This document shows, in pieces, positions 1-64,000 of a stretch of DNA of 64,000 nt. Position 1 is the stretch's first letter. Every line of letters begins with the position of its first letter. Made by a program: the position numbers and the translations under genes. Source of the DNA: Blautia pseudococcoides (GTDB lineage: Bacteria; Bacillota; Clostridia; Lachnospirales; Lachnospiraceae); the NCBI RefSeq assembly GCF_001689125.2, contig NZ_CP015405.2, positions 1,517,001 to 1,581,000 on the forward strand. Reading direction: 5' to 3'. The notes under the pieces were generated by a model. That model did not search any database. It saw nothing but the letters and a program-made list of their open reading frames with translations, and was not told where the DNA came from.

Positions 1-781
1 GAAGGAAATAATTCTCCCACTGAATGGAGGAATCCTGTCTGACTTGTGCGATGATAGCATCAAGCCCTGCCGGGTCAGTAACAAAAAAATCAGTCCTGCC
101 AGTGTAAGTATCTGCCTCTCTCCCTGTCAATTCCCAATACACATCATGTCCGGTAAAGATGGTGCCGGCATCAAATTCCATATCCGCGTCGCTTTCATAG
201 ATACCGGCAATTTGTAAAGCCACAGCATGAGAGCTGGATTCTTCTACTGCTGAGGTAAGTGGTAAAAAATCGCCAATCGCTAAATCATTTTCTTTGGCTA
301 GTTCCCTGCTGATCAGAGCAGTATCACACTCTTTACCGGTGATGTGATGTCCTTCTGCAAGGGTCAGTGTTCCGTTTGTAAAATTTTGGTTCCAAACGGT
401 TTCCGTATTCGCAGATATGGTTCCATATGGCATACCAGATGGAAAAACAAAGCCTTTGGCATAAACCAACGCCGATTGCTGGGCATTATAGCCTTTTATA
501 CCGGCATTGTCAGATATAGCATCAATCATCCCTTGGGGTATTGGGATTAATGAAATGCTGTCCTGTTTCCCGTCAGTACGGTCAAAATCAACTGGATTCC
601 CCATCAGAGTAAAAGATGCCCCTATCGTTTCCCGCAGCCTGACCGCCGCTGCCCGGGTGGCAGACAATACAGAAAAGCTGATTGTAAGGAACGAGGTGAG
701 AATCGAAAAAAGTAAAAACAGGGTCAGGCTTTTCCCTTTTTTATGTATATTAAAAAGGAAAGCCCGTTTCAGGATGTCCAA
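1..781 (-). CDS. ABC transporter permease (FtsX/MacB-like), partial
   Basis: The frame runs off the left edge, so only the first 260 residues are visible. The start is a TTG at 781 preceded by a perfect AGGAGG at 790-795 with 8-nt spacing; no ATG start fits. The protein opens MDILKRAFLFNIHKKGKSLT and has a membrane segment at about residues 18-40. A long extracytoplasmic domain follows, with the motifs GMPYGTISANTE and ALISRELAKENDLAIGD typical of the MacB periplasmic core domain. Such permeases form lolD/macB-type exporters with an ATPase, but no ATPase gene is visible beside it. It lies 122 bp downstream of the histidine kinase and probably formed one resistance-type operon with it. The exact substrate cannot be told. 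Confidence 0.8.
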   Translation of the reverse strand, partial: MDILKRAFLFNIHKKGKSLTLFLLFSILTSFLTISFSVLSATRAAAVRLRETIGASFTLMGNPVDFDRTDGKQDSISLIPIPQGMIDAISDNAGIKGYNAQQSALVYAKGFVFPSGMPYGTISANTETVWNQNFTNGTLTLAEGHHITGKECDTALISRELAKENDLAIGDFLPLTSAVEESSSHAVALQIAGIYESDADMEFDAGTIFTGHDVYWELTGREADTYTGRTDFFVTDPAGLDAIIAQVRQDSSIQWENYFL

Positions 782-903
782 ATAAAATACCTCCTATCTT
801 TTGATGGAGGTATCTTAACAACGCAATATGAATCCTGTATGGGTGGTATGTGGAGCCAGTGTGAAATTATATCTTATTATGCAGCACTGCCGCAGGACAT
901 GAG

Positions 904-2238
904 TTACGGAATGCCCTTTTGGTTTAATAATATTTGAAAACTCATTCCGTTTATCATTTCAGATGGCGTAAATCTGTATTCAACATCCATGGACTTTAAA
1001 ATGGCAGCAACAATATATAAACCTAAGCCATTGCCGCCGTTTGTCCTGTTACGTCCAAAGTCTGTTCTGTAAAATGGCTCAAAAATGTGGGAAAGATGTT
1101 CTGGCGATATTGGGGTACACTCATTTTCTATTACGAGTGTTTGTTTCTCTATATAAATGTAAATCATGCCTCCCTGTCTGGTATAGGAGACGGCATTTGC
1201 CAAAATGTTAGAAAGTGCTTTTTTAAACATCTCCCTGGGCATCTGCAAAACAAATGAGTTCTCCAGACGGATATCAAACTCCACTCCTCTTGTCTTTGCT
1301 ATGACCAGATATGGCTCCATGACAGTCAGCAGCGTATCTGCCAAATCCATTTTAGAACACTCCTGTACACCGGCAAATCCAATTTTTAAGGTATCCAGGA
1401 TGTCTCTGATCATATCCGCAAGCTGTTCCATCAGTCCCTTGCATCTGGCAAGATAAGTGTCACGGTCTTTATACTTACCAACTCCCATCAGCATATTTTC
1501 CAGCATGGCGTTGACGGCGGTGACTGGTGTTTTCAATTCATGGGATGCGGCCCGTAGAAAATCTGTCTTCTGAATTTCTGCTTCTTCCACATTTTTAATT
1601 TCTCTCTCCAATTCGTGAATGGTCGTCAGCAGATCCCGGTATAACCCGTTTACATTGTCTGCCAGCATGCCAATCTCATCCTGTGTTACATTCATGAAAT
1701 GAGCCTGCGGTTTCAGCTGCCGCATCTCTTCCGTAGCACTGCAAATCTTCCGGATGGGATTTGTATACATTTTGGAATAAAAGATGGCAAAGAAAACAGA
1801 AATGACAGTACAGATCATTGCGGTAAATGGAAGTATCATCAATACAGTACTGACAGCATCCTCAATCTGCTGGCGGGACACAACTGTGTCAATGTGCCCT
1901 TTACCATCTGAGAAACTTTGTGCAGCCTGGAAAAAATCAGCCCCGCCTTTTATATTATTAACCAGGGAAATTTGCGAGTCATGGTTATCCTTACGAAACC
2001 GGATTGTTGTATCCACCCTGCCATCCTTAGTGGGCGCCGGATTGATTTCCTCACCTAGCAAATTCACCTCATAAGAGAGCGCATCATATTCTACTGTAAT
2101 ATTTGCATTCCACTTACTTGCAAAATCCGTCACAATAGAAAGCCTTTCCTCCGGGGCGGCATCTGTAATTTCCCGGGCCAGAACAGAAACATCTGCTTCC
2201 AGATCCTTTTTCTTCTGATGGTCATAGGCCTTTGGCAT
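904..2238 (-). CDS. Sensor histidine kinase, N-terminal membrane segment out of frame
   Basis: Readable from MPKAYDHQKK for 444 aa. It has an extracytoplasmic stretch, one membrane helix at about residues 133-155, a HAMP-like linker, the H box (HELKTPV), the N box (NILANAVSY) and a G box (NGGNGLGLYI). It is a VanS-like HisKA/HATPase kinase. The expected first membrane helix is present upstream but in a different frame: an ATG at 2360 opens MIYKLRFYLFSFIFVSNIF. The kinase frame itself continues upstream as YKYTDFILL before a stop. The break falls at an 11-bp inverted repeat (2263-2294), so a small rearrangement has probably split the gene. Translation from 2238 would give a kinase with only one membrane segment. 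Its partner regulator upstream is also damaged, so it is probably a pseudogene. Confidence 0.7.
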   Translation of the reverse strand: MPKAYDHQKKKDLEADVSVLAREITDAAPEERLSIVTDFASKWNANITVEYDALSYEVNLLGEEINPAPTKDGRVDTTIRFRKDNHDSQISLVNNIKGGADFFQAAQSFSDGKGHIDTVVSRQQIEDAVSTVLMILPFTAMICTVISVFFAIFYSKMYTNPIRKICSATEEMRQLKPQAHFMNVTQDEIGMLADNVNGLYRDLLTTIHELEREIKNVEEAEIQKTDFLRAASHELKTPVTAVNAMLENMLMGVGKYKDRDTYLARCKGLMEQLADMIRDILDTLKIGFAGVQECSKMDLADTLLTVMEPYLVIAKTRGVEFDIRLENSFVLQMPREMFKKALSNILANAVSYTRQGGMIYIYIEKQTLVIENECTPISPEHLSHIFEPFYRTDFGRNRTNGGNGLGLYIVAAILKSMDVEYRFTPSEMINGMSFQILLNQKGIP

Positions 2239-2262
2239 AAGGAGTATGAAGTCCGTGTACTT

Positions 2263-2294
2263 GTAGATGTTTTAAAAGCAACCAAAACATCTAC
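2263..2294. repeat. Perfect 11-bp inverted repeat at the kinase break point
   Basis: Arms at 2263-2273 (GTAGATGTTTT) and 2284-2294 (AAAACATCTAC) are separated by 10 nt. The repeat sits exactly where the kinase coding frame changes. One arm may have been created by a templated error (palindrome completion). Confidence 0.7.
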
Positions 2295-2378
2295 GAGAAC
2301 CGTAAAAATGTTTGAAACAAAAATAAATGAGAATAGATAAAACCGTAGCTTGTAGATCACATAGCCGTGAATTACAAT

Positions 2379-2788
2379 CTACGGTTTTTCTTCACTGAAT
2401 TTATATCCGACACCCCATACAGTTATAATGTATTGCGGATTGTCTGGGTCTGGCTCTACTTTCTTTCTTAGCTTTCGTATAAATGATGTAAGGTTACTTG
2501 AAGCTGGCATATCATCATAGCCCCATACATTTTCATAAAGCTGTTCCTTTGAAAACACTTGCCCTTTATGTAAATACATAAAATATAATAAATCAAATTC
2601 CTTTGATGTTAATGTAATTTCTTTTCCGCTTTTATTAACAAATTTTCTTGTAAATGGATTGATATCTAAGTCAATACTTACCCTAGCCATTGTTGGTACA
2701 ACTGATAATTTTTTAACTAGATATTCAAGGGTTTGATAGTTGACAAATTCTTCATTTTCATTAAAGTCTACAATTAAAATTTTCCCAT
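2379..2788 (-). pseudogene. OmpR-family response regulator remnant (receiver deleted, frameshifted)
   Basis: The intact 103-aa part (2379-2690) is a complete OmpR/PhoB winged helix: ITLTSKEFDLLYFM, then KEQLYENVWGYDD, FIRKLRKKVEPDP and VWGVGYKF at the C-terminus. Reading the same frame upstream gives KILIVDFNENEEF, the typical first strand of a receiver domain. It is followed directly by LEYLVKKLSVVPTM, so about 90 residues carrying the phosphoacceptor Asp are missing. An ATG at 2788 with a GAGGTGG ribosome site is one base out of frame, in an A4 run. The gene therefore has an internal deletion and a frameshift. It lies 140 bp upstream of the broken kinase. Confidence 0.75.
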
Positions 2789-2968
2789 GTAACCACCTCG
2801 GTTATATTAAAAATGACCATCTGCGAAGCAAGAGAGAGCAGGGAAAGCGAGAAGTAATAAACTTTTCGTTTCCCTTTTCTTTTTCTCTGTGTTTTTACTT
2901 AGTTGATAATCTGCTCCGCAGGAAGCAATTAAATTCATTTATTAAAGTTTTATCTCTCTTTTGCTATT

Positions 2969-5482
2969 CTATATTTCATTTCTACGCAATAATTCAATAA
3001 TCGTTTCACCTTTCGATTTAGAAAAAACAAATAAAGAGGTGGCTACGCAGGTTATGATAATTATTAAAAATAAAAGTAAATTCTTTAATACAGGAAACTC
3101 AAACGGAAGGCTATATATATTGAAGTTTGTATATACCATATAGCTCATCGGTATGCCAATTATCAATGAAATGATAATCGACAAAATTGCATAGCATAGA
3201 CTTTCAAACACTATCATCTTTTTAATTTGCTTTCTTGTCATACCAACACTTTCTAAAATAGCAAATTCCTTAGAACGGTTCTGTATACTTTCGGACATCA
3301 TGTTTAGGTAATTTGAAATAGCAAGCAGCATGATAATAATTCCAATACTTCCACCTAAAACAGTAATTTGATTTTCAGAATTTTTCATTTCAGAATACCT
3401 GTCTAATTTCGAATCTGTAGAAATCAATTCGTTACTCTCCATAAGACCTTTAATTGAGCTTTCTGTGCTTTTAGAAAAAGATTCATCATAATCAATTTTT
3501 AACATTTCTATCAATGGTTGTTCTACAATATTCTCGAAAAAATCAGCACTAATAATTAAATCAGGCGTATAACCAGCCGAATAATAGGCAGGATAATTGT
3601 CTATGACTGCACCTGTTTTAACTACTTCCTTTTCATTTGGATTTAACGCAGTTGGTATTGAAAATTCAACATTTTTTCCGACGATACCGTTATCACCTTG
3701 TGTAAAGGATTTGGAAACAAAAGCAACCTCTCCATTTTTAAACTTTTCCTTATTTAGAGGATTTTTCAAAGTTTTATTTATCTTTTCAAATTCTAAATCA
3801 TCAATTCCTACAATTCTACAAGTAAAATAAACGTAATCTGGCTGTTTTTTATATAGTTCCATATCCTTTTCATAGTCGCCTGGAGTGTATCTGGAACTAT
3901 ATAATTCTTTATAATATTCACCATAGACATTTTCTTGATATGGTACAACCGCTGTTGCCGATTTTAAAACGCGTACATCCTTTACACCATCTATGGATTT
4001 TATTTGTTCAATTAAATCCGAAGTAATGACTTGCTTTTCATTATCAGAAAGTAAAGTTTGATTCAAAAGTCTTAAATCATAATCATAGGTATGATTCAAA
4101 ATATTTTTTGCATTATTTGCATGAATCACAACATTGATAATTAAGAAAAGCGATACCGCCAAACTGAAAGAACACATAATAATAACAAATTGTTTCTTAT
4201 CTCGAAACAGATTCATTTTTACCATTGAACGTATATCTCCGCCTGTGCGCTTTTTACTTTTAACTTTGACAGAAGCTGTCCCTATATATTTCATTGCTTC
4301 AATAGACGAGCAATTCATGGCTATTTTCACTGGTTTTTGACTGCTAATCATAGTAGTTGCAAATGAAAAAATGGTTGCTAATACGAATACCCACAAAGAA
4401 ACAGTTTCAACATCACTTGCTGTAATAGCAGGATTGAGAGCATGTAATAATTGTGGAATAACAATTTTTCCAACAATCGCTGAACCAAACAAACCTAAGG
4501 GAATTCCTATGACTGCGTTCCACAACATTTGCTTATATATCATTTTTCTGATTTGAACAGAAGTTGTTCCGATTGTTTTAAGCTGTCCAAAATAGCGAAT
4601 ATCTCGATTTACCGAAATATATAATGTGTTGTAGATAAATAAATACCCACTTAAAAAAACAAGACCTAATAAAACTAATAATCCAACAATAGTTTTGATA
4701 AAATTAGAAATGGTATCATAATCAGCCACAATAATCTGATTTGCAGATAGTTTAATTTGATTTTGCATTTCTATAATATCATTTTCAGTATATAAAGGGT
4801 TTTTTAAAGAAATTTTTAATGTTCCCTGTGTTAAATCTGTTGGAAGAGCACCTGTGGTCTTATAAAAATCTTCTGAAACATAACCTTTGTCTTTGCCAGT
4901 ATAATCTAAAAACCAGCCACTTAAAACAAATGTTTTTGTAGTATCTTCATTTGTTTGCTTATCAGATAAATTTTGATAAAGTAATGGAAGTTTCATTCCT
5001 ATTTTGGGATTCTTTATTCCCATAGAATTTAAAGCACTCTTTGATAACATCAATTCATTTTCTTTTGTGGGATAAGTTCCTGTATAATGATCCAAAGCAG
5101 GAATTGTTTGCTTTTCCCAACAAATATCATCTAACCAAAATAATTGTACTTTATCTAATTCTCTATCTTGAAACTTTGAGATAATTGCACATTTTACACT
5201 AAGTCCTGCATATTCTACATTATCCATTTCTCGCATGATAGATACTTGCTCATCTCTAGGTTCTGTTAATTCAATATCATAATCTACCCCCTGCATTCTT
5301 TGCTGTCGTAAAGAAACCGTATCCCAATAACATAGTCCGATAGATATTACTGTACAAAGCAAAAATGTTGTCAAAAAAATTGCTACTATCGTTAATATAT
5401 TCCTTTTTCTATTTGCCTTATATGTTGTTTTGGCAAGGTCATTTATTACTTTTTTATTATCGACTTTGAGCATTTTACTCAC
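2969..5482 (-). CDS. FtsX-like ABC transporter permease (837 aa)
   Basis: A full-length permease with two FtsX cores. There is one N-terminal membrane helix (about 27-50), a large extracellular region, three helices at about 260-400, a second helix near 430-455, another external domain, and a final FtsX bundle at 690-830 containing NRSKEFAILESVGMTRKQI, the diagnostic FtsX coupling motif. It belongs to the macrolide/antimicrobial-peptide exporter type of Firmicutes. Its start overlaps the end of the ATPase remnant by 8 nt, the usual operon arrangement. Since the ATPase is truncated, the transporter is probably inactive unless another ATPase serves it. The DNA is clearly more AT-rich than the genes at 1-2.2 kb, suggesting a different origin. 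Confidence 0.85.
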   Translation of the reverse strand: MSKMLKVDNKKVINDLAKTTYKANRKRNILTIVAIFLTTFLLCTVISIGLCYWDTVSLRQQRMQGVDYDIELTEPRDEQVSIMREMDNVEYAGLSVKCAIISKFQDRELDKVQLFWLDDICWEKQTIPALDHYTGTYPTKENELMLSKSALNSMGIKNPKIGMKLPLLYQNLSDKQTNEDTTKTFVLSGWFLDYTGKDKGYVSEDFYKTTGALPTDLTQGTLKISLKNPLYTENDIIEMQNQIKLSANQIIVADYDTISNFIKTIVGLLVLLGLVFLSGYLFIYNTLYISVNRDIRYFGQLKTIGTTSVQIRKMIYKQMLWNAVIGIPLGLFGSAIVGKIVIPQLLHALNPAITASDVETVSLWVFVLATIFSFATTMISSQKPVKIAMNCSSIEAMKYIGTASVKVKSKKRTGGDIRSMVKMNLFRDKKQFVIIMCSFSLAVSLFLIINVVIHANNAKNILNHTYDYDLRLLNQTLLSDNEKQVITSDLIEQIKSIDGVKDVRVLKSATAVVPYQENVYGEYYKELYSSRYTPGDYEKDMELYKKQPDYVYFTCRIVGIDDLEFEKINKTLKNPLNKEKFKNGEVAFVSKSFTQGDNGIVGKNVEFSIPTALNPNEKEVVKTGAVIDNYPAYYSAGYTPDLIISADFFENIVEQPLIEMLKIDYDESFSKSTESSIKGLMESNELISTDSKLDRYSEMKNSENQITVLGGSIGIIIMLLAISNYLNMMSESIQNRSKEFAILESVGMTRKQIKKMIVFESLCYAILSIIISLIIGIPMSYMVYTNFNIYSLPFEFPVLKNLLLFLIIIITCVATSLFVFSKSKGETIIELLRRNEI

Positions 5483-5753
5483 CGCCTTTCACAATTTTCC
5501 CATCTTCGATACGGATAATTCTATCTGCCTGTTGAGCAATTTCTTCATTATGGGTAATCATTACAATCGTTTGTCCCAGATTTTGACTTGAAACTTTTAT
5601 CAACCCTAAAACATCTTGACTTGTTCGACTATCAAGATTACCTGTTGGCTCATCCGTAAACTGGTGCCCCTCTCCCTCATCCTTTGAAAACACTGGGCTT
5701 AACGGTATACACACTTGTGCATCTAATACAAAAATAGTAGTCTCTAAATCCAA
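5475..5753 (-). pseudogene. ABC transporter ATPase, C-terminal stub
   Basis: The last 60 residues read DEPTGNLDSRTSQDVLGLIK, then MITHNEEIAQQADRIIRIEDGKIV, i.e. Walker B, D-loop and H-loop of a LolD/MacB-type ATPase. The Walker A, Q-loop and LSGGQ signature are absent. The first 32 residues (METTIF-like region to FSKDEGEGHQ) do not resemble an ATPase and must come from joined foreign DNA. A full protein of this family is about 225-255 aa; only about a quarter survives. It is translationally coupled to the permease downstream. Confidence 0.8.
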
Positions 5754-5760
5754 TCAATAT

Positions 5761-5804
5761 AAAAGCCAGCACTTTCGCCTAATAAATATCAAGTGCTGAC
5801 TTTT
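5761..5804. terminator. Intrinsic terminator after the ABC-3C operon
   Basis: Arms 5761-5774 and 5791-5804 form a 14-bp stem with one G-U pair and a 16-nt loop, flanked by A/T runs on both sides. It lies 11 bp downstream of the DUF2326 ATPase stop codon, so it ends the phosphoesterase-middle component-ATPase transcript and separates it from the transporter remnants. Confidence 0.7.
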
Positions 5805-5815
5805 AAATATACTTT

Positions 5816-7558
5816 TTAATATTTGAATCCAAAGAATCTATTTGCATCTTCATGCTCTCTATCAAACTCTGCAACAACCATACCTTGACTTTTAAAGTAT
5901 TTCAAATCCTTAGCATCTATTTCTGATTTATTTAATGTTATAAAATATTGACCGACTCCTTTTTCTTTTAAATATTCATCTACATATTTAATAACTTTTG
6001 CTTTTGCATCAAAATTAGGTTTACAGTAAGAACCATCATGAATTAGAAATTGACAACCCGTATTCAAATCAACTCTATTAAGGAATAAGGCCAAGTCAAA
6101 CATATTGATTTTCATATATAAACGACCATGAGAATTTTCATCTGCAATTTGACAAGTGATCTTAATCCTACCTGTTGTTGATTTTTTTTTCACATCATTC
6201 TCGTAAGCGTAAGTCAAATCGCCACTTTCTCCATAAGCACTTTCTGTTAGCGCATTAAAGTGAGCCTCAATATTTTTCACATTATCCTCATAAGAATTAT
6301 ATTCCTGCTCATATTGAAGTGTTTTTTCTAATATTTCCTTTCCCTTACGATTTAAATCCTTTGTTAATTTATTTATCTCATTATACTTTTCAATTTTCAT
6401 TTTCACATCTGCCAATTTTTGATATTCTATATTGAGTTGTTCATTAATGTTATGTATATCATCTACTAATTGTGTGTTCTGAAATATTTTTGTACTTTCT
6501 GCAATTATCCTCTGCAGTTCTTTTTTCTTTTTCTGCAAATTCTCCAATTCTTCTTCCAGCTTATCTATTCTGCTTTGAAAATAGTCTCCTCTGTTTTCAA
6601 GCATATAAGAAAAGAATTTTTCCATATCATCATAATTCTTTTCTAAATCTTTCGGAAAATATTTTAATATTTGTTCATAATACGACTGTAAATCAACTAA
6701 TTCACACATCTTTTTATGTCTTTGCTTTAATCCCTCTATGTTTTGCTTGAATTGCCTTTTACTATATTCCTTTTTAAAAATTTGTGATTCTATATTTTTT
6801 AATTTCTGCTTAGCTAAAATATATTTTTCTTCATCATAATCAATTTTATCGCTTACATTAATAGAATCCAACATATTTTTCATTCTATTAATTTCTGCTT
6901 CCAACTTAATTTTTTCACTCTTTAGTTTACTTATATCTTTGGCTATTGTCCTTATGATTTTTATTTCTGTTTGTAATGCCGCCTGTTCATTTTTAAGTTT
7001 ATTAATATCAACCTCATAATTAACCGGCAATAATGATAGAAAATTCAAACATTGACTATTCTGAATTGCTTTTCGTCTTGTTAATGTAATATCACCAAAT
7101 CCTTGCTTTTCATCTCTAATTAAATATTCCCGTATTGACTGAAATGAAGGAGTATCTTCACTATTTAAGGTACCAAAAACAAGCGACTGAATCTTCATGC
7201 GATAACTATTTATGTCATAAATATTCCATCCCTTTATATCCATAACTACTTGTTCGGATATATATCCATTCTCATCATCAATAATTTGTCTTGCTAAATA
7301 TTGTATTTTGTTACCAGTATCAATTTTAAGAACTATTAGAATGTCTCTATTGGCCAATTCTTCTTTATGTTGGAAATCTTCTGGCATTTTTTCTCCAAGA
7401 ATCATACGGATAGCATCAACCATTGCTGTTTTTCCCACACCATTAGAGTCTTTTTTAGCCACTCCTAAAATTATATTCAAACCAGTATCATTAAACACAT
7501 ATTTGCTAAGTACCTTTTTTTCTTTTAGTGATATTACATAAAGTTCTTTTAAAATCAT
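5816..7558 (-). CDS. DUF2326 SMC/RecN-like ATPase (ABC-three-component system)
   Basis: 580 aa. The N-terminal P-loop is NGVGKT at residues 39-44. Residues about 185-430 are a long Lys/Glu-rich coiled coil. The C-terminal DUF2326 region holds the Walker B-like FLIHDG at about 504-509 and a final FITLNKSEI strand. This head-coil-head design is that of SMC/RecN-type ABC ATPases. In ABC-3C systems the DUF2326 protein is the ATP-driven switch that is thought to sense foreign or damaged nucleic acid and release an effector. It is the last gene of a three-gene operon, 1 bp after the middle component. Phage defence is inferred from family and context, not shown. Confidence 0.85.
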   Translation of the reverse strand: MILKELYVISLKEKKVLSKYVFNDTGLNIILGVAKKDSNGVGKTAMVDAIRMILGEKMPEDFQHKEELANRDILIVLKIDTGNKIQYLARQIIDDENGYISEQVVMDIKGWNIYDINSYRMKIQSLVFGTLNSEDTPSFQSIREYLIRDEKQGFGDITLTRRKAIQNSQCLNFLSLLPVNYEVDINKLKNEQAALQTEIKIIRTIAKDISKLKSEKIKLEAEINRMKNMLDSINVSDKIDYDEEKYILAKQKLKNIESQIFKKEYSKRQFKQNIEGLKQRHKKMCELVDLQSYYEQILKYFPKDLEKNYDDMEKFFSYMLENRGDYFQSRIDKLEEELENLQKKKKELQRIIAESTKIFQNTQLVDDIHNINEQLNIEYQKLADVKMKIEKYNEINKLTKDLNRKGKEILEKTLQYEQEYNSYEDNVKNIEAHFNALTESAYGESGDLTYAYENDVKKKSTTGRIKITCQIADENSHGRLYMKINMFDLALFLNRVDLNTGCQFLIHDGSYCKPNFDAKAKVIKYVDEYLKEKGVGQYFITLNKSEIDAKDLKYFKSQGMVVAEFDREHEDANRFFGFKY

Positions 7559-7559
7559 A

Positions 7560-7808
7560 CTATTTTACCACCAGTTTAATTTTTTTATTATTGACCTTAA
7601 TTTTCCCAATTCCAAAAAGAAATAGCATTGCTAAATAGATGCTCATCTCAATATTAACACTTATCTCAGAAAAATATTTTTTTTCATACTGCTCAACTAA
7701 TTTCCCGAATTCTTTCTCATTTCCTTTTAATAGCTCAATAATATTATTAGAAATGTACAAGATGTTCTCATCGACTGATGAATATTTATTCACCTTAAAA
7801 TATTCCAT
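7560..7808 (-). CDS. ABC-3C middle component (MC6-like small protein)
   Basis: 82 aa, largely alpha-helical, with the pattern VNKYSSVDENILYISNNIIELL near the N-terminus and YLAMLFLFGIGKIKVNN near the C-terminus. This resembles the small winged-helix-like middle components that sit between the effector and the ATPase gene in ABC-three-component operons. The assignment to MC6 rather than another MC family is tentative. The start has an AGGAGG site 5 nt upstream, 8 bp after the effector stop. The next gene starts 1 nt after its stop, so all three are translated together. Probably a linker or adaptor that bridges effector and ATPase. Confidence 0.65.
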   Translation of the reverse strand: MEYFKVNKYSSVDENILYISNNIIELLKGNEKEFGKLVEQYEKKYFSEISVNIEMSIYLAMLFLFGIGKIKVNNKKIKLVVK

Positions 7809-7816
7809 ATTTCCTC

Positions 7817-9202
7817 CTAAATTTTATCATTAAATATATCACATTCATAAATAGACCAATATACTAAAATTTTGAAATATGTTTTTAAAATTGAATTTGA
7901 ATAAGAAAATTTCTCTTTATATAACTGAAAGATATTTTCTACAATTAATTCAATAATTTCATTGCCATTTGTAACTTTCCCACACACTTTGTTATATTCA
8001 GATATAATTATATTTGGAATACTTTCACGTTCTATTTGTGTTAATAGTGCGCTTTCCATAATTTCATCAATCACAGGAAAATATCTACATAATGAATGAT
8101 ACTGCTTTTCTACACTCTTATTACATTTCATATTAGAAAATTTTTCAAATACATCTTTAGGATTTATATTAATATCAGATATACCTTTATGATTTAACTG
8201 TTCATGAAATTTCATCATAAATCTTCGAAACTCATCCTCATCGACATCTTCATCTTCAATAAATGTATTCTCGTCTTTTTTAAATCTTCCAAGATCTATT
8301 TCAATTTCACCCGAAACCGCTCTGCGTCCATCCATGCCTCCCATATTCCAGCATTCTTCGTTAACTAGCCATTTGTAAGATGTTAATTTGCCCTTTTTAC
8401 TATGCATATCTAGTTCACCTATCATAAATGCAACCGTAGCATAGTTGTCAACACGTCCACTACCACATTGAAAAGTCGGTATTGTTCGGCCACCACTTAA
8501 ATCGTAGTCATATGCCCCTTTATGCAAATGACCACATATATAAAAATCAATGTTATAATCATTAAAATTATTCCATATCTTTTCCTGATTTCCTTCCATA
8601 AAACAGGAAATAGGATGATGACCAACTGCTATGTTCACACACCTCTCTTGATCTTTTAATTGTTTTATTTCATCGAAGAATAAATTTTTCTCTAACACTA
8701 GTTTTCCTTCATCCTGGTCTGTGCCAGCAGTAAATGCAGTATTCATCAAAAATATGTTGTATTCTCCTCTTTTCACTACTTTATATATAAAATTCCCACT
8801 TTTCCCTTTAATTTTCTGATAAAATGTATTATATTTTTTAAAATCCTTTTCCAATTGATTAATTAATTCTTTTTCAAATTTTGAATTCTCGGCTCTAATC
8901 CCTTCTAGAAAAAACGTTCTCATTTGTGTTCTTTTTAAATCATGGTTTCCAGGTACCATAAACAGGTCATTTGGGGTTATACCTGAAATATTTATAACTG
9001 ACTCCACAAACTTTTTTAAGTTTGCATCATAAGAACCACATTGATAAACTAAATCTTCAGAAATCACAACAAAATCCACTTTATTTTTTCCCAGTAAATC
9101 TCCTAACTTTGTAACTAAGCTATCTCGCATCCTCTTAATTTCATAATCCTCGGCATTAGAAAAATGTATATCCGAAAAATGTAACCATCTTAATGTATCC
9201 AT
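7817..9202 (-). CDS. Calcineurin-like metallophosphoesterase effector (ABC-3C)
   Basis: 461 aa from the ATG at 9202, chosen because GGGAGGA lies just upstream and the protein then opens at the phosphoesterase fold; an in-frame ATG 37 codons earlier has no such site. Metal motifs: SDIH (10-13), ED (49-50, where the family usually has GD), GNHD (85-88), GHH (194-196) and GHLH (224-227). A helical region of about 100 residues at the C-terminus probably docks onto the middle component and ATPase, as in other ABC-3C effectors. The enzyme could cut nucleic acid, nucleotides or another phosphoester; the substrate is unknown. The Gly-to-Glu change keeps the metal-binding Asp, so activity is plausible. 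Confidence 0.8.
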   Translation of the reverse strand: MDTLRWLHFSDIHFSNAEDYEIKRMRDSLVTKLGDLLGKNKVDFVVISEDLVYQCGSYDANLKKFVESVINISGITPNDLFMVPGNHDLKRTQMRTFFLEGIRAENSKFEKELINQLEKDFKKYNTFYQKIKGKSGNFIYKVVKRGEYNIFLMNTAFTAGTDQDEGKLVLEKNLFFDEIKQLKDQERCVNIAVGHHPISCFMEGNQEKIWNNFNDYNIDFYICGHLHKGAYDYDLSGGRTIPTFQCGSGRVDNYATVAFMIGELDMHSKKGKLTSYKWLVNEECWNMGGMDGRRAVSGEIEIDLGRFKKDENTFIEDEDVDEDEFRRFMMKFHEQLNHKGISDININPKDVFEKFSNMKCNKSVEKQYHSLCRYFPVIDEIMESALLTQIERESIPNIIISEYNKVCGKVTNGNEIIELIVENIFQLYKEKFSYSNSILKTYFKILVYWSIYECDIFNDKI

Positions 9203-9230
9203 GACGTCCTCCCAAAAAGATTCTAGAACT

Positions 9231-9259
9231 ATTATAATATCTTTTTCTTCTTTTGAATA
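9231..9259 (-). promoter_or_regulatory. Candidate promoter of the ABC-3C operon
   Basis: On the minus strand a perfect TATAAT (9236-9231) lies about 28 bp before the effector start. A weak -35 (TATTCA, 9259-9254) lies 17 bp further upstream. It would give a leader of about 20 nt, which also argues for the start at 9202. Confidence 0.4.
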
Positions 9260-9386
9260 CATTTTTAGGCAATTATTTACATTTTTTCTATCACAAGGTA
9301 AACTATTTGACACATTTCAAACACACTTTTCCCTTTCGCAACATCTAACGAATATTAACAGCCTCTTGTCATAATCTATTGCTCCG

Positions 9387-9779
9387 TTAAAAATTCTTCA
9401 AAATATTCAATTCTTTCTTATTTAATATCTTATGAAGCCTTTCATTTTGCTTTTTCAATTCTGCATTCTCACGCTGCAGCCGGACAATCTCCTCCTCCAG
9501 CAGCATGATTCTATTATCCATCGCCATATCCAGGACTGCTCTTCTTCTATCCACCATCCCGGCCTGCTGTTCCATTGCCCAATCTATTGCTTTCCTTACC
9601 GTAGGATTCTTGTAAAAAAATCCTCTGGAAAGCCCTGTGCTTTTCATCAGTCTCGGAATCGTAACTTTCTCTTCGTCATCCAGCATCTCCTGAATAGCTT
9701 GTTTCGCCCGGTTTATCTTGTCTTCGCTGCTTTTTCTGTTTTTCTCAATCATTTTGTCGTACTTGTTCATATTCTTCAC
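9387..9779 (-). CDS. DUF6262/Tn554 TnpC-like transposition accessory protein
   Basis: 130 aa. An N-terminal helix-turn-helix-like part (TIPRLMKSTGLSRGFFYKNP) is followed by a C-terminal coiled coil (LLEEEIVRLQRENAELKKQN). This is the layout of Tn554 TnpC (about 125 aa) and of DUF6262 proteins found with clustered tyrosine recombinases. Its start overlaps the end of the third recombinase by 35 nt, so it is the last gene of the transposition operon. In Tn554 the corresponding protein affects the orientation and efficiency of transposition. Confidence 0.75.
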   Translation of the reverse strand: MKNMNKYDKMIEKNRKSSEDKINRAKQAIQEMLDDEEKVTIPRLMKSTGLSRGFFYKNPTVRKAIDWAMEQQAGMVDRRRAVLDMAMDNRIMLLEEEIVRLQRENAELKKQNERLHKILNKKELNILKNF

Positions 9780-11253
9780 CCCAGCCGTCCAAATTCTGTT
9801 CTATCATCCGGCTTTTCTGTTTTCTTATTTCCCATGTCTCTTCTGCAATAATCTGGAGACTCATCTTCCGGTAATACTTTACGTTTTTAACTGTTTTATG
9901 TCCTAATAGCCTCGCTATAGTCCTATCATCCAGATGCATCTCTGTCAGTTTGATTCCGTAATAATGCCGGAACATGTGTGTTCCAAATCCGAATAAGTCT
10001 CCTTTATCATCCCTCAGATCTTCTTTCTGGATGAGCCTCATAACCTTTTCCTGAATCGAATTATATTTCTTCGGTCTTTTTGGATTTTTATCATCCACAA
10101 ATATGTATGCCGTTTTACCATAATGTTCTTCCGTATATCGAATCGCCTGTTTGATCAGCACCTCCACTTCTGCACTGATTGGTTTTACATATGTGTTTGT
10201 CTTCATCTGCTGAATCCGTATCATGGGATGGCCGTTCTGTTCATATAAGCAGTTTGTCATCAATGTCAGAGTGTCCGAAATCCGTGTTCCCAGCATCTGG
10301 TGTATGACCATCAGCCGGCATGTCTGTTCATCCAGTTTCACAAGGACTGCGTTCAGCCTTTTTAATTCTGAATCCGAGTAAGATTTGATGACTGTTTTTG
10401 TCATTCTGGGTATATCCGTATTTAGTACCAGGGACTCCAGATGTTCATAGCGATAAATCTTTCCTATCGTTTCCAGGAGCGCCCGCAGCCTTGTCAGATC
10501 CGCTTTAAAGTTATTCACTCCTGTATCCTCTGTCTGTAGCTGAATCAGATATTCTTCAAAAACCTCCCTGTTGATTTCCCTGCAGGACTCAATCTCTGGA
10601 TATTCTTCTTTCAAATATTTAGACAGCCGTCTTATGGCAGTAAGTTCTTTCGTGATACTGGATAGTGCTTCCTGCTGTAAATGTAAAAAAACCGCTTTCT
10701 TTACTTCTTCCCTGATGTCCTGCTGTATAATCTTTGTAAAATTAAGTGTTTGAAAATTCTTAACCAGATTTTCCCTGTAAGAAATATTCAGTTTGCTTAA
10801 TTCCCATATATCCTTTTCTGTCTCATCACGATAATCCTCTTCTTCCATAAAATGATAAATCATTCTAAAATATATGATAGGTGCGGAAGGGAGCGTCTTA
10901 ATGCTTCCATATGCAGTCATACTTTGTACGGTTATTGCCTGCCCATGGTTCAAAAGCCAAGCACGAAGCTGCCGGAGCCATGTCTCCTGTTCCTTTTCAT
11001 GGAGGCTCTCTGCCTGAATCCGCTTGTCTTTGAAAAACTGGCATATCCGGTCATATAAGTATCTTTCTTTAATCAAAGTGCTGATAGATTTTGTTTCACA
11101 CCTTGCTGTTAAAAAACTGTAAAACTCCTTTTTCAAACCTTTTGTCGGCAAGAGTTCTAAATCGAAGCTAACATCTTCTCTGACCATTTTCTTTTGGTTT
11201 TCTGGTGCCCGTTTATAACATTTTAAATCCTGTAGGTATATTTTATTTTTCAT
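9745..11253 (-). CDS. Tyrosine recombinase (third recombinase of Tn554-like module)
   Basis: 502 aa, large N-terminal region, catalytic domain in the last 200 residues. The active-site pattern is visible: Arg in MLGTRISD, HMFRHYYG (HxxR), GHKTVKNVKYYRKM (His/Lys and Tyr nucleophile). It overlaps the preceding recombinase by 11 nt and the DUF6262 gene by 35 nt. Three different tyrosine recombinases in a row act together in Tn554-related and recombinase-in-trio elements. Tn554 itself has only two, so this is an extended version. Confidence 0.85.
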   Translation of the reverse strand: MKNKIYLQDLKCYKRAPENQKKMVREDVSFDLELLPTKGLKKEFYSFLTARCETKSISTLIKERYLYDRICQFFKDKRIQAESLHEKEQETWLRQLRAWLLNHGQAITVQSMTAYGSIKTLPSAPIIYFRMIYHFMEEEDYRDETEKDIWELSKLNISYRENLVKNFQTLNFTKIIQQDIREEVKKAVFLHLQQEALSSITKELTAIRRLSKYLKEEYPEIESCREINREVFEEYLIQLQTEDTGVNNFKADLTRLRALLETIGKIYRYEHLESLVLNTDIPRMTKTVIKSYSDSELKRLNAVLVKLDEQTCRLMVIHQMLGTRISDTLTLMTNCLYEQNGHPMIRIQQMKTNTYVKPISAEVEVLIKQAIRYTEEHYGKTAYIFVDDKNPKRPKKYNSIQEKVMRLIQKEDLRDDKGDLFGFGTHMFRHYYGIKLTEMHLDDRTIARLLGHKTVKNVKYYRKMSLQIIAEETWEIRKQKSRMIEQNLDGWGEEYEQVRQND

Positions 11254-12991
11254 GCTCTGCTCCCTTCATCAACTCGGCCGCAAGGCTGCGCTCAGGATCA
11301 TTAAAATATTCTTCACTAGCTTTTTCTAATCTCTTTGGCATATAATCAATGTATTGTCTGGTCATCTCTTCGTAATCATGTCCTAAATAATCCCGCACCG
11401 CCTGTATGGATATACCATTATCATAATATTCTGTAGCCAGCGTATGCCTGTAATCATGAGACTTAAAAATGTATTCCCCATTTGCTATCTTGTTTTCCTC
11501 ACAGTGTTTTAGCATCTGGCTCCGAAATGTCGCATATAAGAATGCACCCCCATTTCTGTTTTTAAACAGGTATTCTTGCGGCTTTATCTGATATTTTTGT
11601 ATGTAGACCTGCATCAGCTTATACAGAGTGTGAGGAATTGGAACCCGTTTATAATTCTTCATTTTAATCTGATAAACCTTTATCCAGGCATCCCCATCTT
11701 TCCATTCGTAGGCTTTTCCTTCTAATGTACATATCTCGCTGATTCTAAGCCCCACGCCCCATAAATGCAGAAACATAAGTCTCAAATGCTCCGGAAAATA
11801 TTTCAGCTTCGACAGGATTTCTTCATATACTGTATCTTCCACACTCCTGTCATGATGCATTGGAATGACTTTCTTCAAATAATATTCGTGCTGGAAAGGA
11901 ATCTGCTTTACATATCCTTTTACCAAAAGGAAATTATAAAACTGCAGAATATTAAAAATCTGCCCATTAAAATTCCTACTATGTATATCCTTGTTCTGGA
12001 GTATTTTAAAATATTCTTCAATTTTACTTTTTTCAAGTCTGTATATCGGTTCTGTTTCTCTATTAAAATATTCCAGAAAACTGCGGATACACAAAAATTT
12101 TGTTAATATCGTGCTAACTGATAAATCCGTGATTCCCAATAGGTACCGTGCATACTTCTTGAATAGTTTTTGATTATCCTCCTGAGTAACTTCCCTGAAA
12201 GAAAGACTTTCTACTGGTTTACTCTGATTCACTCTCTCTTTTGAAAGATGAAACCGTTCTAAAAACCAGACTGCGGAATTCCAGTTTATTTTATCTCCTT
12301 GTAGGAAAAGCACTTTTCTGCTTATCTCCACAATTCCAAAGGCATACGCTTCTTTTTTCCCGTCCAGCAATTCATGCAGCTTTTTGCGAAAGGAATCCTC
12401 CTCTTCCAGAGTTAACTTTTCTATATCTGTAATTTTTCTGTGTATACAGAAATCATACAGTTTTTCCAAAGCACACAATCTCTCTGTTCGTTCCCATTTT
12501 TTATATGTCACAAGAATATAATTCAGGATTGTAAAAACTTGTCTCTTCATCATTTCGGAACAAGATTTCGTAAAATCCCATATTAAACCTTCTTGTTTTC
12601 GGTGCCTGGCAAATTGTTCTGCTATCTCTAATTTGGGATAATAAGGAAGGAAAAGAAGCTGGTTTTCATACCGCAATTCATATTTCCGTTTTCCTGCCAT
12701 AGTCTGTTGTTCTTCCCACATAGCGTGCCGTTTGATTTTGTCAAACGCATGCAGACATGAAGCATGCTTCTGTATGGTTTCATTTTGTTTTAGATATTTT
12801 TCATAAGCTTGTCTAAGTGAAAAATTTATATCAGCAATATGCCAGACTTCATATTCTATCAGAAATTGTTTCACTCGGTTTCTAAAATTACTTATCACAT
12901 GCGTACAGGCATTGATTTCTTCTTCCAGCTGGCGGTACTGTATTTCTCTGTCTTCCTGCGGCTCTACTAACCTTAAGCCATAGGCGGTCAT
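11243..12991 (-). CDS. Tyrosine recombinase, TnpB-like
   Basis: 582 aa, close to the size class of Tn554 TnpB (630 aa). The long N-terminal half probably recognises DNA. The catalytic domain near the C-terminus has Arg in WGVGLRISE, then SHDYRHTLATEYYD (HxxRH) and LGHDYEEMTRQYID with the Tyr nucleophile. Start 14 bp after the first recombinase, end overlapping the third. Codon use and base composition match its two recombinase neighbours and differ from the AT-rich ABC-3C genes. Confidence 0.85.
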   Translation of the reverse strand: MTAYGLRLVEPQEDREIQYRQLEEEINACTHVISNFRNRVKQFLIEYEVWHIADINFSLRQAYEKYLKQNETIQKHASCLHAFDKIKRHAMWEEQQTMAGKRKYELRYENQLLFLPYYPKLEIAEQFARHRKQEGLIWDFTKSCSEMMKRQVFTILNYILVTYKKWERTERLCALEKLYDFCIHRKITDIEKLTLEEEDSFRKKLHELLDGKKEAYAFGIVEISRKVLFLQGDKINWNSAVWFLERFHLSKERVNQSKPVESLSFREVTQEDNQKLFKKYARYLLGITDLSVSTILTKFLCIRSFLEYFNRETEPIYRLEKSKIEEYFKILQNKDIHSRNFNGQIFNILQFYNFLLVKGYVKQIPFQHEYYLKKVIPMHHDRSVEDTVYEEILSKLKYFPEHLRLMFLHLWGVGLRISEICTLEGKAYEWKDGDAWIKVYQIKMKNYKRVPIPHTLYKLMQVYIQKYQIKPQEYLFKNRNGGAFLYATFRSQMLKHCEENKIANGEYIFKSHDYRHTLATEYYDNGISIQAVRDYLGHDYEEMTRQYIDYMPKRLEKASEEYFNDPERSLAAELMKGAEHEK

Positions 12992-13005
12992 CTCACCACC
13001 TCCGT

Positions 13006-14124
13006 TTAAATTAGTTTCTCAATACCATATAACTCAGAATGCTGCTCATAGAATTTGTCACTTGCCTCTATGAGTCTGTCATCTATAATTTTCAGGTATT
13101 TGATTGTCGTATCCAGGTGTTTGTGACCAAGAGCTTGGCTGATCATTTCCAGCTGCCAGCCTGCTTCCCATCGCATATTTGCAAAATACCGTCTCAGCAT
13201 ATGAGGTGTAATCCGGATTCCGGTTTTCTTTTCCATGCGTTTAAACATGCAGTATACCGCATCCACCTTTAGTGCCTGCCCTTTCGTATCACCGGAAATG
13301 TTGATGAACAGCATCTGCTGGTATTGGAGCAGTTCACGGTACTTGGCGAGGTAGCACATTAGAAACTGGAAGGTTGCATCACTGACCTTTGCTCTGCGGT
13401 ATTCCGCATTTTTCGCTCTTGCTCCATTATCATTGTCATCCCGGAAATAAATCCTTATAGTATGCCTTTGGTAATCGATATCCTTCGTGTAATCTACACC
13501 AAGTATTTCCCCTATCCGGTACCCGGTTTCTGAAATCAGCATGACCAGTATCTGATCCCGGATATTGGTACATGCCTTTAAAATTTCCACAATTTCATCA
13601 TGTTCGGCAGCCCTGACCTTCCGTTCTTCCTCTTTTAAATAACCTTTAAATGACCGGAAACGCATCTCTTTCTGCACTCCTACTGCATTCGGTGTAAAAA
13701 AAGAATCGTAGTAAAGAACTTTAAGTCCCGTCTGTATTTGGCATTCCTTCTCTACAAAAGAATAGAACCTGAACACATCCTTTAGGTATGCATTGCAGGT
13801 TCCATTATGGGGAATCCTTATGTCATTTTCATCTTTATGTTTTCCAGCTTTCAGCCATTTCAGGAAATTTATAAAATGCTCATTCTGATCTTCGTACTCC
13901 AGTTCGTAGACCTGTTCAATATCCAATCCGGTTTCCAGCAGATATTCCAAATAGAAGGAAATCGCAAACGCATATCTTCTGACCGTATTTGGAGACTGGT
14001 TCGCCTTGATCTTGTGCGCCAGATATTTGGAAGGGAGCAGTACCATTTCCATGGTGATACAGTCACGAATAAAATAATATTTTATTTTTCCGTCCTGCAT
14101 GCTTTGTACAGTATATCGCTTCAT
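13006..14124 (-). CDS. Tyrosine recombinase, TnpA-like
   Basis: 372 aa from ATG 14124, preceded by AGGAAGGG. A start 15 codons earlier is possible but has no ribosome site. There is an N-terminal SAM-like core-binding domain. The catalytic motifs are SETGYRIGE (Arg), HMLRRYFAN (HxxR) and LGHKHLDTTIKYLK (His and Tyr). The size is that of Tn554 TnpA (361 aa). It is the first gene of the module, so the element's own promoter should lie in the 170 bp between it and the helicase gene. Confidence 0.85.
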   Translation of the reverse strand: MKRYTVQSMQDGKIKYYFIRDCITMEMVLLPSKYLAHKIKANQSPNTVRRYAFAISFYLEYLLETGLDIEQVYELEYEDQNEHFINFLKWLKAGKHKDENDIRIPHNGTCNAYLKDVFRFYSFVEKECQIQTGLKVLYYDSFFTPNAVGVQKEMRFRSFKGYLKEEERKVRAAEHDEIVEILKACTNIRDQILVMLISETGYRIGEILGVDYTKDIDYQRHTIRIYFRDDNDNGARAKNAEYRRAKVSDATFQFLMCYLAKYRELLQYQQMLFINISGDTKGQALKVDAVYCMFKRMEKKTGIRITPHMLRRYFANMRWEAGWQLEMISQALGHKHLDTTIKYLKIIDDRLIEASDKFYEQHSELYGIEKLI

Positions 14125-14295
14125 GCTCTTTCCCTTCCTTTCCTCTAACGTCATACACAGTATACCCAACTCATGCCAACATATCTATTCACAAATACCA
14201 ACAATCCGGGCAAAATCCCCTCTGAAATACCACCAAACATTTTCCTCTGTTTTGTCCTGCTTTACAGCAGAACCAACAGTCCCCATGCGCCGGTT

Positions 14296-16263
14296 TTACA
14301 TATAATATTCAGTCCCTTTCCTGCTGCGGATAAACTGTTCTATATCCTCTATGGATTTTGCCATCCTACATTCCGGCAGCGCGCTTAAGACATCCTTATG
14401 GTACCTGCCTCCTGCCACTGCACGGGTATCCAAAATCGACACCACGCAGGTATCCTGCTCTGTCCGGATGGCTCGTCCAAATCCCTGCCGCAGTTTCTTC
14501 TGCATATCCGGCACGATGTTCTCCTGAATATATTCCTCCAAATGCTCATACTGTTCTTTCTCCGCTTCCCTTACCGGATCCGGAACAGCAAAGGGCAGTT
14601 TTACCATAATCAGGGAGGACACCATGTCTCCCGGAAAATCCACGCCCTCCCAGCAGGAGCCGGCTGAGAACAGAACCGCATTCTCCAATGATTTAAACCG
14701 ATGAATCTCTTCCTGTGAATGCCTCCAGACCTCAATGAGCGGGAACGGCAGGCTGTCCCGAAGCTGCTGGCACACGCTTCCCATCAAGGAATAGGAGGTA
14801 AACAGCACCAGCGTATGCCCATAGGTGGCGCCAATCAGCCTTTGGATATGGTCTGCTATCATATGTACCTCCCCCAGGCTTCCCTTTCTCATCGGTTTTA
14901 ATGTCTGGGGCAGATATAACAGGCAGTTTTCCTTATAATGAAACGGGGACTCCGCCACATACTCTTTTACTTTAGATTCCCCCGTCAACCCTGTCACCTG
15001 CCGGGTCCTCTCAAATCCATTTCCGGCCTTTAAAGTCCCGCTGGTTAATATAGACGGAAGCCTCTGGCTCCACAGTGTCTCCTGTAAGCGCTTGGGAATC
15101 CTGCGGCTGATGGCACAAAAGACGGGAAACTGGTTTCTGCCTTCCTTCCAGTATAAAATGTAGTGGGGATCCTGATTGGCGAAGGCAGCCAGTACCTTTT
15201 CTGCTTCTCCCAGCCGGTTTATAAGCCACCGGGAAGTGCCTCCCGTTAGTTCCTGCTGGATCTGCCGGATTTGTGAAAGGCAGTTTTTAAGCGCCTCTCT
15301 CTGCTGTACGGAAAGTGATGCGCTATGTCCATCCGGTTCTGTTGTTTCCGCTTGGTTTCGGAAAACTTCCAAAAAAGCATGATAAGCCTCCCGCAATCTC
15401 TTTGCCTGTTTTCTCCGGAATTCTTTTTCGAGAAACCTTCCGATCTCCTCAATATCCTCAACACCCAATGTCTTCCCATACATCTGTCTTGCGGCCTCTG
15501 GTAACTGGTGCGCCTCATCCACAACTAATGCCCGGTAATCCGCAAGCAGCGCCTTATAGTCCTTTGCTCTGTGCAAGGCGTCTGCGAGAAGATAATTATG
15601 GTTGCAGATCTGGAAAAAGACATCCCTGCTCTTGGCTCTTTTCAAATATTGTTGATAACGGCATCCGTTCCGTCCCGGACAATCTGACGGGCAGAATTTG
15701 GGGACGCATACCTGCCTGCGGTCAAAGCCGCTCAGTCCATGGACAGCATCCATGTCGCAGATATCCTTTAATTTTAGAACTGCCTGTTTTTGAAGCGCAT
15801 TCTTCTGCTTATGCCCGATCGCCTGCAGCCGGGATTCCAGCCTTCTGTCACACACGAAATGCTCTTTTCCCTTCCGCAGCACTGCCTGGATCGGCTGCTG
15901 TATCATCCCTGACTCCTGCATTACCTTAGATAAAAAGGGCAGGTACTCCTGCATAATGGCCTTCTGTAGAGCAATGCTGGATGTGGATATAGTCACTGGC
16001 CTGTGGTCGCAGACTGAAAAATGACCGAGGGCAGATGCATACTTCCTCCAAATGACGCTGGCTGTCAGATAAGCATAGGTCTTGCCAATCCCTACCCCGG
16101 CATCACACAGTGCGATCTTATTTCCCAGCAGGGTGTCCAGCATTTGGTGGCTTAGCTGTATCTGTGCCTCCCGGACACATAAGCCATGCTTTGGGAGAAT
16201 GTCCCTGAAAACTTTTTCTATCTCCCCGTGGGCTTTCTTTTCATATTCTTTTCGATAAAACAT
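14296..16263 (-). CDS. DinG/XPD-family ATP-dependent DNA helicase
   Basis: 655 aa from ATG 16263 (AAGG a few bases upstream); a start at 16287 would lack a ribosome site. Superfamily 2 helicase with Walker A GVGIGKT, DEAH box (VVDEAH), a cysteine-rich stretch (FVCDRR and CVPKFCPSDCPGRNGC) that probably holds a 4Fe-4S cluster, motif V SCWEGVDFPGD and motif VI QGFGRAIRTEQD. Helicases of this type recur beside the regulatory end of Clostridia ICEs. It probably unwinds forked or R-loop DNA during element replication or excision. A large hairpin lies directly upstream. Confidence 0.85.
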   Translation of the reverse strand: MFYRKEYEKKAHGEIEKVFRDILPKHGLCVREAQIQLSHQMLDTLLGNKIALCDAGVGIGKTYAYLTASVIWRKYASALGHFSVCDHRPVTISTSSIALQKAIMQEYLPFLSKVMQESGMIQQPIQAVLRKGKEHFVCDRRLESRLQAIGHKQKNALQKQAVLKLKDICDMDAVHGLSGFDRRQVCVPKFCPSDCPGRNGCRYQQYLKRAKSRDVFFQICNHNYLLADALHRAKDYKALLADYRALVVDEAHQLPEAARQMYGKTLGVEDIEEIGRFLEKEFRRKQAKRLREAYHAFLEVFRNQAETTEPDGHSASLSVQQREALKNCLSQIRQIQQELTGGTSRWLINRLGEAEKVLAAFANQDPHYILYWKEGRNQFPVFCAISRRIPKRLQETLWSQRLPSILTSGTLKAGNGFERTRQVTGLTGESKVKEYVAESPFHYKENCLLYLPQTLKPMRKGSLGEVHMIADHIQRLIGATYGHTLVLFTSYSLMGSVCQQLRDSLPFPLIEVWRHSQEEIHRFKSLENAVLFSAGSCWEGVDFPGDMVSSLIMVKLPFAVPDPVREAEKEQYEHLEEYIQENIVPDMQKKLRQGFGRAIRTEQDTCVVSILDTRAVAGGRYHKDVLSALPECRMAKSIEDIEQFIRSRKGTEYYM

Positions 16264-16290
16264 ACTCTCATCCTTCTCTATCCGCATGAA

Positions 16291-16348
16291 GTTGATACCA
16301 CATCAATGCGGCCATGGTTCCCCACAGCCGCATGTATCTGATATCAAC
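16291..16348. repeat. 27-nt imperfect inverted repeat upstream of the helicase
   Basis: Arms 16291-16317 and 16322-16348 enclose a TTCC loop; about 22 of 27 positions pair as DNA, with the central ATGCGGC core perfect. In the helicase mRNA it would make a long stem ending 28 nt before the start codon. It could be a regulatory stem or a recombination/nicking site. No T-run follows, so it is not an intrinsic terminator. Confidence 0.55.
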
Positions 16349-16862
16349 CACACACTTTCATTGATTTCTAAATTTAAAATGATTCTGGCTCCGTATTTGA
16401 CCCCGCTCCCCCGGAAACCTTCCACAACTTTGTGGCGGGAACATTACAGGCAGACATCCGGCCTGATGTCATTCGCAAATTTTCAAAGGGTCTTGCTGAT
16501 TACAACCCAATGTCCATCCTCTGCTCTTTGGCAGGTAAACGTATCATTATCCCCCGCTTATGATCATGGCGGAAAGCCAGCCACGGCTCTCTTGCAGATA
16601 TAAGGACTCGCTCGAAACGAAACCGCCCCATACCAGCTGGCAGGGAGATAATTTCAAAAAGAAAATCTCTCCTGCGTTTTCCAGCCGGAAATATCTCCCG
16701 GTCGGAATGCTGGTGTGGCTGCTGGTCCCATCTGTCCTGGCGCTTACTCTGCCACGCTACTACTTACGGGAACGTACCTGTAATGCTGGTATGAAGTTGT
16801 CAAAGAACAAAAGAGGCTAGAATACCCCTTACATTAAATAGAGCCGTTTAATTTGTCTCTTT
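16349..16862. other. 514-bp interval without a confident gene
   Basis: Between the sigma-like gene and the helicase. Several frames stay open for 60-85 codons on the minus strand; one ends in GIMIRLPAKEQRMDIGL, but no start codon with a ribosome site was found. The plus-strand frames show no recognisable domain. It may hold a decayed gene or a long leader. Confidence 0.4.
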
Positions 16863-17297
16863 TTATTCATCTTCCAGAATTTTTTTTATTTTTTTCTTCA
16901 GGCGGTTCATTCTTGTATAGAGTGTCTGTTCCGGAGTCACTGTCATTTCTGCAATCTCCTTTATCTGATATCCCATCATCTTAAACAGGATAATCTGAAG
17001 CGTGCTCTTATCCGCATCCAGCAGAGTATGTAGCAACCGCCGATCTTCTACGCAGTTCAACAATCCGCCTATATCATCAATGTCTGGTTCAGCCATTTCT
17101 CTCTCTGGCAGATCAGCCTCTCCAAGCAGCATGGCTGTATGCTCAAAGTACCGCCTCTCTGCCTTAAAATCCTCCCAGTCGGATTTCCGTAAATTTTTAA
17201 TCATATCTTCTGAAACACCAGCCTCCCTCAGTTGACTTTCTTCTTTTTCCTTCCACTTCTTCCATGCATATTCTGCTTTTGCTTTGTTATAAGCCAT
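16863..17297 (-). CDS. Sigma-70 region 4-like transcription factor
   Basis: 144 aa from ATG 17297, which has GGAGGT at ideal distance; an upstream ATG (17333) has none. The last 60 residues form a sigma region-4 helix-turn-helix: LLDADKSTLQIILFKMMGYQIKEIAEMTV, then TLYTRMNRLKKKIKKIL. There is no region 2, so it is not a complete sigma factor. Such region-4-only proteins are standard regulators in Tn916- and Tn1549-like elements and probably control element transfer or excision genes. Confidence 0.75.
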   Translation of the reverse strand: MAYNKAKAEYAWKKWKEKEESQLREAGVSEDMIKNLRKSDWEDFKAERRYFEHTAMLLGEADLPEREMAEPDIDDIGGLLNCVEDRRLLHTLLDADKSTLQIILFKMMGYQIKEIAEMTVTPEQTLYTRMNRLKKKIKKILEDE

Positions 17298-17329
17298 CCT
17301 TTCTACCTCCGATTTGAATTTTTTAGAAA

Positions 17330-17488
17330 TCAAATCGAAGTAGGTGGTGGCCTTGCTTTTGCTTCCCCAATGATGTAATGTATATAGGTGTCTGATTTTG
17401 TCGACAAAAAAAGTGCCTTAAATTCTTCTCGAATCCCGGCACTATATGGTCCACTAAAAGGCCTTTGCTTTTTTCTTTCGTCTGGCAT
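17330..17488 (-). CDS. Small ORF (52 aa) upstream of the sigma-like gene
   Basis: ATG 17488 to TGA 17330. The peptide begins MPDERKKQRPFSGPYS and ends IIGEAKARPPPTSI. It is charged and not membrane-like, with normal codon use. It ends 33 bp before the sigma-like gene on the same strand, as expected for a two-gene operon. An AAAGGAG lies 17 nt upstream, rather far. The family is not recognised. The overlapping longer frame 17323-17559 looks random by comparison. Confidence 0.45.
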   Translation of the reverse strand: MPDERKKQRPFSGPYSAGIREEFKALFLSTKSDTYIHYIIGEAKARPPPTSI

Positions 17489-17629
17489 TTCTGCAAATAA
17501 ACTGCTCCTTTGTAACTAGGATTCTCCCCCCCTTTTTCACACAATAGAGTAGTATACAAAATGCACCTGTCATTTTATGGTTGACAGCCAGTTATACTGC
17601 GGTCACTTTTCGCAAATTATGACAAAAAA

Positions 17630-17667
17630 GAAACAGCAGGCTACTTTTTATAGTCATCTGCTGTTTC
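17630..17667 (-). terminator. Intrinsic terminator after the response-regulator pseudogene
   Basis: GAAACAGCAG (17630-17639) pairs perfectly with 17658-17667; on the minus strand it is followed by six T. It begins at the second stop codon (17666) of the broken regulator, which supports 17666 as the original gene end. Confidence 0.7.
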
Positions 17668-18346
17668 ATCCGCTATTATTTTGATTTAAACGAAAGCAAT
17701 ACCCGGTTTTGGGAATACTTTGTTTAATATTGCCCGCCTCAGGTTCAAGTTCGTTTAGTTTTTTTCTAATCCGCTTAATAAGACATCAAAGCACGTTATC
17801 TGTATTACCATGCGGATAACCGCCCCAGAATACCTGATAGATCTGTTCAAACGTGTAGACCCGTCCCGGTGTTGAAGCGATCAGGTATAGGAAATCATAT
17901 TCGTATCTGGAAAGGTTTAACTCTTTTTCTTTCCAATATGCTTTCCGGAACACATAATTCATGGTTAGACCGCTTTCCTGTATATTCTGGACAGGCCTGC
18001 GCACAAGCGCATAGATCTGTGCCTGCAATTCTCCATCGGCTGTGGATTTTGTCATGGCTATATCTGCCCCTGCTTCTATACATAACATTTTTTCCTCAAT
18101 CTTCTCCGATGCTAATACAAGTATCAGTAATCTTCTAAATTTACGTATCGTTTTTATAGTACCATATGTAAATTTCATATCCTGTATCATATCCACAATG
18201 GTCAACTCATAGGAAAACATAGTTAAGTGGAACAGCCCGTCTTGCATACATTTTGTCCAGTAAGTATTTGCAAAGTTTTCAGTTAGTGTAAATATCCTGC
18301 TTTTAATTGAAGTTTCTTTGGAAATCAAAAGTATATTATACTTCAT
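17666..18346 (-). pseudogene. Atypical response regulator interrupted by in-frame TGA
   Basis: Start ATG 18346 with AGGAGGAATACAT upstream. Residues 1-110 form a receiver-like domain with Asp in LTIVDMI and Lys in AMTKS but without the usual acidic pair (ILLISKE instead). Then comes an OmpR-type winged helix that stops at TGA 17788-17786 after NTDNVL. Without that stop the same frame continues for 39 more residues, CLIKRIRKKLNELEP to TGYCFRLNQNN, which is exactly the missing recognition helix and wing. The full product would be about 226 aa. So a single nonsense change has truncated it, unless the codon is read through. Confidence 0.8.
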
Positions 18347-18374
18347 ATGTATTCCTCCTGCTAATTGCACAAAA

Positions 18375-18404
18375 GCGGTTCATACCGTTTCAAGTATAAA
18401 CCGC
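18375..18404 (-). terminator. Hairpin terminator downstream of the lipid-modification operon
   Basis: Arms 18375-18385 and 18394-18404 (11 bp, one mismatch) with a T-rich tail on the minus strand. It lies between the end of the large operon and the ribosome site of the regulator pseudogene, so it probably ends the kinase transcript. Confidence 0.5.
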
Positions 18405-18522
18405 TAAATATGAAACTACTCATTGTATAACTAATGAATCCGAAATATCTTTGTGTCAGCTTATACTTCAATTCAGAATAATTTCGTCCAGCTATTACCA
18501 ATGAAGGCTCATTTTCCCCATC

Positions 18523-18690
18523 TTAAAAAACTCCCTGATTTTCAGATATACGCAAGTCCATTACCTTTGTCCATAGTTCTAAATCTATCAGATATGTACT
18601 CCTTTTCATGATGTCACCATAAATTCTGTATGAGGAGTTATCTGCCTCCTGTATTATTTCATCCAGTTCCTCAATAAGTTCTGCTAACAA
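18523..18690 (-). CDS. Possible small ORF (55 aa) after the sensor kinase
   Basis: TTG 18690 to TAA 18523, 27 bp downstream of the kinase. The peptide reads LAELIEELDEIIQEAD near the N-terminus and YLIDLELWTKVMDLRISENQ near the C-terminus, acidic and helical, with protein-like codon use. No clear ribosome site is seen, and it could be the surviving end of a larger lost gene. Family not recognised. Confidence 0.3.
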   Translation of the reverse strand: MLAELIEELDEIIQEADNSSYRIYGDIMKRSTYLIDLELWTKVMDLRISENQGVF

Positions 18691-18717
18691 TATCTATTGA
18701 TACACAAAAAACTTTCC

Positions 18718-20040
18718 CTAACATTTATTTTCTAAACAAGGAAAAAGTATCACTAACCGGAACTGCTTTTCATCTTCTTGAACAATAGATTTTCCACCCA
18801 TTTTCTGCATCATATTATTTATATTCTGTATTCCAATCCCAGTGCTTTCTGGCTTTTTTCCTGACCTCTGAATACTGTTTTTGACAGAAAAACCGACCAT
18901 ATGCTCTTCCTGAACGGAAGAAATCTCCACCGGTGCTAACGGATCGGCATACTTCACAATATTAGAAGTCACATTGTCGAAAATCCGCATCACATAATCG
19001 GTTGAAATCTGTACAACACTATCCACCCAGTCGACATGAAATACAACCTGAAAACCTTTCTGCCCAAGAAAGCTGCAGGTCTCTGAAAACAAATCGTAAA
19101 ACAAAACTTCATACTGCTCCGGTTTTTCCAGCTCTATCTCGCCCTCTCCTGCAATCAAGGAATATTCAAAAAGATGGTCTGTCAACTGCTTCATGCGATG
19201 AGCTTTCAGGTCAATCTTATCCAGATATTCTTGAAACTGTACCTCACTCTTATACTTCCCCTTCTTCAAGATTTCCGTATAAAGCATGATAGAGGTTACT
19301 GGAGTCCGCAGGTCATGGGACATCTCTGTGACAACCCGCTGGTTTTCCCGTACCATCTCGGCTTCCTGCTGTATCAGGCTGACAAAAGAAAGCCGCATGT
19401 TGTCCAGCCCTTCTGCCAGTTCAGATAATTCATCCTTTCCCTTTACCGTAATCTTATAATCTAAACTACCGCCCTCTAAAATTCCAATCTCATCGCTTAG
19501 TTTTCGAATATAATCCATTTTCCGACGAATGCCCATAAGGACAAACAGAAGAAACAGGACAAAAGAAAGTATTATCTCACCTAGCATAACATAATTATAA
19601 AACTGATAGATATATGCGCCTGTTATGATGACTTCCGCCGTACCATCTGAAAATTCTACCATATAGGAGCTCTCCCATGCATAGTTTTCAGCTGCAATCT
19701 CTTCTTCCCATATTTCCTGCCCCTGATATTCTGAATTGAATACCAGTATTTCATCTTTATACACTCGTATGAATAATAACTGCTGCTTTTTTACCCACGC
19801 ATTCAACTTACTGGTATCTCTGGTTGAGAGTTCTTGTTGCTCAACATATTTTTGAAGTTTTACTACATATCGTTGATTCTTCTTTTCAACGTAATTTGTC
19901 CCTTCCACATAACAATCAGTCAAGTATTGCCCTGCAATATCCAAAAAACCAAACATAGCCAACGCTGCAAATGCGGATACAATCAAAAGACGCAGTAACT
20001 GTGTATAAATGGAATTTCTTCTACTCGTTTCCCGCGCCAA
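18718..20040 (-). CDS. Sensor histidine kinase of the lipid-modification operon
   Basis: 440 aa. Two membrane helices (about 12-34 and 155-177) bracket a 120-residue external sensor. A HAMP domain follows (GSLDYKITVKGKDELSELAEGLDNM), then the H box MSHDLRTPVTS with the phospho-His, the N box NVTSNIVKYA and the G box STGIGIQNI. It is a VanS/PhoR-like HisKA-HATPase kinase. It overlaps the response regulator by 20 nt, so the two are coupled. It probably senses envelope stress such as cationic peptides or membrane damage; the ligand is not deducible. It is the last large gene of the operon. Confidence 0.85.
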   Translation of the reverse strand: MARETSRRNSIYTQLLRLLIVSAFAALAMFGFLDIAGQYLTDCYVEGTNYVEKKNQRYVVKLQKYVEQQELSTRDTSKLNAWVKKQQLLFIRVYKDEILVFNSEYQGQEIWEEEIAAENYAWESSYMVEFSDGTAEVIITGAYIYQFYNYVMLGEIILSFVLFLLFVLMGIRRKMDYIRKLSDEIGILEGGSLDYKITVKGKDELSELAEGLDNMRLSFVSLIQQEAEMVRENQRVVTEMSHDLRTPVTSIMLYTEILKKGKYKSEVQFQEYLDKIDLKAHRMKQLTDHLFEYSLIAGEGEIELEKPEQYEVLFYDLFSETCSFLGQKGFQVVFHVDWVDSVVQISTDYVMRIFDNVTSNIVKYADPLAPVEISSVQEEHMVGFSVKNSIQRSGKKPESTGIGIQNINNMMQKMGGKSIVQEDEKQFRLVILFPCLENKC

Positions 20041-20737
20041 ACTTATACCCCTTTCCCCATATGGTTTTGATGTACTTCGGATCTTTCGGATTTTTCTCTA
20101 TTTTTACCCGGAGTTTCCGGATATGCACCATGACTGTACTGTTACAGGAATAAAAATAGGGTTCTTCCCACACACTTTCATAGAGGTTCTGTGCAGAAAA
20201 TATCTTTCTCGGATGCTGCATCATTAACAAAAGTATGTGGTATTCAATATCAGACATTTCTTTTTCCATACCATCGACATACACCTCGTTAAAACTTTCA
20301 TGTATTTTAATACCGCCATTTTCCAAGTATGACTCTTCTTTACCCGCTTCCGGCATATTTCTTCCCATATAGATGTTGTACCGACGCAGCAATGCTTTTA
20401 CCCTTCCCAGAAGTTCCGCATATGAAAAAGGCTTCGGCAGATAATCATCGCCCCCCGCCATCAATCCTATTAATTTATCTGACTCCTGTGCTTTTGCAGT
20501 AAGAAAAAGTACAGGAACATTAGAAACCTTCCTGATTTCTTCACAGGTCCGCAGTCCTGACAACCCAGGCATCATTACATCAAGAATAACCAAATCCGTA
20601 TTTTCATCTAAAAGTTCCAGCCCCTGTCTGCCATTCTCCGCTTCTACAACGTTGTAATTTTCGCTTTCTAATAAAATACGGACACCTTCCCGAATATCCG
20701 CATCATCTTCCACTAGCAATACACGTTCTTTACTCAT
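20021..20737 (-). CDS. OmpR/PhoB-family response regulator
   Basis: 238 aa. Receiver with acidic pair (VLLVEDDADIRE), phosphoacceptor Asp in LVILDVMMPGLSG, Thr in LFLTAK and Lys in YLPKPFSYAELLGRV. The C-terminal winged helix ends FIRKL-like VMVHIRKLRVKIEK and GKGYKFG. All catalytic residues are present. It lies 22 bp after the phosphatidylserine decarboxylase gene, in the same transcript. Tandem TCTWAA repeats upstream of the operon and of the GNAT gene are good candidate targets, which would make the system self-regulating. Confidence 0.9.
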   Translation of the reverse strand: MSKERVLLVEDDADIREGVRILLESENYNVVEAENGRQGLELLDENTDLVILDVMMPGLSGLRTCEEIRKVSNVPVLFLTAKAQESDKLIGLMAGGDDYLPKPFSYAELLGRVKALLRRYNIYMGRNMPEAGKEESYLENGGIKIHESFNEVYVDGMEKEMSDIEYHILLLMMQHPRKIFSAQNLYESVWEEPYFYSCNSTVMVHIRKLRVKIEKNPKDPKYIKTIWGKGYKFGAGNE

Positions 20738-20759
20738 ATACTATACTTCCCCTTTCTTT

Positions 20760-21575
20760 TTAAGTGTTGCCTATCTGTTCTCCCAGAAGAACTTCCGTTT
20801 CCTCATCGCGCTGGGAACGTTCCTGTATTTCATTTTTTATTTTTATGCGGTTTTTTTCTAAAAGTATAATGATGGTTGAACCGCCAAACTCAAAATACCC
20901 TTTTTCCTGTCCCTGCAGCACTTTAGGGCTACAGGGATAATTTTGAATCCTTCCTACTAAAAGTGCTCCGATTTCCATCTGGACTATATGTCCTAAAAAG
21001 TCAGATTCTATTTTCATGTATTCTCGGCAGTTTTCTATAAAAACCGGTAGCGAAGTGTATGCCACTGGGCGTACACAATGTAGTTTCCCTTCTACTTTCC
21101 GGTATTCTCGCTGAATACCTTCACAGACATAGCAATACCTATGGTAATTCTTTGGCGTTAACCGAAAAATCAAACACCAACCTTCGGAAAAATGTTTCGC
21201 CAGTTCTCTGTTCTCCAATAGTTGTTCTAAATGATACTCAATGTGCTTGATTCGATAAGTGCTGTTTTTGTCAATTGGATATACGGTCAGATACCCATCA
21301 CAGGGACTTATTAGATGCCCCGGTGTGATATCAATCCGTGTTGCACGCCGTCTTCTTGTAAAAAAATCATTAAATGAAGTATACTTCTCCTCTTCATACT
21401 CTTTTAGATTAATACCATTCTTCCTTACAAAGAGCGGTACAAGTCCTTTGGAAAATTTGGAATTAAGTATTATCCCTATTATTCTTGATATCTGCGGCTT
21501 TACAAGTATTTTCAAAATACACCGTCCGGGGATGGTATGATATAAAAATCGGATAAACAGTGTATCTTTCTTCAT
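20760..21575 (-). CDS. psd: Phosphatidylserine decarboxylase proenzyme
   Basis: 271 aa, the PSD-B type. Features: NDFFTRR near residue 60-70, the SPCDG motif, the HRYCYVCEG segment that replaces the common HRYHAPVSG, and FGGSTIII near the C-terminus, where cleavage before the Ser would create the pyruvoyl cofactor. It turns phosphatidylserine into phosphatidylethanolamine at the membrane. Its ATG overlaps the PssA stop by 4 nt, so substrate maker and user are coupled. Most Firmicutes with a single phosphatidylethanolamine pathway carry these two genes elsewhere; here they sit inside a surface-modification operon. Confidence 0.85.
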   Translation of the reverse strand: MKKDTLFIRFLYHTIPGRCILKILVKPQISRIIGIILNSKFSKGLVPLFVRKNGINLKEYEEEKYTSFNDFFTRRRRATRIDITPGHLISPCDGYLTVYPIDKNSTYRIKHIEYHLEQLLENRELAKHFSEGWCLIFRLTPKNYHRYCYVCEGIQREYRKVEGKLHCVRPVAYTSLPVFIENCREYMKIESDFLGHIVQMEIGALLVGRIQNYPCSPKVLQGQEKGYFEFGGSTIIILLEKNRIKIKNEIQERSQRDEETEVLLGEQIGNT

Positions 21576-22222
21576 ACTTCTAATCCCAAGCCCAATAACA
21601 GGATAACAAATTCTACCACTCCCGTAAATATAATACCAATTTTTCCTGCCAGATACGGTTTCTTTATTTTAAAAGGCAGTACAAATGCCACAGCCATCAT
21701 GACAAGAGCTGTCTGCAAAGTTCCTCCATAAGCCAATTTATTTTCTATCATATAGCAGACAGGCACAACCAATGCTACTGCAGTAACCGGGAGTCCCAGA
21801 TACCACGCCCGTCTTCCGCTTTCCTTTTCCTGCCTTTCTACTTCCATAACATTAAAATATGCCAAACGAATCAGCGCACATAACACATACAAAGCCGCTG
21901 TCAAAAAAGAAAGATATGTTTTGCCACTGATACTGTATAAAAGCAAAGCTGGGAGAATGCCGAAGCATATTAGATCGCTTAAAGAATCAATCTGAATCCC
22001 AAACTGTTTTTCCCTTGCATCCCTTTGTTTTGTCGCCGCAACTGTTCCATCAAACATATCACAGATTCCGGAAATCATCAGGCAGATAACTGCCTGCCGG
22101 TATTTGCCTTCAGTCACAAGCACAATTCCTGTAAACCCCATAAGCATGCCCAAATAAGTCAGAACGACCGTATAGTTATAGTATCCACATAGTTTTTTTC
22201 TTTCTTCCATCTCTCTTCTCAA
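21572..22222 (-). CDS. pssA: CDP-diacylglycerol-serine O-phosphatidyltransferase
   Basis: 216 aa, six or seven membrane helices. The CDP-alcohol phosphotransferase signature DxxDGxxAxxxxxxxxxGxxxDxxxD is visible in CDMFDGTVAATKQRDAREKQ followed by FGIQIDSLSD. It joins CDP-diacylglycerol and serine to make phosphatidylserine for the next gene. An internal start at 22210 (MEERKKLCG) is equally possible. Part of the minus-strand operon, 90 bp after the VTT-domain gene. Confidence 0.85.
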   Translation of the reverse strand: MRREMEERKKLCGYYNYTVVLTYLGMLMGFTGIVLVTEGKYRQAVICLMISGICDMFDGTVAATKQRDAREKQFGIQIDSLSDLICFGILPALLLYSISGKTYLSFLTAALYVLCALIRLAYFNVMEVERQEKESGRRAWYLGLPVTAVALVVPVCYMIENKLAYGGTLQTALVMMAVAFVLPFKIKKPYLAGKIGIIFTGVVEFVILLLGLGLEV

Positions 22223-22311
22223 TCTTTCCCTGCGTTTTGCAATGACAGCTCCCTTTCGCGAAATGGAGTGCCCATACTTATCCGCAGAATTCTCCTTTTA
22301 TTATATTAGTC

Positions 22312-22902
22312 CTATCTACCAAGTGAATTAGAAAATATCAAGCTATATACAAAAATACACCAGGGTTTTCCCAAAACAATAATTGTTACAAATTTGCGGA
22401 CACTCATATTTGTAACTCCGGTAAAATAGCAAAAATAATCATCCGGAAACAGTGGCAGCACCATACCAAGAAACAGAATCCCGGTATAGGACTTACTTTT
22501 AGCTGCCCAATCCGCCCACTTTTCATACCTCTTTCCCGGAAACATTCTGCTGACCAATCCTTGCCCATACCTTCTCGCCAGTAAAAATGCGATAATGGAT
22601 CCTACCGAAATTCCAATATAATTGCACCAAAAGCCACCCATGCATCCAAACATGACAGCTCCGACAACGCATCCTAAGAATCCTGGCAGTATCGGCAGCA
22701 CTACCTGCGCTGCCTGAATGGCTGTCAGAATGACCGGGGCCATCAGACCAAATCCCGCGATGTACTTTTGCAGAGTATCAACAGAGTCGAACTTTCCATC
22801 CAAATATGCTTTAAACAGCAACACGCAAAAGGCCAGACATACAAGCAGAAATATCGCTGTTATCCACTTTTTCCAGTTTTCTGTTTGTTTTATTCTTATC
22901 AT
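22312..22902 (-). CDS. VTT/DedA-family (TVP38/TMEM64) membrane protein
   Basis: 196 aa with about five membrane segments and the VTT-domain core: LPILPGFLGCVVGAVMFG, then ISVGSIIAFLLARRYG and FLGMVLPLFPDDYFCYFTG. Members of the DedA superfamily have been linked to moving lipids such as undecaprenyl phosphate or phosphatidylethanolamine across the bilayer. Next to pssA and psd, a role in moving phosphatidylethanolamine or a carrier lipid is a reasonable inference. Its first 92 nt overlap the end of the SGNH gene, an unusually long overlap, although a GGTGATGAG ribosome site precedes this start. Confidence 0.75.
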   Translation of the reverse strand: MIRIKQTENWKKWITAIFLLVCLAFCVLLFKAYLDGKFDSVDTLQKYIAGFGLMAPVILTAIQAAQVVLPILPGFLGCVVGAVMFGCMGGFWCNYIGISVGSIIAFLLARRYGQGLVSRMFPGKRYEKWADWAAKSKSYTGILFLGMVLPLFPDDYFCYFTGVTNMSVRKFVTIIVLGKPWCIFVYSLIFSNSLGR

Positions 22903-23887
22903 CTCTCATCACCATCAACGATTTTTCTAATTTCCTCGTATAATCTTCTGCTTCTTTCATCCATGCAGTGTAGTCACTTTCCCCCCTATGGTCAGGGAGT
23001 ACATACTTCTTGGTCAAAAATCCCCCCAGATATTGTGTAACCTTCCTGGCACCCGACAGATTCAGATGATCACCTTTATCCAAACTGTCAGTATTCCAAT
23101 CAATCCCAACTTCTTTCAGTTTCATATTCATATCCAGGTATTCCAGATTGTGCTCCTTTGCATATGCATCAATGCTATTGTGCCTTCGATAATTATAATT
23201 TAATGGAGATGGCGTTCCTAAAAGAAGCAACTTAGCTCCATTTTGCTTGCAAAGATTTATGATATCCCCCATATAATTTTTTACCATAGACGGCATTTCC
23301 TCTTTCTGCTCGGTTTCCAGCATATAATCTCCCTTTTCATATGGCTGTACACCACACCTTAACGCAAATCCTTTGAAATTTTCTTCTGGATACTCTTTAT
23401 CCATTACAAAAGATTTCCAAATATCATGCCCACGGAAAATCGGGATATAGTTGTTTGCCCATTCTTCCAGTGTTTCTTTTAGATTAATCAAATCCTGTCC
23501 CCCTCTTCCCCTGAACATAGTGTTTGTTTCCAATATAACCAATTTGGGTGACTGTGCAGTAAATACATTTTCAAGCATATGAAATGTTTCCTGTATCTTT
23601 TGTCCTGATTGGCCGCAAACATAAGCAGTAATCCCATGATTCTTCCATAAATCCATTGGCGAGACTGATGAATAACTCAGACTATCACCCACAACGATCA
23701 CATCTATGCTGTTTTCCGGCTCCCTTAAAATCCGAAAGGTACTTTTATTCCTGCTCTGAACCAGATTATCATTTTCTATACAAGCCAGCTCTATTTTTTC
23801 TGATACTCCTACTAAAATTACAATCAGAACCGAAAAAAATACAATTAGTGTTCCTGCTCTGTTTCGTATACTTTTAAAATCCCGCAT
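22811..23887 (-). CDS. SGNH-hydrolase / DltD-like membrane-anchored protein
   Basis: 358 aa. One N-terminal membrane anchor (about 13-30), then an extracellular SGNH-type domain: VVGDSLSYSSV holds the catalytic Ser, GQSGQK and LLLGTPSPLNYNY the oxyanion-hole blocks, and KGDHLNLSG the Asp-x-His pair. DltD and AlgX/AlgJ proteins use this fold to pass an acyl group from an MBOAT partner to a surface polymer, and the MBOAT gene lies directly upstream with a 14-nt overlap. The C-terminal 30 residues overlap the VTT gene and look less conserved. Confidence 0.75.
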   Translation of the reverse strand: MRDFKSIRNRAGTLIVFFSVLIVILVGVSEKIELACIENDNLVQSRNKSTFRILREPENSIDVIVVGDSLSYSSVSPMDLWKNHGITAYVCGQSGQKIQETFHMLENVFTAQSPKLVILETNTMFRGRGGQDLINLKETLEEWANNYIPIFRGHDIWKSFVMDKEYPEENFKGFALRCGVQPYEKGDYMLETEQKEEMPSMVKNYMGDIINLCKQNGAKLLLLGTPSPLNYNYRRHNSIDAYAKEHNLEYLDMNMKLKEVGIDWNTDSLDKGDHLNLSGARKVTQYLGGFLTKKYVLPDHRGESDYTAWMKEAEDYTRKLEKSLMVMRDDKNKTNRKLEKVDNSDISACMSGLLRVAV

Positions 23888-25463
23888 AAATCATGTCCAC
23901 CTGCTGATAACCGCTTCCGTAGGCTCCAAAGATTACCACCGCCAGAATGAGTCCATAATAGACCGCCCATCTGAACGGAAGACACAATTTCCCGATTCCT
24001 TCTTCACCCAGCAGACCCCTTTCTTTTATCATTCCGACCACGGCCACCACCATACACCCAGCTATAATGGCATAATAGTCTGCCTGGTCCAATCCAAAGG
24101 TAAGCAGCGTCCCATCCCATAATTTCTGCAACTCGAAATTCCGAAACATACTTCTAAACATCCGAAATCCGGCAGCCAGACCATTTGCCCGGAAAAACAG
24201 TTCTCCAACAAATATAATAAGCCAAGTTTTTAAAACCTGTGGAACCCTATAATAAAACGCATGCTCATTCAAATGGGCATACTTTATGATTCTATCTCTG
24301 ATTGGCTCAAGAGCGACTCCGGTCAGAAGAATCACAAAATAATACATCCCATAGAAAATATAACTCCACCTTGGGCCATGCCACAGACCGTTAAACAGCC
24401 ACACTGGAAATAGGCAAAACGCAGAGACACCAAGCTTTGTGATGTACTTTCCCAAATGTTTTTTCCCGAATTTATTCCATTTTTTTACTGCTGCAGATAC
24501 CGATACCGGATAAAAAATATAGGTTTTAAACCATACGCCCAGCGTGATATGCCACCGTCTCCAGAATTCTGCTGCATTTTTTGAGGCAAAGGGCTGACAG
24601 AAATTTTCAGGCAAAGTCACACCGAACATTCTGCCACTCCCTATGATGATATCCATACACCCCGAAAATTCCATATAGAGCTGGATGGTATAGGCCACAG
24701 CCGCAACTGCAATTATCACTCCATGATAATTCTCATAATGCTCAAAAACAGCCTGTACCAACACATAGAGACGGTCTGCAATGACCATTTTTTTGAATAA
24801 TCCCCACAGAATCCTGACACAGCCTTTAGATATATTTTCTCCTCTTAGGGAAGTCCCTGCCCAAAGTGTATCTGTGGTCTGGGAATACAGACTGATCGGT
24901 CCTTCCATAATCTGTGGAAAAAATCCAAGGAACAATGCCACCTTTCCCGGATGCTGTTGTCCGTCGATTTTTTCCCAATAGACATCTATTATATAGCCAA
25001 TAGCCTGTAAGGTGTAAAAGGAGATTCCAATGGGAAGCACCAGTATTTTAGCATCTAATAAAAGTTGGCTCCCTATTCCCTGCAACAGAATATTCGCATT
25101 CTGTATGAAAAAATTATAGTATTTTAGATATGCAAGTGCAGATATCAGTATAAAAATTCCACCAGCCAGTATTTGTTTCTCTTTTTTCTTATATCGTTTC
25201 TTAATGGCATTGCTTTCTTCTCTGTGCAATCCTGATGTATTCATCTTACACTGAAGTTTTACTGAAGAGATCCACACGCCTATGTAATGGGTTACCAGTG
25301 TCGTCCCCACTAGATACAAAACCAATTTGCCGCTGACCGTCCAGAAAAACGTATAGCCACATAACACTAATGTCATCCATCGGAACTTTTTCGGCGTCAA
25401 CTGATAGGCAAGAAGTGCTGCCGGCAAAAACAGGAATAAATATATGGACGTATGATAAGCCAT
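23874..25463 (-). CDS. MBOAT O-acyltransferase (DltB/AlgI-like)
   Basis: 529 aa with about 11 membrane helices. Conserved MBOAT signatures are FFPQIMEGPIS, FWRRWHITLGVWFKTYIFYPV and NGLWHGPRWSYIFYG, the last with the invariant catalytic His. DltB takes an aminoacyl group from a carrier protein in the cytoplasm and moves it through the membrane to the outer face. The protein is longer than standard DltB (about 400 aa) and nearer AlgI size. It starts 1 nt after the carrier-protein gene, so the pair very probably works together. Confidence 0.85.
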   Translation of the reverse strand: MAYHTSIYLFLFLPAALLAYQLTPKKFRWMTLVLCGYTFFWTVSGKLVLYLVGTTLVTHYIGVWISSVKLQCKMNTSGLHREESNAIKKRYKKKEKQILAGGIFILISALAYLKYYNFFIQNANILLQGIGSQLLLDAKILVLPIGISFYTLQAIGYIIDVYWEKIDGQQHPGKVALFLGFFPQIMEGPISLYSQTTDTLWAGTSLRGENISKGCVRILWGLFKKMVIADRLYVLVQAVFEHYENYHGVIIAVAAVAYTIQLYMEFSGCMDIIIGSGRMFGVTLPENFCQPFASKNAAEFWRRWHITLGVWFKTYIFYPVSVSAAVKKWNKFGKKHLGKYITKLGVSAFCLFPVWLFNGLWHGPRWSYIFYGMYYFVILLTGVALEPIRDRIIKYAHLNEHAFYYRVPQVLKTWLIIFVGELFFRANGLAAGFRMFRSMFRNFELQKLWDGTLLTFGLDQADYYAIIAGCMVVAVVGMIKERGLLGEEGIGKLCLPFRWAVYYGLILAVVIFGAYGSGYQQVDMIYAGF

Positions 25464-25464
25464 A

Positions 25465-25692
25465 TCAGTTCTCCTTTAACCTCTGCACCATTTTCCATAT
25501 AGCATCCACAGAGTTCAGATTCTCAGGAACAATTTCCACCGCCTCTATTTCAATAGCAAATACTTCTTCAAGCTCCGAGATAAGAGTAATTACTCCGAAA
25601 GAATCCAACAGCCTGTCGTCAATCAATGAATTTTCCTTCTTCCAATCAATACTTTCATCAATTTCCATTAAAATATTCATCAATGCTTCCAT
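25465..25692 (-). CDS. Acyl/aminoacyl carrier protein (DltC-like)
   Basis: 75 aa, four-helix carrier protein. The phosphopantetheine Ser is in LLDSFGVITL; the acidic surface before and after it (ISELEEVFAIEIE) is typical. DltC has the comparable DSMGTV. It should carry the amino acid activated by the adenylating enzyme as a thioester. The start lies inside the end of the decarboxylase gene (35-nt overlap), and the MBOAT gene follows immediately. Confidence 0.85.
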   Translation of the reverse strand: MEALMNILMEIDESIDWKKENSLIDDRLLDSFGVITLISELEEVFAIEIEAVEIVPENLNSVDAIWKMVQRLKEN

Positions 25693-26875
25693 CGTCTATC
25701 TCATCCTCCATATTCCATTTATATGTCTCCAGTTTTTTCCTTGCCAGCTTCCATCCCATTTCTTTACTGTAAAACGCAGCCTGTGGTAATTCATGACTTA
25801 AGAACATCGCCATTCCCTCCGTTATGGCATAAGCTCCCACACGTTCAAAAATCAGTACATTTCCAACCCTCAAATTTTTAATTGCCACATTCTGCACCAA
25901 TATATCATTAACCGTACAGAGAGATCCACAGACGGTATATGTTTTTTCTATACCAAACTCGTGCTCTGGGCTTACCTGAAGCTTCGGACAATACATACCT
26001 CTAATCTGTCCATCATAATGAATTTGATGAATCCCACCATCTACGATGCAGTAATTCCTGTCGTTGTTCAGCTTAATATCCTTTACGCTAGTCAGATAGT
26101 ACCCACATCTTGCTGAAAGTGCACGTCCCATCTCCAGCATAACACTTCCTTTCCATTGCATTGCCGGAATTTGTTCGGCAATCATATGGATGTTTTCCTC
26201 CATCATATCCTGCTGTCCATCAAAATACGAAACAGGAATTCCAGGGCCATACTCCAATTCTTCTATTTGAAATCCGGATGTTTTTTCCAATTCCCTTAAA
26301 AAATTATCCAGATATGCTAACTCCTTTTTTATCTTTTCCATTGATTTTTTCTGTGTTCCGGAAAAGTAATGGATTCCCTGAATTTTCAAAAATGGACACA
26401 TCTCCCTCATAGATACTATATTTTGAATAATTTCTGCATCCATGCCAAACTGATTTCCGCTGCTCAGTCTGAGATATACATGAATTACTTCATTATTAGC
26501 ATCGCACCACTCTGCAAAGGCATGGAACTGATTCAGGGATTCAATGGTATAGGTACATGCTCCCCTGTAATATCTCAGAATTGAATAAATATCCTCTTTT
26601 TCCTTCAACACACCTGATATCAGTATTTTTTCAGGCTCGATTTCAAGTTTCCTACAAATTTCAAATTCTCCCATTGAGCAGACTTCGATCCGGTCTATGA
26701 GGGCTGCCATCTGCCTTGTCAAAAATGGATTGGCTTTCATAGCAAAACAAAGCCCTGCCTTCCCTGCCAGTTCATTCCGAATGAGCAATACCGTGTCTCT
26801 CATTTCGTCCATATTGAATACATAGAGAGGTGTACCATATCTCACAATTCCATATTCCAAATATTCCATTTCCAT
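25658..26875 (-). CDS. Fold-type III PLP amino-acid decarboxylase (LysA/BtrK-like)
   Basis: 405 aa, alanine-racemase-fold decarboxylase. PLP Lys47 in FAMKANP; NQFGM (141-145); His169 in IHYFSGTQ; the glycine loop YGPGIPV (209-215); EMGR (248-251) for phosphate contact; the catalytic Cys320 in CGSLCTVNDI with Asp324; C-terminal GAYAITEGMAMF. The closest families are diaminopimelate decarboxylase and BtrK, which decarboxylates glutamate bound to a carrier protein in butirosin synthesis. Here it stands between an adenylating enzyme and a carrier protein, so a carrier-bound substrate is possible. It is not part of normal dlt operons. No lysine-pathway neighbours are present. Confidence 0.8.
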   Translation of the reverse strand: MEMEYLEYGIVRYGTPLYVFNMDEMRDTVLLIRNELAGKAGLCFAMKANPFLTRQMAALIDRIEVCSMGEFEICRKLEIEPEKILISGVLKEKEDIYSILRYYRGACTYTIESLNQFHAFAEWCDANNEVIHVYLRLSSGNQFGMDAEIIQNIVSMREMCPFLKIQGIHYFSGTQKKSMEKIKKELAYLDNFLRELEKTSGFQIEELEYGPGIPVSYFDGQQDMMEENIHMIAEQIPAMQWKGSVMLEMGRALSARCGYYLTSVKDIKLNNDRNYCIVDGGIHQIHYDGQIRGMYCPKLQVSPEHEFGIEKTYTVCGSLCTVNDILVQNVAIKNLRVGNVLIFERVGAYAITEGMAMFLSHELPQAAFYSKEMGWKLARKKLETYKWNMEDEIDDGSIDEYFNGN

Positions 26876-26879
26876 TTCA

Positions 26880-28385
26880 TCACCCCAACTTCTGCCGGAA
26901 ATACTCCCTGTCTATTTTTCCATTTTTGTTTAATGGCATCAAATCTGTTTTTATCAACTTATGAGGAATCATATAGGCCGGGAGTTTTTCCTTCATCTGT
27001 TTCAAAATCTGTTCCTTACTTACATCCCCCATATAAAATGCCACCAGTCTGTTTGTTCTCTGATCCATCAGGCATAAGCCTCTCTCCAGACCGTCAGTCT
27101 GATCCATTGCATGCTCGATTTCTTCTAGTTCAATTCGATGTCCCATGTGTTTAATCTGAAAATCTTTCCGTCCAGAGAAGTAAAGTTCACCATCTTTTCC
27201 GTAGAATCCCAAATCGCCGGTTTTATAACAACGCACACCTCCATCACCACCTCGCACATAAAATATAAATTTCTCTTTTGTTTCCTTGGGGTTGTGATAA
27301 TATCCATCCGACAGCGACTCTCCTGAAACACAAATTTCCCCAACCATTCCTGGAGATACAATTTCTTTTTCATTTTCGTCTAAAAGGAACACATCTCTGC
27401 CCGGAAATGCTTTTCCAATCGGAATTTTTTCTCCGTCCTGAAGCATTTCTTTTACCCGATAATACGTGCAGTTGCAGGTGATTTCCGTAGGTCCGTATAA
27501 ATTAACAAATTCTGCACTTGGTAATGCTGCCTGCCATATTCTGAGCTGCTTTACTGGCATGATTTCTCCGCTGAAAAGAATCTTTTTTACCGTCAAAGGT
27601 ACTTGATAGGCAAGTCCTTTTAATGCTGACACCAGACTGAGGGCGGACACTGCCCATATAAGTGCGGTTACTTTCTTTTCACAAATATAATTAAGCAGTA
27701 GAGGTGGCGCAGAAAACATTTCTTTTGGAATAATAACAAGCTCTGCCCCAGTAAACATACTGGTATAAATATCTTTCACTGACACATCAAAATCAAAAGG
27801 TGCCTGATTTCCAATCCTGTCATGAACTGTGAATCCGAATGTATCCACGAAATGTGTGATAAAGTCCATCACTGCCCGGTGGCTGACTACGATTCCTTTC
27901 GGTTTTCCGGTTGAACCGGAAGTAAAGATTCCATACAGGATATCTGTATCCCGACAGCCCCTTCGGATCTTCTGAAGAACTTGCCAATCTGTCTGTTCAT
28001 TCATGGCATCCTTTACCAGATATGTATTCCTCTTGTAATCTATCTGTACTAAAAGTTCCCTTGTTCTGTCATTTGTCACAATAAGCTCCGGCTCCAGCAC
28101 ATTCAAAATCTCCTGTATTCTTTGCGCTGGCTGCGAAGGCTCAACTACAACATAGAAACATCCGGCATATACCGCCCCAAACATAGCTGCCAGCGTGACC
28201 GAACTTTTTTCTGCCAATATGACAATTGGCTGCCCTGGCTCTGTTTTTCCTGCAAATGCTGTCCCCATCTGTCTGGATAACTCTGCTAATTCTTTCCAGG
28301 TAAATACAAAGATTCCATCGTCCAACGCTGTGCGACAGGGGTATTGCTGTTCTGTCTTTTCCAAAAACTCCAGTATATTCTTCAT
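26880..28385 (-). CDS. Amino-acid adenylating enzyme (DltA-like)
   Basis: 501 aa, ANL superfamily, the length of DltA (about 505). A3 TSGSTGKPKG (155-164), A4 NQAPFDFDVSVKDIY with the Asp that usually holds an alpha-amino group, A5 LYGPTEITCNCTYY, A7 YKTGDLG, A8 GRKDFQIKHMGHRIELEEIE, A10 NKNGKIDR with the catalytic Lys. It activates an amino acid with ATP and loads it on the carrier protein. D-alanine is the DltA substrate, but the decarboxylase next door suggests a different one. GAAAGGAAT precedes the start; a terminator-like hairpin separates it from the lipoprotein gene upstream. Confidence 0.85.
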   Translation of the reverse strand: MKNILEFLEKTEQQYPCRTALDDGIFVFTWKELAELSRQMGTAFAGKTEPGQPIVILAEKSSVTLAAMFGAVYAGCFYVVVEPSQPAQRIQEILNVLEPELIVTNDRTRELLVQIDYKRNTYLVKDAMNEQTDWQVLQKIRRGCRDTDILYGIFTSGSTGKPKGIVVSHRAVMDFITHFVDTFGFTVHDRIGNQAPFDFDVSVKDIYTSMFTGAELVIIPKEMFSAPPLLLNYICEKKVTALIWAVSALSLVSALKGLAYQVPLTVKKILFSGEIMPVKQLRIWQAALPSAEFVNLYGPTEITCNCTYYRVKEMLQDGEKIPIGKAFPGRDVFLLDENEKEIVSPGMVGEICVSGESLSDGYYHNPKETKEKFIFYVRGGDGGVRCYKTGDLGFYGKDGELYFSGRKDFQIKHMGHRIELEEIEHAMDQTDGLERGLCLMDQRTNRLVAFYMGDVSKEQILKQMKEKLPAYMIPHKLIKTDLMPLNKNGKIDREYFRQKLG

Positions 28386-28409
28386 ATTGTATTCCTTTCA
28401 AGAAAAATG

Positions 28410-28432
28410 GGCCACATGTTCCCATGTGGTCC
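28410..28432 (-). terminator. Terminator/attenuator between lipoprotein gene and adenylating-enzyme gene
   Basis: On the minus strand a 10-bp stem (one mismatch) with a GGAA loop is followed by ATTTTTCTT, 25 nt before the next start. It would let only part of the transcription from the upstream promoter continue into the operon, or protect an mRNA end. Confidence 0.6.
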
Positions 28433-28443
28433 ATTCTGCTTAA

Positions 28444-28854
28444 TTATTCTTCTTTGTCTTTTGTTGTCGAACCACTTTTATTGGATTTCTGCACTGTGCT
28501 GTTTTTCTTTGTTGAATTCTTTTTAGTTGAATTCTTTTGGGTTGATTTCTTTGTGTCAGACTTTTTGTCTGCTCCATCCTGCGCCTTTGTATCATCTGTC
28601 TTATTCTGATCCGCTCCGGTCTTACTCTGTGGTTCTTCAATATCTACATCATCCTTTTTCTCTGTCTGGGAAGATGGTTTCTTATTTGTCTTTTTATTTG
28701 TAGACTGCTCAGTTTGTGTTTTCGACGCTTTTGTATCTGATTTCTTATCCTTTCCACCACAGGCTACCAGCCCTAGTGCCATTACGCCAATCATGCAGAA
28801 CACAAGTCCTTTCTTTAAAAATCCTTTCCATTTCTTATTGCGAATATTATTCAT
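28444..28854 (-). CDS. Small lipoprotein with Lys/Ser/Thr-rich tail
   Basis: 136 aa. Lipoprotein signal with membrane core and lipobox LGLVACGG, Cys at about residue 32. The rest is low complexity, rich in Lys, Ser, Thr, Asn, Gln and Asp, with the repeat KKNST three times. No domain is recognised; it looks like a flexible, charged cell-surface tether. First gene after the repeat-type operator, so probably the most strongly expressed product of the regulon. AAGGAG lies upstream of the ATG. Confidence 0.7.
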   Translation of the reverse strand: MNNIRNKKWKGFLKKGLVFCMIGVMALGLVACGGKDKKSDTKASKTQTEQSTNKKTNKKPSSQTEKKDDVDIEEPQSKTGADQNKTDDTKAQDGADKKSDTKKSTQKNSTKKNSTKKNSTVQKSNKSGSTTKDKEE

Positions 28855-29006
28855 GGTTAAACTCCTTTCTAAATAGTGGCATATATCTTACATGCCATCA
28901 TGGTTTCCCTTATTGGGATTCTACTATGTACTACCTTTTTCTGTTGGTAATTTCTCTGCCAGACAAACGTATCCACTGGCTTTCTCCTTTTATCTCCTTT
29001 CCACAA

Positions 29007-29032
29007 TTATCAAAAGCTGTTCCTTTTGATAA
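29007..29032 (-). promoter_or_regulatory. Hairpin at the 5' end of the operon leader
   Basis: Arms 29007-29016 and 29023-29032 are a perfect 10-bp stem with a 6-nt loop, directly after the predicted transcription start and about 150 nt before the lipoprotein gene. It may stabilise the mRNA 5' end. Confidence 0.45.
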
Positions 29033-29036
29033 GTTT

Positions 29037-29091
29037 ATTATGGCAGTAACATCTTAACCGTTTCTAAATGAATTCTAAACAAATCTAAACT
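29037..29091 (-). promoter_or_regulatory. Operator (four TCTWAA direct repeats) and promoter of the operon
   Basis: On the plus strand TCTTAA, TCTAAA, TCTAAA and TCTAAA follow each other at 11, 11 and 10 bp (29052-29090), one helical turn each, as expected for dimers of an OmpR-type regulator. A -10-like CATAAT (29042-29037, minus strand) follows with no good -35, the usual design of an activator-dependent promoter. The operon's own regulator is the natural candidate. Confidence 0.55.
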
Positions 29092-29092
29092 C

Positions 29093-29374
29093 TCATTCTT
29101 TTGATTTAGAAATATAATCTCTTTTGTAAACTCTTCTAATATCTTTTAGTATCTGACCGATTCCAGAACTTCCTTTTTTCTTAGTCGATCTGCCATTCGC
29201 CCTGTCATCAGTTTCTAATTCAAAAGTTATACTTTTTTGAATTACAGAAAAATTTTGGCTACTCAATTCATTTATCTCTGTATTTTGAGTAAGTTTGTTT
29301 TGAATATTGACTACAAAATTTGTTATAACCAACACTGTCAATATCATAAATTTTATTCTTTTACTAATTCTCAA
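29093..29374 (-). CDS. Unknown secreted or membrane-anchored small protein
   Basis: 93 aa from TTG 29374, with AGGAGGTGA immediately upstream. One membrane or signal segment (about residues 8-24, FMILTVLVITNFVV), then a polar tail with a Lys-rich patch (RSTKKKGSSG). No family recognised. It overlaps the previous small membrane gene by 11 nt, so the two form a pair, and it ends at the operator of the large operon. Confidence 0.5.
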   Translation of the reverse strand: MRISKRIKFMILTVLVITNFVVNIQNKLTQNTEINELSSQNFSVIQKSITFELETDDRANGRSTKKKGSSGIGQILKDIRRVYKRDYISKSKE

Positions 29375-29702
29375 TCACCTCCTGCTTCAAAGATGTACCT
29401 ATTATCGCAAGTAATGCTGAATAGATTCTGAAGGAAGTCTTAATAAATCTAATCTGCAATCCGGAAAATATTATGAATATCAGAACATGACGATAATAGT
29501 TGATGAAAACAAATATTACTATTTCTGCCATAACAGGAAGAAGTTGAGGTATTTCCAAGTAAAAAATAGAAGAATATTCAAGAAATAAAAATAGAAATGA
29601 ACATACCACCGTTTTCCTTAACAAAACGATTAAAATTTGACTCAAAAAATTTAAAAGGAAGGCAATAGAGAGTTGAGAAACAATACATCCTCTTTCTTTC
29701 AA
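29364..29702 (-). CDS. Unknown small membrane protein
   Basis: 112 aa from TTG 29702 (AAGGAAGG upstream). Three or four hydrophobic segments (LSIAFLLNFLSQILIVLL, CSFLFLFLEYSSIFYL, IVIFVFINYYRHVLIFIIF). It has some look of the C-terminal half of an AgrB-like protein, but the catalytic His and Cys of AgrB were not found, so no function is given. AT-rich. Possible truncated relic. Confidence 0.45.
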   Translation of the reverse strand: MKERGCIVSQLSIAFLLNFLSQILIVLLRKTVVCSFLFLFLEYSSIFYLEIPQLLPVMAEIVIFVFINYYRHVLIFIIFSGLQIRFIKTSFRIYSALLAIIGTSLKQEVIEN

Positions 29703-29747
29703 TTAGCCTTCCTTAGCTTTTTATTATATTTGAACTACTTAAAACAT

Positions 29748-30272
29748 TTAATTATTTTTATCCCCCATAATCTTTTCAAACCGAAACATACACCAATCAT
29801 CTTCTCCCTTCTTCTCTTCATGGGAATCCAAATGATGTGGATTTAAAAACTCAACAATTTTGAAGCCACACTTATTCACGTAAAAATGAATATTTCTTTT
29901 TTCAAAATATGGCGTAACTGTTTCCCAGACTTTCGTATCTGGATACATTTGTTCTATTTTTCTCCATGCAGCCAGACCTAATCCCTTATTGTGATATGTC
30001 CTATTGATAAATAATAACTCCAGCGAATTGTGCTGTGTCTTTGCATTTATAACAATCACCACACCTCCCGTAATCTTTCCATTGGAGATAATGTGATAAG
30101 TCTCTGCTCCCTTGGTATCCATCGCATCTGTAATGTCCACCCTTGGAATAATTTCTTCCTCCTGTTCTCCGAATGCTTCTACAACTGCAGTTGCAAATGC
30201 TTTCTGTAAGTCTTTAATAAACCATTCCCGTTCATTTTCTTTGATTGCAATCAACTCTATATTGCGCTCCAT
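29748..30272 (-). CDS. GNAT-family N-acetyltransferase
   Basis: 174 aa from ATG 30272, preceded by AAAGGAG; a start 12 codons earlier lacks a site. GNAT core: the strand GGVVIVINAKTQHNSLELLFI, the acetyl-CoA loop RTYHNKGLGLAAW, and the final strand FYVNKCGFKIVEF. It transfers an acetyl group to an amine; the acceptor is unknown. A repeat-type operator like that of the surface-modification operon lies just upstream, so it may belong to the same regulon, perhaps as a stress or resistance function. Confidence 0.8.
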   Translation of the reverse strand: MERNIELIAIKENEREWFIKDLQKAFATAVVEAFGEQEEEIIPRVDITDAMDTKGAETYHIISNGKITGGVVIVINAKTQHNSLELLFINRTYHNKGLGLAAWRKIEQMYPDTKVWETVTPYFEKRNIHFYVNKCGFKIVEFLNPHHLDSHEEKKGEDDWCMFRFEKIMGDKNN

Positions 30273-30313
30273 AATCGTATTACTCCTTTTCAAAGTTAAT
30301 GTTGCCAATATAA

Positions 30314-30362
30314 ATCATACAATATATTTAAATCCTTAACTACTTCTTAACAATTCTTAACA
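30314..30362 (-). promoter_or_regulatory. Operator repeats and promoter upstream of the GNAT gene
   Basis: Plus strand CTTAAC at 30335, 30346 and 30356 (11- and 10-bp spacing), the same kind of array as at 29052-29090. On the minus strand a -10-like TATGAT (30319-30314) follows. Likely target of the same OmpR-type regulator. Confidence 0.5.
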
Positions 30363-30371
30363 GTCATTTTT

Positions 30372-30965
30372 TTAATAAGTTATTTCATATCCCATAATGG
30401 AACTATAGCCTATAGGATAACTGTTTTCCTTCACTTCATCTCCTGGATTTCCTTCTATTGTATACACAATCCCATTTTCACACCATTCCACAATCCCTAC
30501 ATGATCGCTCTTCCCATCTCTGTTTCCATTCTCATCTGGCCAGTCAAAAAAGATAAATGTTCCAGCTGCAGGTGTATAATCTTTCCCTTTCCACTTGTTC
30601 TTTTCTCGAAACCACATGCAATCTCGTTATCACACAGTGAAAACTTGGATACTGCACCAGAATCTATCAAACCGCATTGGTCTGCATACCAGCTGAGAAA
30701 GCAAGCACACCCATGCTTCCCTCTTTGTAAATCCATACCAGGACCATAACTTTTGTCCTCCTTTATTTCCGATCTGTGTCTTCGCTATGGTTACGATCTG
30801 TTCATTTCCAAATAAACCGGCAAAGATATTTCCATTAGAATAATACCGCCGCACATGGGGCACATACTCTGGATTGCCATATCCTAACCATCCATGAGAC
30901 ACTGCCTGCTCCTGGCTGAACCGCAGGGCATTTTCCAATGTATATCCTCCATAATTGCGTATGAA
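30372..30965 (-). pseudogene. Decayed second copy of the CHAP hydrolase C-terminus
   Basis: In three frames it reads RNYGGYTLENALRFSQEQAVSHGWLGYG to WSWYGF, then CFLSWYADQCGLIDSGAVSKFS, then WKGKDYTPAAGTFIFFDWPDENG to SSIMGYEITY. Together they follow the intact 3' exon at 31055-31668 almost residue for residue but with two frameshifts. The lysozyme half and the sequence before RNYGGY are missing. It marks a past duplication or recombination between two related elements at the boundary of conjugation module and cargo. Confidence 0.8.
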
Positions 30966-31054
30966 TATTCACGCATGGTACATTTCAGAAGTTTCTTATG
31001 ATATACACCATTAGTTAGTACATTTATCCCACTAATCGCCCAAATTATTACAAG

Positions 31055-31668
31055 TTATTTTCCTATTGAGCCGTATCCCAAAATAGAATTAGAATTGACA
31101 TCATAACTATTCCGTTTCACTTTGTTACCGCTATTTCCTTCAATCGTATACACCATTCCAGCCTCACACCTCTCCACAATTCCTACATGGTCACTGATTT
31201 CGTCCTGCGCCCCGTTTTTTGGCCAGTCAAAAAAGATAATCGTTCCCGGCGTAGGCATATATCCCCTATCCTGCCATTTTCCCTGTGATTTAAACCATTC
31301 TACCCCTGTCGGACAGTAAGAAAATTTCAGCACGGACCCGGATGATATCAGTCCGCTTTGCTCGGCGCACCACGATACAAAGCAGGCGCACCATTCCACT
31401 CTCCCCTGAAAACCATACCATGACCAGAACTTCTGGCCGCCCTCATTTCCAAGCTGTGCCTTTGCTATCGAAACGATCTGGTCATTCCCGAAAAATCCTG
31501 CAAACAGATTTTCCCCGGAATAGTACCGCAGCACATGGGGGACATACTCCGGATCCCCATACCTCGCCCATCCGTGGGACGCTGCCTGCTCCTGCGAAAA
31601 CTGCAGGGCATTAGCTCCACTATACCCGCCGTGATTGCGGATGGCCCAGGTTATGTATCCGTTTCCAA
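31055..31668 (-). CDS. Lysozyme/CHAP hydrolase, 3' exon
   Basis: Downstream exon of the gene beginning at 35495. Joined to the 5' exon it adds FGNGYITWAIRNHGGYSGANALQFS (end of the lysozyme domain) and a CHAP amidase/peptidase: WCACFVSWCAEQSGL with the catalytic Cys, SDHVGIVE with the His, and VYTIEGNSG. The joined frame is 592 aa and intact. This Tn916 Orf14/CwlT-like enzyme opens the peptidoglycan for the conjugation channel. The 47 bp that also read open upstream of 31668 belong to the intron. Confidence 0.85.
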
Positions 31669-34330
31669 ATAGTGATAGGTAATTCTTTGATATTATCTCC
31701 GAATTTTCCCCCACTCTACACCGTACATGAGACTTTCACCTCATACGGCGTGCCATCTACTCCAATGTATCTATTTTTCTGATTGATTAGCCAGTTCATG
31801 TAATTCTATACATAACTTCCTTTTTTGTTCTGATAACTGATACTTCTCCATTAGATTGTCAAGTTCTTTTCTATCCCTTTTATGAATTGCTTTATGAAAT
31901 GGTAGTATCATAATAATAAGATTGTTATATTTGTCTGTTCCACCATATTTCAAGGGAACTTTATGATGACACTCCCAATCCCTCAACGTTAATTCTTCGC
32001 CACTGATTGCACATTTTCCATATTGAGAAATAAATTTTGAGATACGATTATCGTTATATTCAATAGAACGATAATCACAATAATATCTCTGTATGTGTAT
32101 AAGAACTTCCCTGCTCACCGCTTTTAGATTATTGTGTATCAAGGCTCTTCCTTCTTTTGTATATGGACAGATATTTTGATTGAATTGTATCGCATACCTG
32201 TGTTTCCATGTGTATATAGGAATGATAATCATATCGTGAGCTTTATACCATTTTGGATTATACCTGCCATAACGTTTTAAAAGTGTTATGGATAAATCTG
32301 CTTTACTCGCTGGTCTCCAATCTCTTCTCAGCCTGTTGTATAAAGATTTTGTAAGGTGTTGACTCATATGGGCTAAATCTCTGTTTACGTGCGTGGCTAC
32401 TTCATAGTAATTATGGATTCCCATTACTACCGTATTATATTTCCACACTGCGTCACGTGATTGTTCCTTTGCAATCCTTTTAATAGATTGTTTTAGTTTA
32501 TCATGTGCATGTCTGATTGCCTTGTCACTCATGTGACTATAAGCCACATAACCATTTCTTTTTGGTCTTACATACATAGTAAAACCCAGAAATTCACTTC
32601 GCTGTTTTCTAAGATTGACTATTTTTGATTTTTCGGGACTGATTTCCAATTTCAATCTTCTTTCAATAAAATCTTGCGTAGCATGATACAATCTCAATGC
32701 ACTCGGATAATCTCGACAGAAGATTTTAAAATCATCGGCATAACGAACCATATAGCAATGTTTTAGATTCTTCCTTTGTCTCATCAAGGCTCTTCTTGCA
32801 CCCTTATGTGTTGTATATTCTCTTATAGTTTTGATTGTTTCCCACTGATTGCTAATCCACCAGTCAAGTTCATTCAACACAATATTTGCCAATAACGGAC
32901 TTAATATACCGCCTTGCGGTGTTCCTTTTATCGGCTTACCCTCTCCGATAATTTCTGCTTTTAATAAAGTGGAAATTATGGAAAGCAGTTTCTTTTCTCG
33001 TATTCCCATTGTCCACATTTGTTTTAGCAATTTTCCATGATTTACATTATCAAAAAATCCTTTAATGTCCATATCAACACAATAATGGTATCCGTTCCCT
33101 TTATTATTCATAAAATGATTTGCTCTTGCTATTGCATGATGAGCACTTCTGTTTGGTCGGAATCCGTAACTGTGTGGATGAAATTTTGCTTCACATATAG
33201 GTTCTAAAATCTGAAGAATACATTGTTGGAATAACCTGTCCCATATAGCGGGAATGCCTAACGGTCGTTTCCGTCCATCAGGTTTAGGGATATACACTCT
33301 TCGGACTTTTTCAGGTTCATACCATTTGAACATTTCCCGTATTTTTGTTACAACTTCCTCAACTGTCAAATCTTCGATGTCAGCTATTGTTTTTCCATCA
33401 ACACCAGCAGTATGACTGCCCATGTTCTTCTTTATATTCCGATAGGCTAATCGGATATTTTCTTCACTTTCCATAAGCTTTGTCAGCTTATAAAAGTTAT
33501 TTCCATTCTTGCTTTGCATATATAATTGGTCTAATTTAGACTGCATATCATAATACTCAGCGTACCTTAGTTTGTTTGTCTTTTTAATAAGTTGGCTCCT
33601 CCTTAATTGAGGTTTGCCCTTTTTAGTCTCACCAGAACCTTATTCTAACAACTTACTAAGAAGAATGAATGATACATCTTTCATAGACTAGTGACCGTCC
33701 CTCCACGTTTGTTAGACGCTTCATCAGTACCATGTCACCGCTTTCACTGCCATAAATAAAGTTATACTTCTGCTATTTTCACAAAAGATTTCCTTTCAAC
33801 CACTTCATAGAAGATATTTTCTCCATGTTGGCAGCTTCCAACGTTCCATTACTTTTATCTTTACATATACTTTTAGGATTCTCCTTTGAGCCTGTCAGCT
33901 TGTTACTGCCTTTAACAATAAACGGATTTTCATAACAACTAATCTTACTCGTCCGCACTGACACCACGCACGTGGCATACACATTTCTGTGCATTAGGGT
34001 TATAGACCCGTACATTCGGAGATTCGTCAGGTTCGTCTCGCCAATAGTTTTGCGAACCCATTCTATCCATGAGTATTTTATAGACTCCCGGTCTATGGGT
34101 GACACCGCCCACCTCTGAGCAGATTTCGTAGCATTTGATAATGCTTTACGGTCACTTTCAACCGACTTCACCGAGCTTCATACGGTTCATGTTAATATCA
34201 ACTTTTCCCGCATGTCGGAGTATTAGAGGAAACCCTTTGTGGCGTTACCCACTCATTTGATTTCTCAAAGTAATAGTTCTAAACAGCACTTGCTGTCTGC
34301 CTAGCCTTTTCAGCTAGGAACGTTTCACAC
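31669..34330 (-). mobile_element. Group II intron 1, inside the lysozyme/CHAP gene
   Basis: The 5' end GTGTGAAACG is at 34330-34321. Domain V (GCCGTATGAGGTGAAAGTCTC to TACGGTG) is near 31716-31750, and the 3' end is ...CACTAT at 31669. With these ends the flanking exons join in frame (1165 + 614 nt = 593 codons), which supports the boundaries. It carries its own maturase gene. Same class as intron 2 by maturase and 5' end (ACGTTCC). Confidence 0.85.
31771..33546 (-). CDS. ltrA: Group II intron reverse transcriptase/maturase with HNH nuclease
   Basis: 591 aa, full length. RT domain with PKPDGRKRPLGIPAIWDR, GFRPNRSAHHA, the PQGG motif (KGTPQGGILSPLLANI) and the YADD active site; maturase domain X at about 370-450; C-terminal HNH endonuclease (WECHHKVPLKYGGTDKYNNL, HKAIHKR). 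It promotes splicing of its own intron and insertion into DNA. As intron 2 has a broken relative of this gene, this maturase could also serve that intron. Confidence 0.9.
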   Translation of the reverse strand: MQSKLDQLYMQSKNGNNFYKLTKLMESEENIRLAYRNIKKNMGSHTAGVDGKTIADIEDLTVEEVVTKIREMFKWYEPEKVRRVYIPKPDGRKRPLGIPAIWDRLFQQCILQILEPICEAKFHPHSYGFRPNRSAHHAIARANHFMNNKGNGYHYCVDMDIKGFFDNVNHGKLLKQMWTMGIREKKLLSIISTLLKAEIIGEGKPIKGTPQGGILSPLLANIVLNELDWWISNQWETIKTIREYTTHKGARRALMRQRKNLKHCYMVRYADDFKIFCRDYPSALRLYHATQDFIERRLKLEISPEKSKIVNLRKQRSEFLGFTMYVRPKRNGYVAYSHMSDKAIRHAHDKLKQSIKRIAKEQSRDAVWKYNTVVMGIHNYYEVATHVNRDLAHMSQHLTKSLYNRLRRDWRPASKADLSITLLKRYGRYNPKWYKAHDMIIIPIYTWKHRYAIQFNQNICPYTKEGRALIHNNLKAVSREVLIHIQRYYCDYRSIEYNDNRISKFISQYGKCAISGEELTLRDWECHHKVPLKYGGTDKYNNLIIMILPFHKAIHKRDRKELDNLMEKYQLSEQKRKLCIELHELANQSEK

Positions 34331-35495
34331 AATTATAGCCCTGTAAACTGAGCTTTAACTTGTCCATGTCATAAGGGCTGCCGCATCCTGCCTCCTCCAC
34401 ACAGGATGCATAATACTGGATTCCCACCTCTATGGAATACTCCGGTTCCTGAATCGCATTGGGGCTGTTGGGATATCTGGTATTATAGGGACACTCGGAG
34501 GACTGCATAGGGTCCGTCCCCCTGCCGCCGGATTCCTGCATCATGATCGCCTGTATGACGGGCACATATTCCGGGATCCCGTATTGGCTGGCGTATTTTT
34601 GTATCGTGGATGTGTATGCCAGCACCTCTGCGCTCAGCGGCTCTGCACTGGAGGTACCTCCGGAAAAAGCAGCACCGCCGATGATGCCTGCTATCAGTAT
34701 TAGGAACAGGACGATCCCGCCGCCGGCCGCTCCTAAAGCCATAAAGACGGATCTTACTGCTGATGCGGCTGCTTTTATGCCGGCCGCCGCACCTTTAGCT
34801 GCTGTTTTTGTGCCGGATGCAGTATTCTTTGTCATCTGGATGGATGCTGCCGCGCTCTTTTTGGCTGCCTGCATTCCCCTTGCCGCCTGTTTTGACTGGT
34901 GGTATCCCGCCTTTATGCCTGACGGGGGTTTTCCCATCACAGGGGATCTGATGGTGCGGGGGGCTTTCTTGACCACATATTTTTGCTCTACAGACGGAAG
35001 GAGGTTGTCCTGCGGCTTTACCTTGATCTTCCCCTGCTTCACGGCTTGCTCTGCAGATGTTTTTACCGTTTCCTTTTGTCTGCTGCCTGTCTGTGCTGCA
35101 GCGTTTCTTCCCATAGAAGCGCTGTCTCCGGAAGTTTTCATAGAATCACGGACAGCGCCTGACGCTGCCTCTGCTGTCTCTTCCGCCTCCTGTGTATGCC
35201 CGTCCCGCTTGCGCTGCCTAATCTTTTCATAGGACTTTTTCACAGCCTTATGCCCTGCGGCCCTGGCGGCTTCCCCTGCTTTGGAGGCTGTCCACGTTTC
35301 AGCCGACTCCAGTTTCCCACTGGCATATTCTGAGGGGGACAGCCCGCTTACGCTGCTGTCTTTCCCATCAGAAATCCGGCGGGATTTTTCCTTCATCTCC
35401 AATGCAGCAGTCCGAACCAGTTCCTTGGGCATTCTGGAAGCGGGATTTCTGGTCTTTGGCTTACTGCTGTGCTCTTTCGTCTTAATGTCTTTCAT
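34331..35495 (-). CDS. Lysozyme/CHAP hydrolase, 5' exon
   Basis: Start ATG 35495 with AAAGGAGGTGG. Residues 1-230 are a long basic, Ala/Lys/Ser-rich cytoplasmic stretch. One membrane helix (about 250-272, GGGIVLFLILIAGIIGG) is followed by the start of a lysozyme-like domain (YGIPEYVPVIQAIMMQESGG with the catalytic Glu, then DPMQSSE). It ends ...SLQGYN at the intron. In the unspliced transcript the frame ends after CVKRS, giving a protein without the CHAP domain. It is the last gene of the mating-pore operon. Confidence 0.85.
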
Positions 35496-35525
35496 ACACC
35501 ACCTCCTTTGGGATATCCTGCCATC

Positions 35526-35894
35526 TTACCGTTCTATGTCTCTTCTTTTCCCGGTCTTTTCTGCCTTCCCCTCCAGCTTCGGCAAATACTCTTTCATTTC
35601 ATTTATGGCTTGTTTCACCAGCGGGTGTTCTCGGTACCCCCCTATCAGGTTGATCTGCGCTTCACAGATCCGCCCCTCATAGAGGGGCCACCGGATCCGG
35701 GAATAATCCGGAATCCTCTCATCATACAGGACAAATCCAATCCCCGGCCCGCAGCTTGTCCCCTTCTTCAAGATTTGCCGATAGGCAGCCACAGCCTGCT
35801 CCAGCGTAAGGTTCTCATGGAGTTCCCAATGGTCCGGAAACTCCATACATTGCGCGGCATAGAAGGTAATGCCCGGTACGTGTTTCTGTTTCAT
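35526..35894 (-). CDS. YodL-like domain protein
   Basis: 122 aa. The YodL-type core is seen in ITFYAAQCMEFPDHW and AVAAYRQILKKGTSCGPGIGFVLYD, followed by a helical tail. Such domains occur widely in ICE and phage proteins with no defined function. AAAGGAGAGCAT precedes the ATG. It lies between virB4 and the hydrolase in the same direction. Confidence 0.6.
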   Translation of the reverse strand: MKQKHVPGITFYAAQCMEFPDHWELHENLTLEQAVAAYRQILKKGTSCGPGIGFVLYDERIPDYSRIRWPLYEGRICEAQINLIGGYREHPLVKQAINEMKEYLPKLEGKAEKTGKRRDIER

Positions 35895-35916
35895 ATGCTC
35901 TCCTTTCCACAGGCCC

Positions 35917-38250
35917 TTAGTTTTCGCCTGGCGTTGTTGTCATCAAACGATATAGTTTTCCCTTGGGGAATGAGTTCTCGAAGGGCACGATGTTCCCGGC
36001 ACAGCGGATCAGCCCATGCCCGGCGCTGACATTGGTGATGTAGCTGAGCTGGTTATCGGAAATGTTCAGAAGGTTTGCCAGCTCCTCCCGGTCCGTGCTG
36101 GACTGGTTCAGCAGGATCAAAAATTCACTGTTCGCCAGCATGAGCCTTGCCGTATCTGATTTCAAAAGCTCCTCCACGTTCTGGGTCAGCCCGGTCACAA
36201 AGCCGTTATATTTCCTTATCCTCTTATAAAGCCGATAGAAAAAGTCCGCACTGTACTGGTACCGGAACAACAGATAGAATTCATCTGCAAAGATCCAGGT
36301 CGTCCTGCCCCGCTTCCAGTTCTGGATGACCCGGTTGAAGATGCTGTCCAGCGTTACCAGCATGCCAAGGGGCATCAGCTGCTCGCCCAATTCCCGGATA
36401 TCATAGGCAATGATGCGGCTTTTCGTATCCACGTTGGTGTGCTGTGCAAAGGTGTTGAGGCTTCCGTTGATGAACAGTTCTGCCGACAGTGCCAGCCCTC
36501 TGGCTTCTTCTTCTGGCTGGAGCATCAACTGGCGGTACAAATCTTTCAGTGTCGGTACCTCCCCGGTATAGCCGCCCCGCATATAATCCCGGTAGACATC
36601 CGCCGTACAGCGGTCCAGAATGGACTTTTCCTTTGCCGACAGGTTCCCGGCCCCCACCAGCTGCTCGAACAGGGAGAGGATGAACTCTGATTTTTCGATC
36701 AGGGGATTTTTGTCATTGCCATAGGCGGAATCCATATCCAGTGCATTCAGATGGGTATTCGAGGTGGCGGATATCTTCACCACTTCCCCCTGCAGCGCCT
36801 CCACAAGAGAGCCGAACTCGGATTCCGGGTCCAGGATCAGGATGTCATCTTCTGTGGAAAGCGCCAGATCCACGATCTCTTCCTTTGCGGAAAAGCTCTT
36901 CCCGGAGCCGCTCACGCCCAGACGGAAAGAGTTCCCGTTGAGCAGCTTCCTCCGGTCTGCCACCAGCATGTTTTTGCTGACTGCGTTCTGTCCGTAGTAG
37001 ATGCCCCCGGGCTGCATGATCTCCTGTGTATGGAAGGGGATCAGCACTGCCGTGGACTCTGTGGTCAAGGTGCGCAGGGCATTGATCTTGCGCAGTCCAT
37101 AAGGAAGGACTGTGTTCAGACCGTCCACTTGCTGCCACTTCAAGACTGCCATCTGGCACAGGTGTTTTCTGGCCACGGACAGCAGGGTATCCGTATCAGA
37201 ATCCAGCTGTTCCTTGGTGTCTGCCATATGCACCATGGTCAGAAGGCCGAACATCATCCGCTGGTCTCTGGTGGTCAGGTCATCCAGCATTTCCTTGGTC
37301 TCCTTTCTCTGGAGCTCCATATCATAGGGAACAATGGCAGAAAAGTTATTGTTGGCGTTCTGCCGCCTCTGCCAGTTGGTCACATTGGTTTCCACGCCCA
37401 GCAGCTTGTTCTGGATCTCCCGCACCGCTTCATCCGTAGGGACTGGCAGGATGTCAATGGACAGCATCAGGTCCCGGCTTAAGTCGCACTGCTCCGACAC
37501 CATGTCATCCTTCACGTAGCTGGCGTAATCCTGCATGAACAGCACCCTCCCAAAGCGTTCCCCTGCCTTGAAATAGTCCTTGTGAAACTCCATGGAGTCC
37601 GGGCAGATCCAATCCTTGAAGCTGTGCCCTTTTTGGGCAAATGCTTTCAGGTCAAAAGGGAAGCTCTGGGGCATGTCCGCCCGGAAGAAATCCCGGAAGA
37701 TCTGCAGCCGTTCCTCTGCGTCCAGCTCCTCCCCCACAGAGGAGAGCTTTGCCAGATGGGTGATGATGTCCGTACCCACACGTGCAAAATACGTCCTCGC
37801 CTCGTCAATGTTCTTCTTATGGATGCTGATGGTCAGATACCTTTCCTGATAGATACTGTTGTTTGTGCCGCTGACTTTGGATAAGAGCATTTCGTTATAC
37901 TCCCTGCGGTACTCATCCAGTCCATCCTCTTTCATCGGAATTAAAAGGGACTGTTCAAATTCCTCTTTGTTGATCCTTCTGTTGTTCAGCGTGATCTTGG
38001 CAGATGTGCCGGAATCCAGTGCATTTAAGAGTTCCGAGTAATCAAGGAACATCTCTGTCTTGTCCTCTTTGCTTGCAATGGAATAATTGATATCAGAAAA
38101 CCGAAAGGTTTTTGAAAATTTATTGCCTGTTTGAAAGATCCCGTCCCGCCAGATCCTGCGGATCGGGATGAACTGCTGTACGGACTTTGGGACTTTGAAT
38201 TTCTCCCGGTCCATTTTGACTGCCTGATTTAATGTTTTAATCAAACGCAT
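35917..38250 (-). CDS. virB4: VirB4/TraE-family conjugation ATPase
   Basis: 777 aa. N-terminal VirB4/CagE region, then Walker A RLGVSGSGKSFSAK, Walker B DDILILDPESEFG and the WIFADEFYLLFR motif, followed by the arginine-finger region near GLTQNVEELL. It energises assembly of the type IV secretion channel at the inner face of the membrane. It overlaps the PrgI gene by 14 nt, the usual Tn1549-type arrangement. Length and motifs look intact. Confidence 0.95.
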   Translation of the reverse strand: MRLIKTLNQAVKMDREKFKVPKSVQQFIPIRRIWRDGIFQTGNKFSKTFRFSDINYSIASKEDKTEMFLDYSELLNALDSGTSAKITLNNRRINKEEFEQSLLIPMKEDGLDEYRREYNEMLLSKVSGTNNSIYQERYLTISIHKKNIDEARTYFARVGTDIITHLAKLSSVGEELDAEERLQIFRDFFRADMPQSFPFDLKAFAQKGHSFKDWICPDSMEFHKDYFKAGERFGRVLFMQDYASYVKDDMVSEQCDLSRDLMLSIDILPVPTDEAVREIQNKLLGVETNVTNWQRRQNANNNFSAIVPYDMELQRKETKEMLDDLTTRDQRMMFGLLTMVHMADTKEQLDSDTDTLLSVARKHLCQMAVLKWQQVDGLNTVLPYGLRKINALRTLTTESTAVLIPFHTQEIMQPGGIYYGQNAVSKNMLVADRRKLLNGNSFRLGVSGSGKSFSAKEEIVDLALSTEDDILILDPESEFGSLVEALQGEVVKISATSNTHLNALDMDSAYGNDKNPLIEKSEFILSLFEQLVGAGNLSAKEKSILDRCTADVYRDYMRGGYTGEVPTLKDLYRQLMLQPEEEARGLALSAELFINGSLNTFAQHTNVDTKSRIIAYDIRELGEQLMPLGMLVTLDSIFNRVIQNWKRGRTTWIFADEFYLLFRYQYSADFFYRLYKRIRKYNGFVTGLTQNVEELLKSDTARLMLANSEFLILLNQSSTDREELANLLNISDNQLSYITNVSAGHGLIRCAGNIVPFENSFPKGKLYRLMTTTPGEN

Positions 38251-38683
38251 TCCCCCTTCCCTTTTTCTTTACAGGTTTCCTGCTTTTGTTCTGGGCGGCC
38301 TTCCTGCGCTTCATAAGGATTTCCGTCCCGTCTTTCCCTGTCTGTTCCCCGGCCCGTATGCCCTCCTCCAGACAGGCGTAATACAGATTTTCCGGTTTGG
38401 ACACCAGCCTTTTCGGATAGAAAAGTTCCGATTTTATCACTGCCCACAAAAACTGTTCCGCCGTCATCCCGTGGTATTTGAAAAAACCGCAGGCGGCAAA
38501 AGGGGCTGCCCCCAAAATACTAAGCCAGCCTGTGAATTCTTCGCCAAGGATATCCCTTGTACCAAAATAAATGCCTATTGCGGCAAGAACCGCCAATAGG
38601 GAAAAGGCACACTGCCGGAAATCAAGGCCAAAAAACATGGATTCGTTGTAGTTGCGGATTTCCTTATTCATTTTTACTTCCAT
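38237..38683 (-). CDS. PrgI-family conjugation membrane protein
   Basis: 148 aa. A PrgI domain with two neighbouring membrane helices (about 22-40 and 48-66), preceded by IRNYNESMFFGLDFRQ. The C-terminal tail is Lys/Arg-rich. PrgI proteins occur with VirB4 and correspond to a VirB3-like channel part. Start 38683, preceded by GGGAGG. Confidence 0.85.
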   Translation of the reverse strand: MEVKMNKEIRNYNESMFFGLDFRQCAFSLLAVLAAIGIYFGTRDILGEEFTGWLSILGAAPFAACGFFKYHGMTAEQFLWAVIKSELFYPKRLVSKPENLYYACLEEGIRAGEQTGKDGTEILMKRRKAAQNKSRKPVKKKGRGNAFD

Positions 38684-38685
38684 CT

Positions 38686-39105
38686 CTAACGTACCTCCCC
38701 TCTGTTTCTTTTTTTCTGTTTGTTTTCCTTTGGCGGCTCATGCAGTTTCCGGTACTTCTCCACACCCTTCTGGTCGAAGCTTGCCAGCCGGTCCAGGTCA
38801 AAGGCTACCTTGCGGTATCTGGCATACCCGGAATACCCGGTCTCCGGAAGCACCTTCCCCAGCTTGTGTTTCCGGATAAAATTTAGCTTGCTCTTCTCGG
38901 CAAAGGTATCGATATACGCCTCATTTTGTTCCGCCGGCGAGTAGGGGAGGTTGATTGTCAGGTCTGCAAAAGACTCTTTCCTCCCCTCTTCCATATGGCA
39001 CAGCCCGATATACAGCCGGTCGCCATAAGTGTAAGCCCCTACCTCCAGCATCAGTTCCTCATGTCCAAACTCCCAATCATATCCCAATGTTTTTTGTTCT
39101 TCCAT
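38686..39105 (-). CDS. DUF4313 family protein
   Basis: 139 aa, with YTYGDRLYIGLCHMEEGRKESFADLTINLPYSP-type core and YIDTFAEKSKLNFIRKHKLG, which match the DUF4313 proteins found in Tn1549-like elements. Soluble, function unknown. Its end is 2 bp from the PrgI start. Confidence 0.75.
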   Translation of the reverse strand: MEEQKTLGYDWEFGHEELMLEVGAYTYGDRLYIGLCHMEEGRKESFADLTINLPYSPAEQNEAYIDTFAEKSKLNFIRKHKLGKVLPETGYSGYARYRKVAFDLDRLASFDQKGVEKYRKLHEPPKENKQKKRNRGEVR

Positions 39106-39139
39106 ACCATTCCTCCCATCGAATGCTCTTTGTTGTTTT

Positions 39140-39979
39140 TTATAATCCCATGATCTCCTTCACGATCCGGTCGGATGCCTTTACCGCCCCTACCAGTATC
39201 AATAAGTTAAACACCAGCTCCCCTACATAATTCCAGACGATCGTCACGGCGGAGAGGCTGGTGTCTCCCACGGCAGGCGGGCTTGCCGCAAATACCGAAA
39301 AGATGATGCAGGCCAGGGCGATGACCGCGCCTTCCAGACACACTCCGGCATAAGAACGCAGGAAATTCTTCCCCACAGACTGTGTGGGTTCCCCCGCAAA
39401 GCTGGCTATGGGAAGGGGCGCAATGGCCGTATACATATACAGCTTGAACATCCTTCCATAAACAGTCAGTATCATCACAAAGGACAGCACCGTGATAAGG
39501 AGGCTGCCCAGCAGCGTCACGATCCACAGGGGGATCGATTCCAGCATGCCCACCGATTCTACTTTCTCTATGATCTCTGCGGGAAGCTCCGTCACACCGC
39601 CGTCCCCCATGCCCGAACCGGACATGATCCTGGATATGACTCCCTGCACAATGGAAAAGATGGAATTCATCAGCTCCATCCCATACATGACCGCCCCCTG
39701 TGCCAGCGCAAACCGGATAAAGGCTTTTAATGCATGCTCCGGTTTTTTCAGGTCTGTAAAGCTCCCGCAGGTCTTGACAAGGCCCACGGCAAAGAATAAG
39801 ACCAGCAGGCCGTATCCGATGGCTTTTAACGCATCGTTGATATTTACCATCACGTTCCAGATTCCCCCGCCTTTAAAGGTTTCCGGGTTCTGGGTCAGCA
39901 ATGTCCATATTTCTGCCAGCTTCTCACTCCATGTCTCCAGCGCCGAATTCAAATTTTGTACGATCCAGTTATCACTCAA
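39140..39979 (-). CDS. TrbL/VirB6-like conjugation membrane protein (CD1112 type)
   Basis: 279 aa with about six membrane helices, for example AIGYGLLVLFFAVGLVKTCG, IPLWIVTLLGSLLITVLSFVMI and GVCLEGAVIALACIIFSVFA. The motif APLPIASFAGEPTQSVGKNFLR is typical for the CD1112 family of the C. difficile CTn elements. It forms part of the inner-membrane pore. Downstream of Maff2 in the same operon. Confidence 0.85.
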   Translation of the reverse strand: MSDNWIVQNLNSALETWSEKLAEIWTLLTQNPETFKGGGIWNVMVNINDALKAIGYGLLVLFFAVGLVKTCGSFTDLKKPEHALKAFIRFALAQGAVMYGMELMNSIFSIVQGVISRIMSGSGMGDGGVTELPAEIIEKVESVGMLESIPLWIVTLLGSLLITVLSFVMILTVYGRMFKLYMYTAIAPLPIASFAGEPTQSVGKNFLRSYAGVCLEGAVIALACIIFSVFAASPPAVGDTSLSAVTIVWNYVGELVFNLLILVGAVKASDRIVKEIMGL

Positions 39980-40050
39980 TCCTTTTCACCTCTTTTCTGC
40001 AAAAGTTGATCAATGAGGATGCGCCAGGCATCCCCATCTCCGCTTTGTGG

Positions 40051-40329
40051 CTATCCCATGATCAGGTCCAGGATTTCTTTTGCAAAGGTGATAATGACCC
40101 CTCCTGCCAGTGTCAGAAATCCGTTTGCCCTCTGGCTTGGGTCATGGCTCTTTAGGCTCAGTCCCACCTGTACCACGCCAAACCCCAGCAGGATCAGGCC
40201 GATGGCACGGATGAGCGAAAAAATAAAGGTGGACAGGTTATTGACCACCGTCAGCGGATCCCCTGCGGCATAGACGGAGATACCTCCGACCGTGAAAAAG
40301 CAGACAGCGCCCACATAACAGCATGCCAT
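40051..40329 (-). CDS. Maff2-family small membrane protein
   Basis: 92 aa from ATG 40329; two membrane helices and the conserved LSLKSHDPSQRANGFLTLAGG. Probably a VirB2-like pilin or channel component. The reading frame stays open 26 codons further upstream (KKSKEAKEDKKKYTPKQRLQRG), as in relatives, to an ATT at 40407 that has GGAGG 8 nt before it; so a rare ATT start and a longer product are possible. Confidence 0.85.
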   Translation of the reverse strand: MACCYVGAVCFFTVGGISVYAAGDPLTVVNNLSTFIFSLIRAIGLILLGFGVVQVGLSLKSHDPSQRANGFLTLAGGVIITFAKEILDLIMG

Positions 40330-40440
40330 CCCTCTCTGCAGCCGCTGTTTCGGTGTGTATTTTTTCTTATCTTCTTTCGCTTCCTTGCTCTTTTTTAAAA
40401 TTTTAATATTACATTCCTCCCATCTGAAATGACTGGCTGT

Positions 40441-41510
40441 TTAGCCCGTCACAGAAAAAGGCTCTCCAAGGATATCTTCCTCAGAGAGCAGTTCATAGTC
40501 ATCGTACCGTGCCGCATCAAATAAAAACCCATCATGAGCCAGGGGAGCCTCTGCATAATTGAAAGGCTTAGCCCCTCCATCCTCTGTATCTTTGATATTC
40601 GGATGCCGCATCAGGTCATACTTGCTGTCCATGATGGCCCGCTCGCCCCGGATGAATAAAAGTGCATTGGAATTATCCAGCATCCGGACTTCATCCGGTG
40701 TTAAAAGCTCCCTGCCGCTCTGCTGGTAGTTCGTGGAATAGCTGCCGGATCGCCCTTTCGTCTGCCCGTAGGTATTGGTATCGATGGTCTCTTTTCCCAG
40801 CAGCTCCGAGACATATTTATGGGTCTCTTTTTCATTGCCGCCCAGATATAAAAACTGATCACAATTGCCCACGAGACTTTCCCAGCTGTCCTTGAACAGC
40901 GCCTTAAGCTGGCTCATGTTCTGGATGATGATGCTGCAAAAAATAGAGCGGGAACGGCAGGTCGCCAATATTTTCTCAAACTCATTTGGCAGGGAAACAT
41001 TCGGGAATTCATCCATAATACAGTTTACAGGTACAGGCAGTTTCCCTCCATGCACACGGTCTGCCACGTAATACAACGTCTGAAACAGCTGGCTGTAGAT
41101 CATTCCCACCAGATAGTTGAGGCTGGAATCCGCATCCGGGATACAGCAGAACAGGGCCACCTTTTTCTCCCCCATGCTGGCAAGGTCCAGTTCGTCCATA
41201 CAGGTCAGGCTGGCAATCTGCTTGAGGTTGAAAGCCGCCAGACGTACCCCAACACTGATCAGGATGGACTTTGCCGTCTTCCCTGCCGCCTGTTTGTAAA
41301 TATGGTACTGCTTCACCGCAATGCTCTGTGGCTCCCGCATCTCCAGCCGCTCAAACAGGATATCAAGAGGAGCCCCATATTCCTCGTCTTCCTCCTTTAC
41401 CTGTGCAGAGCCCAGCATTTCCATGATCATGGAGAAATTCTGTTCCTCCGGCGGTGCTTCATGGATCAGATACAGCATCAAGGCCTGCAGGAGCGCCGTT
41501 TCGCTCTTCT
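40441..41510 (-). CDS. virD4: VirD4 coupling protein, 3' exon
   Basis: Downstream exon: KSETALLQALMLYLIHEAP to the C-terminus, with VALFCCIPDADSSLNYL, the Walker B-like CIMDEFPNVS, and QNMSQLKALFKDSWESLVGNC. Joined to 44337-44970 the frame is intact (1704 nt, 567 aa). The coupling protein brings the relaxase-DNA complex to the secretion channel. Confidence 0.85.
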
Positions 41511-44336
41511 ATGGGTGCCACCCCCACAGTTACCTGTGGGGTAGACACTTTTAACGATAGGTAACTCTTTGATATCATCTCCAAGTTTTCCCCCGCCCCA
41601 AACCGTGCGCGACAGTTTCCCATCACACGGCTTTCCATCCATATGTTTCCTTTTCTAATTAGTACACAATTCTCAACAAATGACAGACATTGCTATCTGT
41701 TCACGATTTCTGAATCTTCTTAACCTATTCAACTTTTCCAATGCTTTCTTGTCCAACTTTAGCTTTTCCACCGCTTTCCTATAGATTTCCGGCTCTGCTC
41801 CTTCCAAGGAAATCAAATTTTTCACCTGTGGAATGACCAGTACCAGATTTTGATACTTATCTCTCATTCCAGCCGGCAGATTCCTTTTCCGATGAAGGAC
41901 ACAGTTTTTAACATCCAATTCAACACCACTGACAAAACATTTCCCCTGCTGGGCTACATATAAAGATAAGCGGTTATCGTTCATCTCTATTGTGGCTCCG
42001 GGTATTGGGTGCTGCATTAAATATTCGATTTTATCCGCACTGACTGTCCGAATATTACGGTGTATCAGTGCCCTGCCCTCTTTCGTATAGTTATTAACGG
42101 CTTTTGGCTTGTACATCGGACTTTTATGCTGTACATATCCAAGCGGTGCTACTGGCAGTCCGTCCACAAATCGTAACTGCTTACTGTCTCCATAGCGGAC
42201 TGCTATGTACCGTGGCACCATTCGTCTTGTTGATTTCGTTAATCTAGTTCTTAATCGTATTTCCAGGTTCTTTCTGATATTAAAGGCAATCGGGTCTAAA
42301 TCCTCTTGTATATTTGTTGCATATCGGTAATAATTATGGACTCCCAAAATATATGCATTATACCTGCATACCTTCCGATAGGATTCCTCCATATCTTTAG
42401 GGTTCTGTAAGTCCTTTACCAATTCTTTGACTTCCACTTTGATGCGTTCCTTTGCCTTCTGGCTGATATGGGATGTGACTACCCTCTTTTTCCCTTTCTT
42501 CCTGACCTTCAGCCTGAATCCAAGAAATTCGGAGTAGTTCTTCCGCAGGTTCACTATCTTTGATTTTTCCTCTGAAATGGATAAATCCAGCCGGTCTTTC
42601 AGCCACTTCCTGATAGCGATAAACATACATCTGGCATCTTCATAGTTTCTGCAAAATACCTTAAAATCGTCGGCGTACCGGACAATATAACACTCTTTTA
42701 GATTGCTAAATTTCCTAAGAGATTTGATTCTTCCATTGTCTGACACCGTTCCATTAGGACAGATATATTTTGTGAATTCTTTACGCGTTTTCATCCCTTC
42801 CCATTGGCTTGTTACCCACCAGTCCAGTTCATTCAGGACTATGTTGGATAATAATGGAGAAAGTATCCCCCCTGTGGTGTACCTTTATCTGGAAAGCCGA
42901 TTCCAGCAACCTCTCCTTTTAGCATCTTACTCACAATGCATATCAATGACTTATCCCGGATTCCCAGCGTCCACATCTGTTTTAATAGTTTTCCGTGGCT
43001 TGCATTATCAAAGAATCCTTTCACATCAATATCTACAACATAGTGCAGATTCATCTGTTGCATCATTTTATAGCATTGTGCAAGTGCATTTTCAGCACTT
43101 CGGTTTGGTCTGAATCCATTGCTCCGTTCATGGAACTTTGCTTCACAGATTGGTTCCAACACCTGCTTTATGCACTGCTGTATCAATCTGTCCAGAATAG
43201 TTGGTATACCCAGCGGGCGGGTGCCGCCATTTGGCTTAGGTATCTCTTTACGTTTTACAGGCTGTGGGATATAATTCTCCAGCCGTTTCCTTACTGTGAA
43301 AATCAGTTTTTTCTCCGGATATTTTTCAATATCTGAGATGGTCATTCCATCCGTACCCGGTGTCTTACTTCCCTTGTTCTTTTTCAGGCTCCTGTATGCA
43401 AGTTTGATATTCTCATCCGACTGGATGAGGGATAGCAGTTTCTTGAACTTCCTGCCATCCAGACTTTCTGCATACAGCCTGTCAAAAGACTTCTGAAGGC
43501 TGTAATATTCCGCATTACGGAGTTTCTGCCTTTTTCCTATCTGTTCATTTGCTGACAAAGTCGGCTACCTCCTTAGTATCAATTCGATTTATTGATGAAG
43601 TTTGCCTCTGTTAGTCATACTCGAACCTTTGTTGATTGTGTAATTCTTGTACTTAAGTTACATACGGACTAACGGCTATCCCTCCACCGTGTTATCCACG
43701 GTTTCCACGGTACTGTGCCGTCGCTCTCAGCCGGATAAAGTCAAGTTCCCTCAAATTCCTTTCTTCAATTAGATTTGTTTCCTTGACAACACACCCCTGC
43801 AACGGGTTACCATGTGTCCCGACCTTTCCACGTTCCGATATTCCTATCTTTACATATGCTTTTAGGTGCTCCCTATGAGCCTGTATGCTTGGATGTACCT
43901 GTAATACATCATGGTATTTCATCTCTGGGAAACTTACTCTACCACACATACGCTACTTCACGTAGCATCGGGCTTTTCTCCCGATTCCCTTTATAGACTC
44001 GTACATTCAGTTGTTCGTCATCCATGCATCCGACATGGAATCCTCACCATGAGCATTTTATAGACTCCCGGCCTATCACCCACAGCCACCTCTGGCTTGG
44101 TTTGCCGCAACGTGCGTGATCGTCACAGCGGGTGTATACAGCCGACTTCACCGGGCGTTATACCACTGGAAGGATGCACTTCCAGACGCATACCGGAGTA
44201 TCAGAGCAGGCGTTTCCGGGCGTTACCCCTTCATTCCACCTGTCGGAATATCAGTTCTCTAAGAACTGATTCAGTTTTATATATCAAATCATGTGCGTTC
44301 TTATGCCGTAGCTTTTCACTACGGAACGTGTCGCAC
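41511..44336 (-). mobile_element. Group II intron 2, inside virD4
   Basis: 5' end GTGCGACACGTTCC at 44336; domain V (GCCGTGTGATGGGAAACTG to GCACGG) near 41610-41640; 3' end ...GGCACCCAT at 41511. Joining the exons restores DPFWEKSETALL, the expected VirD4 sequence. It interrupts the gene between the two halves of the ATPase. Confidence 0.85.
41673..43558 (-). pseudogene. ltrA: Frameshifted maturase of group II intron 2
   Basis: Two overlapping frames, 42839-43558 (RT fingers and palm to KGTPQGG) and 41673-42794 onward (YADD, domain X, HNH-like CVLHRKRNLPAGMRDKYQNL). The switch is at a run of six C on the plus strand (42867-42872). One more base would restore PQGGILSPLLSNI. So the gene is broken by a one-base loss at a homopolymer, unless ribosomes slip there. 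Related to the intact maturase of intron 1. Confidence 0.85.
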
Positions 44337-44970
44337 CCCAGAACGGGTCCTGGGACTGCGACCCTTTTGGCGTGGTGTTCTGGATCAGGTTGGATATCAG
44401 GCGCAGCACGTCCTTGTCATCATGGACATACGCAAACGGGTTGTAGCAAAAGGACGTGTCCGGGTTGATCAGGTCGAATACCCGGACTTCATAGCCTTTT
44501 TTCTTTAACAGTCCCCCGGTCTTTCGAAGCAGCTCGGCCTTTGGATCAGTAATGATCATGGAACAGTTGCACTGCATGATGTTTGGCAGGGCATACCCTC
44601 TGGATTTTCCCGCGCCGGAACCGCCCACCACCAGTACGTTCAGGCACCTGCGGTGCCGATAGGTGTCCAGCCCGATACGGAAATTCTGGGTCATGAGGAG
44701 GTTGTGGAAGTAATCCTTATCCTCGTACTTCTTTCGGAGCCTTTTCACATCCCCCCATTTTGCGGAGCCGTGCTCTTCTCCCCGGCGGTAGTTTTTCTGG
44801 CTGGAATAATAGATGCCGATCCCCATGCCATAGATTCCGGTACAGATCAGTACCGATTTCAAAGTATACTTGGTCGCATGAAGTGCAAAGGGATGCTCCA
44901 GTTTTTGGCTCAGTGCTTCCATGATTCCAAGCAGGTTCTGGCCCGGCTCTATGCAGTCTGCAAAAAGCAC
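44337..44970 (-). CDS. virD4: VirD4 coupling protein, 5' exon
   Basis: From GTG 44970: one membrane helix (about 38-55), YRRGEEHGSAKWGD, Walker A VVGGSGAGKSR, then DPKAELLRKTGGLLKKKGYEVRVFDLINPD. It ends at DPFW at the intron. The reading frame is open for 36 codons further upstream and there encodes another hydrophobic helix (WILWLFALPIVWWGA), expected in this family, but no ATG, GTG or TTG was found in that stretch. The real start may thus be non-standard, or the N-terminus has been lost. Confidence 0.8.
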
Positions 44971-45035
44971 CGCTCCCCACCAGACAATGGGTAAAGCAAA
45001 AAGCCAGAGTATCCACTCTGACTTTCTGCTCTGTG

Positions 45036-45293
45036 CTACCGGGACGGCACCTCTTTCTTTTTCTCCGGGCCTCCGGTCTTATGGAACTGATCCACTCCCG
45101 GAACCAGTGCCAACGTGCTCCCATTCTCCCATTCCACATGGATCTGCCCGGCATCGTCCACATGGAATACCTTGCCTTTTAACCCGGCCAGCATCTGCGG
45201 CTCCCCGTCCATCTCATCCAGACAAATCCGTGTCCCCTCCGGGTAACGCTTCCTTAACTGTTCAATTTTTGCTCTCTCATAATCCAAACACAT
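45036..45293 (-). CDS. DUF4314 family protein
   Basis: 85 aa: RYPEGTRICLDEMDGEP, then GLKGKVFHVDDAGQIHVEWENGSTLALVPG, an SH3-like beta fold typical of DUF4314. GGAGG lies only 1 nt before the ATG at 45293, so the TTG two codons later (45287) may be the real start. A small soluble element protein before virD4; function unknown. Confidence 0.75.
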   Translation of the reverse strand: MCLDYERAKIEQLRKRYPEGTRICLDEMDGEPQMLAGLKGKVFHVDDAGQIHVEWENGSTLALVPGVDQFHKTGGPEKKKEVPSR

Positions 45294-45302
45294 TCCTCCT
45301 TC

Positions 45303-45362
45303 CTACTCGTCCGGTATTTCCCACTGCCCGTGATTGTAAACAGTGTCTGTCAGTTCAATCGG
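45303..45362 (-). CDS. Possible small ORF, 3' part (split by intron insertion)
   Basis: Reads PIELTDTVYNHGQWEIPDE and stop. If the insertion 45363-49085 is removed, it joins in frame to an ORF starting at ATG 49160, giving 44 aa (MCSSVRRKTRRCRWERGNLS at the start). The ORF overlaps the end of the gene at 49145. The in-frame join supports the intron ends, but whether the ORF is expressed is unclear. Confidence 0.4.
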   Translation of the reverse strand, partial: PIELTDTVYNHGQWEIPDE

Positions 45363-45394
45363 ATAGGGGGATGATTAGTCCCCCTTCCAGTCGA

Positions 45395-47222
45395 GTAAGT
45401 AAGAGGACTTTCACCTCAAACTTCTCCCGGAACCGTACGTGAAAGTCTCCTTTCATACGGCTCTTATCATTCAACAATACGAATATAAATTGCTCCAGTG
45501 AGCAAACAGTTTTGGCTCTCGCTGTCTCACGGTGTAGAGCCATTTCTCTGCTCTACGTCGTCTACCTCGAAAGTTCTTGTACTTACACATAGCCCATTTC
45601 ACAAGTCTTCTTTCAATACATTGTAACGTTCCCTTCATTGCCGATGGATTGAACTTACCAAAATAGTTCATCCAACCACGAATTAAGGGATTCAGCATTT
45701 CTGCTATGATGTCTATTTTGCACCCTGTCCTCTTATGAACTTCCATAGCCTTTATTTTTTCTCGAAAGCTTTTAGATGAAGAGTTGCTTACAGATGCAAT
45801 AAAGTTATGTCTGATTTTTCCATCTTTACACATGATGTATACTGCTTTGAATGTATAACCAAGAAAATCGAACTCTGTAAGTTCTTCCTCCCTGGTTCTG
45901 TCCTTATCCTTACAATACACTATTCTTGTTTTAATAGGATGCAGTTCTAGCTTACATTCCTCAAGTCTATTTGCTAACTTTTCTTTTATGAAGATAGCTT
46001 CCTCTTTTGTACGGCAATGTATTAATCCATCATCCGCATATCTTTCAAATGGTGCTTGTGGGAAATTTCTTTCCATCCACATATCGAATACATAATGCAA
46101 AAACATGTTTGCTAAAACTGGACTTATTACTCCTCCTTGTGGTGTCCCAGACAATCTCTCAATTACATGCCCCTCTCTTGTTACAAACGGAATTTCTAGC
46201 CATCGTTTTATATAGAGACATATCCATTCTTCTTTTACATGCCTTGCTACAACCTTCATTAGAAGTTCATGATCGATGTTATCGAACAATCCTTTTACAT
46301 CTAATTCAATGACATAATCATATCTCCAACATCGCTTTCTTGCTGTTGCTATTGCATCAATTGCAGACTTGTTTGGTCTGTACCCATATGAGTCATCGCA
46401 AAACATGGGCTCTACCACAGGTTCTACATACATTCTTGCAGCCATCTGTGCAATTCTATCTGTAATAGTTGGTATGCCCAATCTCCTGGTTCCACCAGTT
46501 TTCTTTGGTATTTCTACCGCTAATACCGGAGATGGAAAATAACTTCCTGAACTCATTCGATTCCATATCTTATATAGATTATTATTCAGTTTCTTTTCAA
46601 ACTGTTCAAAATCTATACCATCAATTCCCGCACTTCCTTTGTTTGCTTTTACTCTCTTATAAGCTTCAATAACCACTTTCTTTGGTATTTCGTATTGTTT
46701 GCTCTCGCTCATCAAATCCTCCTAGTTTCCTAGTTGTTTTCAGTATCAAGCAGAATGATGTTACCCCTTTGCTCCATTGTCATTACAACAACTTCAACAC
46801 TACTACGAGTAACTCCGCCCCTGTAGAATACGTCTCTACTTTCGACCTTATCTTTCTGTGACTTGAATCTTTTCGATTTTCATTATTCTACAGGTTCCCA
46901 TGTTTCACACAGAAGCCTGATACATGCTCATGCCATCTTAATGCCGTTCCACGGATGGTCAGCTTTACAGGTTTCCTCCATCCTCATCCTTACTCAGTGG
47001 TGAAAAGTAAGTTTTGCAGAAATCTTACGCTTTCGACACTTCTTCAATGGTTCATTTTCATTCATCTTCATGTATCATATCTGATTGTTTGTACAACCTT
47101 TTCTCTAATCGCTCACTACCATGACCTGAATCACAGCAGCATTAGAGTGATTTGACAGGCTTGCCTGTTCAATTCCTGTCGAAGGACCTACCTTCATCTT
47201 CTGTATGCCTTGCATGGCACAC
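45395..47222 (-). mobile_element. Nested group II intron inside the class C intron
   Basis: About 1.8 kb. The 5' end is placed at GTGTGCC near 47222, and domain V (GAGCCGTATGAAAGGAGACT to TACGGTTC) is at about 45433-45468. The 3' end is approximate (45388-45400). It lies between domain V and domain VI of the outer intron. It carries the 414-aa maturase. Confidence 0.6.
45471..46715 (-). CDS. ltrA: Group II intron reverse transcriptase/maturase (nested intron)
   Basis: 414 aa. RT with VEIPKKTGGTRRLGIPTITDR, GYRPNKSAIDAI, SGTPQGGVISPVLANMFLHY and the active site RYADDGLIHC; domain X ends in IRGWMNYFGKFNPSAM and WAMCKYKNFRGRRRRAEKWL. No HNH domain. This type is clearly different from the maturases of introns 1 and 2. 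Intact. GGAGGATTTG lies before the start. Confidence 0.9.
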   Translation of the reverse strand: MMSESKQYEIPKKVVIEAYKRVKANKGSAGIDGIDFEQFEKKLNNNLYKIWNRMSSGSYFPSPVLAVEIPKKTGGTRRLGIPTITDRIAQMAARMYVEPVVEPMFCDDSYGYRPNKSAIDAIATARKRCWRYDYVIELDVKGLFDNIDHELLMKVVARHVKEEWICLYIKRWLEIPFVTREGHVIERLSGTPQGGVISPVLANMFLHYVFDMWMERNFPQAPFERYADDGLIHCRTKEEAIFIKEKLANRLEECKLELHPIKTRIVYCKDKDRTREEELTEFDFLGYTFKAVYIMCKDGKIRHNFIASVSNSSSKSFREKIKAMEVHKRTGCKIDIIAEMLNPLIRGWMNYFGKFNPSAMKGTLQCIERRLVKWAMCKYKNFRGRRRRAEKWLYTVRQREPKLFAHWSNLYSYC

Positions 47223-47256
47223 CACCACCTGGCATACCGTTCGGTACCAAGGCGGT

Positions 47257-48828
47257 TCAATAGTTTACACGTACTTTTAGATAGCGGGTTGACATGGATG
47301 GATATCCAAGTCTGTCCACTATTATTTTCTTAGTGAGTGCCGAGTTCAACATAGCCGCCGCCCTCCACACTCCCTTCCGGCAGTTCGCCATTTCATGTAC
47401 TTTCCACTCTGGCAGATGTAGCGCCCGAAGCATCTTGTATCTCGTGCGCACCTTCTTCCATTGCTTCCAGTATACTGCCCGGATTCTATGGCGCAGCCAT
47501 TCATCCGTCTGTTCCATCAGGTTTTTCATATCTGCATATCGGTAATAGTTTATCCATCCCCTTGCATAGCTTCGGAGTTTCTCTTCCCTTACCTCATTGC
47601 TCCATTTATTCCCTCTGGTCGTCAGTTCCCTCAATTTATTCCGCATTTTCTCCACTGATTTCGGGTGTACCCACATCCGGCATTTTCCCTTATGTCTGTA
47701 GAATGCGTATCCAAGATATTTTATCTTGCTTATATGTCTTACTGCCGTTTTCTGGAGATTGACTTTCAGAAACAGTTTTTTCGTGATAAACGGCACAATG
47801 TTCTCTAACGTCCGCTCTGCGCTTTTCTTGCTTTTGCATAGTATCAGACAGTCATCGGCATACCTCACAAATTTATGTCCCCTTCGTTTCAGTTCCTTAT
47901 CCAGCTCGTTCAGCATCACATTTCCACACAACGGACTCAATGGCCCGCCTTGCGGCACGCCCTCCGGTGTCGCGTGGAATCCGCCATCTTCCATGACCCC
48001 GGCGTTCAGGTATTTGTGTATCAACGAGATGACCCTCCCGTCTTTCACCGTCCTCGACAGTACCTCGATCAGTTTGCTGTGGTTCACGGTGTCAAAGTAG
48101 GATTGTAAGTCCATACTCACTGCATACACATAGCCCTCATTGATGTATTCCCTACATCTTCCCAACGCTTCATGCGCACTTCTGCCTGGTCGGAATCCGA
48201 AGCTGTTATCCGAAAACTGTTCCTCATAAATAGGGGTTAGTTCCTGTGCGATTGCCTGTTGGATTACCCTGTCCACTACCGTGGGTACTCCTAATTTTCT
48301 CAATTTTCCTTTCTCCTCTTTGGGTATTTCTACCCTTCGTACTGGGTTGGGTTTATATTTCCCTTCCCTTACCTGTTCCACGATCTCGGCCTGGTGTTTT
48401 CTCAGGTAGGGCAGAAGTCCATCTACCTGCATACCGTCGATTCCGCCTGCGCCTTTGTTCGCTTTCACTTTCTTATAGGCGGCGTTTAGATTGTCACTTC
48501 TAAGAATCGTGTCTAACAGGTTGTCCATCCAAAAGTCCGTGTGGGTGTCAGGGTTTCCGGTAATCCTTCCATGGGCGTACACTCCTGCTTGCTCTTTCTG
48601 TTCCGCAGGTACCATCCGCAGGTAGTCCTCTATATGAAGTTGTCTGTACTTAATTCCATGTCCGGTTTCCATTTGAAAATGACATCTCCTATTGTTCAGT
48701 CCTTCCCGGTACGTTTGCAACCATCCCGGTACTATGACCTCTGCTGACTTCTCACGGCAAGCTTTACTCCGTGGTAACGAATGTTTTATCGCCTTTTCCA
48801 CGTCCGTGAGACCTCCCCGGGTACTCAC
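47257..48828 (-). CDS. ltrA: Group II intron reverse transcriptase/maturase (class C-like)
   Basis: 523 aa as an open frame. The conserved protein starts at about residue 101 (MDNLLDTILRSDNLNAA, codon at 48528), giving the usual 420 aa of class C maturases; the part before it overlaps intron RNA structure. RT motifs: RRVEIPKEEKGKLRKLGVPTVVDR, FGFRPGRSAHEAL, EGVPQGGPLSPLCGNVMLNELD and FVRYADDCLIL; maturase end SYARGWINYYRYADM. No endonuclease domain. Similar in style to the Eubacterium rectale class C maturases. Confidence 0.85.
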   Translation of the reverse strand: MSTRGGLTDVEKAIKHSLPRSKACREKSAEVIVPGWLQTYREGLNNRRCHFQMETGHGIKYRQLHIEDYLRMVPAEQKEQAGVYAHGRITGNPDTHTDFWMDNLLDTILRSDNLNAAYKKVKANKGAGGIDGMQVDGLLPYLRKHQAEIVEQVREGKYKPNPVRRVEIPKEEKGKLRKLGVPTVVDRVIQQAIAQELTPIYEEQFSDNSFGFRPGRSAHEALGRCREYINEGYVYAVSMDLQSYFDTVNHSKLIEVLSRTVKDGRVISLIHKYLNAGVMEDGGFHATPEGVPQGGPLSPLCGNVMLNELDKELKRRGHKFVRYADDCLILCKSKKSAERTLENIVPFITKKLFLKVNLQKTAVRHISKIKYLGYAFYRHKGKCRMWVHPKSVEKMRNKLRELTTRGNKWSNEVREEKLRSYARGWINYYRYADMKNLMEQTDEWLRHRIRAVYWKQWKKVRTRYKMLRALHLPEWKVHEMANCRKGVWRAAAMLNSALTKKIIVDRLGYPSMSTRYLKVRVNY

Positions 48829-49089
48829 ACGTTCTTTCCCTCCATGTCCCCACCATTTTTACTGTGTCGGATTCCGCGCAGTTATTGGACTTTGGCTTGT
48901 TTAGCAGCCTTATCCTCCGTGTTCAGCCTGAAATGGTTTCTGTGCGTTGGGGCAGAGGTTTGCCTGCACCTTCCTTCAGCCCTCTTAAACCTCACGGCGA
49001 GAACCTTGGTGTTCAGCTATATCCTTCCCACTGCCGGGTGGATTCGGGACTTTCACCCGTTAGAACGTGCGCCCGCCGGGCGCACTAAA

Positions 49090-49131
49090 AAGGTGCAGAC
49101 AGAAAGGTTTCCCCTTTCCCATCTGCACCTT
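49090..49131 (-). terminator. Stem-loop with T-run used as class C intron target
   Basis: AAGGTGCAGA and TCTGCACCTT are perfect 10-bp arms, with an inner AAAGG/CCTTT stem, followed by TTTTTA on the minus strand, 14 bp after the stop of the gene at 49145. It works as an intrinsic terminator in form; the intron begins right after the T-run. Confidence 0.75.
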
Positions 49132-49144
49132 CTCGTTTTCCTTC

Positions 49145-49453
49145 TCACCGAACTGCACATCGTTTATATTTTGCCTTTAATATTTTATAAAACACCACAT
49201 CGATCCCATCCGCATACCTCCCAGCGGCCAGATAAGTATCCCTGAGTTTATTCAGCGCTTCAATAACTTTCTTGTACTCACTGTCTGTCATAAACAGCTT
49301 CGTATCTTGATAATCTACCAGCTTCAGCACCAGATTTCTGGTTTCCTCTACGGACACTCCTTTTGCTTTTTCTTCCCGGAACACATCCCGCAGGGCAACT
49401 AAAAGCATGTTTTTCATGATCTCATCCATTTTTACGCATCGTTGTTTTTCCAT
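49145..49453 (-). CDS. Unknown ICE protein (102 aa)
   Basis: Start ATG 49453, preceded by GGAGG. Mostly helical, charged: MDEIMKNMLLVALRDVFREEKAKGVSVEETRNLVLKLVD-type first half, MTDSEYKKVIEALNKLRDTYLAAGRY second half. Not membrane-bound, no known motif. It lies between the LtrC-like gene and virD4, where Tn1549-type elements carry small unknown proteins. Confidence 0.6.
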   Translation of the reverse strand: MEKQRCVKMDEIMKNMLLVALRDVFREEKAKGVSVEETRNLVLKLVDYQDTKLFMTDSEYKKVIEALNKLRDTYLAAGRYADGIDVVFYKILKAKYKRCAVR

Positions 49454-49533
49454 ATATGCCAGCCTCCGTTTCCACAACATACCACAGGATTTCAGGAATA
49501 TCTACTGTTATTCTCTAAAAAAGCCAACAAATA

Positions 49534-50484
49534 TCAGCGTTCCGGCTGGCTCTTTGCTTTCGTGGTTTTTGCTTTTTTTCCTTCTCCCACATGGAACTCA
49601 TCGGCAACAAATTCCTGCTCCGGGCGTCCCAGATTCCTGTCCATATGCTTCTCTATGGTATAGGCGGCATTTTTGACGTCATTGATGAAGTCACGCAGCT
49701 CTTTTGGGTCACGGCTTCCGTATTCCTGCATCTGGCAGACCCTGTCAAACTGGAACGCGGAATTTTCCACCCCGTATTTCTGTGCCACCACATAGGCCGC
49801 ACAAAAGGCCGGAGCCGATACCTTTCCCCTGCTGTAGGTTCCGTTACGCATATCCATAGACGCACAGGCCAGTTCCCGGTTGATGGCGTGGAACGTGGTG
49901 ACCTCCCCCATGCCGTTCCTGACATAAATGGAGCGCTGGGCAGGGATATACTGTGCCTGCACCCCTTCCGGCAGGTTATCCGCGATCTGAATCCGGACTT
50001 CTGATTCGGTAAGCAGCGCCCCCATCAGTTCATCCATGGATTTCTGCGGCGCTGCCTCCGGCTGCTTCATCCGGATCTGGCTGATATCATAGGACTTGGC
50101 AATGCTGTATCCCTGCATCGTCACCCCGTCCTTCTCATATTCATTCCCTGCAAGGAAGCGGTAGCCTTTCCCCCGCTCCTCCGGACGGATGGAATGCCCT
50201 TCCTCCCGAATCTTCTCATAGGTCTTTACCTGCCGGATCTCCGGGTTCTGGCTGTACAATAGCAGCAGGTTGGCCGTCCGCTGGGGCGTACACTGTGCCA
50301 TGAAGTTGAGAAACCCTTTCAGGGATTCCCCATCCTTGAACACATCCTGCGACTTGGCGTCCACCTCCGCCCAGACCTCTTCCCGCTCCTGTTTCTTCAT
50401 GGCGGCGTATTCTTCCTTTGACATCCTCTGTTCCCCCTGTGCGGGGGCTTCGGATCCCTGATTTAAATATTTATTCAAGTCCAT
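49534..50484 (-). CDS. LtrC/ArdC-like ICE protein
   Basis: 316 aa. It has the ArdC-like N-terminal pattern (FLNFMAQCTPQRTANLLLLYSQNPEIRQVKTYEKIREEG, then GKGYRFLAGNEY) that in ArdC binds single-stranded DNA. The metallopeptidase part is degenerate: where HExxH is expected it reads HAINRELACAS, so no zinc site. The tail is Lys-rich. Probably protects or handles transferred DNA. It ends 6 bp after the next gene upstream. Confidence 0.65.
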   Translation of the reverse strand: MDLNKYLNQGSEAPAQGEQRMSKEEYAAMKKQEREEVWAEVDAKSQDVFKDGESLKGFLNFMAQCTPQRTANLLLLYSQNPEIRQVKTYEKIREEGHSIRPEERGKGYRFLAGNEYEKDGVTMQGYSIAKSYDISQIRMKQPEAAPQKSMDELMGALLTESEVRIQIADNLPEGVQAQYIPAQRSIYVRNGMGEVTTFHAINRELACASMDMRNGTYSRGKVSAPAFCAAYVVAQKYGVENSAFQFDRVCQMQEYGSRDPKELRDFINDVKNAAYTIEKHMDRNLGRPEQEFVADEFHVGEGKKAKTTKAKSQPER

Positions 50485-50490
50485 ATGGCA

Positions 50491-51285
50491 TTACCTTCCT
50501 TTCGTTTTTGCTTTTTTCTTCCGGCGGCCGGCAGAGCGGTTCTTTCCCCTCTGCTTCTTCCGACTTTTGGCCTGTCTCTGTTTCTCCTTCTGCCCCTCCT
50601 TGATCTTGCTCAGTTCTTCCCGGACAGAGGGCTTCTCAGTCGTTTCCTGCCCGGTAGAAATATCGCTGCTGCGCAAGGAAGGTTCGGACGGACTCTTTGC
50701 GTCTTCCTCCTGCGCCTGCGTAAAATTTTCTTCTTTTGGGATATCAAAATTAAAATCCTGCTCAGCGTCAAAGATTTCAAACTGTACTTCTCCTTCCGGC
50801 ATCTGTACCGTCTCTGTCTTGGTTTCCGCTTCCAGCCCTATCTCATCTGCCACTTCATGGGTGAGCTGGCCGCTTTGGGCTTCTGTAAAGTCAAGGTTCA
50901 TCTTATCCATGACACGGTTGACCTTTGCGGCGTCATCGGCATACACCATGATCTCGCACGTCTCCGGGTCTTTTTTGTCTCTGATGATGACATAGAGAAG
51001 CCCCCTCTTTTTCCCTTCCTCACAGAACTCTTTCAGCCGGTCCTTGGGGACCGTGAAAAATTTCAGCGGCTTATTCTCCTTTAACATGCGCACCACACGG
51101 GTCCTGCCCATGCTCTTTTTATTGTCCGTCAGTACGGCATAGAAAAAGGCGGCCAGATGCTGTGCCCCTCTTCCGGAAAGGCGCAGGATCTTATCCGCCC
51201 CGTCAAATGCCAGTTTCCCGCCTGCCTCCAGACCCTCCATGCTGTATTTCACGATCTGGTCTGCGGCGTCACCTCCAAGGTTCAT
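50491..51285 (-). CDS. PcfB/DUF3801 family protein
   Basis: 264 aa. The first 150 residues match the DUF3801 (PcfB) core: GARAQHLAAFFYAVL-like GRGAQHLAAFFYAVLTDN, GRTRVVRMLKENKPLKFF, FCEEGKKRGLLYVIIRDK. The C-terminal 100 residues are acidic, then strongly basic (KKQRGKNRSAGRRKKKAK). PcfB-type proteins act with the relaxase at the origin of transfer. It starts 4 bp after the relaxase stop. Confidence 0.8.
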   Translation of the reverse strand: MNLGGDAADQIVKYSMEGLEAGGKLAFDGADKILRLSGRGAQHLAAFFYAVLTDNKKSMGRTRVVRMLKENKPLKFFTVPKDRLKEFCEEGKKRGLLYVIIRDKKDPETCEIMVYADDAAKVNRVMDKMNLDFTEAQSGQLTHEVADEIGLEAETKTETVQMPEGEVQFEIFDAEQDFNFDIPKEENFTQAQEEDAKSPSEPSLRSSDISTGQETTEKPSVREELSKIKEGQKEKQRQAKSRKKQRGKNRSAGRRKKKAKTKGR

Positions 51286-51289
51286 GCAA

Positions 51290-52597
51290 TCACCTCTCTT
51301 CCTTCTTTTCCTTCCTGTTTTCTGCTTCTGCTTTTTGCTGTCCGGCTTCTTTCTCCCACTGCTCCATCTCCTGTAATCTGCGCTCTATCTCGACGGAATG
51401 CACCTGTATCCGGCTGCACATCCGTATTTCTTTTCGGATTGGCTTTAGAGCCTCTTTGATCTCTCCGATCCGTTCCGACTGCGGCTTGGTGCGGTAGAGC
51501 CGCCTGCGCTCCTTCATAAGCAGAAGCGCCTCTTCCTCCAAGGGTTCCCGGTAGGCCTGCAGCTGCTCTCTGGTGGTGATCCCGTGCTTTTTAAGGAAGT
51601 CCAACTGTTCGATGCGCTGGTCTAATTTCCGTATATCTGCCCGGAGGGAGTAAGAATGACTGGAAGTCTTTCTCCCCCAGATCCCCAGCCGGTACATGTA
51701 AAAATAATAGAGAGCCTGCAGGCCGGCAGCTTTTTTGTGCGGCTTGTTCCCGCCTCCTTTCCCAGCCTGCTTTTGTAAACGCCCCAGCTGCAAGCCTCCC
51801 GGCTGCAGAATCCATACCCGGAGGGCTTCCTCCGTATATTTTTCCCCAAGGCTCTTTAGACGGACATACCGCTCCATTCCCGGAGCCTTCAGGGAAATGT
51901 ATTTTCTGCCCAGCTTCCACTCATATCCTTTTGCTTCCATCTGATGCAGGAACTGTCTCCACGTAAAGCTCATCTGCACCGCTTCCCGGATATCCATGCG
52001 TATCCCGGTGCGCCACGTTGGTTTTCCGTCCCTTTCTGCCTGCCACTGGGCATAGGACATCCCCTTCCCATTTGTCTGGATCACGGAAAGCCCGTATTTC
52101 CTGCACAGGCCGTCCGACATTCTTCGGATGTCCTCGTAGTAGCTCCTGCTGTTGCTGTGATATTTATGGCCGTCTTCCATGCTCACGGAGTTAAACACGA
52201 TATGGTTATGGTAATGGCTGGTGTTTAAGTGTGTTGTAATGACGGTCTCAAACTGCCCCTTTAATAACTGCTCTGCCAGTTCAAGCCCTATGAGATGTGC
52301 CAGCTCCGGGGTGACTTCCCCTTCGGCAAAACTCTGGATCAGATGGTAGCCCTGCACCCCTCCGGTTTTGTGGAACCGTTTCTTGGTGGCTGCCATATCC
52401 TCGAATGCCGTCTCACAAGTACAGCCGATGCAGTCTTCAAACACCGCCGCTTCTGTTTTCTCCCGGTTCATGGCATAGGAAATGGCCTCTTCCAGTGACC
52501 CGGCCTGTTCCGGTTTTTTCGTAGTCTTCTCCTTATCCTGCACATAGTCAATGGAGTTGTCCAGGCGGTGGACGGGAATGATGCTCGTATAGGCCAT
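51290..52597 (-). CDS. Relaxase (MOBP type, VirD2/MobA-like)
   Basis: 435 aa. The relaxase domain is in the first 220 residues: GYHLIQSF, then HLNTSHYHNHIVFNSVS with the three-His metal site; a Tyr near the N-terminus (IDYVQDKEKT) is a candidate for the nicking residue. The rest is a helical, Arg/Lys/Glu-rich region. It nicks the origin of transfer and stays linked to the strand that is transferred. Preceded by MobC (6 bp). Confidence 0.9.
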   Translation of the reverse strand: MAYTSIIPVHRLDNSIDYVQDKEKTTKKPEQAGSLEEAISYAMNREKTEAAVFEDCIGCTCETAFEDMAATKKRFHKTGGVQGYHLIQSFAEGEVTPELAHLIGLELAEQLLKGQFETVITTHLNTSHYHNHIVFNSVSMEDGHKYHSNSRSYYEDIRRMSDGLCRKYGLSVIQTNGKGMSYAQWQAERDGKPTWRTGIRMDIREAVQMSFTWRQFLHQMEAKGYEWKLGRKYISLKAPGMERYVRLKSLGEKYTEEALRVWILQPGGLQLGRLQKQAGKGGGNKPHKKAAGLQALYYFYMYRLGIWGRKTSSHSYSLRADIRKLDQRIEQLDFLKKHGITTREQLQAYREPLEEEALLLMKERRRLYRTKPQSERIGEIKEALKPIRKEIRMCSRIQVHSVEIERRLQEMEQWEKEAGQQKAEAENRKEKKEER

Positions 52598-52603
52598 AAG
52601 GCA

Positions 52604-52912
52604 CTACCATTCCTCTTTCAACAGCTGCCAGACTTCCCTTGCGATCCGGGTCATCTCCCTTACGCTCTCCTGACTGGCAGCCCCGGAAGCATTTGCCACA
52701 TGGGCAAGCTGGTTGGCATTGTTGCAAAGCCCGGCTGTCTTGCGGAGCAGGTCCGCATGATGCTCACAGGGCTTCGCCTTAACCTCCCCGCCCATGATTA
52801 AAGTGCGCAGATACTCTTCCCTTGGGAATCCGCTCTTTGCTGCCTGCTCATCCAGATACCGCAGTTCTCTGGCATTGAGCCGGACCGGGATCACATGGTT
52901 TCTTTTCCTCAT
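52604..52912 (-). CDS. mobC: MobC-like relaxosome protein
   Basis: 102 aa from ATG 52912 with AGGTGATGAG upstream; an upstream ATG (53014) overlaps the previous gene and is less likely. Ribbon-helix-helix start (HVIPVRLNARELRYLDEQAAKSGFPREEYLR), then the MobC segment NNANQLAHVANASGAASQESVREM. It helps the relaxase bind and nick the origin of transfer. Confidence 0.85.
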   Translation of the reverse strand: MRKRNHVIPVRLNARELRYLDEQAAKSGFPREEYLRTLIMGGEVKAKPCEHHADLLRKTAGLCNNANQLAHVANASGAASQESVREMTRIAREVWQLLKEEW

Positions 52913-52916
52913 CTCA

Positions 52917-53288
52917 TCACCTGCCTCTCTCTTTCTGTTGCGGCAACGGCCGGTATGCGATCCCCCGTTCTTCCATGTGCTCTGCAAAATCCAGAGCCTG
53001 CCAGAGTGTTCCATTGACTTTCATATGCTCATCATCCACGTAATTACAGCTACAGACCTGCTTATCTCCATTTCCGGCAATCAGTTCCAGATATCCTCCA
53101 TCCGGGATAAAAAACAGCCGGTTCGCATCTTTATCCAGAAAGCAGATTTTTCTCTCATGTTTCTTTTTTTCAAACAATGCCGCCATCTGCTCGTCTTCCC
53201 TTTTTCCTGCAACTGCCAGCGCCATAAACAGCACGCCTATCGTTCCTCCAAGTGCGCATCCCACTGCCATTCCAATTCCAAACATCAC
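52917..53288 (-). CDS. DUF3789-like membrane protein with extra C-terminal domain
   Basis: 123 aa. N-terminal Gly-rich membrane helix (MFGIGMAVGCALGGTIGVLFMALAV) like the short DUF3789 proteins, then a soluble part (RLFFIPDGGYLELIAGNG, WQALDFAEHMEERGIAYRPLP) that looks like a small beta fold. Function unknown. First gene of the mobilisation operon, next to the candidate origin of transfer. Confidence 0.55.
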   Translation of the reverse strand: MMFGIGMAVGCALGGTIGVLFMALAVAGKREDEQMAALFEKKKHERKICFLDKDANRLFFIPDGGYLELIAGNGDKQVCSCNYVDDEHMKVNGTLWQALDFAEHMEERGIAYRPLPQQKERGR

Positions 53289-53413
53289 ATTTCTCCTTTT
53301 CTTCTATATCCGGGGGTTTGGGGGTCTCCCCAAAGTGCGTTTGGATATCCAAACGCTATGCTTGCAAAACCAGTCGCACCAGCAAGTCTGTGGTACCGAC
53401 TCCCCGACACTTT
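53289..53413. other. Candidate origin of transfer (oriT)
   Basis: A 125-bp gap upstream of the relaxosome genes. It contains a perfect 20-bp palindrome at 53337-53356 (GCGTTTGGAT and its complement), next to a G-rich/C-rich hairpin (GGGGGTCTCCCC, 53320-53331), followed by an uneven GC stretch. Placement and hairpins fit a MOBP-type origin; the nick site itself is not identified. Confidence 0.5.
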
Positions 53414-53740
53414 CTAAGATTCATTTTCTTTGATTTTGACCAGCCCGTCCAAAGTGGTACAGATGATATGCAGCCGGTCCGCCATGCTGATCTCCGTATT
53501 CATGGTTCCGGTGACCTCCCGTCCGCAGACCACCACCATCCGGCATCTCTTTAATATCAGATGGGACATCCGGTTCAATGCCTGCAGATCCTCGGCTTCA
53601 CTTTCATCTAAAAACGGTGCGAAGCCAAATCGGGGACAGATGGGGACGTAACCCATCTCATAAATCTTCCGGCAGTATTTCTGTATCTTTGTCCGGCTCT
53701 CCTCCGGTGAACAGCATACATATGCCAATGCCTGTTCCAT
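53414..53740 (-). CDS. DUF4406/DUF7768-like protein
   Basis: 108 aa from ATG 53740 (AGGGAGGGAT upstream); a GTG at 53767 is in frame too. Rossmann-like: LAYVCCSPEESRTKIQKYCRKIYEMGYVPICPR, then LILKRCRMVVVCGREVTGTMNTEISMADR. This resembles nucleoside 2-deoxyribosyltransferase-like proteins common in phages and ICEs. Enzyme activity is not proven. Confidence 0.6.
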   Translation of the reverse strand: MEQALAYVCCSPEESRTKIQKYCRKIYEMGYVPICPRFGFAPFLDESEAEDLQALNRMSHLILKRCRMVVVCGREVTGTMNTEISMADRLHIICTTLDGLVKIKENES

Positions 53741-53760
53741 GCGATCCCTCCCTTCCTGTG

Positions 53761-53821
53761 CATCCACATGGATGCCTTGTTTTATTGGGGATAAGATTTC
53801 AGGGCATCCATGTGGATGCCC
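53761..53821. repeat. Pair of related palindromes in an intergenic gap
   Basis: CATCCACATGGATG (53761-53774) and a perfect 9-bp-arm palindrome at 53802-53821 (GGGCATCCA, TG, TGGATGCCC). The two halves can also pair with each other. It lies 3 bp after the DUF5688 stop; terminator or RNA-processing stem. Confidence 0.5.
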
Positions 53822-53824
53822 TGA

Positions 53825-54754
53825 CTACCGCTCCCTGTCTTCTTTGCTGCATTTTCTCACTCTATTGGTAGCGCCTCTGTATTCGTATACCTCATTTCCC
53901 AAGACCTCTTCCGGCCGGACTTCATTCTGGTTGATCTCCCGTACCACGTCACGCAGCTCCTTCACGTCCATCATGACCAGCCCTTTCGGCAAAATGATGC
54001 TCTCATGGAGGCTGGAGGGCAGGATGTAAAAATCTTCACCCAGCCTTTTTCGTACTGCTTTCAGTACATCGGGATACAGAAGGACAGTTGCTCCATATTC
54101 CCGTTTTTCATTGCTCAGGACATACAGGGGGGATACACCTTCTGTCTCCGGCGCTTCTGCACCCTCCCCCATGATAAGCTCCGCGATTACATCACCCATA
54201 GCGGAGAATACGGCTTTGTTCCGGCTCTGCGTGTTCTCCAGCGCCTTTTGGAACAAAACGGATTTTGGGATCTTCCACTGCTCTGCCATCTTGTTTGTCA
54301 CCTGAGCCTGCATGGTGCCCTCCCTATCACTTTGCAGTTCTATAAACAGCACCTCTGCTCCCATGGGATGCATTTTATAAGGGCCGCGCCTGTAATATGC
54401 CTGATTCTTTTCCCTGCTCACAAGCCTTACCTGAATCCTGTCTTTCACTGTTTCATAATCCGTGAAAAATGTTTCATCAATCTGGGGAATCTTCTGGTCT
54501 TGGTAGGCGCTGATCAATTCCCTGCTGATCTCTTCCAGGGGTTTCCCCCTAAGATACGATTGATAGGGCTTGTCCAGATAGATCACCGCAGCCATGCTGC
54601 TGTCTTCCTTCCTGACAGACAGGCCCCATAAGATGGCATTGTTTTTCTGGTTCTGCATCACCTCGCAGTGGTAGGTCCCCTGCTGGTTCAGTTCCCTTTG
54701 GACTTCCTGACACAGCCGCTCCTGAAATTCCTGATACGACATCTTACTTTCCAT
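53825..54754 (-). CDS. DUF5688 family protein
   Basis: 309 aa from ATG 54754, which overlaps the methyltransferase end by 11 nt. Contains KDRIQVRLVSREKNQAYY, SPLYVLSNEKREYGATVLLYPDVLKAVRKRLGEDFYILPSSLHE, and MDVKELRDVVREINQNEV, as in DUF5688 proteins found in Clostridia ICEs. Soluble; function unknown. Confidence 0.75.
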   Translation of the reverse strand: MESKMSYQEFQERLCQEVQRELNQQGTYHCEVMQNQKNNAILWGLSVRKEDSSMAAVIYLDKPYQSYLRGKPLEEISRELISAYQDQKIPQIDETFFTDYETVKDRIQVRLVSREKNQAYYRRGPYKMHPMGAEVLFIELQSDREGTMQAQVTNKMAEQWKIPKSVLFQKALENTQSRNKAVFSAMGDVIAELIMGEGAEAPETEGVSPLYVLSNEKREYGATVLLYPDVLKAVRKRLGEDFYILPSSLHESIILPKGLVMMDVKELRDVVREINQNEVRPEEVLGNEVYEYRGATNRVRKCSKEDRER

Positions 54755-55559
54755 CTGGTTCCTCCCCTTTCTGCTCTTCTGCCTGTAATGCATAGGCCAC
54801 CCGGTCCGTTCCCAGCTGATAGTACGCATCTGTCACCTCGATGCCCACGGCCTGATAGCCTTCCTTCACCGCACCGAGGATGGTGGTCCCGGCTCCGGCA
54901 AAGGGATCTAAGATCAGGCCTCCCGGCTCGCAGATCTGCACCACATCCCGCATCAGCTGCAGCGGCTTCTCCGTCACATGGATCCGGTTCTGGGGATTCC
55001 CATAGCGGAACACGCCGGGCAGGCAGGACACCGGGCGGCTTATGGGCATCGGCCCGTTGCTTCCCCATACGATGTACTCTGCCTGCTGGCGGAAACGTCC
55101 TTTTTGCGGCCGGGAATTCTGTTTATCCCAGACAGCCGTCCCACGCCAGATCCATCCAGCCCACTGCAGGGCATCTGTGATGGACGGATACTGCCGCCAG
55201 TCGATAAAAAGGCAGATAGGGGCGCCGGTCTTACAGGCTTTCCGCACATCATACAGCCATTCAGCCATCCAGTGGGTCCAGGAACGCTGGTCCTTATTAT
55301 CCCCGTCAAAATCCGGCAGGGCATTCTCCTGCCTCATGCTGCTGTACTTCTGGTTTGTGGTGCGGTTCCTCTCATTCTGCTTTGTCCCGCCGCTGGCATA
55401 GGGCGGGTCCGTGATTACGGCGTCAAACACACCGGGCCGAAAGGCTTTGACCAGCTTTAACGTATCCCCGTGGAAAATTTCCCAATTCACGCCTCCCCGG
55501 TGTTCCTCCGTAAGCATCCCTTCTTTCATCAATGTCTCCAGTTCCAGTTTATTTCCCAA
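54744..55559 (-). CDS. Orphan DNA methyltransferase (N6-adenine/N4-cytosine type)
   Basis: 271 aa from TTG 55559 (AAGGATG upstream). Motif IV DPPYASGG comes first (residues about 51-58) and motif I DPFAGAGTT near residue 225, so it is a beta-class enzyme. No restriction nuclease is nearby. It probably protects the element against host restriction or marks DNA. A SAM synthetase gene lies three genes upstream in the same direction. Confidence 0.85.
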   Translation of the reverse strand: MGNKLELETLMKEGMLTEEHRGGVNWEIFHGDTLKLVKAFRPGVFDAVITDPPYASGGTKQNERNRTTNQKYSSMRQENALPDFDGDNKDQRSWTHWMAEWLYDVRKACKTGAPICLFIDWRQYPSITDALQWAGWIWRGTAVWDKQNSRPQKGRFRQQAEYIVWGSNGPMPISRPVSCLPGVFRYGNPQNRIHVTEKPLQLMRDVVQICEPGGLILDPFAGAGTTILGAVKEGYQAVGIEVTDAYYQLGTDRVAYALQAEEQKGEEPDGK

Positions 55560-55588
55560 TAGGCATCATCCTTTCCATTTCTGTTCTG

Positions 55589-56746
55589 TTAACGTTCCAG
55601 ATCTTTCTTTTTCTTCCTGCCTTGCGGATAATCTTTCGGCGGCTTCAGCTCTCTTGTCTTCACCAGGACATGTCTTTCCCTGTTTTCCAGAATGAATAGA
55701 TCGGCTGTCGGATTGACCAGCTTTTCCCCCGGAAGAACGAGGTCTTTGACTACAAATCGTCCGCGGACTTCCCCGTAAACATGGCTGTCTCCGGCAATCA
55801 AAGGCGAAAGACCGTCCAGAATACTCTCAGAGATAACGGCATCTCCTGCCACCCTTGCCCGGTCCTTGATCTCACCGCTTCTGATGCAGCACTGCCCTTC
55901 CGCAGCTGCCCGGTCGAACAGGCAGGCATCTCCTGTTATGAGTGCAGAATCCCTTGCCAGCGTGCCGTCGAACATCCCGGCCTCTTTTTCCACCACAGCG
56001 TCCCCACAGCAGATGGCCTGATCATAGATCCAGCATCCTCCATCCTGTGAAAGATTCGCTTCCGATTCAACAAAGCCGCCAAGCGTCCCTGCCTCCACCT
56101 GTTCGTTGATCCGGACAAGCGCCCGGACCCTACGGAGCCATGGATATTTGGGATGGCAAATGTCTGTGATCTCATATTTCTTTTGCTTTTCCGGCAAATG
56201 CGCTGGCGGTTCCTCATACTTCTGGCTCAAAGCCTGCACATCCTGTTTTATTTTGGCTTCTGTTTTTTCCTGAATCTGAACTGGCTCTTTCTGGTAAAAA
56301 TGCACATGCAGGATCCCTCCGCCCACCTTGACCTCTCTTTGTTCAAACCCTTCTCCCCAGCCATCGCTGTACTGGCCGGTGATGTATTCACACAACTGCT
56401 TTAGTTCCGGCTCTTCCAAAAATTCCTGCAGGGTCAGGGTGGTACAGCCATACAAGGTGTTTTCTACCTTTTTGACGGACACGACCGCACATTTCACCTT
56501 CTTACGGATCGTGTCCTCCCCGTAAAAATAGTCCATCAGGTTGCAGGGCGGATGGTCCGTCCCTAAGTTATTTTCCCGGTCCACCATAGCCTGAATCGCT
56601 TCCTGATACGGGACAAGGTCTGCACCATCCAGCATCTCCCCTCCCCAGTCATAGTCATATTCTCCGTCTGGTTCGTCTGGATAAAATTCGCCCCTTAACG
56701 GAGTCAAAAGCTCTATCTGCGGTATCTTTTGTTCTCCCTTTCTCAT
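55589..56746 (-). CDS. ICE protein with beta-helix repeat domain
   Basis: 385 aa from ATG 56746. Residues 1-190 resemble unnamed ICE domains (DYDWGGEMLDGADLVPYQ). Residues about 215-350 are hexapeptide-like repeats of a left-handed beta helix, similar to YdcK: GTLGGFVESEANLSQDGGCWIYDQAICCGDAVV, then ALITGDACLF, RVAGDAVISE. The end is Lys-rich. No transferase residue is evident; role unknown. Confidence 0.6.
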   Translation of the reverse strand: MRKGEQKIPQIELLTPLRGEFYPDEPDGEYDYDWGGEMLDGADLVPYQEAIQAMVDRENNLGTDHPPCNLMDYFYGEDTIRKKVKCAVVSVKKVENTLYGCTTLTLQEFLEEPELKQLCEYITGQYSDGWGEGFEQREVKVGGGILHVHFYQKEPVQIQEKTEAKIKQDVQALSQKYEEPPAHLPEKQKKYEITDICHPKYPWLRRVRALVRINEQVEAGTLGGFVESEANLSQDGGCWIYDQAICCGDAVVEKEAGMFDGTLARDSALITGDACLFDRAAAEGQCCIRSGEIKDRARVAGDAVISESILDGLSPLIAGDSHVYGEVRGRFVVKDLVLPGEKLVNPTADLFILENRERHVLVKTRELKPPKDYPQGRKKKKDLER

Positions 56747-56751
56747 TGTCC

Positions 56752-57720
56752 TCACCTCTCCTTTTCCGTCTTTTTTCTCTGCCTGTGTTTGTCCCATTCC
56801 ATGGCTGCCATATCCCCGTAGTCTGCACCTTCGATGGCCGGCAGGTTCTCTATGATCCGATATTTTCCCCCATAAGCTTTTCTTAACTGCCCCGCCGCCC
56901 ATCTCCCGGCAAAGTCATTGTCCGTGCAGAGTTCCATCTCCGTCACCTCCGGATGCCTTCCTAAAAAAGTTTCCAGTGCGGCTGGCTTTTTAAAGGTTTT
57001 GTGTATTTCCCCTTCCTTTGGCGCACTGATCCCCCCAAGGGACAGCCGGTATTTATCCGCCCGGTTATTCTCCAGCGTCATATGGGCCAGCGCATCCACG
57101 GCGGCTTCATAGACAGCCACCCGGACTGAGGATCCTTTTGGCGGGATACAGAAAGAGCAGCGTTTATCGCTGCCCCTTTGTTCCATCTTAAATGCCCTGC
57201 CGCCAGTTTCATGGATCCCCCGCAGGAAAGCATATCTGGCCTCCTGCTTCTCATCGTACCCGACAAACACCGCGTTGTGGTAAGGTAGGCTCTCATACAG
57301 CAGCCCCCGCTGGATGCAGTAGGTCATGACAGGATCGCTGATTCCTCTTTTTTGCAGGTACCTGCGGATCCTTCCACAGTTTGGCGCTTTTTGGGGCAGT
57401 TCAAAGGGAACCGTCTCTTCCTGCACATGAAGCGGCGGTATATAGGATGGGTTCTGCCCGCTTAAAAACTGCACGGCTTCCGCAAAACCCATGCCGTCCA
57501 CCTTTACCAGAAAATCCAAAGCATTATATCCCCCGATATCTCTGGATTTCCAGTGCCATGCACTGGTGACTTCGTTTATCTTAAAGCTGTCGTGGTCCGT
57601 CAGTTCCCATTCATGCCTTGCGGAAGATTTCTTAAGCCTCCCTGCTTCATGGGTTTTCAGATATTCGATGGCGGACATTGCCCTTGCGGCCCGGATCTGT
57701 TCTTCCGGCATCCAGGGCAT
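56752..57720 (-). CDS. DUF3991/TOPRIM domain protein
   Basis: 322 aa. N-terminal zinc-ribbon-like CHC2 remnant (YLKTHEAGRLKKSSARHEWELTDHDSFKIN), DUF3991 core (IRRYLQKRGISDPVMTYCIQRGLLYES, HNAVFVGYD), TOPRIM-like end with Glu in VYEAAVDALAHM and Asp in ELCTDNDFAGR. Primase-like proteins of this type probably start DNA synthesis on transferred strands. Starts on the last base of the MetK stop. Confidence 0.8.
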   Translation of the reverse strand: MPWMPEEQIRAARAMSAIEYLKTHEAGRLKKSSARHEWELTDHDSFKINEVTSAWHWKSRDIGGYNALDFLVKVDGMGFAEAVQFLSGQNPSYIPPLHVQEETVPFELPQKAPNCGRIRRYLQKRGISDPVMTYCIQRGLLYESLPYHNAVFVGYDEKQEARYAFLRGIHETGGRAFKMEQRGSDKRCSFCIPPKGSSVRVAVYEAAVDALAHMTLENNRADKYRLSLGGISAPKEGEIHKTFKKPAALETFLGRHPEVTEMELCTDNDFAGRWAAGQLRKAYGGKYRIIENLPAIEGADYGDMAAMEWDKHRQRKKTEKER

Positions 57721-58880
57721 TAAAGGATCGCATCCCGAAGGGCGCCGGTCTTATCCGTCCTCTCCCATGGGAACTCCTTTCTTCCAAAATGCCCAAACAC
57801 GGCTGTATGTTTATAAATCGGGCGGTCCAGGCGGAGGCTCTCCCGGATCTGTGCCGGGGTCAGCCCGAACACCAGCGGGACAGCGGCAGCCAGACAGTCA
57901 TCCGCGCAGGCTGTCCCTGTCCCAAAGGTGTCCACCTGTACCATCACAGGCTCTGCCACACCGATGGCATAGGCCAGGGATACCTGACACTTTTCAGCCA
58001 GCCCGGCGGCAACTATGTTCTTGGCGATATACCTTGCCATGTAAGCGCCTGAACGGTCTACCTTTGAACAGTCCTTCCCGGAAAATGCACCGCCTCCATG
58101 GGGAACCATGCTCCCGTAAGTATCCGCCATCAGTTTCCGGCCTGTCAGCCCGGTATCCGCATCCATGCCGCCGCAGACAAACCTGCCGGACGGGTTTATC
58201 AGGATCTTGGTATCTTCGTCCGGGGGCAGAGGACGGAGGGCTGGCCTTAACACCTTTTCCCGGATCTCATGCTCCAGTTTTTTCAGCGTTTTATCCTCCA
58301 CATGCTGGCAGGACACCACCACGCTGTCTATACGCACTGGCGTACCGTCTTCGTACTCCACGGTCACCTGTGCCTTACCGTCTGGCAGGATCCCCCTGAT
58401 GTACCCGCTCACCCTGCAGGCGGATAATTCCCGGACGATCCGGTTTGCCAGCACTACCGGGAGGGGCAGCATCTGTGAGGTCTCCATGCAGGCATAGCCG
58501 ATCATAATGCCCTGATCCCCGGCTCCTGCCCCGGGATCACTCTGGTCCGCACTACGACACTCCCTTTTTTCTTTTGAACAGGTCACGGCTTTGGCAATAT
58601 CCGGACTCTGCTGGTGGATTTGGGCGTCCATCTCCACCTCCTCCGAAGGATAGCCCACCTCTTCCAGAACCTTCTTTACGATTCCAAACACATAAGGCTC
58701 ATGCCTGCTCGTGATCTCCCCGGCTACAAGGATATGCCCTTTGGTCGCCAGAACCTCACATGCCACTTTGGATTCCCTGTCCTCTCTCAGACATTCATCC
58801 AGAATACTGTCTGCTATCAGGTCACAGAGCTTGTCCGGATGTCCTTCTGTTACTGCTTCCGCTGTATAATAACGCTTCAT
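57720..58880 (-). CDS. metK: S-adenosylmethionine synthetase
   Basis: 386 aa, full length. EGHPDKLCDLIADSILD at the N-terminus, GAGDQGIMIGYA (ATP binding), GGGAFSGKDCSKVDRSGAY (P-loop-like) and IGVAEPVMVQVDTFGTG. All main active-site residues are visible. It makes SAM from methionine and ATP. A metK gene is normally a single housekeeping gene; here it is coupled to mobile-element genes, so it may secure SAM for the element's DNA methyltransferase. A terminator-like hairpin lies between it and the sortase gene. Confidence 0.9.
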   Translation of the reverse strand: MKRYYTAEAVTEGHPDKLCDLIADSILDECLREDRESKVACEVLATKGHILVAGEITSRHEPYVFGIVKKVLEEVGYPSEEVEMDAQIHQQSPDIAKAVTCSKEKRECRSADQSDPGAGAGDQGIMIGYACMETSQMLPLPVVLANRIVRELSACRVSGYIRGILPDGKAQVTVEYEDGTPVRIDSVVVSCQHVEDKTLKKLEHEIREKVLRPALRPLPPDEDTKILINPSGRFVCGGMDADTGLTGRKLMADTYGSMVPHGGGAFSGKDCSKVDRSGAYMARYIAKNIVAAGLAEKCQVSLAYAIGVAEPVMVQVDTFGTGTACADDCLAAAVPLVFGLTPAQIRESLRLDRPIYKHTAVFGHFGRKEFPWERTDKTGALRDAIL

Positions 58881-58898
58881 TCAAACCACCTCTTTCTC

Positions 58899-58945
58899 AA
58901 AAAAACAGCAGGGCACATCCTTTTGAAAGGACATACCCTGCTGTT
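58899..58945 (-). terminator. Strong intrinsic terminator between sortase and metK
   Basis: On the minus strand a 17-bp stem (AACAGCAGGG core perfect, three G-U pairs), an 8-nt loop and seven T. It ends 18 nt before the metK start, leaving only room for the ribosome site, so metK needs read-through or attenuation control. Confidence 0.75.
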
Positions 58946-59040
58946 ATCTAATGCTTCTATTATCTTATTTTTAGTTGTAATTCTTATACTTTCTTAAACG
59001 TTCTATCAATTGAACACATCCTGCCTTTAACAAGATGTGC

Positions 59041-59180
59041 TGAAACGCCTTTTCAAACACTCCCCAGCTGCGCCCCATATGCTGCTCCAAACTGTGGCAA
59101 AACTGCCTTTTCTGAACACTTTCCCGTATTGTACCCCGCTTATCGCTTCAAATCGTGGCAAAACTGGCTTTTCTGAACAC
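59041..59180. repeat. Degenerate direct repeats, about 60-bp period
   Basis: Copies at 59087-59119 and 59148-59180 share GTGGCAAAACTG and CTTTTCTGAACAC (about 28 of 33 positions). A weaker third copy is at 59041-59060. They fill the sortase-metK gap before the terminator. No gene is seen here. Confidence 0.6.
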
Positions 59181-59188
59181 GCTACTTC

Positions 59189-59959
59189 CTATTCCGCCGT
59201 CTTTTTGACCGCTACCACTACGGTTCTGGCTTCCTTCCATTCATATGAGCAGGTCACCAGAGTCAAGGTCTGTTCATAGTAGGGCTGCGATACTCCGGTT
59301 TCAAACAGCCCCATCCGCTTTGCCTGGTCCACGTAGCTGAGGATCCCGTCATGTCCCGGAAAATCCACCTGTGTGAAGGGCAGCATAGAGGGATCTGCCT
59401 TGGTTACAGACACGATCTCATAGGCAGCTTCCCCCTCCGGAGTCAGAATCCAAATGGCCGGATGCTCCCTGCAATATGCCGCATCCGTATAGGAATCCAG
59501 CCTGCCGAACATCGCCCCGCTGTTCATGTTATGGCCGTAAATGACCAGATTCTCACTTTTCTTTACGTCACAGTCTGCCTGAAAGAACAGGCTCCCATTG
59601 GCATCATATTCCTTCCGGTAATCATGTGTTAAATAAAATTCCGGATCCTCTTCTATGCTTTGCAGCACAGGGTAGTCAATGCCTGTGCCGGGGATGGTGA
59701 TCCATGCCTTGATGTCGGGATACCGTGACTGCAGAGCCAGTAAATCCACGGAGCCAATACCCTCTTCTTCCCCAGAAGGTAAGGGGTCTTCCCCTTCGGG
59801 GGAGGGATCCCCGGAAGCATCTTCCGAGAATTCCTCTTTGAGTGCCTCTATGTTCTTCTGATTCCTTTCCGGCACGATGACCAGATGGTGGAGCAGCAAT
59901 CCGGCTCCGGTACAGAAAAGAAGAAAGAACAGGAATTGTAAGATCCGGTATTTATTCAT
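59189..59959 (-). CDS. srtB: Class B sortase
   Basis: 256 aa. N-terminal membrane anchor (about 7-28), acidic linker, sortase domain with DYPVLQS, catalytic His in IYGHNMNSG, Cys in TLVTCSYEW and Arg in KEART. It joins surface proteins to peptidoglycan. The gene overlaps the adhesin by 8 nt, so that protein, with its TPKTGD sorting signal, is the obvious substrate; C. difficile SrtB likewise prefers PPKTG-like motifs. Confidence 0.9.
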   Translation of the reverse strand: MNKYRILQFLFFLLFCTGAGLLLHHLVIVPERNQKNIEALKEEFSEDASGDPSPEGEDPLPSGEEEGIGSVDLLALQSRYPDIKAWITIPGTGIDYPVLQSIEEDPEFYLTHDYRKEYDANGSLFFQADCDVKKSENLVIYGHNMNSGAMFGRLDSYTDAAYCREHPAIWILTPEGEAAYEIVSVTKADPSMLPFTQVDFPGHDGILSYVDQAKRMGLFETGVSQPYYEQTLTLVTCSYEWKEARTVVVAVKKTAE

Positions 59960-62900
59960 ACATATGCTCCTTTTTCCTCTGTTTTCTTTTGCGGATGGTC
60001 ACCACCGCAAACGCCAGCGCAGAGGCTCCGCAAAGCGCCAGCAGTGCGGCAGGCTTCCACGGGTCATCCCCCGTCTTTGGCGTAGAGCCGGGAGCCTTCG
60101 GTGTCTCTGGCGTCTTTTCATCCTTCATTTCCACTTTCTGGACTTCCATGCTGTCTTCCAGTGTGAATTTCACATCCTCTGCGATTTCGTAGCCCTCCGG
60201 CGCAGTGATCTCCCGCAGGGTCAGTTCTTCTTTGACCGGGAGCCTCTCGATCCTGTGGGGCTTCCCATCGCTCACCCACTCTTCCAGTACCTCTCCGTCC
60301 TTATTAAGGATCTGCAGCTTTGCACCCTCCAGTTCCTCTCCTGTGGTGATGTCCGTCTTGGAAATGTCCGCTTTGGAATATTCATCCTTCATTTCCACTT
60401 CCGTGACACTGCCATCCTCTTTTACTTCAAATTCCACATCGGCGGCGGACACATAGCCATCTTCATATGGTGCCAGTTCTTCATGCAGCATATAAATTCC
60501 CTCCGGCAGGGCATAGACAATGTGCGGCTCTTTGGTGCTGACCCATTCTTCCACTACCTCGCCGTCCTTATTGATGATCTGCAGGGTTGCACCTTCCAGT
60601 TCCTCCCCGGTGGTGGCATCTGTCTTTGTAAAATGGCTTTCCGTGGGCTGGTTAGAAACCTCTTTGCTCAGCGTGATCATTTCCACGTTCTGATCCTCAT
60701 AAAGCGCCTCAAAATCCCAGACTTCCTCATTTGGCAGATAGCCCGGTTTTTGCACTTCCTCTTTGACATAATAATTCCCGTGAAACAAGTCGCTGTCAAA
60801 GGTGAGTTTTCCCTTTTCATCTGTGGCTTTCTTCTCCAGCAGCGTGTCTTTTTCCACAAGTACCTTCCCTTGCAAGGATAAAATATCCTCTGCCGCATAG
60901 AGCCCAAATACCACTCCTTCCAGCGGTTCCTCGGTTACGGCATCCTTCTTTTCTATGGACACCGTAATCTTCTGGCGCTCATTTTTATAGGCTACCCCTT
61001 CGTATACCACTGCCTGTGTGTCATCCTCTGCAGTCAGCGTGAATTCCTTCTGCTCCGTATTCAGGACAAAATGATCGCCTGCTACGGTCTCTTTTAAGTA
61101 ATAGGAGCCTAAAGGCAGGTTATGGAGGACTGCCTTTCCTTTTTCATCCGTAGTCAGCGTTGCCACCAGGTCGTCTTTTTCGTAACGGACAACCGGATTC
61201 CCATCTGCGTCCTTTGCCCCATCCGGTGAATAGATCGTATCTTTTGCGTAGAGTTCAAAAACAGCTCCCTCTACACCAGATTCTTCATAAATAAAGTTAC
61301 GGAAGATTCCTGTATTTCCCTCTTCCCCCGTAATGGCATTTACCAGTTTGGTGAACACGCCTTTTGCTGTATCCAGAAGGGAATCCCCGTCCACATCTTT
61401 CAGCTGTTCCCCGGTCTTCGTCAGGGTCAGGCTTCCCACCTGCTCATCGTTTGGCTGTTCCACTTCCACGATAACTGCCCCGGTATCCGGATCGATCTGG
61501 TGTGCGGTATTGGAGGATACGGTTATGGTGACTGCTTCTTTGGGATTCTCCCTGTATTCTCCAGAGCCGGCGATTTCAAGTGCGGATACCTTTTCATTCT
61601 CTGCATACAGGGACATTTCGTATCCCTGCCTTACGAAGGATTCCGGTGCAGCCACTTCCTCAATCCGGTAAGTGGAGGCTTTCAGCTCTTCCGGTGTTAC
61701 CAGATATCCTTCCTCATTTGTCGTAAACACACTGATTTTTTCTTTCTTGGGATACTGGATAATCTGCTCTACATAGGTTTCCTTTTCGCAGTCATAGATC
61801 TTGTAGGATGCCCCGGCTTTTAATACCGTATTTCCGGTCTGGGCGTCCTTTTTGATGATCTTCAGCAGGAACTCAAAGGGCCTGTCATCAAAGATCCTCC
61901 ACTGCATGGGCTCCCTGCTGTCTTCATCCACGGTTACAAGGAAGGGGTTCACCTTCTTTAGATTTTCCGGCACGGTACTTTCATCCACCACATACAGTCC
62001 ATACGGCAGCTCCGGGCTGATGGCGTAGCCTTTGGCATCAGTCACCAGTTCCGGTACCGGTACTGCCTGTCCGTCCTTATAAGTGACGGCTGTCTGTTCC
62101 TTACTGAAATCATAGCCGATAAAATCCTCTGCCGTATAGGAGATTCCATTTCCCGGCTTTAATTCCCCGCTTTTCACCTTGGACAGGCTGCTGACCAGAT
62201 AGACCTTAAATCCGGCTCCCTTGACAAGGTCCACTTCTGTCTGATCCCCGTCTTCACTGATCTTTATCAGTTGGAACGCCTGCTTTTTTACAGTCTCACG
62301 GACCGTTAAGTCACGGGTGACTTCTGCTTTTGCCTGGCCTTCGTAGGTGATCGACACGTCATATTCCGTGGGATCTAATGTGTAGCCGGCCGGAGGCGGC
62401 GTGATCTCTTTTACATACATTTTCCCCAGATATAACTGTGAAAAATCCAGCGTGCCGTCCTGCCGGATCACTCCTTGGGCGATCAGGCTGTCCTTTTTGT
62501 GCACCACTCCTGTCCGCCCGTCCGGATGCAGGATATCCTCCCTTGCGTACAGGCCATAAACTGCCCCGGCCAGGGAAGCATCCCCCTGCGGCTGAAAACT
62601 GCCCGTTTCTATATCGATCTTATTGATATGGACGCTTCCGGTTACTCTTTCATCGGCTGCTTCGATTTCAATTGTCTTTCCGGCTTCTAACTCTGCCTTG
62701 TGGATGGCAGGATTCCATACATAATTTTCCGGCGCGGTGATCTCGCGCACATATACCGTCTTCAGCGCCGAATCAAAATAATCGCTGACGGCTTTCCCAT
62801 CTGTTCCTGTGGCCGGCATAGCCATCAGGAGATTCTCACATTTCTGATCGGTATAAATGCCATATACCGCCCCCGCAAGCGGATTCTTCGTGTCCGCATC

Positions 62901-64000
62901 CTTTTTCGTCAGTTCGATTCTGGTCATTTCCAGCCAGTCCACGCGGAAGCTGACTGGCTCTGCGCTTTCCGATTCAAACACGCCGATATCCTGACTGGCT
63001 TCCCCTGTGGAAAGCACCAGCGTCCTCCATGTCTCCCCTACAGATCCGTGGAGCCTGCCGGATGCATAGTTCCCGGTCACGGTCAGCGGGGCGGTCAGAT
63101 AGAACGTATCCCCGCCGTAAATGCGGATATTTCCATTGGTTTTGGAAGTCCCCTTAGTCTTGTTTACACAGGTCACATCTTTTGGTACGGCGATGGTGAT
63201 ATAGTTCCGGTGGTCGCCCTCCAGCTTGATGCCCGGAGTCTTCTGGCTGTCCCCGTCCCTTACAGCCTTGACATCTGTTTTAGATAAGCTGATCTCGCCC
63301 TTTGGCGGTTCTTCCATCCCAAACAGATGATCGATGTATCCGATGACGCCTGCATTGACCAGGTCGTTGTAATCACAGCCCGTGAACCCGGCTTCCCCTG
63401 CATACGCATAGCTGGCTGCAATGTGGGTATAGACATATTTTTCTTCTGCGCTTTTCTCGGACAGATAACTGCCGGTGATATCCCCTGCGCCGCCATAGCC
63501 ATAATATAAAACTTTCTGCAGGTTTTTATTGGAATCCAGCACCTGCGCCACATAGTCCCCGGTGGGAGGCGATGCCTTCTGTGATTCCAGACAATAGGCG
63601 ATCTTCCCATTTACAGTGAACCAGCAGGTCAGGTAATTCCCGATATAGCTTGGGTAATAGATGGTCTCGCCTTTTTGGAGGTTTACCGTGGTTCGGGCGT
63701 TAAAGCGGTTCTCTGCCCCGGAAAAGACCATCACATTCCCGGATTCGATCTTGTCTTCCAGCGCTTTCAGAGACTCTTTTGTGTCGGTCTGGTCAGAACT
63801 GATGATCTTTACCTCCGGCTCTTTGGGTCCTTCCTGCGAATCCTCTTCGGATGCCGTGTCCTCCTTCTGCTTCTCCCCGCCGTTTGTATGGTCCTGTGCC
63901 TGTCCTTCCGTGTCCGTCAGGATGACCTTTCTGGTAATGACATAACTGTCCCTCTGATCCTTTGGCATAACAAGGTAACTGGCAATGTAGGTTCCTGCCT
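59952..64000 (-). CDS. Large Cna-B/SpaA-repeat surface adhesin, partial
   Basis: Open at the right edge; 1348 residues visible, N-terminal signal missing. Near the left of the protein is a thioester-type domain (AYCLESQKASP with Cys; YVYTHIAASYAYAG). Then come about eight Cna-B/SpaA prealbumin-like repeats (pattern LTKKDADTKNPLAGAVYGIY, INKIDIETGS, KTDITTGEELEGA). The end is TPKTGDDPWKP, a hydrophobic helix and a basic tail: a sortase signal. Two adjacent repeats before the end are near-identical. It probably mediates adhesion to host tissue or between cells during mating. Confidence 0.9.
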   Translation of the reverse strand, partial: AGTYIASYLVMPKDQRDSYVITRKVILTDTEGQAQDHTNGGEKQKEDTASEEDSQEGPKEPEVKIISSDQTDTKESLKALEDKIESGNVMVFSGAENRFNARTTVNLQKGETIYYPSYIGNYLTCWFTVNGKIAYCLESQKASPPTGDYVAQVLDSNKNLQKVLYYGYGGAGDITGSYLSEKSAEEKYVYTHIAASYAYAGEAGFTGCDYNDLVNAGVIGYIDHLFGMEEPPKGEISLSKTDVKAVRDGDSQKTPGIKLEGDHRNYITIAVPKDVTCVNKTKGTSKTNGNIRIYGGDTFYLTAPLTVTGNYASGRLHGSVGETWRTLVLSTGEASQDIGVFESESAEPVSFRVDWLEMTRIELTKKDADTKNPLAGAVYGIYTDQKCENLLMAMPATGTDGKAVSDYFDSALKTVYVREITAPENYVWNPAIHKAELEAGKTIEIEAADERVTGSVHINKIDIETGSFQPQGDASLAGAVYGLYAREDILHPDGRTGVVHKKDSLIAQGVIRQDGTLDFSQLYLGKMYVKEITPPPAGYTLDPTEYDVSITYEGQAKAEVTRDLTVRETVKKQAFQLIKISEDGDQTEVDLVKGAGFKVYLVSSLSKVKSGELKPGNGISYTAEDFIGYDFSKEQTAVTYKDGQAVPVPELVTDAKGYAISPELPYGLYVVDESTVPENLKKVNPFLVTVDEDSREPMQWRIFDDRPFEFLLKIIKKDAQTGNTVLKAGASYKIYDCEKETYVEQIIQYPKKEKISVFTTNEEGYLVTPEELKASTYRIEEVAAPESFVRQGYEMSLYAENEKVSALEIAGSGEYRENPKEAVTITVSSNTAHQIDPDTGAVIVEVEQPNDEQVGSLTLTKTGEQLKDVDGDSLLDTAKGVFTKLVNAITGEEGNTGIFRNFIYEESGVEGAVFELYAKDTIYSPDGAKDADGNPVVRYEKDDLVATLTTDEKGKAVLHNLPLGSYYLKETVAGDHFVLNTEQKEFTLTAEDDTQAVVYEGVAYKNERQKITVSIEKKDAVTEEPLEGVVFGLYAAEDILSLQGKVLVEKDTLLEKKATDEKGKLTFDSDLFHGNYYVKEEVQKPGYLPNEEVWDFEALYEDQNVEMITLSKEVSNQPTESHFTKTDATTGEELEGATLQIINKDGEVVEEWVSTKEPHIVYALPEGIYMLHEELAPYEDGYVSAADVEFEVKEDGSVTEVEMKDEYSKADISKTDITTGEELEGAKLQILNKDGEVLEEWVSDGKPHRIERLPVKEELTLREITAPEGYEIAEDVKFTLEDSMEVQKVEMKDEKTPETPKAPGSTPKTGDDPWKPAALLALCGASALAFAVVTIRKRKQRKKEHMYE

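Follow-up and report, generated by a model that had tools for sequence, protein, structure and literature searches.

What does a Dlt-like operon do with a PLP decarboxylase placed between its adenylating enzyme and its carrier protein? This question is raised by a locus of Blautia pseudococcoides (GCF_001689125.2, contig NZ_CP015405.2). The window, that is, the whole 64,000-nt stretch of DNA that was analysed, represents contig positions 1,517,001 to 1,581,000 of the forward strand, and the coordinates given below are window positions. The reading favored here, at a probability of about 0.6, is a Dlt-like envelope acylation pathway in which decarboxylation would occur on the carrier.

Organization and distribution of the gene set

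Eleven open reading frames, all on the minus strand, were found between 18718 and 28854. A lipoprotein-like leader gene rich in Lys, Thr and Ser (28444–28854), taken from the frame listing, is an accessory with relatives in 13 of the 80 related loci. It is followed by five core genes: A, a DltA-like stand-alone amino-acid adenylating enzyme (26880–28385); DC, a fold-III PLP decarboxylase of the BtrK/DapDC superfamily with both Orn/DAP/Arg decarboxylase domains (25658–26875); CP, a stand-alone carrier protein of 75 aa (25465–25692); an MBOAT acyltransferase (23874–25463); and an SGNH-type protein, the presumed final acyltransferase (22811–23887). The remaining frames encode a VTT/DedA-like membrane protein (22312–22902; PF09335, 69.1 bits), a PssA-like CDP-alcohol phosphatidyltransferase (21572–22222; above the cut-off of PF01066, 98.3 bits against a cut-off of 107 for TIGR00473), a Psd-like phosphatidylserine decarboxylase (20760–21575; PF02666, 158.7 bits), an OmpR-type response regulator (RR, 20021–20737; Pfam match) and a sensor histidine kinase (HK, 18718–20040), the best NCBIfam match of which, below cut-off, is VanS-type.

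According to the frame coordinates, the lipoprotein gene and A are separated by 58 bp, A and DC by 4 bp, CP and MBOAT by 1 bp, VTT and Pss by 89 bp, and Psd and RR by 22 bp, and overlaps were found for DC and CP (35 bp), MBOAT and SGNH (14 bp), SGNH and VTT (92 bp), Pss and Psd (4 bp), and RR and HK (20 bp). The SGNH frame is longer than its counterpart in locus L004. The preliminary description of eleven minus-strand genes with overlaps or short gaps was confirmed by these coordinates together with the domain assignments. Relatives of RR and HK were present in 43 and 40 of the 80 loci, respectively, and this adjoining two-component pair probably controls expression of the operon. A terminator-like hairpin (28412–28429, minus strand) lies inside the gap between the lipoprotein gene and A; it is weak evidence because eight such sites were found against 5.7 expected in shuffles. 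The promoter scan was uninformative (32 sites, against 32.3 in shuffled sequence), and an RNA element was rejected within 18000–30000, where no Rfam match reached the gathering score.

Gene content, conservation and co-occurrence were observed directly, as were the catalytic residues and the shuttle motif described below. Among the best 80 of 469 candidate loci from other genomes, the complete five-gene core was found on one strand in 71, an arrangement that is therefore more than chance; the search across genomes proposed in the preliminary description thus returned a decarboxylase, carrier and MBOAT that do co-occur. Seven of the nine loci without a complete core were at contig ends, and loci L043 and L044 were without the carrier. 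The order of the core genes was shuffled between loci, with at least three orders, and the core was kept in 8 of 11 matches outside Lachnospiraceae. Within this family, 89 of 397 genomes gave a DC match with an E value of at most 2.3e-50, and of the 20 weakest of these matches only 11 showed all five core genes. DltA was matched at 428 bits or more in 19 of the 397 genomes, 6 of which also had the DC match. The genes for phosphatidylethanolamine had initially been counted as part of the system; only 8 of the 80 loci contained VTT, PssA and Psd, and the genome has another Pss-Psd pair at ~0.73 Mb of the contig, so the three genes are a local add-on rather than core.

Predicted amino acid activation and the decarboxylase

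A scored 335.7 bits with the amino-acid adenylation model TIGR01733 (cut-off 317.4) and 305 bits with the DltA equivalog (cut-off 559.85), with which the genome's other DltA scored 545. Seven of the ten residues of its pocket code, DVKILSLCNK (GrsA numbering), are not those of the genome's own DltA. The pocket residues K239, S301, C330 and N331, and likewise D235, were invariant in all 79 sequences compared (the window and 78 loci, one A of less than 400 aa having been excluded from the 79 loci with A). Position 239 was basic (K or R) in both code classes adjoining DC, as expected for a second carboxylate on the substrate, and M in the genome's own DltA. Prediction of the exact amino acid from the pocket code was rejected, because the code classes could not be assigned confidently to any one known code. 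Four DC-bearing loci had another code and were without D235. In 3 of 20 loci examined, the code of A was present without DC, in sister cassettes with a formyltransferase or GNAT gene in its place; the code is therefore no predictor of decarboxylation, and these cassettes suggest swappable tailoring steps. In ordinary adenylation pockets, D235 holds the alpha-amine beside the activated carboxyl, and its invariance counts against side-chain loading, fitting alpha-carboxyl loading or diaminopimelate better.

The best PDB match of DC was BtrK (2j66; E 3e-23, 85.5 bits), for which the PDB gives the name L-glutamyl-[BtrI acyl-carrier protein] decarboxylase, and the next was DapDC (2p3e; E 7.5e-21, 77.6 bits). 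Residues K47, R251, C320 and D324 were found in 80 of 80 relatives, and C320 and D324 are as in BtrK; by sequence, DC thus appears nearest to BtrK among solved structures, by a small margin, with the decarboxylase residues kept. At position 321, T was found in 78 relatives and S in 2, and DC has CT where DapDC and the genome's own LysA have CE. With the lysA equivalog, DC scored 150.8 bits (cut-off 297.9), equal to its score with the exosortase-associated model, and the genome's own LysA scored 282.5, also slightly below the cut-off. Identity of DC with the lysine-pathway LysA was rejected, since a separate LysA is located at ~2.616 Mb of the same contig. Loci L180 and L181 encode DC as a fusion with an extracellular protein predicted to span the membrane (topology judged by eye). 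The small margin of BtrK over DapDC counts against the carrier-step reading, and the substrate, the polymer and the role are all inferred.

Because the trio co-occurs, A has a pocket code unlike that in DltA, and DC is not LysA and is nearest to BtrK, activation of an amino acid followed by decarboxylation on the carrier, as first supposed, would be the best reading. The supposition had to be narrowed to a dicarboxylic substrate, since loss of the alpha-carboxyl would require attachment to the carrier by a second carboxyl. Among the alternatives, all of them unlikely, the one that survives best is that meso-diaminopimelate is loaded by A via its L-centre carboxyl and decarboxylated by DC at the D-centre, as by LysA, so that lysyl-CP is formed and the polymer receives a lysyl ester. 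Such a route would agree with D235 beside the activated carboxyl and with the match of DC to the lysA model, but DC has T or S in place of the E of LysA, at a position contacting the distal amine in DapDC; moreover, lysine could be loaded directly, and D235 is missing in four DC loci.

There is also little probability that DC is an epimerase converting a carrier-bound L-aminoacyl to a D-aminoacyl thioester, with a product resembling the D-aminoacyl ester of Dlt. The closest relative of DC carries the NCBI name 'alanine racemase', DC matches Ala_racemase_N (33.8 bits) and Dlt uses D-Ala; against this, DC has the two-domain decarboxylase architecture with the invariant C320 and D324 of BtrK and is far below the alr cut-off (29 against 168). 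Rather improbable, too, is that DC acts on the free amino acid and A loads the product, e.g., GABA or beta-alanine, with no chemistry on the carrier. Gene linkage alone cannot separate this from decarboxylation on the carrier, but the basic residue in the pocket of A would be needless for a product without a second carboxylate. In the macrolactam starter pathways, VinN loads 3-methyl-Asp on a stand-alone ACP and FlvN selects Asp, and in VinN-VinL-VinO decarboxylation by VinO follows thioester formation, the free decarboxylated acid not being a substrate (PMC11284099), which also argues against this route.

Proposed acyl transfer and comparison with known systems

CP showed a weak PP-binding match, and its AmcB-like and DltC-like scores were below cut-off (26.1 against 68 and 18.4 against 52.35 for the two DltC models); the carrier serine, S31, was found in 77 of 77 relatives. 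The MBOAT protein scored 26.5 with the Pfam model, just below the cut-off of 27 (33.1 with neighbouring stretches), and 136.7 bits with the DltB equivalog (cut-off 375), with which the genome's other DltB scored 482.8. H305, H362, Y526 and F529 were present in all 74 relatives (3 of 77 were excluded at <85% length), so that both the catalytic His and a C-terminal FXYXXF-type motif, here the hexapeptide MIYAGF, are conserved. Its first position was L in 54, M in 11, P in 5 and F in only 4 of the 74. The FXYXXF motif is described in PMC12148441, where the NgPatA peptide FIYANF is the acetyl donor for PatB. No separate DltX shuttle peptide was found among the window frames of at least 60 aa; the motif is at the C terminus of MBOAT instead. 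In the SGNH protein, G67, S69, N254, D270 and H274 were found in 74 of 74 relatives (2 of 76 excluded at <85% length). It had no Pfam, NCBIfam or PDB match, and no DltD match in NCBIfam up to E 0.01, the genome's other DltD scoring 330.4 (cut-off 150); the assignment was made because of the conserved S69, D270 and H274 and the place beside MBOAT.

The possibility that the operon is the canonical dlt of the genome was rejected, since the true dltABCD is located at ~4.99 Mb, and the operon is therefore an extra system and not the local Dlt. Judged by model scores, it is not a canonical Dlt system: neither A nor MBOAT reaches the cut-off of its Dlt counterpart (DltA and DltB, respectively), no DltD model matches SGNH, and the shuttle motif is part of MBOAT. 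It shares with DltABCD(X), the system of teichoic acid D-alanylation, the adenylating enzyme, stand-alone carrier, MBOAT, putative SGNH protein and Tyr shuttle logic, and differs in the decarboxylase, the pocket code and the fusion of the motif to MBOAT in place of the separate DltX peptide. The PLP decarboxylase resembles that of BtrI/BtrJ/BtrK of butirosin, although that set makes a soluble antibiotic side chain and its loading enzyme is of another type than A. VinN/VinL/VinO and FlvN likewise combine an adenylating enzyme and stand-alone carrier with a decarboxylase, but feed a polyketide synthase without MBOAT or SGNH. The C-terminal hexapeptide on MBOAT is shared with PatA-PatB and other MBOAT-SGNH O-acyltransferases, which, as described in PMC12148441, use acyl-CoA without a carrier protein, whereas the operon has a carrier and an adenylating enzyme. 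By model names, the exosortase-A-associated ligase and decarboxylase (TIGR03098, TIGR03099) are the same two enzyme families side by side, but the operon proteins are far below their cut-offs (186 against 592 and 151 against 478). In the open-licence literature, neither a role for the exosortase-associated set nor teichoic acids esterified with GABA or beta-alanine were found, no Dlt-type operon with a decarboxylase was apparent among the titles listed, and a search on clostridial MBOAT, SGNH and carrier proteins led no further.

It is very improbable that the acceptor of the acyl group is a small molecule for secretion or the head group of a lipid: antibiotic pathways do begin with such a loading trio (BtrI/J/K, VinN/L/O), and PssA and Psd adjoin the core in 8 of the 80 loci, but MBOAT-SGNH pairs with the shuttle motif are known for envelope polymers (PMC12148441), and no polyketide, peptide or export genes were recurrent in the 16 largest clusters of neighbouring genes that were examined.

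Proposed pathway and its meaning for the family

Each chemical step of the favored envelope pathway was inferred from the precedents BtrI/J/K, VinN/L/O, DltABCDX and PatAB. A would adenylate an amino acid with two carboxyls, of which Glu and Asp are the likeliest, and attach it to CP by the side-chain carboxyl. DC, acting like BtrK and VinO, would remove the free alpha-carboxylate of the CP-bound residue, giving GABA-CP or beta-alanyl-CP. MBOAT would then pass the acyl group through the membrane to the Tyr in its C-terminal hexapeptide, from which the SGNH protein would take it to form an ester on an extracellular polymer. With this set of enzymes, the reading is directly testable in vitro.

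For Clostridia, above all Lachnospiraceae, a broader proposal may tentatively be made, which we hold to be somewhat less probable than its opposite. Dlt-like acylation would be a modular platform in which A, the carrier, MBOAT with its built-in shuttle motif and SGNH are constant and an exchangeable tailoring enzyme (PLP decarboxylase, formyltransferase or GNAT) acts on the carrier-bound amino acid. Depending on the species, the envelope might then bear ester-linked GABA or beta-alanine, or aminoacyl groups that are N-formylated or N-acetylated, with the sign of the charge set by the tailoring gene. A charge-raising role would not be general for the wider family, because the amine would lose its charge in cassettes with a formyltransferase or GNAT gene.

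The operon resembles the D-alanine decoration machinery, with a built-in decarboxylase that probably acts on the carrier-bound amino acid, so that an amine group of another kind would reach the envelope. In Table 2 of a published survey (PMC10877564), no complete dltABCD is given for any of the eight gut commensal strains, and a search for dltABCD would miss systems like this operon. If the reading is true, the envelope of a common group of gut bacteria is decorated with something other than D-alanine, which would matter for antimicrobial peptides, phages and immune recognition.

Operon in the window and canonical Dlt genes

The operon occupies positions 28854 to 18718 of the window on the minus strand, and its eleven frames overlap or are spaced by no more than 89 bp. 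According to family scans, a lipoprotein-like leader gene is followed by genes for an amino-acid adenylating enzyme (A), a fold-III PLP decarboxylase (DC), a carrier protein (CP), an MBOAT protein, an SGNH-type protein (for which these scans gave no match), a VTT protein, a PssA-like protein, Psd, a response regulator and a kinase. The frame listing and the scans confirmed the eleven-gene arrangement of the preliminary description. The SGNH frame (358 aa, versus 332 aa in L004, a near relative) extends into the VTT frame at 22811–22902. By eye, a 591-aa frame at 31771–33546 (minus strand) was group II intron reverse transcriptase-like, with an HNH-type end. The genome is a single contig of 5.13 Mb, and the closest named relative of DC is from Muricomes sp. 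OA1 (93% identity), on which basis the organism was assigned to Lachnospiraceae.

The operon was ruled out as canonical Dlt, because A, MBOAT and CP scored far under the Dlt family cut-offs, no DltD model matched the SGNH protein, and dltA, dltB, dltC and dltD sit separately at about 4.99 Mb. The products of the latter three genes, DltB, DltC and DltD, exceeded curated cut-offs, and DltA passed NF003417 (559.3 vs. 476) and fell just below TIGR01734 (545.4 vs. 559.85). As counted from the match list of 397 family genomes, DltA was above the cut-off in 8 and reached at least 428 bits in 19, the next match being 370 bits.

Conserved core and its distribution

When 84,980 species genomes were scanned with a DC profile, 469 stretches encoding DC relatives emerged, and the best 80 were kept. 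Among these best 80, A was present in 79, CP and MBOAT in 77 each and SGNH in 76, and the five genes lay on the same strand within 6.5 kb in 71; thus, decarboxylase, carrier and MBOAT co-occur in other genomes. Seven of the nine incomplete cores were at contig ends; in the other two (L043 and L044), no carrier gene could be detected between DC and MBOAT. The core was ordered A-DC-CP-MBOAT-SGNH, MBOAT-SGNH-DC-CP-A or MBOAT-SGNH-A-DC-CP; the genes thus stay together even though their order varies. Response regulator, kinase and lipoprotein genes accompanied 43, 40 and 13 of the 80, respectively. The link to phosphatidylethanolamine failed as a general feature, given that VTT, Pss and Psd were each found in 8/80 loci, among which the closest relatives fall, and that a second Pss-Psd pair (L114) is present in the same genome.

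At 1e-3, the DC profile matched 217/397 family genomes, mostly weakly and probably in most cases via LysA. At E 2.3e-50 or better, 89 were counted in the match list, overlapping in part with the genomes of the species scan; the weakest 20 of them held all five genes in 11, some contigs being short and two loci (L138 and L146) being other clusters. With a threshold of 1e-40, 17/391 genomes of the class sample matched; 11 of the 17 did not belong to the family (five genes in 8, one cut by a contig end, two other clusters). The phylum sample gave matches in 5/398 genomes. The core was also carried by L076, a record titled Streptococcus suis SSHP-D, which is probably mislabelled; its nearest matches are Clostridia.

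Proposed loading, decarboxylation and transfer

The top PDB match of DC was BtrK (85.5 bits), followed by DapDC (77.6 bits). K47 (the PLP lysine), C320 and D324 were present in all of the best 80 of 469 loci, and the residue after the Cys was T in 78 and S in 2; T is common to DC and BtrK, whereas DapDC and the LysA of this genome have E. Fold-III PLP decarboxylases of this type remove the carboxylate adjoining the amino group. If this carboxylate is lost while the residue sits on the carrier, the thioester must use another carboxyl, which points to Glu (giving GABA), Asp (giving beta-alanine) or DAP (giving lysine) as the putative substrate. A precedent for loading followed by decarboxylation on the carrier is described in PMC11284099, in which VinN puts 3-methyl-Asp on VinL and VinO decarboxylation comes after thioester formation; FlvN selects Asp (same paper). 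In L180 (5741–8560, plus strand) and L181 (4713–8057, minus strand), DC is fused to a segment predicted to span the membrane and to a long extracellular region, transglutaminase-like by eye.

The ten pocket positions of A were mapped by motif, in GrsA numbering. The window code was DVKILSLCNK, and that of DltA in this genome was DLMVLCTVAK. D235, K239, S301, C330, N331 and K517 were identical in 79/79 sequences (the window and 78 loci). In another 18 DC loci whose A is long, the code was DVK..CNK in 12, IARGCSQASK in 4 and neither of these in 2. The IARGCSQASK loci (L134, L135, L137 and L139) form a second decarboxylase class, with the order A-CP-DC-MBOAT and I replacing D235. The basic position 239 of both main code classes would suit a substrate bearing a second carboxylate; D235, retained in the main class, counts against simple side-chain loading.

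The window MBOAT ends in MIYAGF. H305, H362 and both the Tyr and the last Phe of this hexapeptide were invariant in 74 relatives of full length, whose motif began with L (54), M (11), P (5) or F (4). In the SGNH protein, S69, D270 and H274 were unchanged in 74/74 relatives. In PMC12148441, the acyl-shuttle hexapeptide FXYXXF is assigned to DltX for the Dlt system; pathways such as PatAB have it as part of the MBOAT and are described there as having no carrier protein. The window system is thus a mix, with a carrier as in Dlt and an MBOAT-fused motif as in PatAB.

Cassettes with other possible tailoring genes

Twenty DC-less loci with a free-standing A were picked by hand, and 13 of them also held CP, MBOAT and SGNH. 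The DVK..CNK code occurred in three of the 20 (L158, L160 and L166), whose cassettes carry a Formyl_trans_N/formyltransferase-like gene (L158, 2–850, minus strand; L166, 8322–9188, plus strand) or a GNAT-like gene (L160, 9572–10483, plus strand); their genomes were absent from the 217 DC-profile matches of a search scoring at most four candidates per genome. GNAT genes also lay beside DNLFLCLDAK (L147 and L151) and DAKDMLLGDK (L163). The formyltransferase and GNAT cassettes with the code of the DC class suggest, from few loci, that tailoring genes may be swapped among A-CP-MBOAT-SGNH cassettes.

Searches of open-licence papers found no earlier description of the decarboxylase-bearing core. The proposal that an amino acid is decarboxylated on the carrier to give an amine-bearing surface group stands as what we infer for the core; the argument that this group and phosphatidylethanolamine together lower negative charge does not hold as a general feature. 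The core is a widespread variant of Dlt-like/MBOAT-SGNH acylation carrying a decarboxylase.
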